This document shows positions 1-44,973 of a stretch of 44,973 nucleotides of DNA, piece after piece. Source of the stretch: Clostridia bacterium (GTDB lineage: Bacteria > Bacillota > Clostridia > Oscillospirales > CAG-272); the NCBI GenBank assembly GCA_017453305.1, contig JAFTKJ010000081.1, forward strand, positions 1 to 44,973, read 5' to 3'. The position numbers and the translations under genes were made by a program. The notes under the pieces are model-generated. The model was not told the DNA's origin. It ran no database searches and saw only the letters and a list, made by a program, of their open reading frames with translations. The number at the start of each line of letters is the position of its first letter. Position 1 is the stretch's first letter.

Positions 1-30
1 CAAGACAATGTGTGCTTTTTTCAACGAAAT

Positions 31-197
31 TTGCCCTTGCGGGCAAGTGAAATAGCTTTGCTGTGAAATATTTGCTTCGCAAATGTGAAATATTCGCTGA
101 CGCGAATGTGGGCAAATTTCATTTCACATTGCGACGAAGGAAGCAATATTTCACAATTTCCGCAAGGGAATTATTTCACATTCGCCGCAAGGCGAAT
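31..197. repeat. Array of short hairpins flanked by GTGAAAT/ATTTCAC
   Basis: Successive short inverted repeats, each with a different stem, are separated by the same GTGAAAT or ATTTCAC spacer. Stems are TTGCCC/GGGCAA (31-46), ATTTGC/GCAAAT (70-84), ATTCGC/GCGAAT (92-107), ATTGC/GCAAT (128-147), AATTTCC/GGGAATT (155-172, one mismatch) and ATTCGCC/GGCGAAT (180-197). A weaker AGC/GCT stem lies at 54-62. The stems vary while base pairing is kept and the spacer is constant, which argues for selection on structure. The array ends just before the promoter of the four-helix-bundle gene. Function is unknown; it is not a CRISPR because units are palindromic and irregularly spaced. Confidence 0.8.
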
Positions 198-204
198 ATT
201 TCAC

Positions 205-233
205 TTGAAAAACACCCGATTTTATGATATAAT
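205..233 (+). promoter_or_regulatory. Sigma-A type promoter of the four-helix-bundle gene
   Basis: TTGAAA at 205-210 and a perfect TATAAT at 228-233 are separated by 17 nt. The start codon follows at 257 with AAAGGCGG as ribosome site. The -35 box begins 8 nt after the last hairpin of the upstream array. Confidence 0.8.
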
Positions 234-256
234 AACGGCAGAAAGGCGGTGTTGCT

Positions 257-601
257 ATGGCAGGTTCGAAACTTCGTGACCTATCCATAGACTCCGCGGT
301 TAAAGTCATTAAAATGTGTGACAAAATAAAAGGTCACTATTTTCTCGTAAATCAGTTGGAACGTTCCTCTACCTCCATCGGTGCAAATATTCACGAGGCG
401 AACTATGCGCATAGTAAAGCCGACTTTGTTGCAAAGTTTCAAATTGCGCTGAAAGAGTGCTATGAAACGGAATATTGGCTTGAATTGTTTGTAAAATCTG
501 AATTGCTTGACCGAGAGATTGCAAAAGATTTGTATAATCAATGCGGAACGATTCGCAGAATATTGATTGCTTCAATCAATACCGCAAAGGAGAAGCAATG
601 A
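257..601 (+). CDS. Four-helix-bundle protein (S23/TIGR02436, Avd-like fold)
   Basis: A 114-residue all-helical protein. It matches the family of small four-helix-bundle proteins first known from intervening sequences in 23S rRNA and structurally related to Avd of diversity-generating retroelements. Recognisable parts are the basic N-terminus, QLERSSTSIGANIHEA near residues 33-48, and ALKECYETEYWLEL around 69-82, which are hallmarks of the family. The ATG at 257 has AAAGGCGG upstream. The gene is free-standing, with no rRNA around it and no reverse transcriptase nearby. Its stop overlaps the start of the next gene (ATGA). In Avd a related bundle binds RNA and the reverse transcriptase; whether this copy binds the hairpin array upstream is inference. 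Confidence 0.88.
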   Translation: MAGSKLRDLSIDSAVKVIKMCDKIKGHYFLVNQLERSSTSIGANIHEANYAHSKADFVAKFQIALKECYETEYWLELFVKSELLDREIAKDLYNQCGTIRRILIASINTAKEKQ

Positions 602-891
602 ATACCTACATTATGAATGAGCTGAAGAGAATCAAAATGATGCTTTTATCCAATGAACAGCCATCTTTTGAAGCTATTGATTCTGCGATTGGCGAGCTTG
701 AAATGATGAAAATGGAAATTGAACAGCATATCACAAATATGCCGCAGAAAGAAGAATACAAAAATATACGTTGTTCAGCGGAAAACACAGTTCAAAAACT
801 TTCAGAAATTTTGGAGCTGTTGGATGAACTCCCCGAGAACAAGGCGCTTGTACATGATATTGTGGAGTTAATAGAGAATATTGCTTATTGA
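598..891 (+). CDS. Small helical/coiled-coil protein of unknown function
   Basis: A 97-residue protein starting at the ATG that overlaps the previous stop, with AAAGGAG 6-8 nt upstream. An alternative in-frame ATG at 541 lies inside the previous gene and lacks a good ribosome site. The sequence is acidic and Met-rich, with heptad-like hydrophobic spacing (for example residues 1-45 and 65-97). It has no signal peptide, membrane segment or catalytic motif. I do not recognise the family. The tight coupling suggests it works with the four-helix-bundle protein. Base composition is as AT-rich as its partner and poorer in GC than the housekeeping genes downstream. Confidence 0.7.
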   Translation: MNTYIMNELKRIKMMLLSNEQPSFEAIDSAIGELEMMKMEIEQHITNMPQKEEYKNIRCSAENTVQKLSEILELLDELPENKALVHDIVELIENIAY

Positions 892-958
892 CTTACGCAC
901 TTTTTTGCGTTTTTACCTACACTTACGCACCGTTTGCGCGGTTCTTCGCAACAAAAGC

Positions 959-993
959 AGAACTTTTGTCTACCAAAAGTTCTCTTTTTGTTT
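959..993 (+). terminator. Intrinsic terminator after the four-helix-bundle operon
   Basis: Perfect 10-bp stem AGAACTTTTG (959-968) and CAAAAGTTCT (974-983) with a 5-nt loop, followed by a T-rich tract. Confidence 0.75.
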
Positions 994-996
994 ATC

Positions 997-1058
997 CAAG
1001 CCGCAGTAGGGGTTCCCCGAAGCGAGCTTGCCGAGCTTTGGGGGTTCCCGTAGGCTTG
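997..1058. repeat. GC-rich structured repeat between operons
   Basis: CAAGCC (997-1002) pairs with GGCTTG (1053-1058). Inside are two direct copies of GGGGTTCCC and two of GAGCTT. It lies in the 342-bp gene-free stretch 892-1233, which otherwise holds only the terminator at 959 and the sigma-factor promoter at 1173. It looks like a dispersed intergenic repeat; no reading frame here is convincing. Confidence 0.45.
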
Positions 1059-1172
1059 GTATATCATCGCCGCGCAAAGTGCGGTGCATTGCCGCTCTTG
1101 GTTTCCATGGTGCCCCCACTTTTTTGAGGATCTCAAAAAAATCAGAAAAAAATGACAGCTTTTTGCTTTTTT

Positions 1173-1200
1173 TGCAACTTTATATATTGAGGGAGTCTAT
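1173..1200 (+). promoter_or_regulatory. Possible ECF-type autoregulated promoter
   Basis: TGCAAC at 1173-1178 and GTCTAT at 1195-1200 are 16 nt apart, 33 nt before the sigma gene. This resembles ECF promoters with an AAC-type -35 and a GTC-type -10 more than a housekeeping promoter. Autoregulation is inference. Confidence 0.45.
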
Positions 1201-1233
1201 CAGGATTGCCAACAGAAAGAAAGGACTGCTAAT

Positions 1234-1830
1234 ATGAACGACCAGAACAGGAATTCAAACTTGGGGGCTCTTTCCGATGAGGAGATTATCGCTCTTTATT
1301 GGAAAAGAGAAGAAAAAGCAATCAGCGCCACAGATGCCAAATACGGACGCTATCTTTACGTTATCGCATACAATATTCTGCGCAACGAGCAGGATTCGGA
1401 GGAGTGCTTGAACGACACTTATCTTGGTACATGGAACGCGATTCCACCGCAAAGACCAACGGCGTTTCAGGTATTTTTATCCAAAATCACGCGCAATATC
1501 TCTCTTGGGAAATTTCGCAAGCAAACTGCAAGCAAGCGCATTCCGCCAGAAATGGTGGTTTCCTTGGAGGAGCTGGACGAGTGCATGGCTTTTGAGTGCG
1601 GAGAGGACGAAAAATATCAGATCCACGTGCTCAGCTGTGCGTTGAATAAATATCTGCACACGCTTTCCGACCGCAAGCTTTTTATTTTTGTGTGCCGCTA
1701 TTATTATTCCGATCCCGTGCTCAGCATTGCAAAAATGTTGCGTATGAGTGAAAGCACCGTTATGCGGGAGCTTGCCGCCATTCGCCACGGGTTGAAGGTA
1801 CACCTGGAGAAGGAGGGAATTGAGAGATGA
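1234..1830 (+). CDS. Sigma-70 family (ECF-like) RNA polymerase sigma factor
   Basis: A 198-residue sigma factor. Region 2 is visible at about residues 40-75 (YVIAYNILRNEQDSEECLND is the typical helix). Region 4 lies near 140-195, with the helix-turn-helix around VLSIAKMLRMSESTVMREL. Length suits a two-domain ECF factor. The ATG at 1234 follows AAAGGA by 8 nt. The stop overlaps the next start (ATGA), so it is translationally coupled to a membrane protein, the usual sigma/anti-sigma arrangement. The signal sensed is unknown; a cell-envelope signal is plausible given the peptidase domain of the partner. Confidence 0.88.
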   Translation: MNDQNRNSNLGALSDEEIIALYWKREEKAISATDAKYGRYLYVIAYNILRNEQDSEECLNDTYLGTWNAIPPQRPTAFQVFLSKITRNISLGKFRKQTASKRIPPEMVVSLEELDECMAFECGEDEKYQIHVLSCALNKYLHTLSDRKLFIFVCRYYYSDPVLSIAKMLRMSESTVMRELAAIRHGLKVHLEKEGIER

Positions 1831-3503
1831 ACAGACGTGATGAAACAAAGCTTGAGGTTCTTTCCAACATTGACGACGACATTATCGAAAAACAGAGCAT
1901 CAAGCGCTTTGAATTGATGACGGGTATTAAAAAAGCCCCCGGCGTTTTTGGGTTTGTTTGGAAGATCGCCGCATGTATCGTTTTGGTATTCTCGTTGGTA
2001 ATCGGTGTTATGACCATCATCAATGCACAGCAGATCCCCGTCTACGAGGGCATGAGCATTTCCAACACCTCTCCCCTGACGCAAACGGCAAAGGGAATGG
2101 TGCCCCACGGTTCGATCAAAACGGAAACGCTTTCCGCTACCGTTGGCGTCCCTTCATTTGCAAGGTCTTCCTTAACAGACAAGGTGCTCAAGGATCATCC
2201 TGCAGCAACGGGGACAAACCGCTCCCTGTACTATGCAAATCCTAATGAGGATATTTACGTTTCGGTACATATCGATAATCCCAGGCAGTTTGAAATTCTT
2301 TCCTTTACACTCAACGGTGTAAAATATCAGTCCTTTATGTTTGAGGAAGGTTCCGACTCCGAAACATTGGTTTTGAAGCTCAACGTTGGCGAGATTGTCG
2401 GAATGACCGAATACACCATTGATGCCATCAAGTACGTTGACGGCACTGAGATCAAGGACGTCCGTATGGAGGGTGAGCGCACCGTACGCGTCGGTGTATG
2501 TCCCGAGGAGCAACCCACGGCGGAAATGACCGACGTTACACAGGATCTGTTTGGCATTGGCTTTACGGCATCCGTTACCGATCCGCTCTCTTTGATTGCG
2601 GATTGCGCGGGGACGGTGTATGCAATTGTCTATGATGGTGCGCAGATCGTTGCCGAGCAATCTTTGCGCTTGGAGTCGGGCACAGAGCTGCACTTTGACG
2701 GCTTACTTTCGGGCTACGAGTACGAGGTTGCGGTCGTTGCCTTTTACGATGCTTTGGATGGTAAGGGCTTTACGGGGCACGTATTGAGCAAGCAGAGCAT
2801 CACGACGACGCCTGCGGCGACCTTAAAGGTTGATTTTTCTAAGGTTTCGATGGAGAAAGTCATATTCTCCTACACATTGGAATCGGCTCATGCGTGGAGG
2901 ATCGATCGTGCGGAGTTGATCAGCGCAGACGGTGCCCACACCTACGTTGCAGAGGGCACGACGGCTGAAATTTTAAACGTGGAACCGGGAACGTATCAGC
3001 TGTACGTGCATTACTCCGTTGGAGAAAATCGCGGCGTTGCGGTATCCGAGGCGGTCATCGTATCATATACGTTCCGAATTTCGGATGTGGTACGCGATGC
3101 AAAGCTCAAAAAGGATTGTTCAGGAACAACTACGCAGGTATGGAATGAAACGACGCAGGATTACCGCTATCACTTGGGAATCGATCTGACGTCAACGAGT
3201 GGTCAGTATGATGTGTTTGCCGCCTTTTCCGGTACGGTGGAACGGTGCTGGGAGGACGATGAAATGGGCGTCTGCGTCACGGTACGTCTCCCCGGTGGCG
3301 TTACGGTTTCCTACAAGTCACTTGCTTTTGCAGAGGTTGAGGTTGGGGACACCGTTAAAAAAGGTGACCTGATCGGCGCATGCGGTACGTGCGCCATCGA
3401 GGCAAGTGGTCGCCACGTGCATTTTGAAATGCAACGTGCCGATGACGGGCATACGGATCCCCTTGATTTATATTTGGATCCTAATGATTTTATTCTCCCT
3501 TAA
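1827..3503 (+). CDS. Membrane-anchored protein with C-terminal M23 (LytM) peptidase domain, possible anti-sigma factor
   Basis: A 558-residue protein. Residues 1-45 are cytoplasmic and charged. One transmembrane helix lies at about 46-68 (IAACIVLVFSLVIGVMTII). A long extracytoplasmic part of beta-rich, fibronectin-like repeats follows (about 110-420). The M23 domain is at about 440-555. The zinc site is intact: HLGID (H and D ligands) near residue 451 and HVHFEM near 530. The N-terminal tail, single membrane helix and overlap with the sigma gene suggest an anti-sigma factor whose sensor domain is a cell-wall peptidase-like module. It could also be simply a co-transcribed cell-wall hydrolase. 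The first role is inference from context; the fold call is firm. Confidence 0.8.
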   Translation: MNRRDETKLEVLSNIDDDIIEKQSIKRFELMTGIKKAPGVFGFVWKIAACIVLVFSLVIGVMTIINAQQIPVYEGMSISNTSPLTQTAKGMVPHGSIKTETLSATVGVPSFARSSLTDKVLKDHPAATGTNRSLYYANPNEDIYVSVHIDNPRQFEILSFTLNGVKYQSFMFEEGSDSETLVLKLNVGEIVGMTEYTIDAIKYVDGTEIKDVRMEGERTVRVGVCPEEQPTAEMTDVTQDLFGIGFTASVTDPLSLIADCAGTVYAIVYDGAQIVAEQSLRLESGTELHFDGLLSGYEYEVAVVAFYDALDGKGFTGHVLSKQSITTTPAATLKVDFSKVSMEKVIFSYTLESAHAWRIDRAELISADGAHTYVAEGTTAEILNVEPGTYQLYVHYSVGENRGVAVSEAVIVSYTFRISDVVRDAKLKKDCSGTTTQVWNETTQDYRYHLGIDLTSTSGQYDVFAAFSGTVERCWEDDEMGVCVTVRLPGGVTVSYKSLAFAEVEVGDTVKKGDLIGACGTCAIEASGRHVHFEMQRADDGHTDPLDLYLDPNDFILP

Positions 3504-3507
3504 AATT

Positions 3508-3550
3508 AAGGCTTCCGGCACGACGTAGGTCGTGTTGGGAGCCTTTTTTG
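3508..3550 (+). terminator. Intrinsic terminator after the sigma operon
   Basis: AAGGCT (3508-3513) pairs with AGCCTT (3540-3545), with an inner CACGAC/GTCGTG stem and GTAG loop, then a run of T. Confidence 0.88.
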
Positions 3551-3582
3551 CATCCTCGAAACAAAAATTTACAAAAAACGTC

Positions 3583-3610
3583 TTGACAATTCGGCGGTAT
3601 AATGTATAAT
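3583..3610 (+). promoter_or_regulatory. Promoter of the miaB operon
   Basis: Perfect TTGACA (3583-3588) and TATAAT (3605-3610) with 16-nt spacing. Two further overlapping TATAAT copies lie at 3598 and 3610. The miaB start is at 3651. Confidence 0.88.
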
Positions 3611-3650
3611 ATAATAGAGTTATTATGTTAAAATAATAAAGGAAACAAGC

Positions 3651-5072
3651 ATGAATCTGAAAAAACCACTTCCGCCCCTTGATGTGGCGGAGCAACAGCG
3701 CTATATTGCACAGGTGCACGCAGAGAATGAGAGCTGTCGCATTGCCACAGGGAAATCTCTTTACGCCTTTGTGCAAACCTTTGGCTGTCAGCAAAACGAA
3801 GCAGACAGCGAAAAGCTTGCAGGTCTCTGTGAAGCAATGGGCTACACCGTAACGCAGGATGTGCGCGTAGCCGACCTGATCGTCGTTAACACCTGCGCCA
3901 TCCGCGAGCACGCCGAAAAAAAGACGCTCTCCATTGTGGGGCAGTACAAGCATTTAAAAGAACAAAAGCCCTCGCTCATCATTGCCGTTTGCGGCTGTAT
4001 GATGGCGCAGGAGCATCGACAAAACGACGTCAAATTCCGCTATCCGTACGTAGATTTTGTCTTCGGTCCTTCTTCTTTACACCGTTTTCCGCAATTGCTT
4101 TGCGAAAAGCGTCGCCTTGGCAAGCGCATCTATTGCCCCGAGGAGGCAGAATACACTGTGGTGGAGGATCTTCCCATCCGCCGCGAGAGTGACTATCGTG
4201 CGTGGGTATCGGTCATGTATGGGTGCAACAACTTTTGCTCCTATTGCATCGTGCCTTACGTGCGCGGACGGGAGCGCAGTCGCGAAAAGGAAAAGATCGT
4301 TGCCGAGGTGCGCGAGCTTGTCCAAAAGGGTTACAAGGATATTACGCTTTTGGGACAGAACGTCAACTCCTACGGCAAGGACGGTGGACGCGCATACGAT
4401 TTTGCCGATCTGCTCTCGGAGCTGGATGCAATTGAGGGAGATTTTGTTCTCCGCTTTATGACCAGCCACCCCAAGGATGCCAGCCGAAAGCTCATTGACG
4501 TTATGGCTGCCTCCAAGCATATTGCACATCAGTTCCATCTGCCCATGCAATCGGGCAGTGACCGAATTCTTTCCTCCATGAACCGTCACTATGACACCGA
4601 AAAATATCTTGGTATCATCGACTACATGCGAAAGCGTATGCCCGACGTCACCATTACGTCGGATATCATCGTCGGCTTCCCGGGGGAGACGGAGGAGGAC
4701 TTTGAGGATACGATCCGCATGCTGGAGCGCGTGCGTTTTGATATGCTTTACTCCTTTATTTACTCTCCGCGCAAGGGGACTCCCGCCGCAGAATGGGAGC
4801 AGGTGCCAAGGGAGGAGACTGCCGTGCGTTTTGACCGTTTGCTTGCCGTGCAAAAGGAGATCGGCAAGGAGAAGAATGATGCCTTGGTGGGTACGACGTT
4901 GCGTGTGTTGTGTGACGGTGTCAGCAAGGGGAACGATGCGCTGTATTCGGGCAGAACCGATGGCAACAAGATCGCGTTTTTTGAAGGAACGCCCTCCGAC
5001 GTTGGAAAATTTGTTTTTGTGACCGTTGAGCGCGCCGACGCGTTTGCTCTGTACGGAAAAAAAGAAAATTAA
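3651..5072 (+). CDS. miaB: tRNA-2-methylthio-N6-dimethylallyladenosine synthase MiaB
   Basis: A 473-residue radical-SAM methylthiotransferase that adds the 2-methylthio group to i6A37 in tRNAs reading UNN codons. The N-terminal UPF0004 domain carries the three cysteines of the auxiliary 4Fe-4S cluster (C46 in TFGCQQNEAD, C82 in NTCAIREHAEKK, C116 in GCMMAQ). The radical-SAM triad is C192, C196 and C199 (GCNNFCSYC). A TRAM RNA-binding domain follows from about residue 405. AAAGGA precedes the ATG. The N-terminal lead of about 35 residues is longer than in many homologues but typical of Firmicutes. It heads a run with the ylbF-family gene, mutS and mutL. Confidence 0.97.
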   Translation: MNLKKPLPPLDVAEQQRYIAQVHAENESCRIATGKSLYAFVQTFGCQQNEADSEKLAGLCEAMGYTVTQDVRVADLIVVNTCAIREHAEKKTLSIVGQYKHLKEQKPSLIIAVCGCMMAQEHRQNDVKFRYPYVDFVFGPSSLHRFPQLLCEKRRLGKRIYCPEEAEYTVVEDLPIRRESDYRAWVSVMYGCNNFCSYCIVPYVRGRERSREKEKIVAEVRELVQKGYKDITLLGQNVNSYGKDGGRAYDFADLLSELDAIEGDFVLRFMTSHPKDASRKLIDVMAASKHIAHQFHLPMQSGSDRILSSMNRHYDTEKYLGIIDYMRKRMPDVTITSDIIVGFPGETEEDFEDTIRMLERVRFDMLYSFIYSPRKGTPAAEWEQVPREETAVRFDRLLAVQKEIGKEKNDALVGTTLRVLCDGVSKGNDALYSGRTDGNKIAFFEGTPSDVGKFVFVTVERADAFALYGKKEN

Positions 5073-5104
5073 TACTGTAAAAAAATGAAAAGAGGTATAA
5101 AATC

Positions 5105-5491
5105 ATGGAAATTTTTGAACTTGCATCCGAGCTTGGTAAAAAGCTTGCACAGGACGAGCGCCTTGTCGCATTGGAACAGGCAAAGAACGCATATGAGGAA
5201 AACAAGGAGCTGCAGACCTACCTTGTAGAATACGACGTACAGCAACGTGCCATGCAAAAGGCTGTTACGCAGGACGATCGCGATATGGATCTGATCGAAA
5301 GCATTCAGCGCCGCATCAACGAGCTCTACGAGCTGATCGCAAATCATCCCGCCTTTGAGGAGCTGAATCGCGCGCAGGCAGTGGTCAACGAGCTGATGAA
5401 CTCCGTTAACCAGACCATCATGACGCAGATCACGGGTGAAGAGCCCTCCGGATGTACTCATAACTGCAGCACCTGCGGAGGATGCCACTGA
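5105..5491 (+). CDS. YlbF/YmcA family protein with Cys-rich tail
   Basis: A 128-residue helical protein of the Com_YlbF family. In Bacillus, YlbF, YmcA and YaaT form an Fe-S-containing complex that affects RNase Y, competence and biofilm control. Helices cover residues 1-110. The C-terminus ends in CTHNCSTCGGCH, four cysteines spaced like a metal or Fe-S site. A moderate AGAGG ribosome site precedes the ATG. The position between miaB and mutS is common in Clostridia. Cluster binding by the tail is inferred from the spacing and the known Fe-S content of the Bacillus complex. Confidence 0.88.
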   Translation: MEIFELASELGKKLAQDERLVALEQAKNAYEENKELQTYLVEYDVQQRAMQKAVTQDDRDMDLIESIQRRINELYELIANHPAFEELNRAQAVVNELMNSVNQTIMTQITGEEPSGCTHNCSTCGGCH

Positions 5492-5598
5492 GCAACCTGC
5501 GAAAGCAAATTGCAGTGATGTTCATCTTTGAACGGTGAAATTCTGCAGGCAATTGTAAAATTAGCATCTACGAAACGAATGGATAAGGAGATACTGCC

Positions 5599-8205
5599 AT
5601 GACTCCAATGATGGAGCAATACTTTGAGATCAAAAATCAGTACAAGGATTATATCGTCTTTTACCGTCTTGGGGATTTTTACGAGATGTTTTTTGACGAC
5701 GCCGTAATCGCCTCGCGTGAATTGGAATTGACGCTGACGGGCAGAGATTGCGGAGAAGCGGAGCGCGCGCCCATGTGCGGCGTTCCGTTCCATTCCTACG
5801 AGGGATACGTGGGACGGTTGATCGAAAAGAATTACAAGGTTGCTATTTGCGAGCAGGTAGAGGATCCCGCACTTGCCAAGGGGCTTGTGCGCCGTGAGGT
5901 CGTCCGCATGATCACGCCGGGAACTCTTTTGGAGTCCAGCTTACTTTCCGAGCAGAGCAACAACTACCTGTGCGCCGTTTGCATGGAGTCGATTGCCTGC
6001 GGCGTATGCTTTGCCGATGCCTCTACGGGTGAGGTGCACGCAACGAGCTTTTCGGGCGAGAACCCGGAATCACGCTTGCGCACCGAGATCGGAACGTATG
6101 CACCGCGCGAGGTCATTGTCAATTTGAGTAAAAACAATATGGGCGAGATCGGCGCATTCTTGGAGAATCACCGCGGTCTGGCGCTCACCGACAATCAACA
6201 GTTCCGCTTTGACTATGCCGAGGCTCGCGAGCGCGTTGCCTTGCAGTTTGGTGAGCAGGTCAAGGAGGAGCAACTGCAGGATCGCGCCATGATCTGTGCC
6301 GTTGGGGCGCTCCTGAACTACATTGAGGAGGCGGAAAAGGGGGATATCTCCTACATCCGTGACCTTGACGTTTACACCGACGGTCAGTATTTGGAAATGG
6401 ACATCAATTCGCGACGCAATCTGGAGCTGGTGGAATCTCTGCGCAATAAGGAAAGGCGCGGCTCTCTTTTGTGGGTGCTGGACAAGACCGCAACCGCGGC
6501 CGGCGCGCGAATGCTGCGCCAATGGGTAGAGCATCCTCTGCTCAACGTATCCGCAATCGAGCGGCGACAGAGTGCGGTAGAGGAGCTTTGCGGCGATTTT
6601 ATGCTGCGCGAGGAGCTTGGCGAGGCGCTGTCGCACGTATTGGATCTGGAAAGGTTGATCACCCGTATCGTTTACGGAAACGCCAATGCAAAGGACCTGC
6701 GCGCCGTGTGCAATTCTGCCTCGGTGCTTCCCGAGATCAAGCAGTTGCTCTCCAAAACCAAAAGCGAGGGCTTGCACGGTATTTACGAAAAGCTGGACGT
6801 CCTTGAGGACGTGTGCGAAAAGATCGGTGCCGCAATTGTTGAAGCACCGCCCTTTACGGTGCGTGAGGGCAAAATGATTGCAAAGGGGTACAGCGAGGAG
6901 CTTGACTCTTTGCACGAGATTATGGATGACGGCGACTCCTGGTTGGAAAAAATTGCCGAGCAAGAACGTGAAAAGACAGGCATCCGCACACTTCGCATCG
7001 GTTATAACCGTGTGTTCGGCTACTATATTGAGGTTTCCAAATCCTTTATGGATCAGGTTCCCGATCACTATATCCGCAAGCAAACGCTTACAAACGGTGA
7101 GCGTTACATCACCCCCGAGCTCAAAGATATGGAGTCTACCATCCTCGGTGCCAAGGATCGCTCCGTGGCATTGGAGTATGAATTGTTCCAGCAGGTTCGC
7201 ACCTTTGTTGCCGAACGGAGCCGTCGCGTCCAGGATACCGCGGCATTGATTGCCGAGCTTGACGTTTACCGCTCTTTGGCGGTGGTGGCTACCAAAAATA
7301 AGTACGTCCGTCCCGAGGTGACGCAGGGCGACGAGATCATTATCAAGGACGGCAGACACCCCGTGGTGGAGCAGTTTGTTAAAGATACTTATTTCGTTCC
7401 CAACGACGTGCATCTGGATACCGACAAAAACCGCCTGATGCTCATTACGGGACCCAACATGGCAGGTAAATCCACCTATATGCGCCAGGTCGCGCTGATC
7501 ACCGTCATGGCGCAAATCGGCTCCTTTGTTCCTGCCTCCGAGGCAAGCATTGGCGTGGTGGACAAGGTCTTCACGCGCGTAGGAGCATCGGACGACCTTG
7601 CTTCGGGACAGTCTACCTTTATGCTGGAGATGAACGAGGTATCATACATCCTGAAAAACGCGACCAGAAAGAGTTTGATCATTTACGATGAGGTCGGGCG
7701 CGGAACCTCTACCTTTGACGGTATGAGCATCGCGCGCGCCATCGTAGAATACACCAACAGCCGCAAGATCGGCGCCAAGACGCTGTTTGCTACCCACTAT
7801 CACGAATTGACCGTGATGGAAGAGGAATTTGACGGCATTGTCAACTACAATATTGCCGCTAAAAAGCGAGGCGACGGTATTACGTTCTTACGCAAGATCG
7901 TGCGCGGCTCCACCGACGATAGCTACGGTATTGAGGTTGCCAAGCTTGCGGGACTGCCAAATGAGGTCATCAAGCGTGCCCGTGAGGTGCTTGCCGCCGT
8001 TGAGGAGACCTCCCGCGCGGTGTCCGATGCCGACACGGGCGGAAAGGGCAAAAAGAAGCCCACCGTCAAGGATGACACCCTCATTTCCTTTGAGGACGTC
8101 GCCAACGAGCAGGTCATCAATGAGCTCAAAGCCGTTGATCTGAACACACTCTCTCCGTTTGAGTGCATGTCGTTCTTGTTTGATTTGAAGAAGAGGTTGC
8201 AGTAA
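5599..8205 (+). CDS. mutS: DNA mismatch repair protein MutS
   Basis: An 868-residue mismatch-recognition ATPase of normal length. The mismatch-reading F-x-E motif is in GDFYEMFF (F27, E29). The lever and clamp domains occupy the middle. The ABC-type ATPase has Walker A GPNMAGKST near 617-625, Walker B/signature DEVGRGTSTFDG near 696, and a His switch in TLFATHYHEL. A C-terminal tail after about 805 fits the dimer/tetramer region. AAGGAG precedes the ATG. It acts with the MutL encoded next. The gap from the ylbF-family gene (107 bp) holds no obvious terminator, so co-transcription with miaB is likely. Confidence 0.97.
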   Translation: MTPMMEQYFEIKNQYKDYIVFYRLGDFYEMFFDDAVIASRELELTLTGRDCGEAERAPMCGVPFHSYEGYVGRLIEKNYKVAICEQVEDPALAKGLVRREVVRMITPGTLLESSLLSEQSNNYLCAVCMESIACGVCFADASTGEVHATSFSGENPESRLRTEIGTYAPREVIVNLSKNNMGEIGAFLENHRGLALTDNQQFRFDYAEARERVALQFGEQVKEEQLQDRAMICAVGALLNYIEEAEKGDISYIRDLDVYTDGQYLEMDINSRRNLELVESLRNKERRGSLLWVLDKTATAAGARMLRQWVEHPLLNVSAIERRQSAVEELCGDFMLREELGEALSHVLDLERLITRIVYGNANAKDLRAVCNSASVLPEIKQLLSKTKSEGLHGIYEKLDVLEDVCEKIGAAIVEAPPFTVREGKMIAKGYSEELDSLHEIMDDGDSWLEKIAEQEREKTGIRTLRIGYNRVFGYYIEVSKSFMDQVPDHYIRKQTLTNGERYITPELKDMESTILGAKDRSVALEYELFQQVRTFVAERSRRVQDTAALIAELDVYRSLAVVATKNKYVRPEVTQGDEIIIKDGRHPVVEQFVKDTYFVPNDVHLDTDKNRLMLITGPNMAGKSTYMRQVALITVMAQIGSFVPASEASIGVVDKVFTRVGASDDLASGQSTFMLEMNEVSYILKNATRKSLIIYDEVGRGTSTFDGMSIARAIVEYTNSRKIGAKTLFATHYHELTVMEEEFDGIVNYNIAAKKRGDGITFLRKIVRGSTDDSYGIEVAKLAGLPNEVIKRAREVLAAVEETSRAVSDADTGGKGKKKPTVKDDTLISFEDVANEQVINELKAVDLNTLSPFECMSFLFDLKKRLQ

Positions 8206-8207
8206 CC

Positions 8208-8234
8208 AAGGGGAACTTTTCAAAAAAGTTTCCC
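8208..8234. repeat. Short hairpin of the GGGGAACTTTT family
   Basis: GGGGAACTTTT pairs with AAAAGTTTCCC across a 3-5 nt loop, in the mutS-mutL gap. A related hairpin lies at 32150-32183, so this appears to be a dispersed element. There is no T-run after it, so full termination is unlikely. Confidence 0.55.
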
Positions 8235-8255
8235 GCGAAAAAGAAAGGATTTTTT

Positions 8256-10286
8256 ATGGGAAAGATCAACGTCCTGCCGTTTGCGGTAGCCAACTTAATA
8301 GCGGCGGGTGAAGTGGTTGACCGCCCCGCATCGGTGATCAAGGAGCTGATGGAGAATGCCATTGATGCCGGAGCCGATCGTATTACCGTTGAGATCCAAA
8401 ACGGCGGCGTAACCTTTATGCGCGTCACCGACAACGGCTGCGGCATGTCAGCCGAGGATCTCCCCGTAGCCATTCGCCGCCATGCCACGAGTAAAATTAA
8501 GGTTGCCGCCGATCTGGACGGCATTTTGACCTTGGGCTTTCGCGGCGAAGCGCTTGCCGCCATTGCGTCGGTGTCCGACGTGCGCATCATCTCCAAAACC
8601 GCCGACGCGCAGTTTGGAGCGGTGCTGGAGGCACATGGAGGAGAGATCGTCAGCATCACCGAGCAGGGATGCTCCACGGGAACCTCCGTCATTGTCGAAA
8701 ATCTGTTTGCCAACGTGCCCGCGCGCCGCAAATTCCTCAAAAAGGACGTGACCGAATCTATGGCGGTAACGGCAAACGTTGAAAAGGTCGCGCTCTCCAA
8801 TCCGCAAATTGCCTTTCGTTTGATCGTAGACGGAAACATGAAGCTGGAAACCGCAGGGGACGGCAACCTGCAAAACACGATTTACGCGGTATTTGGCAAG
8901 GAGTTTGCCTCGCGCCTGATCGAGGTCAACAGCGACAACGAGGGCATTACCATTACGGGCTTTATCGGCAGAACCGATAATTTCAAGGCGAACCGCAATT
9001 ATCAGAATTTCTTTATCAACGGGCGCTTTGTCAAAAGCAAGACCGCCATGGCGGCGCTTGAGCAGGCGTACACCTCGTACATGCCGCCCGAAAAGTTCCC
9101 GTGCTGTGTGCTCTACGTGCAGATCAACCCCGCGCGTGTGGACGTCAACGTCCATCCTGCCAAGTTAGAGGTCAAGTTCTCTAACGAGAAGGCGGTGTTC
9201 GAGGCGATCTATTACACGGTGCGCACCGCGCTGGAAAGCAACGTGACGCGCCCCTCGATGCAGTTGAATTTTAGTAACCGTACCGCAAAGAACGCGTTTG
9301 CACCCAAGGTATCGCAGGCGAGCATGCCGGTGCAGGACGGAAAAAGAGAAAGCCTTGCTTCACGCCAGCTTTCCTACGACCTGGAGGGCAGAACACAGCC
9401 CCAGCCGCAGGCGCGCATGACTGCCGAGGAATACCGCACCATGTACGCCAATTATCCGCAAGCCTCCGCAAAGAGCGCGGCGTCGCCCGTTGCTCCCTCA
9501 CGCGCGGCATCCAAGCCACCCGTGCTTCCCGTAGAGCCGAAGGACCCCGTCAACAACAGCGGCAAGATCCCGACGGTCACTACCGCCGCCGAAGTGCCCT
9601 CCGCGGTGCAAGAGAATGCTCCCACACCGCATGAGGTGATCAGGGAATCACAGCCTGCCACGCCCGAACCCCAAGCAACCCCCATCGAAGTCCCCGTCGT
9701 GCCGTATTACCGCATCGTGGGCGAGGTGTTCCACTCCTACGTCATTGTACAGGTAGAGGATAAGATGCTGATTATCGACAAGCACGCCGCACACGAGCGC
9801 ATTCTCTTTGAGCAGCTCAAGGCAGGACTTTCGCAGGTGGAGATCGTTTCGCAAATGCTGATGCTCCCCATCGACGTCATGCTCACCAGCGGCGAGGTCG
9901 AAGCACTCAAGGAGTACCATGACGAGCTGGAAAAGATCGGCTTCTCACTCCGTTACGCGCGCAACACCGTATCGGTGGATGCGATTCCCGAGGAGATCGA
10001 CAGCGCCGCCGTGCCCGATATGCTGGGCAGTATGGCAGGCCGCATTCTCGACGCTACGGGAAGCGTTAAGCTGACGCGGGACATCATTTTTGAAAAAGCG
10101 CTTTATCAAGCCGCATGCAAGGCTGCTGTCAAGGCAGGTAGGGAATACGCCGACGAGCACGTCAAGTGGATCGTCGACAAGCTGATGACCATTCCCGACA
10201 TCACCTTCTGTCCTCACGGACGCCCCGTCGCATTGGAAATGTCGCACCATACCCTTGATAAACAGTTTGACAGAACGGGGTTCTGA
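8256..10286 (+). CDS. mutL: DNA mismatch repair protein MutL (endonuclease type)
   Basis: A 676-residue MutL. The N-terminal GHKL ATPase shows E-N-A-I-D-A-G (residues 33-39), DNGCGM and TLGFRGEAL. A long Pro/Ala/Gln-rich linker runs from about 350 to 480. The C-terminal domain carries the metal-dependent nuclease motif DKHAAHERILFE (D-x-H-A-x-x-E-x4-E), ACKAAVKAG and CPHGRPV, so this is the nicking type found in organisms without MutH. The start is the ATG after AAAGAAAGG. It follows mutS by 50 bp and is almost certainly in the same operon. Confidence 0.97.
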   Translation: MGKINVLPFAVANLIAAGEVVDRPASVIKELMENAIDAGADRITVEIQNGGVTFMRVTDNGCGMSAEDLPVAIRRHATSKIKVAADLDGILTLGFRGEALAAIASVSDVRIISKTADAQFGAVLEAHGGEIVSITEQGCSTGTSVIVENLFANVPARRKFLKKDVTESMAVTANVEKVALSNPQIAFRLIVDGNMKLETAGDGNLQNTIYAVFGKEFASRLIEVNSDNEGITITGFIGRTDNFKANRNYQNFFINGRFVKSKTAMAALEQAYTSYMPPEKFPCCVLYVQINPARVDVNVHPAKLEVKFSNEKAVFEAIYYTVRTALESNVTRPSMQLNFSNRTAKNAFAPKVSQASMPVQDGKRESLASRQLSYDLEGRTQPQPQARMTAEEYRTMYANYPQASAKSAASPVAPSRAASKPPVLPVEPKDPVNNSGKIPTVTTAAEVPSAVQENAPTPHEVIRESQPATPEPQATPIEVPVVPYYRIVGEVFHSYVIVQVEDKMLIIDKHAAHERILFEQLKAGLSQVEIVSQMLMLPIDVMLTSGEVEALKEYHDELEKIGFSLRYARNTVSVDAIPEEIDSAAVPDMLGSMAGRILDATGSVKLTRDIIFEKALYQAACKAAVKAGREYADEHVKWIVDKLMTIPDITFCPHGRPVALEMSHHTLDKQFDRTGF

Positions 10287-10302
10287 TTCATTTGTCAACC
10301 AT

Positions 10303-10334
10303 AGACGCGTACACCTGAACTGTGTATGGCGTCT
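10303..10334 (+). other. Hairpin between mutL and tgt
   Basis: AGACGC (10303-10308) and GCGTCT (10329-10334) enclose ACAC/GTGT. It is followed only by a weak T-tract 18 nt later, so it may be a weak terminator or processing hairpin. Confidence 0.4.
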
Positions 10335-10390
10335 TTCAAACCATCATTTTTTAGTTGCAAGCTGAACTCTTGCATACGGAAAGGATCAAT

Positions 10391-11539
10391 ATGTCAATCA
10401 AAAAATTCGAACTTCTCAAAACCGACGGTCGCGCGCGCCGCGGCGTGTTGCACACCGTGCACGGCGACATTCAAACGCCCGTGTTTATGAACGTTGGTAC
10501 CTGCGGTGCCATCAAGGGCGGTATCAACACCATGGAGCTACGCAAGATCGATTGCCAGGTCGAGCTCTCCAACACCTACCATCTGCACGTTCGTCCGGGT
10601 GACGGACTCATTCGCCAAATGGGCGGCTTGCGCAAGTTTATGAATTGGGAAGGACCCGTGCTCACCGATAGTGGCGGATTCCAGGTTTTCTCTCTTGCAA
10701 AGTTGCGTAAAATTACCGAGGAAGGTGTGGAATTCCGCTCTCACCTCGACGGCGCTCGCATTTTTATGGGTCCCGAGGAAAGTATGCGAATTCAATCTAA
10801 TCTTGCATCTACCATTGCTATGGCATTTGACGAGTGCGTGGAAAATCCCGCACCGCATGAGTACTGCAAGCAGAGCATGGAGCGTACCTACCGTTGGCTG
10901 ATACGTTGCCGTGCGGAAATGGATCGTCTCAATGCGCTCCCCGATACCATTAACCGCGAGCAGATGCTGTTTGGCATCAACCAGGGCGGCACGTACGAGG
11001 ATCTCCGCATCGAGCATATGAAGATGATCTCCGAGGTACCCTGCGAGGGCTACGCAATCGGCGGTCTTGCCGTTTGTGAGGCGACCGAGGAGATGTACCG
11101 CATCATCGATGCCGTTGAGCCGCATATGCCCAAGGATAAGCCGCGCTACCTCATGGGCGTAGGTACGCCTTGCAACATTTTGGAGGCGATTCACTACGGC
11201 GTGGACTTCTTCGATTGCGTTATGCCCACGCGTAACGCGCGTCACGGAAACGTGTTTACGTGGCACGGCAAAATGAACCTTACCAACGAAAAATACGCGC
11301 TTGACGACCGTCCGATTGATGCGGGCTGTGAGTGCACCGCGTGCAAAAACTACAGCCGTTCTTATATCCGCCACCTGCTCAAGGCAAAGGAGACCGTGGG
11401 TATGACGCTGGCTGTAACGCACAATCTCTATTTTTACAACAACCTGACTCGCAAGATCCGCGAGGCGCTCGATGGCGGGTACTTTGAGAGCTTTTATCAA
11501 AAATACCGCAACATCCTTGGCGAGAGAGTTGAGGATTGA
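10391..11539 (+). CDS. tgt: tRNA-guanine transglycosylase (queuine/preQ1)
   Basis: A 382-residue TIM-barrel enzyme that swaps guanine-34 for preQ1 in GUN-anticodon tRNAs. Visible motifs are TDSGGFQVFSL (catalytic-base region), GINQGG, YAIGGLAV (substrate pocket), D-C-V-M-P-T-R-N-A-R-H-G with the nucleophile Asp, and the zinc site CECTACKNYSRSYIRH. I chose the ATG at 10391 because GAAAGG lies 6-10 nt upstream and homologues begin at this point; a start at 10355 would add 12 unlikely residues. No other queuosine gene is in the window. The reading frame stays open after the TGA stop (see the next entry). Confidence 0.96.
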   Translation: MSIKKFELLKTDGRARRGVLHTVHGDIQTPVFMNVGTCGAIKGGINTMELRKIDCQVELSNTYHLHVRPGDGLIRQMGGLRKFMNWEGPVLTDSGGFQVFSLAKLRKITEEGVEFRSHLDGARIFMGPEESMRIQSNLASTIAMAFDECVENPAPHEYCKQSMERTYRWLIRCRAEMDRLNALPDTINREQMLFGINQGGTYEDLRIEHMKMISEVPCEGYAIGGLAVCEATEEMYRIIDAVEPHMPKDKPRYLMGVGTPCNILEAIHYGVDFFDCVMPTRNARHGNVFTWHGKMNLTNEKYALDDRPIDAGCECTACKNYSRSYIRHLLKAKETVGMTLAVTHNLYFYNNLTRKIREALDGGYFESFYQKYRNILGERVED

Positions 11540-11683
11540 GTAAAAACGCTTTGTACCACCATTACCGAAACGGCGTATTGCAAAATCATTTTTGACGAAA
11601 ACGGCAATCCCAAAGCGGTTAATTCCAAGACCTATGTCGCACCTGAGCGTGAGACGATTACCCTGCAGCCGATTAATAAATGA
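11540..11683 (+). pseudogene. Start-less C-terminal reading frame fused in frame behind tgt stop
   Basis: Directly after the tgt stop, and in the same frame, 47 sense codons run without a stop to TGA at 11681. The product reads like real protein (TITETAYCKIIFDENGNPKAV and a tail ending TLQPINK), with ordinary codon choice for this window. It has no ATG, GTG or TTG start and no ribosome site. The simplest reading is the surviving 3' end of a deleted gene. I do not recognise the parent family. UGA readthrough of tgt is possible but unsupported. Confidence 0.5.
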
Positions 11684-11729
11684 GATGGAAAGCGGTTATC
11701 AAGCGATGACATCGCGTACCAACAAATAA

Positions 11730-11788
11730 ACGGACTATTTGGCGTACCTGCTTTGGGGCAGGCGTGCCAAGTAGTCCGTTTTCATTTT
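11730..11788. terminator. Bidirectional terminator between tgt region and AraC gene
   Basis: ACGGACTA (11730-11737) pairs with TAGTCCGT (11772-11779), with inner TTGGC/GCCAA and CTGC/GCAG pairing, flanked by TTTTCATTTTT on the right and an A-run on the left. Confidence 0.85.
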
Positions 11789-12538
11789 TCACTCTCCTTT
11801 TACGTGATCTCCCACGTATTGACCGGGGGATTGCCCTGTGGCGGCTTTGAACACGCGCGAAAAGTATCCGACGTCGTTAAAGCCGACCATGGTGCTGATC
11901 TCCTTGACCGTGTAATTGGAGATCTCACGGGAGGCAAGCAGCTTTTTGGCGGTTTTGATGCGCAGGTCGGAAAGATAATGATGCGGCGTTTTTCCCACCT
12001 GCTCGTGGAACAGGCGGCGCATGTGGTCGGAGCAATAGCCGTTGTGCGAGAGAATATCGTCCAGAGAAAAGGACGCATCCTGAAAGTGATGTACGATCTG
12101 ATTGATGATCTCCTCCACGCGCGGGTCCTTTTTGGCGCGCTCCAATCGGGAGAGGATCAGCTGCTGAATGGAGTCCAGAAGTGACTCTGCCACAGCCTCC
12201 TTATTTGCGGTCTTGCGGTATTGGATCGAGTATAGGATCTGAATCAGTTTGGTGATATTGCGATCACCGTCGTCATTCAGAATTGTCGGTTTTGTCCTAT
12301 CAAGGGAGGGGAAGGTGCTGCACCAGATCCAAATATCGCAAAAGCCCTCGGGGGCAAACTTTGCGTGTTCTACGTTGGGGGGAATGCAAACAATCGTGCT
12401 GTCGTCAAAGGCATGTATCTGGTTGCCAAACTCTAAATAACCCTCTCCCTCCAGGTTTGAAATGATCTCCCACGTGCTGTGGTGGTGGTAACCGTGAGCA
12501 GTTTGTTGTGATGATTTTCCGGAAAGTAAAATGTTCAA
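11789..12538 (-). CDS. AraC family transcriptional regulator of the MATE pair
   Basis: A 249-residue regulator with an N-terminal cupin-like sensing domain (HHHSTWEI, PNVEHAKF near residue 60) and a C-terminal double helix-turn-helix of AraC type (about 150-245, ending with VKEISTMVGFNDVGYFSRVFKAATGQSP). The frame is open far upstream, but the TTG at 12538 fits best: it has AAAGGAGG 8 nt before it, and the region further out is the divergent promoter. It is divergent from two MATE genes, with AraC-type direct repeats before them, so it probably activates them. The ligand is unknown; a small sugar-like or aromatic effector would be guesswork. Confidence 0.85.
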   Translation of the reverse strand: MNILLSGKSSQQTAHGYHHHSTWEIISNLEGEGYLEFGNQIHAFDDSTIVCIPPNVEHAKFAPEGFCDIWIWCSTFPSLDRTKPTILNDDGDRNITKLIQILYSIQYRKTANKEAVAESLLDSIQQLILSRLERAKKDPRVEEIINQIVHHFQDASFSLDDILSHNGYCSDHMRRLFHEQVGKTPHHYLSDLRIKTAKKLLASREISNYTVKEISTMVGFNDVGYFSRVFKAATGQSPGQYVGDHVKGE

Positions 12539-12566
12539 GGGGCGATCCTCCTTTCGGGTTACCGAT

Positions 12567-12595
12567 AGTATAACATGACATGCCGAAAAAAGCAA
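12567..12595 (-). promoter_or_regulatory. Promoter of the AraC gene
   Basis: On the minus strand, TTGCTT (12595-12590) and TATACT (12572-12567) are 17 nt apart, 29 nt before the TTG start. Confidence 0.65.
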
Positions 12596-12624
12596 TAGTC
12601 TTTGCGTCTTTTTGTTGAAAAAAT

Positions 12625-12659
12625 GTCGGAAAAGTACAATGAAAGGTCGGTAAAGTTTA
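12625..12659 (+). promoter_or_regulatory. AraC-type direct-repeat operator
   Basis: GTCGGAAAAGT begins at 12625 and GTCGGTAAAGT at 12646, exactly 21 bp apart. The downstream copy abuts the -35 box at 12660. Two same-orientation half-sites two helical turns apart next to -35 is the classic layout for AraC activators. Confidence 0.78.
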
Positions 12660-12688
12660 TTGCATTTTTGGAAATGTTGGTTTATACT
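12660..12688 (+). promoter_or_regulatory. Promoter of the MATE operon
   Basis: TTGCAT (12660-12665), 17-nt spacer and TATACT (12683-12688). It directly follows the direct-repeat operator. Confidence 0.72.
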
Positions 12689-12742
12689 GTACTCAACCGA
12701 AAGGCTCTGAAAAATACTGTTACTCGCGGAGGTCAAGATGGT

Positions 12743-14137
12743 ATGGTAAGAGATTTGACAAAGGGAAGCCCCACGCGCCTGATTACATCGTTTGCACTGA
12801 CGATGCTGCTCGCCAATCTGATGAACTACATCTACAATTTTACCGACAGTCTTATGGTAGGTCAGTTTGTCAACCCGGATGCGCTTGGTGCTCTCAGCGC
12901 GGCGTCGCCGTTTATTATGCTGATCAATAACCTTTCCTTTGCCACGCTTTCCGGTATTTCCATTGTCATAGGGCAGCAGTTTGGTGCCAAGGATCACAAC
13001 GGCATGAAGCGCACCATGGCAAACGCCGTGTATCTGACCGTGGTGATCATTGGAGTGGCTACGGTGCTTTCTCTGATCGTTTGCCGCCCTATCTTGGAGG
13101 CGATGAATACTCCGCCCGAGCTTTTGGATATGTCGGTCATCTATACTATCATTATCATTCTGGCAAAGCCGGTTTCGGCTCCCACGTGGTTGCTCTCGGG
13201 ACTGTTCCGCGCGCTGGGAGATACAAAAACGCCGCTTTGGATATCGATGGTCAACGGCTTTGGTAACGTGGTGTTTAACTTTATTTTTCTTGTCGTATTC
13301 CCTTTGGGAATTGCGGGCGCGGCGCTTGGAACGCTGTGCGCGTCCCTGACGGGATCGATCGTCTATCTTATCGTTTTCAGACGCAAGATGCACCTCTTAC
13401 ATTTCGGAAAGCAAGAAGCGGCATTTTCGGGAGCAATCGTCAAGCGCTTGCTTCACATCGGCGTGCCGCTGGGATTGGAGAGCTCCATTACCACGCTTGG
13501 CTCTCTGATGCTGCAGGTGGCAATCAACGGTCACGGTGCAACCGCTGTGACGGGTGTTGCCTTGAGCGGAAAAATTATGAGCCTGGCGTGGATCCTGTTC
13601 GGCGTATTCGAAAACGCCTTACTTGCCTTTTGTGCACAGAACATTGGAGCGCGGCAGATCGAACGCGCCAAGCACGGCGTTCGCAATACTTTACTGATCG
13701 AATTTGCCCTAGGCGGTGTTGTGCTTTTGTTTACTCTGTCCTCGCTTGACCGATTCGTATATATGGCGTTCGTTGGCAACGATGCGGAGATCATTCAATA
13801 TGCGCACATGCACCTTCTGACGCAAATCTCCTTTTTTCCCTGCATTGCCATGCTGTATGTTTGGCGTGCGGGACTCAAGAGCTTTGGCTCAACCCTGCCT
13901 ACCGTTCTTTGCGGTGTTATCGAGCTGATTGCGCGTATTACGGTATCCGTCTTTTTTGCAGACAATCTGCAAATGCTATTCTTTGCAGGTCCCATGGCTT
14001 GGGTGGGGACGTCGATCTTTTTGGCGATTCTGTACCCCATTGTTTCCAATCGAGAGTTGAAAAAGGAGCTGGCGTTGCGAGAGGCGGAGCAGGCGGCTTT
14101 GCAGAAGCAACGGGACGAGGCTTTTTCCAAAATATAA
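12743..14137 (+). CDS. MATE family efflux transporter 1
   Basis: A 464-residue membrane protein with about 12 hydrophobic helices, typical of the MATE (MatE/NorM-DinF) superfamily. These are sodium- or proton-driven exporters of cationic drugs and metabolites. The N-terminal lobe begins MVRDLTKGSPTRLI, and the second MatE repeat begins near residue 235 with VKRLLHIGVPLGLES. I chose ATG 12743 because GGAGG lies 10 nt upstream and the paralogue downstream starts at the same point (MTKDLTKGSPTRLI). Extension to 12602 would run through the operator. Substrate is unknown; control by the divergent AraC protein is inferred. Confidence 0.9.
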   Translation: MVRDLTKGSPTRLITSFALTMLLANLMNYIYNFTDSLMVGQFVNPDALGALSAASPFIMLINNLSFATLSGISIVIGQQFGAKDHNGMKRTMANAVYLTVVIIGVATVLSLIVCRPILEAMNTPPELLDMSVIYTIIIILAKPVSAPTWLLSGLFRALGDTKTPLWISMVNGFGNVVFNFIFLVVFPLGIAGAALGTLCASLTGSIVYLIVFRRKMHLLHFGKQEAAFSGAIVKRLLHIGVPLGLESSITTLGSLMLQVAINGHGATAVTGVALSGKIMSLAWILFGVFENALLAFCAQNIGARQIERAKHGVRNTLLIEFALGGVVLLFTLSSLDRFVYMAFVGNDAEIIQYAHMHLLTQISFFPCIAMLYVWRAGLKSFGSTLPTVLCGVIELIARITVSVFFADNLQMLFFAGPMAWVGTSIFLAILYPIVSNRELKKELALREAEQAALQKQRDEAFSKI

Positions 14138-14187
14138 AAGTGTAAATATATTGAGAATATCATTGTGTCAATAAAGGAGGATCATCG

Positions 14188-15582
14188 GTGACGAAGGATT
14201 TGACAAAAGGAAGCCCGACAAGACTGATTATTTCGTTTGCCTTGTCGATGCTGGCTTCCGGCTTGATGAGTTATGTTTACAGTACGACGGATGGCTTGAT
14301 GGTGAGCTGGTACGTCGATGTGGATGCGCTTGGCGCGATCAATGCGGCATCCCCCTTCAATGATCTGGTCGTCGGCTTTGCCGCATCGGTCATTTCGGGT
14401 TTTTCCATTCTTGCGGGGCGTATTTTTGGATCGGGAGATCTCAAACGCCTGCGCAACGTTATGGCAAACGTGGTCTACCTTGCGGCGGTGTTGGTGGGGG
14501 CGGCAACCGTTATTTGTGCCGTTTTTTGTCGCACGTTTGTTTTGATGATGAACACGCCGGCGGGCTTTGTCGATATGGCAACCACATACTTGTTTATTTC
14601 GGTGCTCTGCATGCCCGTATCTGCCATCAGCTGGGTATGTGCGGGTATGTTTCGTGCCTTGGGTGACAGCAAAACGCCATTGACGATTTCTGCCATCAGC
14701 GGTGCATCCAACGTGGTGTTTAACTTCTTCTTTCTCGGAGTTTTGCACATGGGCATTGAGGGTGCAGCGTACGGAACGGTCTGCGCCGTTGCATTGGGTT
14801 CTTCTCTCTATCTCTTCTTTTTGAGAAAGAGAATGCGTGTGTTGATCTTTGGAAAAGAGGATGCCGCCGTTTCCATCCCAACCATCAAGATTCTGCTTTC
14901 CAACGGTATTCCGCTTGGGCTGTTGAACGGTGTGATTACGGTTGGCGCACTGATTTTGCAGATCGCCGTCAATGGACACGGTGAGGACGTAGTGACGGGT
15001 ATTGCCATGGGAAACCGTGTATTGACCATTCTGTGGATGATCTTTCAGAGCTTTGAGAGCGCTATCATCTACTTTTGCGCGCAAAACTTGGGGGCGGGAC
15101 GCGTGGATCGCGTGCGACGCGGTGTGCGCAACACTCTGCTGTTAAACCTTGGCATCGGTGCCGTTGGCACGCTGCTGGCGGTTCTGTTTGGCAAATACAT
15201 CTACATGCTGTTTGTTGGAAATCATATGGAGATTGTCGCAATTGCCGAGCAGTATCTCTTTATGCAGGTCATTTTCTTCCCGACCATGGTCACTCTTTGC
15301 ATGTGGCGCGGCGGACTCCAAGGACTTGGTAGTACCGTACCGTCTGTGATGTGCGGCGTGATTGAGCTGATCTCGCGCGCCGTGATCTGCTTGTTCTTTG
15401 CGGATAACCTGACGATACTGTATTTTGCAGGTCCTTTGGCGTGGATCGGTGCATCGATCTTTTTGAGCATCCTTTATCCGCGTACCCTCAAAAAGCTGGA
15501 GCGGCAATGTGCCTTGGAAAAGAATGCAGAGGATGCCTTGGAGCGACAGAGCGTGCCGGAGCAAGAGGTGCCGACGAAATAA
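14188..15582 (+). CDS. MATE family efflux transporter 2
   Basis: A second 464-residue MATE exporter, clearly a paralogue of the gene before it. The length is the same and segments match along the chain, for example KGSPTRLI at the N-terminus, SGLFRALGDTKTPL versus AGMFRALGDSKTPL, and similar C-terminal loops. The start is GTG at 14188 with a perfect AAAGGAGG 7 nt upstream. Fifty base pairs separate it from the first copy, with no terminator, so both are one operon. The tandem copy may act on a related substrate or form a functional pair; that is inference. Confidence 0.9.
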   Translation: MTKDLTKGSPTRLIISFALSMLASGLMSYVYSTTDGLMVSWYVDVDALGAINAASPFNDLVVGFAASVISGFSILAGRIFGSGDLKRLRNVMANVVYLAAVLVGAATVICAVFCRTFVLMMNTPAGFVDMATTYLFISVLCMPVSAISWVCAGMFRALGDSKTPLTISAISGASNVVFNFFFLGVLHMGIEGAAYGTVCAVALGSSLYLFFLRKRMRVLIFGKEDAAVSIPTIKILLSNGIPLGLLNGVITVGALILQIAVNGHGEDVVTGIAMGNRVLTILWMIFQSFESAIIYFCAQNLGAGRVDRVRRGVRNTLLLNLGIGAVGTLLAVLFGKYIYMLFVGNHMEIVAIAEQYLFMQVIFFPTMVTLCMWRGGLQGLGSTVPSVMCGVIELISRAVICLFFADNLTILYFAGPLAWIGASIFLSILYPRTLKKLERQCALEKNAEDALERQSVPEQEVPTK

Positions 15583-15587
15583 TGAAA

Positions 15588-15626
15588 AAGAGATCTTGCG
15601 CGAACGTTGCGTAAGATCTCCTTTTT
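15588..15626. terminator. Bidirectional terminator between MATE 2 and the URO-D gene
   Basis: GAGATCTT (15590-15597) pairs with AAGATCTC (15613-15620), extended by GCG pairing, with A-run before and T-run after. Confidence 0.85.
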
Positions 15627-15632
15627 GAATGA

Positions 15633-16751
15633 TTACGGGGTGATCTTTTTGATCTCCTCTGCGTAATACTGTACCAATTCAAATTTGCTCCCCGGCATCA
15701 AACGGTGGTCGGGGCAGGGAATAAATCCACCCATGGAGGCAAGGCGCTTCATGCGCTCAAGCTCCGCGTCCACAGCTGCCTTATCTTTGCGGAAGGCGGT
15801 CTTATCCATACCGCCGACACCGAGCATCCCTTTGCCGAATTTGTTGCGCGCAGGTTCAAATTGATCGCCCCATACTCCAATCTCAATGGGAAACATGGTG
15901 TTGACACCGTTGTTGAACCAAGTGGGTAACAGCTTTTCGGTAACGCCGTCGCAATCCAAAGAGATGATATCAATGCCGTATTGGCGGCAGAGGTCATTGC
16001 GCTTTTTATAATGCTTGGCGCACAGCTCCTCAAACAGATCGGGAGAGATCAAAGGACCGTTTTTAAAGCAGATGTCCTCCCAATAGTGACCGAAATCGAA
16101 TTTTGCACCCGTTTTTAATACTGCTTCAACTACTTGATATTGCATATCTGCATACGTATCGATGATATCGGCAAACAGCGTTTCATCTTCGTCGTACATC
16201 AAATAGCTCATGCCAATTACGGTAGTCATATCACGAATATCGCCCATTACGCTACCCAGCCAAATGCCGATGGGAACGTCGTAATTGCGCGTTTCATTAA
16301 AATGCTTTAAAAATTCTTCGTTGATACGCTCGGCGCAAAATTGCATCTTGGGCTTAAAGAGCTCCTCAAAGGCATGGCGATCTTTTAACAGGTAATCATC
16401 CTCCGAGGGGATGGAAACGATGCCCGGCTTGATGCGTTCAATTACGCCGTTGGAGGTTTGTACGCGTTGCGTTCCGTCGGAAAAGGTCTCCAGCACCTTT
16501 TGCTCAAACTTGGGAAACAGTCTTGTATTTCCGCCGCGCGTGTGCGACCAGTTAAAATCCCAGCCGATGATGCGATCCAATTCAAAATCTGCGGCATTGG
16601 AATCACCAACACTGTTGGCAAGCTCAAAGGAAATCTTACCCTGCTCCGCCCACTCGAGCAACAACTCACGCCAATAGCCAAAGTGCACGGCAGGGAGGCG
16701 ATCAACCGGTTTGTAGTGTAATATATTCATTGCGCGTTCTCGGTTTGTCAT
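15633..16751 (-). CDS. URO-D / corrinoid methyltransferase-like family protein
   Basis: A 372-residue TIM-barrel protein of the uroporphyrinogen decarboxylase superfamily. It starts MTNRERAMNILHYKPVDRLP, the classic N-terminus of the catabolic URO-D-like proteins, and ends with GGFIPCPDHRLMPGS, typical of the same group. It is probably not a haem enzyme: no other haem gene is nearby, and such members commonly sit in sugar-degradation loci. ATG 16751 was chosen because GGAGG lies just upstream; the frame could start 14 codons earlier without a ribosome site. It is divergent from the six-gene GH20-like array. The reaction is unknown. Confidence 0.85.
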   Translation of the reverse strand: MTNRERAMNILHYKPVDRLPAVHFGYWRELLLEWAEQGKISFELANSVGDSNAADFELDRIIGWDFNWSHTRGGNTRLFPKFEQKVLETFSDGTQRVQTSNGVIERIKPGIVSIPSEDDYLLKDRHAFEELFKPKMQFCAERINEEFLKHFNETRNYDVPIGIWLGSVMGDIRDMTTVIGMSYLMYDEDETLFADIIDTYADMQYQVVEAVLKTGAKFDFGHYWEDICFKNGPLISPDLFEELCAKHYKKRNDLCRQYGIDIISLDCDGVTEKLLPTWFNNGVNTMFPIEIGVWGDQFEPARNKFGKGMLGVGGMDKTAFRKDKAAVDAELERMKRLASMGGFIPCPDHRLMPGSKFELVQYYAEEIKKITP

Positions 16752-16783
16752 TGTGCGATTCCTCCCAAAAATAATCTGTATAT

Positions 16784-16812
16784 ATGATATCATAAAAAGT
16801 GAATAAAAACAA
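16784..16812 (-). promoter_or_regulatory. Promoter of the URO-D-like gene
   Basis: On the minus strand, TTGTTT (16812-16807), 17-nt spacer and TATCAT (16789-16784). Confidence 0.55.
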
Positions 16813-16835
16813 GAGATTATATTCTTCTTTTTGGT

Positions 16836-16850
16836 AATATACTGTATATT
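16836..16850. promoter_or_regulatory. Perfect inverted repeat in divergent promoter region
   Basis: AATATAC-T-GTATATT, seven-base arms around one central base. It sits between the URO-D promoter and the GH20-like promoter and could be an operator for either side. It is AT-rich, so chance is possible. Confidence 0.4.
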
Positions 16851-16885
16851 TTATCGATTTTTCAAAAACTTTTATGGATTATTCA

Positions 16886-16914
16886 TGGAAAAACGCATCA
16901 GAATTTGCTACAAT
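16886..16914 (+). promoter_or_regulatory. Putative extended -10 promoter of the GH20-like array
   Basis: TACAAT (16909-16914) is preceded by TGC, giving an extended -10. The -35 position (TGGAAA at 16886) is poor, suggesting dependence on an activator. Confidence 0.5.
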
Positions 16915-16940
16915 GAAAGCATCGAAAAAGGAGGTCCGTT

Positions 16941-17915
16941 ATGGAACGTATCTGGAGCTATTTTATTCAATTGGGAAGTAATATGTGGCGCGACACGTGG
17001 TCGCATACCGAGTTTCGCGGTCCCAGAATTGCGCAAGCTACGGGACGCTATTTTCCTACGATGCATACCGACCGTACAGTTTGGCGCGAAACGATCGATT
17101 TTTTGCCCTCTTGCGGCTTTAACGCAGTCATCATTGACGTGGGAGAGGGGATTCAATACGACACACATCCCGAGCTGTCGGTTCCCGGGGCGTGGACAAA
17201 GGACGAGCTTCGCGCGGAGCTTGCGCGGATTCGCTCCTTAGGACTGGAGCCGATTCCAAAGCTGAATTTTTCTTCCAACCACGATACTTGGTTGGGGGAT
17301 TACGCGCACATGAAGGGAACGCAAAAATACTATGAGGTCGTAAGGGATCTGATCGACGAGGTCTGCGAGGTATTTGCGCCCGTAAAATATTTTCACGTCG
17401 GTATGGACGAGGAAGACCTTCCCACGCACCGCAAATCAATGACCATTATCCGTTGCAATGACCTTTGGTATCACGATCTGTACTTCTACATGAAGTGTGT
17501 TGAAAAGCACGGCGCTCGTACGTGGGTTTGGGGGGATTACTACCGCGGACATAAGGATACGTTCCTTCAAAAAATGCCCAAGGAGTGCCTGATTACCGAG
17601 GCGTGCTACGAGCGTGTTCTGCCACGGCGCGAGAACGGGATGTTCCCATATCCCGGCTTTAACTCTATGGTGGAAATTGCGCAGCTCGGCTACGATCAGG
17701 TTCCCTGTGCCAGCACTTGGGCGTGCCATCAGAATTTGGCACAAGCGGTCAAGTTCTGCTTTGATGAGGGCATTGTAAACGAGCGTCTTTTGGGCTTTCT
17801 GAGCGTACCGTGGCAAATGACCGACGAGATCAGCCGATACGTGCTTTTAGACGATGCACACCGCACCAAGTACGCCAAGGAGCTGTTTGAAAAGCTGTTG
17901 AAGGAGCGATCTTAA
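16941..17915 (+). CDS. GH20-like minimal TIM-barrel protein, paralogue 1 (subgroup A)
   Basis: A 324-residue cytoplasmic protein without signal peptide. The core motif H152-V-G-M-D156-E157 fits the GH20 beta-hexosaminidase signature H/N-x-G-[ACGM]-D-E, where D-E are the substrate-positioning and acid residues. Other blocks shared by all six paralogues are SHPE or THPE (76-79), PKLNF plus HDTWL (106-117), GAR-WVWGDYY (191-201), MPKECLI and STW-CHQN. It is much shorter than ordinary GH20 enzymes and lacks the extra N-terminal domain, so substrate may differ. Subgroup A is marked by LG-NMWRD at 11-17. AAAAAGGAGG precedes the ATG. First gene of a six-gene run. Confidence 0.8.
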   Translation: MERIWSYFIQLGSNMWRDTWSHTEFRGPRIAQATGRYFPTMHTDRTVWRETIDFLPSCGFNAVIIDVGEGIQYDTHPELSVPGAWTKDELRAELARIRSLGLEPIPKLNFSSNHDTWLGDYAHMKGTQKYYEVVRDLIDEVCEVFAPVKYFHVGMDEEDLPTHRKSMTIIRCNDLWYHDLYFYMKCVEKHGARTWVWGDYYRGHKDTFLQKMPKECLITEACYERVLPRRENGMFPYPGFNSMVEIAQLGYDQVPCASTWACHQNLAQAVKFCFDEGIVNERLLGFLSVPWQMTDEISRYVLLDDAHRTKYAKELFEKLLKERS

Positions 17916-17916
17916 A

Positions 17917-18897
17917 ATGGATTACATTTGGGGATATTTTATTCACCTTGGTACAAATATGTGGCGCGATACGTGGTCGTTGGTTGAGCATCGTGGACCG
18001 CACATTTGTCAGGCAACGGCGCGGTGGCAGGAAACAATGATCACTGACCGCGCGGTATGGCGTGACGTGGTGGATTATCTGCCTTCCTGTGGCATCAACA
18101 CGTTGGTGATCGACGTGGGCGAGGGGGTACGGTACGACAGCCACCCAGAGCTTGCGAACCCCGGTGCATGGTCAAAGGAGGAGCTGAGAGCAGAGGTGAG
18201 GCGCATTCGCGCCATGGGTATGGAGCCCGTACCAAAGCTGAACTTTTCCTCTTACCACGATGCGTGGTTGCGCGAATACGCGTGGATGAAGGGAACCGCA
18301 AAATACTATGAAGTAGTCAAGGAAGTGATAGACGAGGTAGCCGAGATCTTTGCACCCGTCAAATATTTTCACCTTGGCATGGATGAGGAGAGCGTTCCCA
18401 ACCACCGCAAGGGCATGACCATTATTCGATGTAACGACCTATGGTATCACGATTTGTACTATTACATCGACTGTATCGAAAAGCACGGGGCACGCCCATG
18501 GATCTGGGGAAGCTACTATCGCTACAGCAAGGATACCTTTGCGGCAAAAATGCCAAAGGATTGTATTTTAACCGACAGCGCATTTGAGCGGCTTGTACCG
18601 CCCGATGCAAACGGACGGTATATACACGAGGGCTTTAATGCTTTGGTGGAGCGTGCGCGGCTTGGATACGATCAAACCTTGGATTGCAGCGTTTGGTGCT
18701 GTAAGCAAAACGTTGCGCAGGTGATCCTGCTGGCGCACAACGAGGGGCTGTTTGACGAGCACCTTTTGGGTCTGCTCGCTTCCCCGTGGGCAAAAACGAC
18801 TGCGGATAACCGCTACGCGCTGTTGGATATGGCGCACCGCACAAAATATGCAAAAGAACTGTTTGAACAATATTATTTAAGTAATAAAAAAATTTGA
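17917..18897 (+). CDS. GH20-like minimal TIM-barrel protein, paralogue 2 (subgroup A)
   Basis: 326 residues, starting one base after the previous stop, with AAGGAG inside the end of gene 1, so the two are translationally coupled. It carries H152-L-G-M-D156-E157, SHPE (76-79), LNFSSYHDAWL and IIRCNDLWYHDLYYY as in paralogue 1. The N-terminus has LGTNMWRDTW, which marks subgroup A. Differences from paralogue 1 include GSYYRYSKDTF in place of the GDYY loop and a distinct loop after the CILTDSAFERL segment; these may tune specificity. No signal peptide. Likely acts on an imported glycoside. Confidence 0.8.
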   Translation: MDYIWGYFIHLGTNMWRDTWSLVEHRGPHICQATARWQETMITDRAVWRDVVDYLPSCGINTLVIDVGEGVRYDSHPELANPGAWSKEELRAEVRRIRAMGMEPVPKLNFSSYHDAWLREYAWMKGTAKYYEVVKEVIDEVAEIFAPVKYFHLGMDEESVPNHRKGMTIIRCNDLWYHDLYYYIDCIEKHGARPWIWGSYYRYSKDTFAAKMPKDCILTDSAFERLVPPDANGRYIHEGFNALVERARLGYDQTLDCSVWCCKQNVAQVILLAHNEGLFDEHLLGLLASPWAKTTADNRYALLDMAHRTKYAKELFEQYYLSNKKI

Positions 18898-18916
18898 AAG
18901 GATAAAGGTAAACATC

Positions 18917-20002
18917 ATGAAAAAAATTTGGAGCTATACCATTCAACTCGGATTTAACATGTGGAGAGATGAAAACTCCGTTCCGGAAAACGACGGTCCC
19001 TTCCAGTGCCAATCCACGGGACACTATCAAAAGACAATGCTGACCGAGCGCGACACATGGCGCCGCGTAGTGGATCAGTTGCCTTCCTTTGGCGTCAATA
19101 CCTTGTTGATCGACCTTGGCGAGGGTGTGCAGTACAAGAGTCACCCCGAGCTTGCCGTTGAGGGCGCTTGGACGGTAGAGGAGCTCAAGGAGGAGCTTGC
19201 ACGCATTCGTGCGCTTGGCATGGAGCCCATTCCAAAGCTCAACTTCTCCTCCTATCACGATGCCTGGCTTACCCCCTACTGCGCACAGAAGGGAACCGAT
19301 GCCTATGACAAGGTGGTAGCAGATCTGATCGACGAGGTTTGTGAGATCTTTGATTCTCCTCGCTTCTTCAATCTTGGTATGGACGAGGAGGAGTTCCCGA
19401 ACAGCCCTCGCCGCACCAATTGGTGGCACAACGATTACGTGCGCACCAACACCACCCCTCGCGACGAGGCGGCTTATTTCTCCGATCTTGCCAAAATGGT
19501 GGCACGCGTTGAGAAAAACGGTGCACGCGCATGGATCGTAGGTGACTATTTCTGCACTCATCCCGAAGCATTCCTTGCAAATTGCCCCAAGTCCTGCGTG
19601 CTCTCCATGTCCTTCTGGGATCGCATTGTTCTCAAACCCGACGGCTCTTATCCCGACCGCCCCATCTACGATGAGATCCGCGCCCTGGCGGCTGCCGGCT
19701 TTGACCAGATCCCCGAGGCGAGTGATTGGACCTGCCATCAGAACATTCCGCAGTTCGTGTACTTCTACATGGAGTTCGGACTTGTCAACGAGCATCTGCT
19801 CGGCTTTAACGCAGTTCCCATGCAGGCAACGGTAGATCTGAACTACTACACGCTGCTCAACAATGCAAACCGTGTCAAGTTTGCAAGAGCCATGTTTGAG
19901 GATCCCGACGTGCAGGCGACTGCCGCCGCTTACTATGCGTCTATCAGCAACGATGACGAGGCAAAGGCTTACGGAAAAGTTGTTGAGGAAGAGATAGGCT
20001 GA
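18917..20002 (+). CDS. GH20-like minimal TIM-barrel protein, paralogue 3 (divergent, longest)
   Basis: 361 residues, the most divergent and longest copy. The motif reads N152-L-G-M-D156-E157, so the histidine is replaced by asparagine, still allowed in the GH20 pattern. After it, the IIRCNDLW block is replaced by a different Trp-containing segment (NWWHNDYV). A C-terminal extension of about 35 residues (AAYYASISNDDEAKAYGKV) is absent elsewhere. The N-terminus (LGFNMWRD) places it in subgroup A. The catalytic Asp-Glu pair is kept, so it is not an obvious dead copy. GAAAGGATAAAGG precedes the ATG. Confidence 0.78.
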   Translation: MKKIWSYTIQLGFNMWRDENSVPENDGPFQCQSTGHYQKTMLTERDTWRRVVDQLPSFGVNTLLIDLGEGVQYKSHPELAVEGAWTVEELKEELARIRALGMEPIPKLNFSSYHDAWLTPYCAQKGTDAYDKVVADLIDEVCEIFDSPRFFNLGMDEEEFPNSPRRTNWWHNDYVRTNTTPRDEAAYFSDLAKMVARVEKNGARAWIVGDYFCTHPEAFLANCPKSCVLSMSFWDRIVLKPDGSYPDRPIYDEIRALAAAGFDQIPEASDWTCHQNIPQFVYFYMEFGLVNEHLLGFNAVPMQATVDLNYYTLLNNANRVKFARAMFEDPDVQATAAAYYASISNDDEAKAYGKVVEEEIG

Positions 20003-20004
20003 TC

Positions 20005-20961
20005 ATGAAACGAGGCTATTTTCTTTCCCTCGGTGGCAATGGCGGCCGCGATGAGTGGTCGTTTTTGGAGCAGCGTGGCCCTGATATTTGCCAAGGCACG
20101 GATCTTTACAAAAAAACGCCTTACGTCGATCGCGTTTTGCTGTATGAGATCATTGACGAGGTCGCCAAAATGGGCATCGACCTTGTGGTCTTGGACGTTC
20201 TGGATGCTATGCAATACGAGTCGCACCCCGAGATCTCGCTTCAGAATGCGTTTACGCACGCGGAGATCCGCAAGCTTTTGTCCTATATGCGGGAGCGCGG
20301 CATCGAGCCTGTACCGAAGCTGAATTTTGCCTCCTGTCACGATACTTGGCTCAAGGAATATTCCCGAATGAAGGGGACTGCAAAATACTATGAGGTGGTC
20401 AAGGATCTGATCGATGAGGTGTGCCGTGTGTTCGACTACCCGAGGCTGTTTCACTTTGGCATGGACGAGGAGGATCTGCCCACACACAAAAAGGGCATGA
20501 CCATTATTCGTTGCAGTGATCTGTGGTTCCACGATCTGTATTTTTACAAGGAATGTGCAGAAAAGAACGGTGCACGCGCATGGGTCTGGGGAGACTATTA
20601 TTGGGCACATCCCGACGAGTTTCTCAAAAAAATGCCCAAGGAGTGCCTCATCTCAAACTGGGGCTATATGCGCTACGACGAGGGACATCCCCGCGTAAAA
20701 ATGCAGTATGACACGTATATTGCTTTGGCAAAGCACGGTTACGACCAAATGCCTTGCTCAAGCACCTGGTGCTGTTCACAGAATGTGGCGCAGCTGGCGC
20801 ATTTCTGTCAAAAGCACGGCTTGGTCGACGAGCACTTTATGGGGATCATAGCAACCCCGTGGACATACGTTCAGGAGGTCAACCGCTATTGGTTGCTTGA
20901 GGACGCGCACCGCCTGGCGTATGCTTGCAAGCTGCTTGAAACGAAAAAAACGGAGGCATAA
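20005..20961 (+). CDS. GH20-like minimal TIM-barrel protein, paralogue 4 (subgroup B)
   Basis: 318 residues, first of subgroup B, whose N-termini read LGGNGGRDEWS instead of LG-NMWRD. Motif H150-F-G-M-D154-E155 with SHPE, PKLNFASCHDTWL, IIRCSDLWFHD, NGARAWVWGDYYW, KECLISNWGYMRY and STWCCSQN. It starts two bases after the stop of paralogue 3, with a GAGGAAGAG ribosome site inside that gene. The subgroup B copies lie together (4, 5, 6), so the array probably grew by local duplication after an A/B split. Confidence 0.8.
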   Translation: MKRGYFLSLGGNGGRDEWSFLEQRGPDICQGTDLYKKTPYVDRVLLYEIIDEVAKMGIDLVVLDVLDAMQYESHPEISLQNAFTHAEIRKLLSYMRERGIEPVPKLNFASCHDTWLKEYSRMKGTAKYYEVVKDLIDEVCRVFDYPRLFHFGMDEEDLPTHKKGMTIIRCSDLWFHDLYFYKECAEKNGARAWVWGDYYWAHPDEFLKKMPKECLISNWGYMRYDEGHPRVKMQYDTYIALAKHGYDQMPCSSTWCCSQNVAQLAHFCQKHGLVDEHFMGIIATPWTYVQEVNRYWLLEDAHRLAYACKLLETKKTEA

Positions 20962-20963
20962 AA

Positions 20964-21908
20964 ATGAATTTGCGAAAGGTCTATTTTATTTCCCTTGGCG
21001 GAAACGGCTCGCGTGACAAGTGGTCCTGGATTGAGCACCGCGGTCCCACCGTCTGCCAATCTACGGGACGCTTTAAGGAGACGGTTGCAATTGATCGCAC
21101 CATGCTGTATGAGATTGTGGACGAGGTTTCCAAAATGGGTATTGACCTGGTGGTGATTGACCTTGAAGACGCCATTCAATACCACTCGCATCCCGAAATC
21201 TCCCTCAAGGAGGCTTTTACCCATGAGGAACTGCGTGCGCTCCTGTCCTATATGCGCGAGCGCGGCATCGAACCGATTCCGAAGCTGAATTTTTCCGCAT
21301 GCCACGATATCTGGCTCAAGGAGTACTCGTGGATGAAGGGAACGCAAAAATATTACGAGGTGGTAAAGGATATCATCGACGAGGTCTGCGAGGTGTTTGA
21401 TCACCCAAGCCTGTTCCATCTCGGCATGGACGAGGAGGATATGCCCAACCATAAAAAGGGTATGACCATCATCCGTTGCAACGATCTGTGGGCACACGAT
21501 CTCTATTTTTACATGGACCGCGTGCAAAAAAATGGCGCGCGTCCGTGGATCTGGGCGGACTTTTACTGGAATCATGCCGACTTTTTCAAGCAGAAGATTC
21601 CAAAGGAATGCCTGCTTTCCAACTGGGGGTATATGCGCTACTGCGAAACGCACGAGCGCGTAAAAATGCAGTATGATTCCTATATCGCGCTCTCGGAGCT
21701 TGGCTATGATCAGATTCCCTGCGGCAGCCTTTGGTGCTGCCATCAGAACATGGGTCAGCTGGTGCACTTCTTTGTAAAGCACGGACTGATCGACGAGCAT
21801 CTGCTGGGCTTTATGATCACTCCGTGGACCGGCATTTCCGAGGTGAACCGCTACGATCTGCTCGATAACGCTTACCGCTTACAGCAGGCGTTCAAAATGC
21901 TGAAGTAA
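20964..21908 (+). CDS. GH20-like minimal TIM-barrel protein, paralogue 5 (subgroup B)
   Basis: 314 residues, the shortest copy. It has LGGNGSRDKWS at the N-terminus, SHPE, PKLNFSACHDIWL, H152-L-G-M-D156-E157, NGARPWIWADFYW and LWCCHQN. Similarity to paralogues 4 and 6 runs along the whole chain. GGAGG lies 8-12 nt before the ATG and only two bases separate it from the previous stop. The GD of the GDFYW loop is AD here, which may affect the active-site edge. No signal peptide. Confidence 0.8.
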   Translation: MNLRKVYFISLGGNGSRDKWSWIEHRGPTVCQSTGRFKETVAIDRTMLYEIVDEVSKMGIDLVVIDLEDAIQYHSHPEISLKEAFTHEELRALLSYMRERGIEPIPKLNFSACHDIWLKEYSWMKGTQKYYEVVKDIIDEVCEVFDHPSLFHLGMDEEDMPNHKKGMTIIRCNDLWAHDLYFYMDRVQKNGARPWIWADFYWNHADFFKQKIPKECLLSNWGYMRYCETHERVKMQYDSYIALSELGYDQIPCGSLWCCHQNMGQLVHFFVKHGLIDEHLLGFMITPWTGISEVNRYDLLDNAYRLQQAFKMLK

Positions 21909-21943
21909 AGCACTTTGAAATCAAATGATGTGAGGTATAAAAT

Positions 21944-22906
21944 ATGATTCAAACATGGTGTTATTTTCTCGGCCTTGGCGGAAACGGCGGGCGTGATAAG
22001 TGGTCCTTTACCGAACATCGCGGACCCTCGATCTGTCAATGCACCGGGCGTTATAAGGATGCACCGGTAATCGATCGCAAGCTTTTGCGCGAGTTGGTGG
22101 ACGAGCTTTCTCACTTTGGCATCAATATGGTCGTTTTGGACGTGTTGGACGCCCTGCAGTACAGTAGTCATCCCGAGATCTCGCTTGAGGGGGCATTTAC
22201 CCACGAGGAGCTCCGTGCAGAGCTTGCCTACATGCGTGAGCACGGCATTGAGCCGATCCCCAAGCTGAATTTTTCCTCTTGTCACGATACCTGGCTCAAG
22301 CAGTATGCGTGGATGAAGGGAACGCAGACGTATTACGACGTTGTGCGCGATCTGATCGATGAGGTCTGCGAGGTATTTGACCGTCCGCGTCTGTTCCATC
22401 TTGGCATGGACGAGGAGGATCTTCCCACACACCGCAAGGGGATGACCATCATCCGCTGTGACGCACTTTGGTGTCACGACCTTTACTTCTACATGGACTG
22501 CGTACAAAAGAACGGTGCACGCCCATGGATCTGGGGAGACTTTTATTGGGCACATCCAGACGTCTTCAAAAAGAAGATTCCCAAGGAGTGCCTGATCTCC
22601 AACTGGTGGTACGAGCGCTTGAAGACCGATGAAACAGGGGCATTCTTGCCAAAAACCGAGATGGATACTTACGTTGCTCTCTCGGAGCTGGGATACGATC
22701 AGATTCCTTGCACCAGCACCTGGTGCTGTCACCAGAACATTGCGCAGACGGTTCTCTTTTTCAAGGAGAAGGGGATTTTGGATGATCCGCATCTGCAGGG
22801 CTTTATGGTTGCACCTTGGACGGGCACGGTCGAGACAAGCCGTTACAGGCTGCTGGACGATGCCTATCGTATGATGTACGCTAAAAAGCTCTTGGAGAAC
22901 CGTTAA
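21944..22906 (+). CDS. GH20-like minimal TIM-barrel protein, paralogue 6 (subgroup B)
   Basis: 320 residues, last gene of the array. Motifs are LGGNGGRDKWS, SHPE, PKLNFSSCHDTWL, H152-L-G-M-D156-E157, NGARPWIWGDFYW, KECLISNWWYERL and STWCCHQN. A short insertion lies around residues 230-240 compared with copies 4 and 5. It is preceded by GTGAGGT and a 35-bp gap, and followed by a strong terminator, so transcription of the array ends here. Like its siblings it is predicted to be intracellular. Confidence 0.8.
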   Translation: MIQTWCYFLGLGGNGGRDKWSFTEHRGPSICQCTGRYKDAPVIDRKLLRELVDELSHFGINMVVLDVLDALQYSSHPEISLEGAFTHEELRAELAYMREHGIEPIPKLNFSSCHDTWLKQYAWMKGTQTYYDVVRDLIDEVCEVFDRPRLFHLGMDEEDLPTHRKGMTIIRCDALWCHDLYFYMDCVQKNGARPWIWGDFYWAHPDVFKKKIPKECLISNWWYERLKTDETGAFLPKTEMDTYVALSELGYDQIPCTSTWCCHQNIAQTVLFFKEKGILDDPHLQGFMVAPWTGTVETSRYRLLDDAYRMMYAKKLLENR

Positions 22907-22913
22907 AAAATAT

Positions 22914-22964
22914 AGGACTGCGATTGTCACTTCCCACACGGGGAGAGCAATTGCAGTCCTTTTG
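22914..22964. terminator. Bidirectional terminator after the GH20-like array
   Basis: AGGACTGC (22914-22921) plus ATTG pair with CAAT plus GCAGTCCT (22948-22960), followed by TTTTGATTTATTT. It also serves the convergent AraC gene. Confidence 0.8.
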
Positions 22965-22966
22965 AT

Positions 22967-23806
22967 TTATTTGGATTGTGAAAGGTCCTTTTGCGGAATT
23001 TTTCTGACGGGAGAATGTCCCGTTTGCTTGCGGAAGGTGCGGTAAAAGGTGGAATAATCGCGAAAGCCGAGGCGAAGCGCTACGGCAGTGGCGCTCTCTC
23101 CGCTGTTGATCAATTGCTGTGCCAGCGCCATTCGCTTGGTGTTATAGTAGGTGAACAGCGAAGCGCCCGTTTGCTTGTGGAAGATGCGGCAAAGATGGTA
23201 TTTGCTGATAAAGAAATCTCGCGCGATGTCATCCAGTGAAAGATCTTCATTCAAGTGGCTGTTGACGTATTCGATCACGCGCAATACGGTATTGCTTTCC
23301 TCCGAGCCAATTTTTTTTGCACTGCGCAGAGTCAGGAGCAAAAAGATCTGTGCGGTGGTCGCCTGCAAAAATGCGTGCGCCGCAGGAGTGGATTCGCCGT
23401 CCTCTCCAAGCATATGCCTTACGGAGTCCAGCGTTCGGTACGCACTTTTGATGGGGTCTTCCAGGTCTTCCATGGGGAAGTAGCATTCTCCGGTGTTCTT
23501 TAACAACGGATGTGTGCGCAAGGCTTCGGGAAGAGCCGACGCCTCAAAATTGATGACGGTGCGCTCGTAGCATCGCCCAAGCTTGGGACAAACGTAGTGA
23601 TACTCGTACGGCCGCATCAAAAGGAGCATGTGCGGATGCAACGGATATTCCACGCCCTCCACAATGTATTTTCCCTCACCTTGCCAGATGTAGATCAGCT
23701 CGTAGTTGCTGTGGCAATGGCGCTCAAACTTTTCGGTGCGAGAGTTATCGAATTCGGAATGAGAGGCGTAAATTTCGGGACATGAGAGTCGAAAACGGTA
23801 GGACAC
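22967..23806 (-). CDS. AraC family regulator between the GH20-like array and the hexuronate operon
   Basis: A 279-residue regulator. The N-terminal cupin-like domain (about 20-110) contains ERHCHSNYELIYIWQGEG and HPHMLLLMRPYEYHY. The C-terminal AraC double helix-turn-helix (about 175-270) contains LSLDDIARDFFISKYHLCRIF and TAVALRLGFRDYSTFYRTFRKQTGHSP. The start is GTG at 23806 behind a GGGGGG-type ribosome site; no ATG fits better. It is divergent from the eight-gene isomerase/uxa operon and convergent with the GH20-like array, and probably controls one or both. A carbohydrate effector is inferred from the neighbours. Confidence 0.85.
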   Translation of the reverse strand: MSYRFRLSCPEIYASHSEFDNSRTEKFERHCHSNYELIYIWQGEGKYIVEGVEYPLHPHMLLLMRPYEYHYVCPKLGRCYERTVINFEASALPEALRTHPLLKNTGECYFPMEDLEDPIKSAYRTLDSVRHMLGEDGESTPAAHAFLQATTAQIFLLLTLRSAKKIGSEESNTVLRVIEYVNSHLNEDLSLDDIARDFFISKYHLCRIFHKQTGASLFTYYNTKRMALAQQLINSGESATAVALRLGFRDYSTFYRTFRKQTGHSPVRKIPQKDLSQSK

Positions 23807-23831
23807 GGTTCAAATTCCCCCCTTCGATTTC

Positions 23832-23860
23832 ATTATATCATAAAATAGCAATATTTGCAA
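23832..23860 (-). promoter_or_regulatory. Promoter of the AraC gene
   Basis: On the minus strand, TTGCAA (23860-23855), 17-nt spacer and TATAAT (23837-23832). A second TTGCAA sits 12 bp away at 23867-23872. Confidence 0.72.
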
Positions 23861-23881
23861 TGTTTTTTGCAAAAAAAGTGA

Positions 23882-23910
23882 TAGACATTTGAAAAGAAAA
23901 TTGTTATAAT
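23882..23910 (+). promoter_or_regulatory. Promoter of the isomerase/hexuronate operon
   Basis: TAGACA (23882-23887), 17-nt spacer and TATAAT (23905-23910). The 146-nt leader to the first gene contains an AT-rich TATTGCAAAAA motif (around 23929) and a CGGCT/AGCCG hairpin near 24021-24034. Confidence 0.75.
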
Positions 23911-24056
23911 AAAGATAAAGTGAGAAAATATTGCAAAAATCAGAATTCGCCCTCTTTTTTGCTCGCTTTTTCTTCCGTAATACTTGCATTTTGTGCGGAG
24001 GAACGAAGGTTTTCTTGCAATCGGCTATAAGCCGCAACAGAAAGGATGTATTTATC

Positions 24057-24821
24057 ATGAAACTTGGAGCACAACTTTACTCTTTGCGCACGTTTGCACA
24101 AACACCCGAGGATCTTCGCACTACCATCGAAAAGTGCAAGGCGATGGGTTACCAAAACGTTCAATTTTCCGGTGTTGCTCAAATGGGCGCTGACGTATGG
24201 GCGCAGATTTCCAAGGAGACCGGCATGGAGATCGTTTGTACGCACAACGCGTTTGACCGTATCGTCAACGACACCGATGCCCTGATCGCAGAGCATAAGA
24301 TCTTTGGCTGCTCCGTCATTGGTATTGGCAGTATGCCGAATGAGTTCCGTGGCTCTCGTGCGGCGCTTGAAAAGTTCTTTGAAGTTATGGAAGAACCCGT
24401 CAAGAAGATCGAGGCTGCGGGTATGCACTTTGCTTACCACAACCACGCGTTTGAGTTCGAGCCCTTCTCGGATGCTGAAGGATGCGCAATGGATGCTTTA
24501 ATCGAGAAGAAGAACTGGTTCTTGATCCTTGATACCGGTTGGGTGAACTTTGCAGGCAAGAATGCAGCAGAATACATCGAGCGCATTGGCGGTGAAAGAC
24601 TGCAGTGCATTCACTTCAAGGAATTCCAAAAGGCAGAAGTCAGCACCATTTGCCCCTGCGGCGAAGGCTTTTCTAACTTCCCCGAGATCATTGCGGCTTG
24701 CGAAAAGGTCGGTGTGAAGAATGCACTGGTCGAGCAGGACAACGCGCCCTCCAAGGAAGATCCCTTCAACGAAATGGAGAGAAGTGCAAATTACCTCCTT
24801 CCTCTGATTGCAAAGGAGTAA
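24057..24821 (+). CDS. Sugar phosphate isomerase/epimerase family TIM barrel A
   Basis: A 254-residue xylose-isomerase-like TIM barrel (AP endonuclease 2 superfamily). It begins MKLGAQLYSLR and has the metal-ligand strands HFAYHNHAFEFE (about 140-151), LDTGWVNFAG (about 170-179), IHFKEF and VEQD near the end. Such proteins epimerise or isomerise free or modified sugars; in inositol and glycoside pathways they may act as dehydratases or lyases. ATG 24057 has AAAGGA upstream; the open frame before it is leader. First gene of the eight-gene operon; next gene 6 bp downstream. Confidence 0.88.
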   Translation: MKLGAQLYSLRTFAQTPEDLRTTIEKCKAMGYQNVQFSGVAQMGADVWAQISKETGMEIVCTHNAFDRIVNDTDALIAEHKIFGCSVIGIGSMPNEFRGSRAALEKFFEVMEEPVKKIEAAGMHFAYHNHAFEFEPFSDAEGCAMDALIEKKNWFLILDTGWVNFAGKNAAEYIERIGGERLQCIHFKEFQKAEVSTICPCGEGFSNFPEIIAACEKVGVKNALVEQDNAPSKEDPFNEMERSANYLLPLIAKE

Positions 24822-24827
24822 TTCGCA

Positions 24828-25604
24828 ATGAAATTCGGAATCTGCTTTTCCGCGCAAGAGGCGCTGGAGAGTGAAATGTTCGGTGCCGATTATCTGGAAC
24901 TGAACGCATTGAGCGTCAATAACTTGACTGACGAAGAGTTTGCATGCCTGAAGGGAAGAATCGAGCGCGGCGAGATCCGCACCTACAGCTGTAACGGCTT
25001 GGTCGACCCGGATTGCAGATTGACCGGTGAGGGGGTTGATTTTGATGCGATCCGCGCTTATTCCGAGCGCGTCTTCAATCGTCTGGCACAGTTGGGTGTT
25101 ACCATGCTGGTGTTTGGCTCCTCCAAGGCAAAGCACGTGCCCGAGGGTTTCCCCTTTGAAAAGGCGTGGGAGCAGCTCAAGCAGGTGGGCGAGATTTTTT
25201 CGGATTGCGCTGCCAAGCATGGACAGACCATTGCCATCGAACCGCTTTCCTACAACGAGGTCAATATCATCAACACTCTGGGCGATGCCGCCGAGTACAG
25301 CAGGCTGGTCAATAAAGAAAACTACAAGATTCTTGCCGACTTTTATCATGTCGACAATAACAAAGAGGATTTTGCAACCTTTGAAACCTACAAGGACCTG
25401 TTGGTGCACACCCACATCGCCACCTCGGGGGACAGATGCATGCCCCAGGACGAGAAGGATTGGGAATTTTTTGCAAAGTGTATCGGTACACTCAAAAAGA
25501 TCGGATATCAAGGGAATATCAGCTTTGAGGGTAAGCGAAACGAGGGCAATGCAGGCGTTTCGGAAATGATCGCACGCATGCGCCAAATCTACGCCGAGGT
25601 ATAA
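24828..25604 (+). CDS. Sugar phosphate isomerase/epimerase family TIM barrel B
   Basis: A 258-residue TIM barrel of the same superfamily, closer to the tagatose/psicose 3-epimerase type. Metal and substrate residues are in IAIEPLSYNEVN (about 144-155), ILADFYHVDNN (about 172-182), VHTHIATSGDR (about 199-209) and ISFEGK (about 235-240). It overlaps no neighbour but sits 6 bp after barrel A, with AAAGGAG at the end of that gene. The precise reaction is unknown; a C3 epimerisation step on a keto-sugar would fit the oxidoreductases downstream. Confidence 0.87.
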   Translation: MKFGICFSAQEALESEMFGADYLELNALSVNNLTDEEFACLKGRIERGEIRTYSCNGLVDPDCRLTGEGVDFDAIRAYSERVFNRLAQLGVTMLVFGSSKAKHVPEGFPFEKAWEQLKQVGEIFSDCAAKHGQTIAIEPLSYNEVNIINTLGDAAEYSRLVNKENYKILADFYHVDNNKEDFATFETYKDLLVHTHIATSGDRCMPQDEKDWEFFAKCIGTLKKIGYQGNISFEGKRNEGNAGVSEMIARMRQIYAEV

Positions 25605-25666
25605 TCCCAACGGCTGAAAGCGAAATTAATTTTGAAACATATACATTACGAAAGGAATTAAAAAAC

Positions 25667-26539
25667 ATGGCAAAATTTATTATCTCCGCATTTGCTGATG
25701 AAGCAGGCGAAAGCATCGAGGCGCAGATCGCTGCGCTGAAGAGAAACGGACTTCATTGCATCGAGCCCCGTAATATGAACGGTGGTCCTGTGCTGAGAAA
25801 GACCGATGAGGAATTGGCAGAGATCCGCCGTCAGCTCGACGAGGCAGGTATCAGCGTTCCTTCCTTCGGCTCTCCCATCGGAAAGTACAAGATCGAAGAG
25901 GACTTCGAGCCTCACCTCAAGGATTTCCGCCGCGCGTTGGAGGTCTGCAAGGCACTGGGCACCAAGCGTATGCGTATGTTCAGTTTCTTCGTACCGCAGG
26001 ATCAGCTCGCAGAGTACCGCGAGGAGGTTATGAGAAGACTGAAGATCATGCTCGCAGAGGCAAAGGAAGCAGGCATTCTGCTCTGCCACGAGAATGAGGG
26101 TAAGATCTACGGTGAGAGCCCCGAGGGAGTTGAGGATCTGTTGACCACGCTTCCCGAAATGAAGGGCATTTTCGATGCCGCAAACTTCGTACATTCTCAG
26201 CACGATGCAGTCAAGGGTCTGGAGGTTACACTTCCTTCCTTCGAGTACATGCACATCAAGGATTGCCTGTACGAGGGTAGCGTGATCGTTCCCGCGGGCG
26301 AGGGCGAGGGCCATGTAAAGGAAGCACTGCAGAAGATCGACGAGCTGTTCGACGGCGAGGTTGTTTTGACCGTTGAGCCTCACCTGTTCGTTTCCGACTC
26401 CTACAAGAAGTTCGACGGCAAGGAGCTCAAGCACAAGTTTGTATTCAAGACCTCCGACGAGGCATTCGACTATGCAGTCAACACCCTCAAGAAGCTCTTG
26501 GCTGAGATCGGCCATCCCGTAGAAAACGGAATCGGCTAA
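25667..26539 (+). CDS. Sugar phosphate isomerase/epimerase family TIM barrel C
   Basis: A third barrel, 290 residues, different from A and B. Signature segments are FIISAFADEAG at the N-terminus, GILLCHENEGKIYGE (about 140-154), FDAANFVHS (about 169-177), YMHIKDC (about 194-200) and VLTVEPHLFV (about 233-242), giving the expected E, D, H, E metal pattern. GAAAGGAA precedes the ATG. Three non-identical isomerase-type barrels in one operon point to a multi-step stereochemical rearrangement, not one simple isomerisation. Confidence 0.87.
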   Translation: MAKFIISAFADEAGESIEAQIAALKRNGLHCIEPRNMNGGPVLRKTDEELAEIRRQLDEAGISVPSFGSPIGKYKIEEDFEPHLKDFRRALEVCKALGTKRMRMFSFFVPQDQLAEYREEVMRRLKIMLAEAKEAGILLCHENEGKIYGESPEGVEDLLTTLPEMKGIFDAANFVHSQHDAVKGLEVTLPSFEYMHIKDCLYEGSVIVPAGEGEGHVKEALQKIDELFDGEVVLTVEPHLFVSDSYKKFDGKELKHKFVFKTSDEAFDYAVNTLKKLLAEIGHPVENGIG

Positions 26540-26594
26540 GCGGCAAAGTTAAAAATATAAAATCCATCCAATAAACGAAAGTGAGATTTTGAAC

Positions 26595-27767
26595 ATGGAA
26601 AAAGTAAGATTTGGTATTATCGGTGTCGGTAACATGGGTTCCGGCCACTCCAAGAACCTGCTTGCAGGTAAGGTAGAAAACGGCGTTCTGGCTGCTGTTT
26701 GCGATCTGAAGGATAGCAAGCTTGAGGCAATCAAGGCACTTGAGGGTGCAGAGAATGTTGCAACCTTCCACGATTACAAGGAAATGCTCAACAGCGGTCT
26801 TGTTGACGTTGTTATCGTTGCAGTCCCTCACTACTTCCATCCCCCGATGGTTATCGACGCACTCAACGCAGGCGTAAACGTCATCAGCGAAAAGCCTGCC
26901 GGCGTATATACTAAGCAGGTCAAGGAAATGAATGCGGTTGCAGAGAAGTCTGACAAGCTCTTTGGTATGATGTTCAACCAGAGAACCAACTGCCTCTACC
27001 GCAAGATGCGTGAGATGGTACAAAACGGCGAGGTTGGTGAAATCAAGCGCGTCAACTGGATCATTACCAGCTGGTATCGTACCCAGGACTACTACGATTC
27101 CGGCGATTGGAGAGCTACCTGGAAGGGTGAAGGCGGCGGCGTTCTGTTCAATCAGTGCCCTCACCAGCTCGACCTGCTCCAATGGACCGTGGGTATGATG
27201 CCCGTTAAGATGCGCGCATTCTGCCACTATGGCAAATGGCACGACATTGAGGTTGAGGACGACGTAACCGCTTACATGGAGTTCCCCAACGGCGCAACCG
27301 GCGTATTCGTAACCACCACCGCAGATGCTCCCGGTACCAACCGCTTTGAGATCACCGGTACCAAGGGCCGCTTGGTTTGCGAGGGCGGCAAGCTGATCTT
27401 CGATAAACTCGAGGTTGATGAGCGTGAGCACTGCATGACCGCTAAGGGCTTTGCAGCTCCCAAATGCGAGCGCGGCATTGAGGTTGAGACCGACGGTAAG
27501 AACGACCAGCACGTTGGTATCATGAACAACTTTGCAAATGCGATCCTGGGTCTTGAGCCTCAGTTCGTACAGGGCGTTGAGGGTATCAACGGCGTTCAGC
27601 TGATGGACTCCATGATGCTTTCCACCTGGTTGGATAAGACCGTTACTCTCCCCATCGACGATGACCTCTATCTTGCAGAGTTGAACAAGAGAATTGCAAC
27701 CGGTCGCACCAAGGAGAGTGTTGGAGACGTCGTTCTGAACACTGAGGGTACTTACGGTTCCAAATAA
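26595..27767 (+). CDS. Gfo/Idh/MocA family oxidoreductase 1
   Basis: A 390-residue NAD(P)-dependent sugar oxidoreductase. The Rossmann motif is GVGNMGSGH near the N-terminus; the signature EKPAG (about residue 97) holds the catalytic lysine; the C-terminal alpha/beta domain has GGGVLFNQCPHQLDLLQW with the substrate-binding D and H residues. The ATG at 26595 was preferred to a TTG at 26589 because AAGTGAG is then at a normal distance. Members oxidise inositols, gluco-sugars or glycosides at a ring hydroxyl. Followed after 49 bp by a second, different family member. Confidence 0.92.
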   Translation: MEKVRFGIIGVGNMGSGHSKNLLAGKVENGVLAAVCDLKDSKLEAIKALEGAENVATFHDYKEMLNSGLVDVVIVAVPHYFHPPMVIDALNAGVNVISEKPAGVYTKQVKEMNAVAEKSDKLFGMMFNQRTNCLYRKMREMVQNGEVGEIKRVNWIITSWYRTQDYYDSGDWRATWKGEGGGVLFNQCPHQLDLLQWTVGMMPVKMRAFCHYGKWHDIEVEDDVTAYMEFPNGATGVFVTTTADAPGTNRFEITGTKGRLVCEGGKLIFDKLEVDEREHCMTAKGFAAPKCERGIEVETDGKNDQHVGIMNNFANAILGLEPQFVQGVEGINGVQLMDSMMLSTWLDKTVTLPIDDDLYLAELNKRIATGRTKESVGDVVLNTEGTYGSK

Positions 27768-27816
27768 TTTTACACTTACTAAAAAGGGAAACCCAAGAAA
27801 GAAGAAAGGTTATACT

Positions 27817-28827
27817 ATGGGAGCTTTTCGAGTTGCAGTGATCGGTTGCGGAGCTATCTCCGGTAACCACATCAACGGAATTCTTGCCGCAGGACAAACA
27901 CTTTGCGCTCTTTGCGATGTCATTCCCGAGCGCGCGCAGGCAAGCATCGAAAAATATCAGTTGGGAAATATCCCGGTTTACACCGACTACGTTGAACTGC
28001 TGGAGAAGGAAAAACCCGACTCCGTTCACATTTGTACCCCGCACTATCTCCACGCACCCATGTGCGTGGAGGCGCTGGGACGCAACATCAACGTCCTTTG
28101 CGAAAAGCCGCTTTCTATCAATGTTGATCAACTGCACGCAGTACTGAAGGCAGAGAAGGAAAGCAACGCACAGCTTGGCGTATGCCAACAGAACCGCTAC
28201 GAGCCTAACATGCTTTGGCTGATGGACTTTATCAAGGAGCACGGCGTAAAATCCGCCTTTGGCCTTGTCAGCTGGGAAAGAAATGAGGCTTACTATCGCT
28301 CCGGTGCGTGGAGAGGTACCATCCTTGAGGAAGGCGGCGGTGTCATGATCAATCAGGCGTTGCACACGCTGGATCTGCTCCAGCATATGTGCGGTATGCC
28401 CACGCACGTGACCTCGCACGTGGATAATGATTTCCACAAGGATTACACCGAGGTCGAGGATACCGCAACGGCACACTTTGAATTGGAGGATGGCACACGC
28501 TATGCCTTCTTTGGTACCACCGCGGCAACGGGCGATCTTCCCGTACAGCTGCAGTTTGTCACCAAGGACAATATGCGCGTCATCGCAGGCAACGATTTTA
28601 TTGTTGTCAACGGAAAGCAGGTGACCGTTGAGGATAACCGCAAGGCATCCAACATGGTCGGAAAAACCGTTTGGGGCACGGGGCATGCCACGCTGATTGA
28701 GGATTTCTACCGTTGCGTCCAATCCGGTGAGCCCTTCCGCATTCCCGGCACCGAGGGCGCAAAGGTCATTCAATTGATCCTTTCCATGTATCACTCGCAT
28801 GGAAACCGCATCAAGACAATGGCTTGA
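27817..28827 (+). CDS. Gfo/Idh/MocA family oxidoreductase 2
   Basis: 336 residues. Rossmann motif GCGAISGNH, EKPLS with the catalytic lysine (about residue 94), and GGGVMINQALHTLDLLQHM in the second domain. Similar plan to oxidoreductase 1 but shorter by about 50 residues and clearly distinct in sequence. GAAAGG precedes the ATG. Two such enzymes in tandem beside isomerase barrels suggest oxidation at one carbon and reduction later, as in redox-assisted epimerisation or glycoside cleavage. That assignment is inference. Confidence 0.92.
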   Translation: MGAFRVAVIGCGAISGNHINGILAAGQTLCALCDVIPERAQASIEKYQLGNIPVYTDYVELLEKEKPDSVHICTPHYLHAPMCVEALGRNINVLCEKPLSINVDQLHAVLKAEKESNAQLGVCQQNRYEPNMLWLMDFIKEHGVKSAFGLVSWERNEAYYRSGAWRGTILEEGGGVMINQALHTLDLLQHMCGMPTHVTSHVDNDFHKDYTEVEDTATAHFELEDGTRYAFFGTTAATGDLPVQLQFVTKDNMRVIAGNDFIVVNGKQVTVEDNRKASNMVGKTVWGTGHATLIEDFYRCVQSGEPFRIPGTEGAKVIQLILSMYHSHGNRIKTMA

Positions 28828-28857
28828 TACGATATCCGAACGAAAGGAAATCAAAAC

Positions 28858-30189
28858 ATGAAAGAATTTTTTGGAGATGGACTTTTGCTGAATACTCCTG
28901 CGGCAGAGGTTCTGTATCAAACAGTCAAGGATCTGCCCATTGTGGACTACCATTGCCATCTCAATGAAAACGAGCTGCGCAACAATCACCGCTTTGCAGA
29001 TCTGGGTGAGCTCTGGCTTGCCGCTGACCACTATAAATGGAGAGCGATGCGTCTTTGCGGCGTGGATGAAAAATACATCACGGGAGATGCAAGCTTTTAC
29101 GAAAAGTATTTGAAGTACGCAGAGATCTTTCCGCTGTTGTGCGGCGGTCCCTTGTACTATTGGACCCAGCTGGAGCTGAAGCTTCTGTTCGGTATTCAGG
29201 AGCCTTTGTGCGCCGAGAGCGCAGAGCGTATCTGGAACCGCGCAAATGAGGTGCTCAAGACTTTGGACGCGGGTGAGATCCTGCGCCGCTTTAAGGTCGA
29301 GTACGTGGCTACCACCGACGATCCCGCCTCCGCGCTTGCGGCACATGGCGTCTGCGGCAACACCAACGTACGCCCCACCTTCCGCCCCGATTTCGTGCTC
29401 AATATGGACGAGGCTGCCATTGCAAGACTTGAGGGTGCGGTTGGAAAGAAAATCACAACTTTGGCAGAGGTCAAGGCTGCGTTGGAGGAGAGACTCAATT
29501 ACTTCCTCTCCAAGGGCTGCAAGATCGCCGACCACGGCATGGACTTTTTGCCCCTTGCCGATCCCGGTGAAGCACGCGCTGCCGAGCTGTTTGCCAAGAG
29601 AGGGGAATTGAGCTTTGAGGAAAAGCAAGAGGTGTTCTCTCACTTGATGTACTTTATGGCAGCACTGTATGCAAAGAACGAGATGGTTATGCAGATGCAC
29701 TTTGCAACCTTCCGCAACGTCAACAGCGCAAAGTTTGCCGTTTGCGGACGCGATGCAGGCTTTGATATCATGCGCGGTAACGTAGATACTGACCGCCTGA
29801 TCCCGTTCTTTGACACTTTAGCACAAAGAGATGCCCTTCCCAAAACGGTTCTGTACTCGCTCAATCCCGCGTGCGTACCTTCTTTGGCTACGCTGTCGGG
29901 CGCGTTCCCCGGTGTTCGCATTGGTGCGGCTTGGTGGTTCAGCGATACCGTTGAGGGCATTCGCCGTCAGCTGGAAACAGTTGCCGAGTACGCGGTGCTG
30001 GGAACCAACCTCGGTATGCTGACCGACAGCCGCTCCTTGGCAAGCTACGTTCGTTTTGACTTCTTCCGCCGTATCCTTGCGGATTTTGTCGGCGGCTACG
30101 TAGAGCGTGGAGAGTACGATCTGGAAAGCGCAAAGAAGTTGATGTACGGCGTTTGCTACGGCAACGTAAAGGCTTTTTTGAATCTGTAA
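28858..30189 (+). CDS. uxaC: Glucuronate isomerase
   Basis: A 443-residue enzyme of the amidohydrolase-fold UxaC family. It interconverts D-glucuronate and D-fructuronate (and galacturonate with tagaturonate). Seen: VDYHCHLNENEL (metal His pair) near residues 29-40, KWRAMRLCGV, QMHFATFRNVN, IGAAWWFSDTVEGIRRQL, GMLTDSRS and the C-terminal FVGGYVERGEY and YGVCYGNVK. It is slightly shorter than usual (about 465 residues). GAAAGGAA precedes the ATG. It feeds the SDR and UxuA steps encoded next. Confidence 0.95.
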   Translation: MKEFFGDGLLLNTPAAEVLYQTVKDLPIVDYHCHLNENELRNNHRFADLGELWLAADHYKWRAMRLCGVDEKYITGDASFYEKYLKYAEIFPLLCGGPLYYWTQLELKLLFGIQEPLCAESAERIWNRANEVLKTLDAGEILRRFKVEYVATTDDPASALAAHGVCGNTNVRPTFRPDFVLNMDEAAIARLEGAVGKKITTLAEVKAALEERLNYFLSKGCKIADHGMDFLPLADPGEARAAELFAKRGELSFEEKQEVFSHLMYFMAALYAKNEMVMQMHFATFRNVNSAKFAVCGRDAGFDIMRGNVDTDRLIPFFDTLAQRDALPKTVLYSLNPACVPSLATLSGAFPGVRIGAAWWFSDTVEGIRRQLETVAEYAVLGTNLGMLTDSRSLASYVRFDFFRRILADFVGGYVERGEYDLESAKKLMYGVCYGNVKAFLNL

Positions 30190-30235
30190 TCGCAAAACAA
30201 GAAATAAACGTATGGAAAAGAAAGGACGAAACGCT

Positions 30236-31273
30236 ATGAAAATGACATTTCGTTGGTACGGAGAAAAGGATAGTATTCCGCTTTCCTACATCCGTCAGAT
30301 CCCGGGCATGACCGGCGTTGTAACCGCCGTTTACGACGTGCCCGTGGGTGAGGTTTGGGAGCTGGACAAGATCCTGCGCCTCAAGTCCCTCTGCGATGAG
30401 AAGGGATTGGAGATGGAGGTCATCGAGAGTGTTCCCGTACACGAGGACATCAAGCTCGGTCTTCCTACCCGTGACCGCTACATTGCAAACTACGCAACCA
30501 CCATCCGCAACCTGGGCAAGGCAGGCGTCAAGTGCATCTGCTACAACTTTATGCCCGTATTTGACTGGCTCCGCACCAACCTGCACACCGAGGCAGCGGA
30601 CGGCTCCAACTCTCTCTCCTACAACCATGAGGAGCTGATGAGCCTGGATCCCCACAACCTGCACCTGCCCGGTTGGGATGAAAGCTACACCTCCGAGGAG
30701 CTCAACTCTCTTCTGGATTCCTACAGCGGTATGAGCCACGAAAAGCTGTTTGAGAACTTGGTATACTTCCTCAACGGCATTATGCCCGCATGCGACGAGA
30801 CCGGTATCAATATGGCGATCCATCCGGACGACCCGCCGTGGGATATGTTCGGCCTGCCCCGTATCATCACGGGTATGGACAGCTACAACAAGCTCTTTAC
30901 CGCCGTTCCCAACAAGCACAACGGCATCACGCTTTGCACCGGTTCCTTGGGCGCAGGACGTGACAACGACATGGTAAAAATGGCATACGACCTCGCACCT
31001 CGCTCCTACTTCGTACACCTGCGTCAGATCACCCATTCCGGTGACCTCGACTTCTGCGAGAGCGGACACCTGACCGCTACGGGAAGCCTGGATATGTACG
31101 GCATTGTCAAGGCGTTGGTAGAAGCCGGCTTTGACGGCTACGTACGCCCCGACCACGGACGCAATATCTGGGGTGAGGACGGCAAGCCCGGCTACGGTTT
31201 GTATGACCGCGCACTCGGTGCTACCTATCTCTACGGTCTGTTTGAAGCAGTAGAGAAGGGCTTGAACAAGTAA
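30236..31273 (+). CDS. uxuA: Mannonate dehydratase
   Basis: A 345-residue xylose-isomerase-fold enzyme that dehydrates D-mannonate to 2-keto-3-deoxy-D-gluconate. It starts MKMTFRWYGEKDSIPL and holds CYNFMPVFDWLRT, NMAIHPDDPPW, ITLCTGSLGA and YVRPDHGRNIWGE, all family landmarks. ATG 30236 has AAAGGA 9-10 nt upstream; the in-frame ATG 30212 has no good site and homologues start here. Its product needs KDG kinase and KDPG aldolase, neither of which lies in the window. Confidence 0.95.
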   Translation: MKMTFRWYGEKDSIPLSYIRQIPGMTGVVTAVYDVPVGEVWELDKILRLKSLCDEKGLEMEVIESVPVHEDIKLGLPTRDRYIANYATTIRNLGKAGVKCICYNFMPVFDWLRTNLHTEAADGSNSLSYNHEELMSLDPHNLHLPGWDESYTSEELNSLLDSYSGMSHEKLFENLVYFLNGIMPACDETGINMAIHPDDPPWDMFGLPRIITGMDSYNKLFTAVPNKHNGITLCTGSLGAGRDNDMVKMAYDLAPRSYFVHLRQITHSGDLDFCESGHLTATGSLDMYGIVKALVEAGFDGYVRPDHGRNIWGEDGKPGYGLYDRALGATYLYGLFEAVEKGLNK

Positions 31274-31303
31274 GCTCAAATTAACGAAAGGATCAAAAAA
31301 GAT

Positions 31304-32134
31304 ATGAAATTACCTTATCAAATCGATCTGTCCGACAAGGTTGTAGTTGTTACCGGTGCGGGCGGAGTTCTGATGAGCGAGTTTGCTCGTGCGCTTGCAG
31401 CGTGCGGTGCAAAGGTTGCGCTTCTTGACATCAACGAAAAGGCTGCCAAGGAGGTTGCTGAATCCATCGGTGAAAATGCAATCGCCATTGGCACCAACTG
31501 CTTGGAAAAGGACAGCATTCTTGCAGCTCGCGACATCATTCACGAAAAGTTCGGCAAGGTCAACTTCCTGATCAACGGTGCGGGTGGAAATAATCCTCGC
31601 GCAACCACCGACAACGAGTACATGACTCCCGATCTTGAGGGCGCTAAGACCTTCTTTGATCTGGAGGAGAGCGGACTGAAGTTCGTATTCGACCTCAACA
31701 TCACCTCCGCATTCCTGGTTACTCAGGCATTTGCGGCTGACATGGTCAAGACCGGCGGTAACATCATCAACATTTCCTCGATGAATGCTTTCACGCCTCT
31801 TACCAAGATCCCCGCATATAGTGCTGCAAAGGCAGGTATTTCCAACTTTACCCAATGGTTGGCAGTTCACTTTGCTCCCTGCAACATCCGTGTTAACGCA
31901 ATTGCGCCCGGATTCTTTGCAACCAACCAGAACCATGCACTCCTCTTCAACGAGGACGGCACGCCTACCGCGCGTACGGGCAAGATCCTTGCAGGCACGC
32001 CCCAGAAGCGCTTTGGCGAGGTTGGAGAGCTGATCGGAACGCTCCTGTGGCTCGCAAGCGATGATGCAAGCGGCTTTGTAACGGGTGTTGTTGTTCCTGT
32101 TGACGGCGGCTTCAACGCTTACAGCGGAGTTTAA
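31304..32134 (+). CDS. SDR-type D-mannonate oxidoreductase (fructuronate reductase)
   Basis: A 276-residue short-chain dehydrogenase. The cofactor loop is VTGAGGVLMSEF (about 18-29), the NNAG-like segment is INGAGGNNP, catalytic residues are in NISSMNAF and AYSAAKAG (Tyr and Lys), and the C-terminus has VPVDGGFNAYSGV. The FNAYSG ending and the location after uxuA match the SDR-type fructuronate reductases used by Firmicutes in place of classical UxuB. It should reduce fructuronate to mannonate with NADH. GAAAGGA precedes the ATG. Last gene of the operon. Confidence 0.9.
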   Translation: MKLPYQIDLSDKVVVVTGAGGVLMSEFARALAACGAKVALLDINEKAAKEVAESIGENAIAIGTNCLEKDSILAARDIIHEKFGKVNFLINGAGGNNPRATTDNEYMTPDLEGAKTFFDLEESGLKFVFDLNITSAFLVTQAFAADMVKTGGNIINISSMNAFTPLTKIPAYSAAKAGISNFTQWLAVHFAPCNIRVNAIAPGFFATNQNHALLFNEDGTPTARTGKILAGTPQKRFGEVGELIGTLLWLASDDASGFVTGVVVPVDGGFNAYSGV

Positions 32135-32149
32135 TTTTAAAAGCATTTT

Positions 32150-32210
32150 GTGGGGGAAGCTTCTTTCAAGAAGTTTTCCCCACGCCCCTTTCAAGAACTT
32201 TTAAAAGGGG
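32150..32210 (+). terminator. Two consecutive hairpins after the hexuronate operon
   Basis: GTGGGG (32150-32155) pairs with CCCCAC (32178-32183), with inner CTTCTT/AAGAAG; then CCCCTTT (32185) pairs with AAAGGGG (32204-32210). The first belongs to the same hairpin family as 8208-8234. No long T-run follows directly, so termination may be partial or protein-assisted. Confidence 0.6.
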
Positions 32211-32254
32211 ATTTGTCTATGCTTTTTGATTTGTGGTTTTACACCGCGCAAAAA

Positions 32255-32306
32255 AGGAAACACGTTGCCGCACCTACCGTAAAGCAGGTGCGGCAACGTG
32301 TTTCCT
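32255..32306. repeat. Perfect 21-bp inverted repeat
   Basis: Arms at 32255-32275 and 32286-32306 are perfect complements around a 10-nt loop. On the minus strand the hairpin is followed by a T-run (the A-run at 32250-32255 on plus), so it could be a strong minus-strand terminator. No minus-strand gene ends here. See findings. Confidence 0.85.
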
Positions 32307-32349
32307 ACTTATGGTTGGAAGAAAAAGCATTTATCAAACCAATAAGTTA

Positions 32350-32378
32350 TTGTTTTTTGCTTGTATAAATGCTATAAT
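32350..32378 (+). promoter_or_regulatory. Promoter of the XRE regulator
   Basis: TTGTTT (32350-32355), 17-nt spacer and TATAAT (32373-32378). Confidence 0.7.
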
Positions 32379-32419
32379 TTAATCATAGCTACATATAAAC
32401 CTATGGAGGTATGTTTAAA

Positions 32420-32857
32420 ATGGTAAAGATAAGTGAAAATATTGCCGCTTTACGTAAGCAAGCAGGAATCACGCAAGAAGATCTTGCTAATAGACTAAAT
32501 ATATCAAATCAAGCGGTATCAAAATGGGAGGCTGGAAAATGTTTTCCGGATATAGAAATTCTTCCCGCGTTGGCTGCTTTTTTCGGAGTTTCTATCGATG
32601 AATTATTATTGGGTGAATGTCTGATCAAGACGAAGTTGTGTGATAAAACAAAAGATCCCTTGATTTTGAGTGCAATGAAAACAGCTCAAAATAAAAAATA
32701 CATATCCACATCTATTTTACAGCGCTCTTTGAATATTGGATATACGACTGCCAAAAGAGTCATTGAGGATATGTGTAAGTGTGGATATCTAGAAAAAGAC
32801 ACAGCTGCTCCATATGATAGATACTTGTATACAGAGAATATTGAATCGGATAGTTGA
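32420..32857 (+). CDS. XRE-family regulator with C-terminal FtsK-gamma-like winged helix
   Basis: 145 residues. Residues 1-65 are a typical XRE/Cro helix-turn-helix (ITQEDLANRLNISNQAVSKWE and FGVSIDELLLGE). Residues about 80-130 (STSILQRSLNIGYTTAKRVIE) match the gamma domain of DNA translocase FtsK, a winged helix that reads KOPS. I chose ATG 32420 since GGAGG at 32405-32409 is 10 nt away; ATG 32411 is too close to it. The gene is AT-rich compared with neighbours, which suggests separate acquisition. Target is unknown. Confidence 0.85.
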   Translation: MVKISENIAALRKQAGITQEDLANRLNISNQAVSKWEAGKCFPDIEILPALAAFFGVSIDELLLGECLIKTKLCDKTKDPLILSAMKTAQNKKYISTSILQRSLNIGYTTAKRVIEDMCKCGYLEKDTAAPYDRYLYTENIESDS

Positions 32858-32937
32858 ATTTTAAATTTTTTCGCTTTTGTGTCCACAAAAGCAGTGCTTG
32901 TCAGGAAAAATAGATGGACTTTCGGGGCGCACAAAAC

Positions 32938-33044
32938 AAAGGCTCTCCCTCTGGGAGAGCTCCTGCGATAGCGGGTGAGAGGGCGTGAATATTACCCTCT
33001 CCGTCAGCCTTCGGCTGCCACCTCTCCCATAGGGCGAGGCTATG
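32938..33044. repeat. Dispersed structured repeat with three hairpins
   Basis: Stems GCTCTCCC/GGGAGAGC (32942-32960), GAGAGGG/CCCTCTC (32977-33001) and CAGCC/GGCTG (33005-33017). This CTCTCCC-rich type of intergenic repeat is, from memory, common in clostridial genomes. The gene-free stretch 32858-33164 holds this repeat and a terminator; I see no gene in it. Confidence 0.6.
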
Positions 33045-33062
33045 CTACTACCCGACACTATA

Positions 33063-33101
33063 AAAGGAGTACGAACAAATCGTCCGTACTCCTTTGTTTT
33101 T
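33063..33101. terminator. Terminator between XRE gene and AraC gene
   Basis: AAAGGAGTACG (33063-33073) pairs with CGTACTCCTTT (33085-33095), followed by GTTTTT. It could serve both directions. Confidence 0.82.
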
Positions 33102-33164
33102 AGGCAGGTAAAACCTGCTATATGGAAGCCCCCTTATGTGATCTTTTTTACCGTTATCAATTGG

Positions 33165-34025
33165 TTATCTCTCTTTTCCATATTGCGAGGGTGCCATACC
33201 CGTGACCTTTTTGAACATGCGGGAAAAGTAGTGCAGGGAGGTAAAGCCGACCTGCTCCGCGATTTGCGTCAAGGAAAGATCACTTTCGCGCATCAGCCGT
33301 TTGGCTTCTTCAATGCGCAAAAGGATCAGGTAATTGATGGGACCCATATGTGCCTTTTCGCGAAAGAGGAGCTTGAGCTTGGAAACACTCATCAAACATG
33401 CGGCGGCGATCTGCTCCAGCGTCAAGACCTCGGTTAAGTGCGCGCGCAAAAACGTGACGGTGCGCTCAAAATCCTCTTCATAGCGGATCTCGCGACGGCT
33501 GGACGGTGTCCTTTCCGTATCGGTTTTGTAAACGTCGATGAGGAAGAGCTCGATCTGCTTTTTCAGCCCCCATAATTGCGAGGGATCTACACCCTCCTTG
33601 AGGATCATACCTCCAATCCCCTCCTTGGGATCTCTGCCGCAAAAATATTCCACGCCCTCGTCAATGATCGCGTTCAGTATTTGCTGTTGCCTTGGGGAGA
33701 GCGTAATGACGCGGTTGTAGAGTGTGGGTAAAATTTCGGAGCTTGCCGAAAAGGTCAAAATTGCCGCATCCGCTTGTACGGGTGGATGATTGAGGCTGGC
33801 TTGATGAAAGGAATTGGGGGCGTAAATGATCATTTGCCCCTCGCAAAAGGTGTAGTCCTTTTGATCGATCAAGAGAGTGTGCTGACCGCGGGAGAGGTAG
33901 ATGATTTCGGGAAAGGGGTGAGATTCACCGTGCCCCGGAAAGTGAACGGTGAGGTCGGGACGAAAGACGGTATAAATTTCACTGACCGAAAGTGCGTCAG
34001 ACAAAATGGTTCCCATGTATTCCAT
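33165..34025 (-). CDS. AraC family regulator of the downstream oxidoreductase
   Basis: A 286-residue regulator. The N-terminal cupin-like part contains HGESHPFPEIIYLSRGQH and YAPNSFHQASL. The C-terminal AraC domain contains LTLEQIAAACLMSVSKLKLLF and LSLTQIAEQVGFTSLHYFSRMFKKVTGMAPSQY. ATG 34025 is preceded by AAAGGAG on the minus strand; the open frame upstream is leader. It is divergent from a Gfo/Idh/MocA gene whose promoter has a weak -35 and nearby TTGTGC motifs, so activation of that gene is likely. Confidence 0.86.
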   Translation of the reverse strand: MEYMGTILSDALSVSEIYTVFRPDLTVHFPGHGESHPFPEIIYLSRGQHTLLIDQKDYTFCEGQMIIYAPNSFHQASLNHPPVQADAAILTFSASSEILPTLYNRVITLSPRQQQILNAIIDEGVEYFCGRDPKEGIGGMILKEGVDPSQLWGLKKQIELFLIDVYKTDTERTPSSRREIRYEEDFERTVTFLRAHLTEVLTLEQIAAACLMSVSKLKLLFREKAHMGPINYLILLRIEEAKRLMRESDLSLTQIAEQVGFTSLHYFSRMFKKVTGMAPSQYGKER

Positions 34026-34057
34026 GTTCCGTTCTCCTTTCTTAAAAAATGATCCGA

Positions 34058-34114
34058 TTGTGCAAATTTTGTGCCGCATTTTCTAAATACAACGCCGCAC
34101 AATTATGGTAAAAT
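34058..34114 (+). promoter_or_regulatory. TTGTGC repeat cluster and extended -10 promoter
   Basis: TTGTGC occurs at 34058-34063 and 34069-34074 (11 bp apart) and inverted (GCACAA) at 34097-34102. An extended -10, TG-G-TAAAAT, lies at 34106-34114 with no proper -35 (AATACA). The pattern suggests an activator site for the divergent AraC protein. Confidence 0.5.
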
Positions 34115-34163
34115 AGACGTGTCAGAGGCAAGATGCGCCTCACTTAACATTATAAACAAAAAT

Positions 34164-34184
34164 TACGCAAATGTCAAGTGCGTA
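34164..34184. promoter_or_regulatory. Inverted repeat in the leader of the Gfo/Idh/MocA gene
   Basis: TACGCA (34164-34169) and TGCGTA (34179-34184) around a 9-nt centre. It could be an operator or a small RNA hairpin. Confidence 0.35.
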
Positions 34185-34228
34185 TCAAAAAACATTTTTA
34201 TGCCGCGTGTCGGCAGAAAGGATTTATC

Positions 34229-35314
34229 ATGAAAAAGTTAAAGCTTGGTTTGGTTGGTTGCGGCAAAATGATGGCAACTCACGTCAGCGGTGTAAAGTTG
34301 GTTGATAACGTTGAGATTGTTGCGGTCTGCGATATTCTGATCGAAAACGCAAAGGAATTTGCAGAGCAGTTTGGCGGCAACCCGAAGATCTATACCAACT
34401 ACCGTGACATGGTTGATGACGTTGACGCGATCATGATCGCACTTCCTCATGACCTGCATTTTGAGTGCGGCATGTTCTTTGCTCAGCATAACAAGCATAT
34501 CCTGATGGAAAAGCCCCTCGCCAATACCGAGGAGGAGTGCATCAAGCTGATCGAGGAGTGCGAAAAGCGCAACCTGAAGCTGATGTGTGCATATCCCGTT
34601 CCTTATAAGCCCGGTGTTGTAAAGCTCAAGGAGCTGATCGATTCCGGCGAGTATGGCGAGATCATCCAGTTCTCCGCATGGACTGAGCAGCTGACCGGCT
34701 CCAACATCACCTTTGACGATCCTCTCAACCGCCATTGGCTGCTGACCAACCGCTTGGGCGGCGGACAGCTCTTCAGCCACGGCTGTCACTACATTGATAT
34801 TATGCTTTGGTTCCTCGGTGAGCCCGTAACCGGTGCCCATGTTGGCACCCGCAACGGTACTCCCTGGATGCTTCGTGAGGGCACCAGCGCAGTTGTAATG
34901 AAGTTTGAAAACGGTGCGATCGGTTATCACGGTGCAACCTGGGGCGCAAGAGGCACGCGTTTGGGTTATGACTTCCAGATCCAGACCGAAAAGGGACTTT
35001 TGGAATACGAGTTCGATAACGATGAGATCCGTCTTTACAACGGCAGCGGCGAGCATGTTCCGCAGGGACACAACGAGAGCCACTCTTACACCGTTCTTTG
35101 GAAGCATAGCCTGGTTTCCGGCGAGCATGCCAACAAGCAAACCCAGCATGAGATCAAGCACTTTGTAGAGTGCGTCCTGGAGGATAAGGAGCCTATGACC
35201 AGCGGCAGAATGGCACTGCAGAGTCTGCGCATCATCTGGGCACTTTATAATGCAGAACAGAACAACACCATGGCAGACCTGCGCGGTCTTGGTTTTGGTG
35301 CGGTAAAGCACTAA
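34229..35314 (+). CDS. Gfo/Idh/MocA family oxidoreductase 3
   Basis: 361 residues. Rossmann motif GLVGCGKMM-THV, catalytic EKPLAN near residue 95, and GGGQLFSHGCHYIDIMLWFLGEP in the second domain with the usual His and Asp. ATG 34229 follows AAAGGA; the frame open from 34178 is leader. It stands alone between the divergent AraC gene and a convergent minus-strand operon. NAD(P)-linked oxidation of a cyclic sugar or glycoside is expected; the substrate is unknown. Confidence 0.9.
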   Translation: MKKLKLGLVGCGKMMATHVSGVKLVDNVEIVAVCDILIENAKEFAEQFGGNPKIYTNYRDMVDDVDAIMIALPHDLHFECGMFFAQHNKHILMEKPLANTEEECIKLIEECEKRNLKLMCAYPVPYKPGVVKLKELIDSGEYGEIIQFSAWTEQLTGSNITFDDPLNRHWLLTNRLGGGQLFSHGCHYIDIMLWFLGEPVTGAHVGTRNGTPWMLREGTSAVVMKFENGAIGYHGATWGARGTRLGYDFQIQTEKGLLEYEFDNDEIRLYNGSGEHVPQGHNESHSYTVLWKHSLVSGEHANKQTQHEIKHFVECVLEDKEPMTSGRMALQSLRIIWALYNAEQNNTMADLRGLGFGAVKH

Positions 35315-35330
35315 TTGAAAAATGACAGAT

Positions 35331-35366
35331 ACAACGGGCGGTCGCAAATTTGCGACCGCCCGTTGT
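35331..35366. terminator. Long perfect palindrome between convergent genes
   Basis: Perfect 36-bp palindrome centred on AAATTT, with arms of ACAACGGGCGGTCGC and its complement. There is little T-run on either side. It probably ends transcription from both convergent genes, or works by blocking read-through. Confidence 0.65.
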
Positions 35367-35391
35367 GAGGTTATATGTTGTATCAAGGCAG

Positions 35392-37068
35392 TTAAGCTTT
35401 GAAAATTTCGATTTCCACGTCGACCTTACCATGCCCCGAAGCAAGATATGCCCGATAGTGCCCGTTACGGTTGGCGGCTATTTTGCCCGTATTCAAAACC
35501 TTACCATTCGTTGTGTAACGGCAAACCCAGCCTTCGTAGTATACGCAAAGACCATGCATATCGGCTTCGATTTTCGGTGCATTTTCACCGTCAAAGCAAA
35601 GGGCAGGGAGGGTAAAGCCGATCTCGCCCTCTCCCTCTATCGTAATTCCAATGCCATTCGCACTGGCCGTGTAGTGCTCTGTAAGCGATGCTCCGCTTGC
35701 GAAGCGACAGAGCAGGGTAGCTGATGCCGATGCGGCTTCTACGGAGGTTTTAACCACCTCGTAGCGCGTTTCGGGCTCTGCCCCAAAGCACCATCCCGCA
35801 TTCGTTTTGATTGCGGAACAAGCGGAAAACGCCATCGGATCAATGTCTACCGTATAATTTGGCTCCGCGGGGCAAGGGCAGGAGAGTGCGATCGTTGACG
35901 GTGCACCTGAGCGATGGATGCGTCCAAGTCCGTTTGCATCGTAGTGCGTGTCCGCACCAAGGTCAAACTCCAAACCATATCCGTTGCTTTTTACAAACAA
36001 CTTGTGAAAATGTGCCGACGTGGCGGCAACGGTTGGAGTAAGATCTTCCATGGGGGTGTAGGAGAGTGTATCGTCGCAGATCAGATACGCTGCATATAAA
36101 AACGATGCGACCGTAATCATATATTTATCAAAATAAGCATATCCCTCACAGCCGTATTTGCTATTGCTGTCGTAGCGGTTCTTGATATGACGGATCGGTA
36201 CCTTAGAGAGCCATTCCTCTATCACAGCCAAAGCGCGCACAGCTGCGGATTTAAACGTGTCGGCAAGCTTGCTGTCGCCTGCTTTTGCGTATCGTTTCGC
36301 TTCGTATTCAAATATACCGCACAGCCAAGCCTCGTTGTGCAAAAACTGATTGCTTCTGCCACCAAACGCCATTTCACCGTTGGGCGATTGCATCTGCAAC
36401 GTCAAAAGCCCTGCTTTTTTCAGCATGGAGTCAATTGCTTCATAATGTGCGCCACGGTATCCTTGATCTAAAAGAAGAGAAAACAGTCCGCGCGGTACAA
36501 GGTCATACATGATTGGCTGGTGATTCTCATGCTTCTCGTTGTCGCGGTACATGCCGTTTTCATCCGGCCACTGCATTTGTTGCAGTAGTTGCAGGTCAAT
36601 AAAATCCGTTTCGTCACAAAGTCCTGCCTTTTGGCGGAAGAACTCACTTACTGCCGTAAACAGTGCCCAATTTCGCGCTTTGTCCAATGGGGACTTTGCA
36701 TAGACATTATAGCATTTGCCGTGCTCGATCCCCATCAACAAACGTCTCCAACGCTCCGTTTGCTCTTTTGCCACAATGCCGTTCTGCTCAATCTCCAACA
36801 AACAGCATACGATCTCTCTGACCGAAAAATCATTTGCAGCCTTGACATTTGGAATGCTCTGACAGCAAAAATCCATCATGTCAAGAAACAGTGGGAGAAG
36901 ATCGGTGCGTCTTCCGTGTGCGATCAGAATACCGATGTTGGCAGTCAAACGGGGAAACCCATGCTCGGTCAGCCCTTGTGTTCGTACGTCTTGCCAATAG
37001 CGCCGGATGTGTTCGTCGGAATACGCCGAGAGTGCTTTTTCCATTAGCTCAATATAACGTTTTTTCAT
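35392..37068 (-). CDS. Putative alpha/alpha-toroid polysaccharide lyase or hydrolase
   Basis: 558 residues, no signal peptide. The N-terminal two thirds are helical repeats in the style of (alpha/alpha)6 toroid lyases and glycosidases, with aromatic, polar clusters such as HENHQPIMYDL, FGGRSNQFLHNEAW and KYGCEGYAYFDKYM. The last 190 residues look like a beta-sandwich (GYGLEFDLGADTHYD, FALPALCFDG-like strands), as in heparinase II/III-type lyases. I cannot name the family with certainty. ATG 37068 has AAAGGA upstream. It follows the aldolase gene by 40 bp on the same strand. A role on an imported uronate oligosaccharide would fit the locus. Confidence 0.6.
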   Translation of the reverse strand: MKKRYIELMEKALSAYSDEHIRRYWQDVRTQGLTEHGFPRLTANIGILIAHGRRTDLLPLFLDMMDFCCQSIPNVKAANDFSVREIVCCLLEIEQNGIVAKEQTERWRRLLMGIEHGKCYNVYAKSPLDKARNWALFTAVSEFFRQKAGLCDETDFIDLQLLQQMQWPDENGMYRDNEKHENHQPIMYDLVPRGLFSLLLDQGYRGAHYEAIDSMLKKAGLLTLQMQSPNGEMAFGGRSNQFLHNEAWLCGIFEYEAKRYAKAGDSKLADTFKSAAVRALAVIEEWLSKVPIRHIKNRYDSNSKYGCEGYAYFDKYMITVASFLYAAYLICDDTLSYTPMEDLTPTVAATSAHFHKLFVKSNGYGLEFDLGADTHYDANGLGRIHRSGAPSTIALSCPCPAEPNYTVDIDPMAFSACSAIKTNAGWCFGAEPETRYEVVKTSVEAASASATLLCRFASGASLTEHYTASANGIGITIEGEGEIGFTLPALCFDGENAPKIEADMHGLCVYYEGWVCRYTTNGKVLNTGKIAANRNGHYRAYLASGHGKVDVEIEIFKA

Positions 37069-37108
37069 AATCCAATCCTTTCTGAAAGGTGATGCAAACC
37101 GCATTGAC

Positions 37109-37903
37109 TTATTTGAAAGGTGGGTACTGCTCCGAAACCTCTTTCATGCGTCCCAAGAGCGTGCGCGCACCGCTGATGATGCTCCACATATCGGTGGAGG
37201 CAGAGATAAAATCAATTCCCTTGCTCATCCAATGTCCCAGCTCTGCTGCGTTGTCGGCACCCGTGGAAAGACCGATGGGTTTTCCGAGTGCATGCGCTTT
37301 TTGAACGGCAAGCTCAATCAGGCGGTTGGTTTCCTTACCCTCCAGGGCATGTCCAAGCTCTCCCACCGAGCCGCTCATGTCCATGGGACCGATGATAAAG
37401 CCGTCCACGTAGGGGATCTGCGCGATTTCGTCCATTGCCTCTACGGCATCCTTGGTCTCCACCTGCAAAAAGCGACACAGCTCCTTGTGACCGTGATCGA
37501 TATAATCGGTCACGCTGTCAATTCCGTAGCGCAGGGCACGGCAGGGACCAAAGCCGCGCTTTCCCTCGGGAGGATAAATGCATGTGTCAATCGCTCTTTT
37601 TGCTTCCTCTACGCTGTTGACCATCGGTACAACGATGGCGTCGGGACCTGCCTCCAGAACGCGTTTGATGTTGGGGATATCGTTCCACGTCACTCGTACC
37701 ATGGTAGGCGTTCCCGCCGCCTTTGCGGCAATCAGGTGCGACTCCATGACACGAAAATCGGTAGAGATATGCTCCATATCGATCCAGATGTAGTCAAAGC
37801 CGAGCATCCCCACCATTTCGCAAACGCGAGAGTCGGTCAGGTTGATGTGAGTTCCGAATAAGCGTCTGCCGGAAGACAGTGCCTCTCTGATTGGATTGTT
37901 CAT
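37109..37903 (-). CDS. HpcH/HpaI family aldolase
   Basis: A 264-residue class II metal-dependent pyruvate aldolase. Landmarks are FDYIWIDMEH (about 36-45), PTMVRV, GPDAIVVPMVNSVEEAKRAI (about 86-105), GKRGFGPCRALRYG (about 113-126), LQVETKDAVE (metal Glu) and FIIGPMDMSGS (metal Asp). Family members cleave 2-keto-3-deoxy sugar acids (for example KDR, KDGlucarate) to pyruvate and an aldehyde. This is the only enzyme in the window that could split the 2-keto-3-deoxygluconate made by UxuA. AAGGAG precedes the ATG. First gene of a two-gene minus-strand operon. Confidence 0.88.
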   Translation of the reverse strand: MNNPIREALSSGRRLFGTHINLTDSRVCEMVGMLGFDYIWIDMEHISTDFRVMESHLIAAKAAGTPTMVRVTWNDIPNIKRVLEAGPDAIVVPMVNSVEEAKRAIDTCIYPPEGKRGFGPCRALRYGIDSVTDYIDHGHKELCRFLQVETKDAVEAMDEIAQIPYVDGFIIGPMDMSGSVGELGHALEGKETNRLIELAVQKAHALGKPIGLSTGADNAAELGHWMSKGIDFISASTDMWSIISGARTLLGRMKEVSEQYPPFK

Positions 37904-37935
37904 GACAAGTACTCCTTTTTGATGTTTGTGACTCT

Positions 37936-37964
37936 ATTATATCACAATTTTTTTGTCGTGTAAA
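37936..37964 (-). promoter_or_regulatory. Promoter of the aldolase operon
   Basis: On the minus strand, TTTACA (37964-37959), 17-nt spacer and TATAAT (37941-37936). Confidence 0.75.
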
Positions 37965-37985
37965 TGGTGCTTTTAAGAAAAAATA

Positions 37986-38014
37986 TTGCAAAAACGATAT
38001 TTTTGTGGTATGAT
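37986..38014 (+). promoter_or_regulatory. Promoter of the metallo-hydrolase/GH109-like operon
   Basis: TTGCAA (37986-37991), 17-nt spacer and TATGAT (38009-38014). The surrounding AAAATATTGCAAAAA (37980-37994) also occurs at 23925-23939 in the leader of the hexuronate operon. Confidence 0.68.
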
Positions 38015-38133
38015 GATGTCAAAGGGTCTGGTGTCGAGACGCGGCAAACGATCTATTGCTATCATTCGTTCCTGCTTTTGAGGTTTCAAAGCTCATACTC
38101 GAACGATATAAAATCAATCAAAGGAGAAAAAAC

Positions 38134-38913
38134 ATGGCAAAGCTTCATTTTTTGGGTACCTGCTCGGGTACCGAGCCTATGCCCGGTATGCATCATACCT
38201 CCACGCTTTTGGAGGTAGAGGGAGAATATTATTGGTTTGACGCAGGCGAGTGCTGCTCGTACACGGCGTTTCTTTCTGGCGTGGACGTGTTAAAAACGCG
38301 TGCTATCATCCTTTCGCACATGCACAGTGATCATACGGGTGGACTTCCGGATCTCTTTTTCTGCATTCAGAAGATGATCTCCCTCGGCCGCGGACAGGTG
38401 GTCAAGGATAACACCGTGCAGATTCGTGCGCCGCGCTTGGATCTTTTAAACGCCGCCAAGGCACTTGCATCGGGGAATCTTGAGGATCACAGCTCTCTGC
38501 GCTTTCAGACCGAGGATCGGCTGATCGAGGACGGCGTGATCTATGAGGACGAGCATATCCGCGTCACCGCATTGCACAACACGCATCTGCGTGAGGACGG
38601 AAGTCGCGGCTGGCACGCGTACTCTTTCTTGATCGAGGTAGACGGCAAGCGCATCGTTCACTCGGGCGACGTAGGCAAAATTGAGGAGCTGGAGCCCCTG
38701 ATCGGCGATGGATGTGATATGCTGATCATGGAAACGGGACACCACAAGGTGGCGGACGTTTGTGAATTTGCAAAGGCGCATTGCATTCCGCGCTTGCGCT
38801 TTACGCATCACGGAAGAGAAATTCTCAATAAGCACTCTGATATGCAAGCGCTGGTGGATTCTTACAACGCGGACTTCGTAATTGCCGCCGACGGTATGGT
38901 CGAAACTGTTTAA
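38134..38913 (+). CDS. MBL-fold metallo-hydrolase (RNase Z-like)
   Basis: 259 residues. The zinc motif is SHMHSDHTGG (H-x-H-x-D-H, about residues 63-68), with further ligands in HSGDVGK (Asp), METGHHK and RFTHHGRE. The N-terminus KLHFLGTCSGTEPMPG is typical of the RNase Z/ElaC-like branch. ATG 38134 follows AAAGGAG. It ends 13 bp before the GH109-like gene, so the two are one operon. True tRNA 3' processing is unlikely given the context; a sugar-lactone or ester hydrolase is as plausible. Role undetermined. Confidence 0.86.
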   Translation: MAKLHFLGTCSGTEPMPGMHHTSTLLEVEGEYYWFDAGECCSYTAFLSGVDVLKTRAIILSHMHSDHTGGLPDLFFCIQKMISLGRGQVVKDNTVQIRAPRLDLLNAAKALASGNLEDHSSLRFQTEDRLIEDGVIYEDEHIRVTALHNTHLREDGSRGWHAYSFLIEVDGKRIVHSGDVGKIEELEPLIGDGCDMLIMETGHHKVADVCEFAKAHCIPRLRFTHHGREILNKHSDMQALVDSYNADFVIAADGMVETV

Positions 38914-38926
38914 AAAGGAGAAAATA

Positions 38927-40216
38927 ATGATGCGGAGAGAACAAAAGCAAATTGTACGCGTTGGATACATCGGTCTTGGCAGACGCGGTACTTCTATGTT
39001 GAAGCGTTGCTTTGCCGAAATGAAGGATGTTGAGATCGTGTGGATCTGCGATCTCAAGCCCGAAAAGATCAAGGAAGGCTTGCAGATCCTCGCGGAAGCG
39101 GGACGTCCTGTGCCCAAAACGAGTGTGGATTACCGTGACGTATTGGCAGATGCGTCGGTGGATGCCGTTCTCATTATGAGCGGATGGGATTCTCACGTAC
39201 AAATCTCCCTTGACTCCATGCGTGCAGGGAAGTACACCGCTGTAGAGGTAGGCGTTGCGTACGATCTATCGGAATGCTATGCACTTGTTGATACTTATGA
39301 AGCCACGGGCTCTCCCTTAATGATGCTGGAAAACTGCTGCTACGGCAGACGCGAAATGATGGCACTGAAAATGGTCAAGGAGGGTATGTTTGGCGAGATC
39401 GTACATTGTGACGGCGGATACTTGCATTATCTGAACGAATTGGACCTTTTCTTTTCCAAGGATGGTGTCTACGATACCGCGCATTATCGTGCGTACGAAT
39501 ATCAAAATCGCAACTGCGAGCAATATCCCACGCATGAATTGGGACCTATTTCCAAGGTGCTTGGCATCAACCGCGGCAATCGCATGATGACCTTAAGCTC
39601 CACGGCATCCAAGAGCCGCGGCTTGCGGGCGTATATCAAGGAGCAGGTTACCCCCGAGCATCCCTTATACGACAAGGCCTTCCGTCAGGGGGATATTATC
39701 ACAACGGTCATTACCTGCGCAGGTGGTGAAACAATCCGCTTGACCTTGGATACTACCTTGCCCCGTCCCTATTACAGCCGTAACTTTACAGTGCGCGGTA
39801 CCAAGGGCTGTTGTATTGAGGAGGGACATGCCGCCACCTTTTATCTGGAGGGCATGAAGGAGCCTACCTTTAACAATGAAGCGGAGTTCTTTGAAAAGTA
39901 CGACCATCCGCTCCACGCTCAATATGCCAAAATTGAGGCTCTGGGAGGGCACGGTGGCATTGATTGGCTGGTCAGCCGCGCCTTTATCGAAAGCGTCAAA
40001 GCAGGCACCGATACACCCATCGACGCCTATGATACCGCCGCGTGGATGGCGATCGGACCGCTCTCCGAGGCTTCCATCAACAAAGGCGGCGCTCCCGTAG
40101 ACGTGCCTGACTTTACACGGGGAAAATGGTTCCGCCGTGAGCCTGTTGTCAAGGGCAAGTATTGCTTGGATGAGGTCTGTGACTGCCCTGAGATCACAAT
40201 TGTACCAAATGCATAA
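38927..40216 (+). CDS. GH109-like NAD-dependent glycosidase (Gfo/Idh/MocA fold)
   Basis: 429 residues. Rossmann motif GYIGLGRRGTSML, then AVEVGVAYDLSECYALVD where ordinary family members have the EKP motif: the lysine is missing. LMMLENCCYGRREMMAL, HCDGGYLHYL and YPTHELGPISKVLGINRGNR match GH109 alpha-N-acetylgalactosaminidases, which cleave by transient NAD+ oxidation at C3 and elimination. AAGGAG precedes the ATG. No signal peptide, unlike secreted GH109 enzymes, so an intracellular substrate is expected. Specificity cannot be read from sequence. Confidence 0.82.
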   Translation: MMRREQKQIVRVGYIGLGRRGTSMLKRCFAEMKDVEIVWICDLKPEKIKEGLQILAEAGRPVPKTSVDYRDVLADASVDAVLIMSGWDSHVQISLDSMRAGKYTAVEVGVAYDLSECYALVDTYEATGSPLMMLENCCYGRREMMALKMVKEGMFGEIVHCDGGYLHYLNELDLFFSKDGVYDTAHYRAYEYQNRNCEQYPTHELGPISKVLGINRGNRMMTLSSTASKSRGLRAYIKEQVTPEHPLYDKAFRQGDIITTVITCAGGETIRLTLDTTLPRPYYSRNFTVRGTKGCCIEEGHAATFYLEGMKEPTFNNEAEFFEKYDHPLHAQYAKIEALGGHGGIDWLVSRAFIESVKAGTDTPIDAYDTAAWMAIGPLSEASINKGGAPVDVPDFTRGKWFRREPVVKGKYCLDEVCDCPEITIVPNA

Positions 40217-40229
40217 TAGATGAAACAGC

Positions 40230-40272
40230 GCGGCAGCCGCTTTGCATTTCGCAAAGCGGCTGCCTTGTTATT
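40230..40272. terminator. Terminator between GH109-like gene and rubredoxin
   Basis: Perfect stem GGCAGCCGCTTTGC (40232-40245) and GCAAAGCGGCTGCC (40251-40264) with 5-nt loop, followed by TTGTTATTTG. Confidence 0.85.
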
Positions 40273-40281
40273 TGTATTGGT

Positions 40282-40443
40282 TTATTCAACTTCGCTGAAC
40301 ATGTCCTTGCCTACGCCGCAAAGAGGACATTCGAAATCTTCGGGCAGATCCTCAAACTTCGTGCCGGGAGCAATTCCGTTGTCGGGATCACCCAAAGCCT
40401 CATCATATTCCCATCCACATGCATCACATACATACTTTTTCAT
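40282..40443 (-). CDS. Rubredoxin
   Basis: A 53-residue rubredoxin, below the usual ORF size cut-off. Translation begins [19 protein letters not shown] and ends [15 protein letters not shown]; the two C-x-x-C pairs (C6/C9 and C39/C42) bind one iron. [18 protein letters not shown] between them is typical. GGAGG lies just upstream on the minus strand. It sits 51 bp after the flavodiiron gene and probably donates electrons to it. The distance between cysteine pairs is standard. Confidence 0.95.
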
Positions 40444-40494
40444 TGTTTTTTCCTCCGTTATTATTATTTATTATGATTCTGATTGATCCGCAGA

Positions 40495-42288
40495 TCACAG
40501 AATTTTTTCAAAGTCCGCAGCCCCGTGCTTGCAAAGTGGGCAAACGATGTCGTCGGGCAGAACCTCGCCCTCGTAAATGTATCCGCAAACCTTGCAGACA
40601 TAGCCGATTTTTCCGTCAGTTTCGGGACGGGGCTTAACATTTTCCTGATAATAGGTGTAGGTCATGGTTTCTTTATCCGAAATGGTACGCGCCTCGGTGA
40701 CCGAGCAGATAAACATGCCGTGTGTATCCAGATCGACGTATTGCTCCACCTTGAGCGAGAGATACGCATTGATATAGCGGGGCAGAACTACCAGCCCATT
40801 CGCAGAGCGCAGAGGCTCACAATCGGCAAACTTATCTACGTTTCTGCCACTGACGAAGCCGAAGTGTTCAAAGACCTTAAAAGGCGCGTCGGTAGTCAGG
40901 CAGTTAACGTTCATCACGCCCGTTTGCTTAATAACATGGTGTGAGTAGTTCTCCTTGTTAATGGTTACCGCTACTCTGGTCGGCGTATCGGTCAATTGCG
41001 TTACGGTGTTGACGACCAGACCGTTATCCTTTTTGCCGTCGTTTGAGGTGACGATATACAAGCCGTAACCGATGTGGAAAAGCGCGGAGAGGTCGTTCTT
41101 ATTTTCGTTGGTGTCGCGGAGGGCAAGATACTCGCGGCAAAGCTCTTCGCTCAAGGCATTAAGCTGTGCGTTGCTCTCGTCGTTGAGGGCGGAAAGAATT
41201 TTGACGGTGGTGTCGGTGAAGGTGAGATTCTTGCATTTTTCCAGCATGCCGCGCATTACCTTTGCCGCCATGGGTGCCCAGCTGCCGTTTTCGATCAAAG
41301 CGACTTGACGGTTGCTGAAGTTGCGTTCAGTGAGGTGATTGATAAACTCGCGCATAAAGGGGAAGATATCGGCGTTGTAGGTGGTGGTTGCAAGTACCAG
41401 CTTGCTGTAGCGAAAGGCGTCCTCCACAGCCTCTGCCATGTCACAACGTGCAAGATCGTTAACCACGACCTTGGGAGCTCCGTTTGCGCGGAGCTTTTCG
41501 GCAAGCTGCAAAACTGCCTTTTTGGTGTTGCCGTAAACCGAGGTGTAGGCGATGACAATGCCGTCCTCCTCAGGTTGGTAGCTTGACCAGGTGTTGTAAA
41601 GGTTGAGATAATATCCGAGATTTTCGGTCAATACGGGACCGTGCAAGGGACAGATGATCTGAATGTCAAGCCCTGCCGCCTTTTTGAGCAACGCCTGCAC
41701 CTGTGCACCGTATTTGCCAACAATGCCAATGTAATAGCGTCTTGCCTCGCAAGCCCAATCCTCCTCTACGTCCAAAGCACCGAATTTACCAAAACCATCG
41801 GCAGAGAAGAGGACTTTATCGGTGCTGTCATAGGTGACGATGACCTCCGGCCAGTGTACCATGGGCGCGGTTACAAAGGTCAACGTGTGACGTCCCAGCT
41901 CCAGCGTATCTCCTTCGCCCACCACAATGCGGCGGTCGGCAAAGTCCGTGCCAAAGAAGTTTTTCATCATAGCGAATGCTTTTTGCGAGGAGACAACGGT
42001 TGCATTTGGGTATGCACGCAGGAAGTTGACAATGTTTGCGGAGTGATCGGGTTCCATGTGCTGAACCACCAAGTAATCAGGAGTGCGCGCGCCGAGCGTA
42101 TCGCGGATGTTGTCCAGCCATTCGTGCGTAAAGTTTGCATCCACCGTGTCCATAATAGCAATCTTGTCATCCATGATCGCATAGGAGTTGTACGCCATAC
42201 CGTTGGGGACGTGATACTGCCCCTCAAACAAATCGATCTTATGGTCATTGACGCCGATGTACTTGATATCGTTTGTTACGTTTGTCAT
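40495..42288 (-). CDS. Flavodiiron protein with flavin-reductase and rubredoxin domains
   Basis: A 597-residue four-domain protein. Residues 1-240 are the metallo-lactamase-like diiron core with all ligands present: H77, E79, D81, H82 (HMEPDH), H145, D164, H216. Residues 245-385 are a flavodoxin domain (TSVYGNT FMN loop). Residues about 400-540 are a flavin-reductase-like domain (GLYIVTSNDGKKDNG). The C-terminal 50 residues are a rubredoxin with C-x-x-C twice. The enzyme reduces O2 to water and/or NO to N2O. Carrying its own flavin reductase and rubredoxin makes it a nearly self-contained electron chain. AGAGG precedes the ATG. Confidence 0.95.
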   Translation of the reverse strand: MTNVTNDIKYIGVNDHKIDLFEGQYHVPNGMAYNSYAIMDDKIAIMDTVDANFTHEWLDNIRDTLGARTPDYLVVQHMEPDHSANIVNFLRAYPNATVVSSQKAFAMMKNFFGTDFADRRIVVGEGDTLELGRHTLTFVTAPMVHWPEVIVTYDSTDKVLFSADGFGKFGALDVEEDWACEARRYYIGIVGKYGAQVQALLKKAAGLDIQIICPLHGPVLTENLGYYLNLYNTWSSYQPEEDGIVIAYTSVYGNTKKAVLQLAEKLRANGAPKVVVNDLARCDMAEAVEDAFRYSKLVLATTTYNADIFPFMREFINHLTERNFSNRQVALIENGSWAPMAAKVMRGMLEKCKNLTFTDTTVKILSALNDESNAQLNALSEELCREYLALRDTNENKNDLSALFHIGYGLYIVTSNDGKKDNGLVVNTVTQLTDTPTRVAVTINKENYSHHVIKQTGVMNVNCLTTDAPFKVFEHFGFVSGRNVDKFADCEPLRSANGLVVLPRYINAYLSLKVEQYVDLDTHGMFICSVTEARTISDKETMTYTYYQENVKPRPETDGKIGYVCKVCGYIYEGEVLPDDIVCPLCKHGAADFEKIL

Positions 42289-42324
42289 CTTTTTTTACCT
42301 CTTTTATGTATCTGTAAATTGAAG

Positions 42325-43023
42325 TTAATCCAAAATTTTACCGTCGGTCGAAATGGTGACAACCTGCCACGGAATGAACTTTCCGCTTGCCTGCAAGGCT
42401 CTCTTGACTGCGTTTTCCAACCCGGAGCAGCAGGGAACCTCCATGCGCAGGATCTTGACACTTTTGACGTTGTTTTGTGCAATGATCTGCGTCAGCTTTT
42501 CGGTGTAATCTACGGCATCCAGCTTTGGACATCCAATCAAGGTGATGTGATTGCGCATGAACTCATTGTGAAAATTCCCGTATGCGTACGCCGTGCAATC
42601 TGCGGCGATCAGTAAGTTGGCGTTATCGAAATACGGAGCGTGTGGGGGAACCAGCTTGATCTGACAAGGCCATTGCATCAGCTGGCTTTGCACAGATGTC
42701 GATTTAACGGGCGAAGAAGAGGTCTCGCGCTTAAACGCTTTGGATTGCGTTCCGGGGCATGCACAGGGCGTTTTGTTGCCATTTTTTTGCAGCCTTGCTT
42801 TTATGACAGCTTTTTCGTCATAGGCAGGTGCCTCGCGCTCTTCAAAGGTGATAGCACCCGTGGGGCATGCAGGCAGACAATCACCAAGCCCGTCGCAGTA
42901 ATCCTCACGGGTCAGGTGCGCCTTACCGTCAATCATTTCAATGGCACCCTCGTGGCAGGCTGCGGCGCATGCGCCACAGCCATTGCATTTTTCTTTATCA
43001 ATATGAATGATTTTTCTGAGCAT
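42325..43023 (-). CDS. 4Fe-4S ferredoxin-type protein with C-terminal domain
   Basis: A 232-residue iron-sulfur protein. The first cluster motif is complete (C13, C16, C19, C23 in CNGCGACAAACHEG). The second reads CDGLGDCLPACPTG: C43, C49, C53, i.e. one cysteine fewer than the standard pattern. The rest has C-A-C-P-G, G-C-P-K-L-D and P-C-C-S-G-L cysteines that could supply extra ligands. AGGAGG precedes the ATG. It lies between ldhA and the flavodiiron gene, with 15-bp and 36-bp gaps, and probably shuttles electrons. The partner is unknown. Confidence 0.88.
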   Translation of the reverse strand: MLRKIIHIDKEKCNGCGACAAACHEGAIEMIDGKAHLTREDYCDGLGDCLPACPTGAITFEEREAPAYDEKAVIKARLQKNGNKTPCACPGTQSKAFKRETSSSPVKSTSVQSQLMQWPCQIKLVPPHAPYFDNANLLIAADCTAYAYGNFHNEFMRNHITLIGCPKLDAVDYTEKLTQIIAQNNVKSVKILRMEVPCCSGLENAVKRALQASGKFIPWQVVTISTDGKILD

Positions 43024-43038
43024 AAAATTCCTCCTGTA

Positions 43039-44073
43039 TCAAAAGCATTTGCCGTCCTTACAGTCCTCTGTAGAACCGCAACGGTAGCAAAGCTCATTGG
43101 GGCAGTGGTTGGTCTCGAAAAACTCAACGATATTTTTCACCGTGGTTTCCGCAATGTTCGAAAGTGCCTCTTCGGTCAAAAAGGCTTGGTGAGAGGTGAC
43201 AATAACGTTCGGCATCGAGATCAAGCGTGCCAGCACGTCATCCTCCAGAATGTGACCCGAGAAGTCCTCAAAGAAGAAATCGGATTCTTCTTCGTAGACG
43301 TCCAAGCAAGCGGCACCCACCTTGCGGGATTTGATACCGGCAAGGAGCGCCTCAGCATCCACCAAAGCGCCGCGCGAGGTATTGATCAGTACCACGCCGC
43401 GCTTGCATTTTGCAAGTGTCTCTTCGTTTATGAGATGGTAGGTCTCCTCGGTCAAGGGGCAGTGCAGGGAGATGATATCGCTTTTGGTAAACAACTCATC
43501 CAGATCCACGTAACGGATGGTGTCTCCGTTGTCCAGCCCCTTTGCAGGGAACTTGTCGTATGCCAATACCCTCATGCCAAAGCCGCGGCAGATATCGATG
43601 AACACGCGACCGATCTTTCCCGTTCCCACAATGCCAACGGTTTTGCCGTGCAGGTCAAAGCCTGTCATACCCGCCAGACTGAAGTTGAAGTCTCTTGTGC
43701 GGATATACGCCTTGTGAATGCGGCGGATCGAGGTCAAAAGCATTGCCATGGCATGCTCTGCAACCGCGTACGGGGAATAGGCAGGAACGCGCAGGACGTG
43801 GATTCTTCCAAAGGCGTATTTCATATCTACGTTATTAAATCCCGCACAGCGAAGCGCAACCACCTTGACGTTCATTTCGCAAAGTCGGTCGATGACTGCA
43901 GCGTTGACCGTGTCATTGACAAATACGCAAACGCCATCGTAGCCGTGCGCCAGATCTACGGTATCCTCGTTGAGCTTGGTATCATAATATTTAAAGGTGA
44001 CACCGTTCTCTCTTCCAAATTTATCAAAGGAAGGCTTGTCATATGGCTTGGTATCAAAAAAAGCGAATTTCAT
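43039..44073 (-). CDS. ldhA: D-lactate dehydrogenase (2-hydroxyacid dehydrogenase) with Cys-rich tail
   Basis: A 344-residue NAD-dependent D-2-hydroxyacid dehydrogenase. Landmarks: LRCAGFNNVD, RVPAYSPYAVAEHA, NAD loop GTGKIGR, HCPLTEETYHLIN, TSRGALVD with the catalytic Arg, LDVYEEE with the Glu, and the catalytic His in VTSHQAFLT. This pattern is D-LDH rather than glyoxylate reductase. The C-terminal 20 residues carry five cysteines (CPNELCYRC, CKDGKCF), an unusual tail. ATG 44073 has AAGGAGG upstream. First gene of the minus-strand redox operon; it regenerates NAD+ by reducing pyruvate. Confidence 0.9.
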   Translation of the reverse strand: MKFAFFDTKPYDKPSFDKFGRENGVTFKYYDTKLNEDTVDLAHGYDGVCVFVNDTVNAAVIDRLCEMNVKVVALRCAGFNNVDMKYAFGRIHVLRVPAYSPYAVAEHAMAMLLTSIRRIHKAYIRTRDFNFSLAGMTGFDLHGKTVGIVGTGKIGRVFIDICRGFGMRVLAYDKFPAKGLDNGDTIRYVDLDELFTKSDIISLHCPLTEETYHLINEETLAKCKRGVVLINTSRGALVDAEALLAGIKSRKVGAACLDVYEEESDFFFEDFSGHILEDDVLARLISMPNVIVTSHQAFLTEEALSNIAETTVKNIVEFFETNHCPNELCYRCGSTEDCKDGKCF

Positions 44074-44088
44074 TTTTTCTGAACCTCC

Positions 44089-44117
44089 TTGATTTTCTGA
44101 TATAATTATAGTATAAT
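44089..44117 (+). promoter_or_regulatory. Promoter of the Crp/Fnr gene
   Basis: TTGATT (44089-44094), 17-nt spacer and TATAAT (44112-44117). Confidence 0.6.
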
Positions 44118-44121
44118 TATA
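44105..44121 (-). promoter_or_regulatory. -10 elements of the ldhA operon
   Basis: On the minus strand TATAAT lies at 44110-44105 and again at 44121-44116. For the first, the start site would be near 44098, which puts the centre of the operator at 44139.5 close to position -41.5. Confidence 0.5.
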
Positions 44122-44131
44122 TCTAGAAATC

Positions 44132-44147
44132 TGTTGAATTTTCAACA
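44132..44147. promoter_or_regulatory. Crp/Fnr-type operator
   Basis: Perfect inverted repeat TGTTGAA-TT-TTCAACA between the divergent ldhA operon and the Crp/Fnr gene. It fits a site for the regulator encoded next to it: about -41.5 for the redox operon (activation) and downstream of its own promoter (autorepression). Binding is inferred. Confidence 0.62.
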
Positions 44148-44161
44148 TAAGGAGAAAAAAG

Positions 44162-44821
44162 TTGAGAAAATATCTGGAAATTTTAAAAAAATGCCCTTTG
44201 TTTGTGCAAATTGAGGAGGATCAGCTCCTCAAAATGCTATCCTGCTTGGGTGCCAAGGTGGAAAACTTTGACAAAAAGTACACCGTCTTTTTTGAAGGAG
44301 CGCCTGCAAAATACATCGGTATTGTGCTCTCAGGCTCGGTGCAGATCAGCCGAGTGGATTATTATGGAAATCGCAGTATCCTTTCGATGGTGGGACCGTC
44401 GGAGGTGTTTGCCGAGGCGTTTGCCTGTGCGGAGGTTGCGTCAATTCCCGTGACGGTCACGGCTTGGGAACCGAGTGAGATCATGTTGATCGATTGTAGC
44501 CACATTCTGCACATCTGTGAGAACGCTTGTGCCTTTCATCAACAGCTCATTTATAACCTGATGAAGGATCTTGCCAAAAAGACCATCCTCTTTCACCAAC
44601 GAATTGAGATCACCTCCAAGCGTACCACGCGAGAGAAGCTGTTGACCTACTTGACCTTGCAGGCAAAAAACACAGGAAAAAATCACTTTGAGATCCCATT
44701 TGATCGCCAGGGACTTGCCGATTATTTAGAGGTCGAGCGTAGCGGACTTTCGGCAGAGATCGGCAAAATGACCCGTGAGGGATTGATCTATAGTAAAAAG
44801 AACTATTTTGAACTGCTGTGA
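44162..44821 (+). CDS. Crp/Fnr family transcriptional regulator
   Basis: A 219-residue regulator with an N-terminal cyclic-nucleotide-binding-like beta-barrel (about 15-120, GIVLSGSVQISRVDYYGNR), a long dimer helix and a C-terminal winged helix-turn-helix (about 165-215, IPFDRQGLADYLEVERSGLSAEIGKM). Cysteines are present (for example C12, C48, C88) but not in the classic FNR N-terminal Fe-S pattern; the ligand may be haem, NO or a redox state. The start is TTG at 44162 with AAGGAG 8 nt before; there is no ATG nearby. Divergent from the ldhA/flavodiiron operon, which it likely controls. Confidence 0.88.
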   Translation: MRKYLEILKKCPLFVQIEEDQLLKMLSCLGAKVENFDKKYTVFFEGAPAKYIGIVLSGSVQISRVDYYGNRSILSMVGPSEVFAEAFACAEVASIPVTVTAWEPSEIMLIDCSHILHICENACAFHQQLIYNLMKDLAKKTILFHQRIEITSKRTTREKLLTYLTLQAKNTGKNHFEIPFDRQGLADYLEVERSGLSAEIGKMTREGLIYSKKNYFELL

Positions 44822-44857
44822 CGAAAAAAAGAAGGGGCTGTCACATTTGACGAGACC

Positions 44858-44968
44858 GAAAAAGCCCGTGGCGTAAAGAAAAAAGTCCCGCTCGCCGTCA
44901 AAAACGACAAATGAGACAGGATAAGGTTGAATTTCTTCGAAATTCTCCAAATATTTACGGGCTTTTTC
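44858..44968. repeat. Inverted repeat at the window edge
   Basis: GAAAAAGCCCGT (44858-44869) is the exact complement of ACGGGCTTTTTC (44957-44968). Between them the minus strand stays open as a reading frame (RKYLENFEEIQPYPVSFVVFDGERDF) that runs off the window. This may be the end of a mobile-element remnant or an unrelated gene entering from the right; I cannot tell from the visible part. Confidence 0.4.
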
Positions 44969-44973
44969 TATCG

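Follow-up and report, generated by a model that had tools for sequence, protein, structure and literature searches.

Single-domain GH20 enzymes, referred to as 'model B' and including the dispersins, form a class that is described in the available part of PMC4449183, and the six genes reported here share with them a single GH20-type domain of about 320 amino acids, an adjacent Asp-Glu (D-E) pair and a Trp in strand 8. By our own matching, the strand-5 W-x-D of the six also resembles Trp216 and Asp218 of DspB, as given in the available part of PMC11883664. The six genes differ from the 'model B' enzymes in that no strand-7 Tyr was found in them and no acid occurs two places past the strand-8 Trp; moreover, their strand 3 reads P-K-L-N, in contrast to the mostly P-E of 11 canonical GH20s (alignment A5). 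No description of a bacterial tandem array of single-domain GH20s was found in the literature searched, which included the available parts of the same two papers. The top matches to the family profile were PDB 8bal, 9fyl and 9fym (GH20, 329-380 aa; E 2.2e-12 to 3.4e-12), each matching in two separate stretches, and 8bal also shares the strand-3 P-K-x-N and an Arg aligned with R171. The second relevant system is the GlycDH operon of Agrobacterium tumefaciens, in which, according to the available part of PMC10628242, two Gfo-type and two isomerase-type genes account for oxidation, elimination, hydration and reduction. The operon beside the array likewise combines two Gfo/Idh/MocA genes with isomerase-like barrels, but it differs from such C3-oxidation operons in having three barrels, followed by UxaC, UxuA and a D-mannonate oxidoreductase, and in being flanked by the GH20-type array.

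The window, i.e., the whole stretch of 44,973 nucleotides that was analysed, belongs to a Clostridia bacterium that is probably of animal gut origin, and it holds at 16941-22906 six close-set paralogues, all on the + strand, that encode proteins of 314-361 amino acids with a D-E-E motif in each. These are G1 (16941..17915, 324 aa, subgroup A), G2 (17917..18897, 326 aa), G3 (18917..20002, 361 aa), and the subgroup B genes G4 (20005..20961, 318 aa), G5 (20964..21908, 314 aa) and G6 (21944..22906, 320 aa), and the successive stop-to-start gaps are 1, 19, 2, 2 and 35 bases. By eye, the starts are preceded by purine-rich stretches resembling ribosome-binding sites. A promoter-like site lies 5' of G1 (16886..16914, + strand; 9/12 match, with TG before the second hexamer), in a scan that overall performed at chance level (12 sites found versus 9.5 ± 3.4 expected). 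Between G6 and the convergent AraC gene there is a terminator-like inverted repeat with T following it on either strand (22914..22960; 13-base arms, 12/13 paired, 21-base loop), which was not listed by the terminator scanner; the latter accepts loops of up to 8 bases. The six genes would form one transcription unit. No N-terminal signal was visible on inspection of the six protein sequences; in the wider family, the Pfam TAT signal was matched by 7 of 114 members.

The initial annotation had proposed six tandem paralogues of a GH20-like enzyme, and of this proposal the tandem array was confirmed and the GH20 relationship was supported. The six adjacent + strand reading frames are 41-68% identical in pairwise comparison, which is far above chance, and five of them exceed the curated PF00728 cut-off of 22.3 bits (G1, 23.5; G2, 22.4, i.e., barely; G4, 32.9; G5, 35.8; G6, 23.9), G3 being below it at 13.4. 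Profile-profile comparison was based on a family alignment (A2) of 114 rows, from which 8 of 116 relatives had been omitted as fragments, near-duplicates and others. It scored 97.3% over 173 columns against the 11 canonical GH20s, which come from the same taxonomic order, and 99.35% over 245 columns, starting at strand 2, against five intermediate GH20s that this genome encodes (set A6, omitting L104, one of six weaker ones); against a single one of these five it still scored 96.4%. The alignments, which leave strand 1 uncovered, place the D-E of the family on the GH20 D-E. In contrast, three other barrel enzymes, each represented by one to three sequences, scored 0.28, 0.46 and 0.15%, and the AP_endonuc_2-, HpcH- and UxuA-type enzymes were thereby ruled out as the true family (0.5% or less). 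Membership in a known non-glycosidase family, named at the outset as the counter-case, was looked for and not found. The GH20 relation extends to both subgroups and to gene 3, and likewise to relatives that fall outside the window clade; the nearest solved chains carry the names beta-N-acetylhexosaminidase or GH20. These comparisons support the placement of the six genes in a divergent GH20 branch. The earlier description of the proteins as far shorter than GH20 enzymes was wrong, given the single-domain class and the existence of PDB GH20 chains of 324-380 residues, one of them a dispersin.

Single-domain GH20s are thus already known, and the relatives of the array are widespread. One family scan returned 462 related stretches, and 64 of the 80 kept loci hold a single copy; the titles of these loci name Bacillota, Planctomycetota, Bacteroidota, Verrucomicrobia, Armatimonadota, Bathyarchaeota and others, nearly all of them metagenome-assembled. 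No G6 relative was found on plasmids at 1e-10. Pfam covers the family poorly (PF00728 matches 39 of 114 members at E 0.01), and NCBIfam has no name for it. The same genome carries two more distant members elsewhere, and the ten proteins near these showed no clear link, five of them having no Pfam match.

Regarding the sequence blocks ascribed to the six proteins, [HN]-x-G-M-D-E-E, PKLNF and HDxWL are each present in all six, whereas SHPE is found in five (gene 1 has THPE), and the exact forms of GARxWxWGD and STWxCHQN are limited to genes 1, 4 and 6 and to genes 1 and 6, respectively. The proposed division into subgroups A and B agrees with both N-terminal motifs, but the tree resolves three clades, namely G1+G2, G3, and G4-G6. 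Since the six genes deviate at 4 to 8 of the 44 columns in which 85 other rows show a constancy of 95% or more, it is possible that they are tuned to different linkages, as initially suggested.

The active-site residues were read from the alignments. All six window genes have the adjacent catalytic Asp-Glu, and D156 and E157 occupy 112 and 114 of the 114 rows of A2, respectively; as in other GH20s, the general acid/base would be Glu157, and the 2-acetamido group of the -1 sugar would be positioned by Asp156. The strand-3 Lys and Asn are found in 111/114 and 114/114 rows, and the Trp of strand 5 and that of strand 8 are retained in G1, G2, G4, G5 and G6. The strand-7 oxazoline Tyr, which holds the acetamido oxygen, was not found in the 114 rows; in columns 240-299, Tyr exceeds 50 rows only at 243 (84) and 251 (74), and it might be that Y223 of strand 6 acts as a stand-in. 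It is to be noted that a strand-7 Tyr is also missing from the columns that are invariant among the five intermediate GH20s. An acid two places past the strand-8 Trp is absent from all six genes, which is a loose criterion, as 6 of the 11 A5 GH20s have it; an acid five places past this Trp position occurs in five of the six, and in 56/114 rows. The strand-1 Arg that binds O3/O4 is unconserved in the family (Arg in at most 49/114 rows anywhere in columns 1-44), strand 1 being unaligned with GH20; R17, near strand 1, is present in all six genes, in 15 of the 17 rows of their clade and in 20/114 overall, and could be this Arg. Together, R17 and the acid five places on might serve the usual sugar contacts. 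The strand-6 S-N-W-x-Y motif of the wider family is lost in genes 1-3: G1 retains D156-E157-E158 and Y223 and carries S219T, N220E and W221A, and G2 carries D199S, S219T, N220D, W221S and Y223F, all of them at conserved positions.

Gene 3 has diverged further. It holds an insert of 11 columns that follows the DEE motif, and the substitutions W197V, N220M, Y223W and W291M, and its orthologues in two related loci, L010 and L011, carry D156N. Decay of the gene was ruled out by a dN/dS of 0.07-0.18 between orthologues (about 0.1 between those of L010 and L011), of which the safe reading is that it is below 1, synonymous sites being near saturation. Residues N109, H114, E157, E158 and R171, found in 114/114 rows of A2, are retained in gene 3 and its orthologues. 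The changes in this lineage may mark the end of GH20 catalysis rather than tuning, and gene 3 would then have departed from the standard mechanism towards other chemistry or a non-catalytic role. The latter brings to mind HexA, HexB and OfHex1, whose active sites are completed by dimer partners (available part of PMC4449183), and by analogy gene 3 could be a non-catalytic partner in mixed oligomers with gene 1. G1 and G3 indeed occur together in all four syntenic loci, adjacent in three and split by G2 in the window, and the loss of three residues by the window copy (W197, Y223 and W291) and that of D156 by the L010 and L011 orthologues would suit such a partner; nevertheless, the five retained residues go beyond what a dead partner needs, and we regard this role as unlikely.

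A broader reading is that the whole window clade has reused the GH20 scaffold, either to act on a substrate that lacks a 2-acetamido group or to carry out a non-hydrolytic step of the 3-keto-glucuronide route. The missing strand-7 Tyr and strand-8 acid, the lost strand-6 motif of genes 1-3, and the D156N replacement in two gene 3 orthologues under constraint are all consistent with it. We nonetheless find it improbable, considering that D156 stands in all six window genes and nearly all rows, that the strand-5 and strand-8 Trp residues are kept in five genes, that R17 might represent the strand-1 Arg of other GH20s, and that the intermediate GH20s equally have no invariant strand-7 Tyr, the solved relatives of one of them being named hexosaminidase or GH20.

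Beyond the array lie the AraC-type regulator (22967..23806, - strand) and then, on the + strand, an operon that starts with three xylose isomerase-like TIM barrels of the AP_endonuc_2 type. AP1 (24054..24821) matched PDB 8bvk, 8tcs, 8tcd and 8tct (E 1e-13 to 4e-7), AP2 (24828..25604) matched 6wn6, a '3-keto-D-glucoside 4-epimerase' (E 4e-10), and ketose 3-epimerases, and AP3 (25667..26539) gave a family match, with a PDB match at 1e-5 being absent; sequence assigns none of them as eliminase or hydratase. The Gfo/Idh/MocA dehydrogenase GFO1 (26589..27767) is closest to the P2B11 glucuronide-3-dehydrogenase (PDB 8tdi, E 1.2e-95), which the second such oxidoreductase, GFO2 (27817..28827), matches at E 7e-32. 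By homology only, GFO1 is a putative glycoside 3-dehydrogenase of the Gfo/Idh/MocA type, scoring far under the NCBIfam equivalog cut-offs of named glycoside 3-dehydrogenases, including BT_2158_fam and BT_2159_fam. The remaining genes encode the uronate isomerase UxaC (28858..30189, E 2.6e-134), the mannonate dehydratase UxuA (30236..31273, E 1.3e-140) and an SDR that is a D-mannonate oxidoreductase (31304..32134; PRK08277, 390 bits versus a cut-off of 281). These three enzymes together form a route to 2-keto-3-deoxygluconate. As for the imported glycan of the initial annotation, the linked operon points to glucuronides; among the scanned window genes no importer was recognised, nor was a HexNAc-catabolic gene.

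Our preferred explanation, offered tentatively and with somewhat less than even confidence, is that the array encodes cytoplasmic exoglycosidases trimming glucuronide-bearing molecules for the adjacent operon, with gene 3 drifting off GH20 catalysis. The six single-domain enzymes would remove terminal sugars from glucuronide-bearing oligosaccharides or conjugates; GFO1 would oxidise the exposed glucuronide at C3, the AP barrels would eliminate the aglycone and then rehydrate, GFO2 would reduce, and UxaC, the SDR and UxuA would then take over the glucuronate. The glucuronide part rests on the match of GFO1 to 8tdi and on the presence of UxaC, UxuA and D-mannonate oxidoreductase. The link to the array is favoured by synteny: the G1-G3 core stands beside one operon in the window as well as in L009, L010 and L011, all four from related genomes, with the array core, AraC, isomerase-like barrels, dehydrogenase and uronate genes in identical order. 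The G1-G3 pair would be the conserved core, to which duplication added G2 and the B-type copies. The link is also favoured by array-less genomes, where seven further proteins encoded next to or within related operons include three of glycosidase types (a GH31 in L156 and one rhamnosidase type each in L159 and L160); in L151, an 801-aa gene adjoining the operon had no Pfam or PDB match at 0.001. The L010 array is flanked by a GH39-like gene.

Several results count against this explanation. Of 295 genomes in the taxonomic family, 178 have GFO1 relatives (E 1e-110), as opposed to 3 with array-like genes (1e-100), and of these three only the window's own has the operon alongside; and L012, L013 and L014, the nearest members outside the four genomes, have no adjoining operon gene within the stretches covered. 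The array, which would have a promoter of its own, ends at the convergent AraC gene, so that shared control would be no more than a possibility. The family-wide neighbourhood signal is weak: Gfo/Idh/MocA genes make up 12/251 near versus 4/140 far genes, and AP_endonuc_2 10/251 versus at most 1/140, being outside the 25 families listed for far genes. The genes scanned were 251 of the 279 near neighbours selected and 140 of the 306 far ORFs, with crude longest-ORF calls that include shadow ORFs. The missing strand-7 Tyr and strand-8 acid, the low NCBIfam scores of GFO1 and the lack of a recognised HexNAc-catabolic gene weigh in the same direction.

Much of this would suit ordinary intracellular beta-N-acetylhexosaminidases, i.e., six isoenzymes for different linkages in HexNAc oligosaccharides of host or microbial origin, with the glucuronide operon a neighbour by descent only. 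Since the four syntenic genomes are kin, they may have inherited this order of genes; the operon often occurs where there is no array, and the nearest relatives of the array lack the operon. The names of the nearest solved chains agree with such a role, as do R17 in all six genes and the acid five places past the strand-8 Trp position in five, and ten further GH20-type proteins outside the array family in this genome befit a HexNAc forager. On the other hand, the order has been kept although identity to the window across L009, L010 and L011 has fallen to 56-58% for AraC, 62-77% for G1 and 64-85% for G3, and the strand-7 Tyr was not found. We consider this reading possible but doubtful. Rather improbable, in our judgement, is the bolder version of the preferred explanation, in which a GH20-derived branch, tandem-amplified in gut Clostridia, would have been re-tooled for glucuronide breakdown, with part of the usual -1 sugar contacts replaced, the gene 3 Asp expendable, and one member working without acetamido-assisted hydrolysis in or ahead of a 3-keto-glucuronide pathway.

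If the operon link is true, a hydrolase family would be tied to glycoside breakdown by way of C3 oxidation. The six natural paralogues, among which one lineage dispenses with the catalytic Asp, would then offer a ready series for the residues that govern specificity and the substrate-assisted mechanism.

The six open reading frames described in the initial annotation as tandem GH20-type paralogues (G1 to G6) were indeed found at 16941-22906 of the forward strand, all in one direction, with intergenic gaps of 1-35 bases, encoding proteins of 314-361 amino acids with 41-68% pairwise identity. The array is flanked by a divergent gene for a URO-D-type protein (15633-16793, reverse strand) on one side and a convergent AraC gene on the other. 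The D-E-E motif claimed for all paralogues was present in all six, while some of the other quoted sequence blocks proved less strict than claimed.

Their proposed GH20-like nature was supported by two kinds of comparison. The Pfam GH20 cut-off was passed by five of the six, G2 being marginal and G3 below it. A family alignment of 114 rows, built from the six window paralogues and 108 of the 116 relatives retrieved, was then compared, profile to profile, with 11 canonical GH20s from the same taxonomic order (97.3%, E 2.6e-11, 173 columns) and with five intermediate GH20s encoded in the window's genome (99.35%, E 6.6e-21, 245 columns), and in both the D-E pair aligned onto D-E. A single one of the intermediate GH20s as comparator still gave 96.4%, versus 0.28, 0.46 and 0.15% for three other comparators. 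The relation held for relatives outside the window clade, for subgroup A (G1-G3), for subgroup B (G4-G6), and for gene 3 (G3) alone, which was the weakest subset at 96.3-98.5% in local runs. The Pfam matches and the profile relation together identify the paralogues, at the level of sequence, as a divergent branch of GH20. The nearest PDB entries by sequence were 8bal, 9fym and 9fyl. At E 0.01, just 39 of the 114 family members matched Pfam GH20, and NCBIfam at 0.01 assigned no family to any of them, except for a TAT signal model in three. The Pfam TAT signal matched seven of the 114, which suggests that some relatives are probably exported; by eye, none of the window proteins has a TAT-type N-terminus.

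The active site was read from alignments alone, and residue numbers refer to columns of the family alignment. N109, H114, E157, E158 and R171 occur in all 114 rows, D199 in 113, D156 in 112, and W197 and W291 in 110 each. By our own matching to dispersin B, which has Trp216, Asp218 and Asp116 according to PMC11883664, W197-x-D199 resembles its Trp216 and Asp218, and P106-K-L-N109 stands in the place of its Asp116. No conserved strand-7 Tyr was found, nor an acid at the second position following the strand-8 Trp; an acid at the fifth position following this Trp is present in five of the six window genes. A strand-1 Arg is not family-conserved, since no column from 1 to 44 has Arg in more than 49 of the 114 rows, but R17, which could be this Arg, is present in each of the six window genes and in 15 of the 17 rows of their clade. 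As neither the strand-1 Arg nor the strand-7 Tyr is among the columns invariant in the five intermediate GH20s, such non-canonical features may be common to the whole branch, and alone are no proof of a new substrate.

Among 44 columns with a constancy of 95% or more across 85 other rows, G1 to G6 differ at 5, 8, 8, 5, 5 and 4 positions, respectively. The strand-6 S-N-W-x-Y motif of the wider family is altered in G1-G3, differently in each; G4-G6 retain its S, N, W and Y, and are altered at W16 and G68. Gene 3 of two related loci (L010, 9773-10768; L011, 10996-11997) encodes N-E instead of D-E, replacing the catalytic Asp with Asn. With dN/dS of 0.05-0.18 between orthologue pairs, whose synonymous sites are near saturation, the changes look like maintained ones. 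The altered Trp/Tyr pocket and the Asp to Asn change in two species suggest that gene 3 has probably left standard substrate-assisted hydrolysis. In PMC11883664, a 13,333-fold loss is quoted from cited work for a GH20, although for Asp to Ala, a change different from that in gene 3.

In one scan, a relative was encoded in 462 of 559 pattern-matched stretches, and the best 80 of these loci were retained. Within the bounds set by contig ends and flanks, 64 of these 80 have one copy, 12 have two, two have three, one has four and one has seven. A tree of 70 of the 114 rows assigned the seven L055 copies, the three L015 copies, the three L033 copies and the window array to separate clades; the window clade includes L009 (four copies), L010 (two) and L011 (two), with L012 and L013 next nearest. 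The seven tandem copies of L055 (8994-15916, yak cecum Clostridia) are an expansion separate from that of the window, and retain nearly all conserved sites, with one change each at the 44 near-constant columns and four in the last copy. The window's genome itself encodes two distant family members (contigs C20 and C37; loci L117 and L118), each less than 10 kb from another GH20-type gene.

In the window and in L009, L010 and L011, the G1-G3 core adjoins the AraC gene and an operon of AP barrels and two Gfo/Idh/MocA genes (GFO1, GFO2). As far as the contigs reach, this operon also has uxaC and uxuA in L010, and uxaC, uxuA and SDR in L011. L009 and L011 are from roe deer cecum Clostridia and L010 from an Oscillospiraceae genome; identity to the window is 89-90% for GFO1, 76-80% for GFO2 and 89% for uxaC. 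A MATE gene lies upstream of the array core in three of the four syntenic loci; in L009 and L011 it is immediately upstream, where the window has the URO-D-type gene, which is not at the corresponding place in these two. GFO1 matches PDB entry 8tdi, 'P2B11 Glucuronide-3-dehydrogenase', at E 1.2e-95, and NCBIfam assigns the final gene as a D-mannonate oxidoreductase. On this basis the operon looks built for glucuronides, which would undergo C3 oxidation and elimination and then enter the glucuronate route. Elsewhere in the window, a 570-amino-acid protein (35392-37104, reverse strand), whose only match, to DUF2264, is weak (16.1 bits against a cut-off of 25), is encoded next to genes for an HpcH/HpaI-type aldolase and a Gfo/Idh/MocA protein, and this region may be another uronate or glycoside locus. 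A Gfo/Idh/MocA protein at 38927-40216 (forward strand) has a GH109 C-terminal domain (E 1.1e-54); GH109 is known for NAD-dependent glycosidases.

At the limits used, 178 of the 295 genomes in the taxonomic family have a GFO1 relative and three have array-like genes. One of these three is the window's own genome; in the other two (G275 and G099, whose contigs match those of L012 and L014 in length) no operon gene lies beside the array-like genes in the stretches covered, and none lies beside the family member of L013. The operon without the array and array relatives without the operon count against a tight link; as a companion of the operon, the array is optional. Seven further proteins encoded next to or within related operons were examined in genomes that lack the array: three belong to glycosidase types (L156 has a GH31, L159 and L160 have rhamnosidase types), and the rest comprise a leucine-rich repeat protein, a PfkB kinase and two without match. 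From these few proteins, and with GFO1 at just 60-68% identity in some of the operons involved, we infer an exchangeable slot for trimming enzymes beside the operon. In a further relative, an 801-amino-acid protein adjoining the glucuronide operon (L151, 9929-12331, forward strand) matched nothing in Pfam or PDB at 0.001.

The domain family, the catalytic pair, single-domain GH20s and C3-oxidation operons are already known; new, as far as searches of the literature show, are the array, its partly non-canonical site and the retained link to a glucuronide operon in four genomes. Most likely, the retained Glu157 would act as the acid/base and Asp156 would orient the acetamido sugar, and the removal of terminal sugars would leave the glucuronide open to oxidation.
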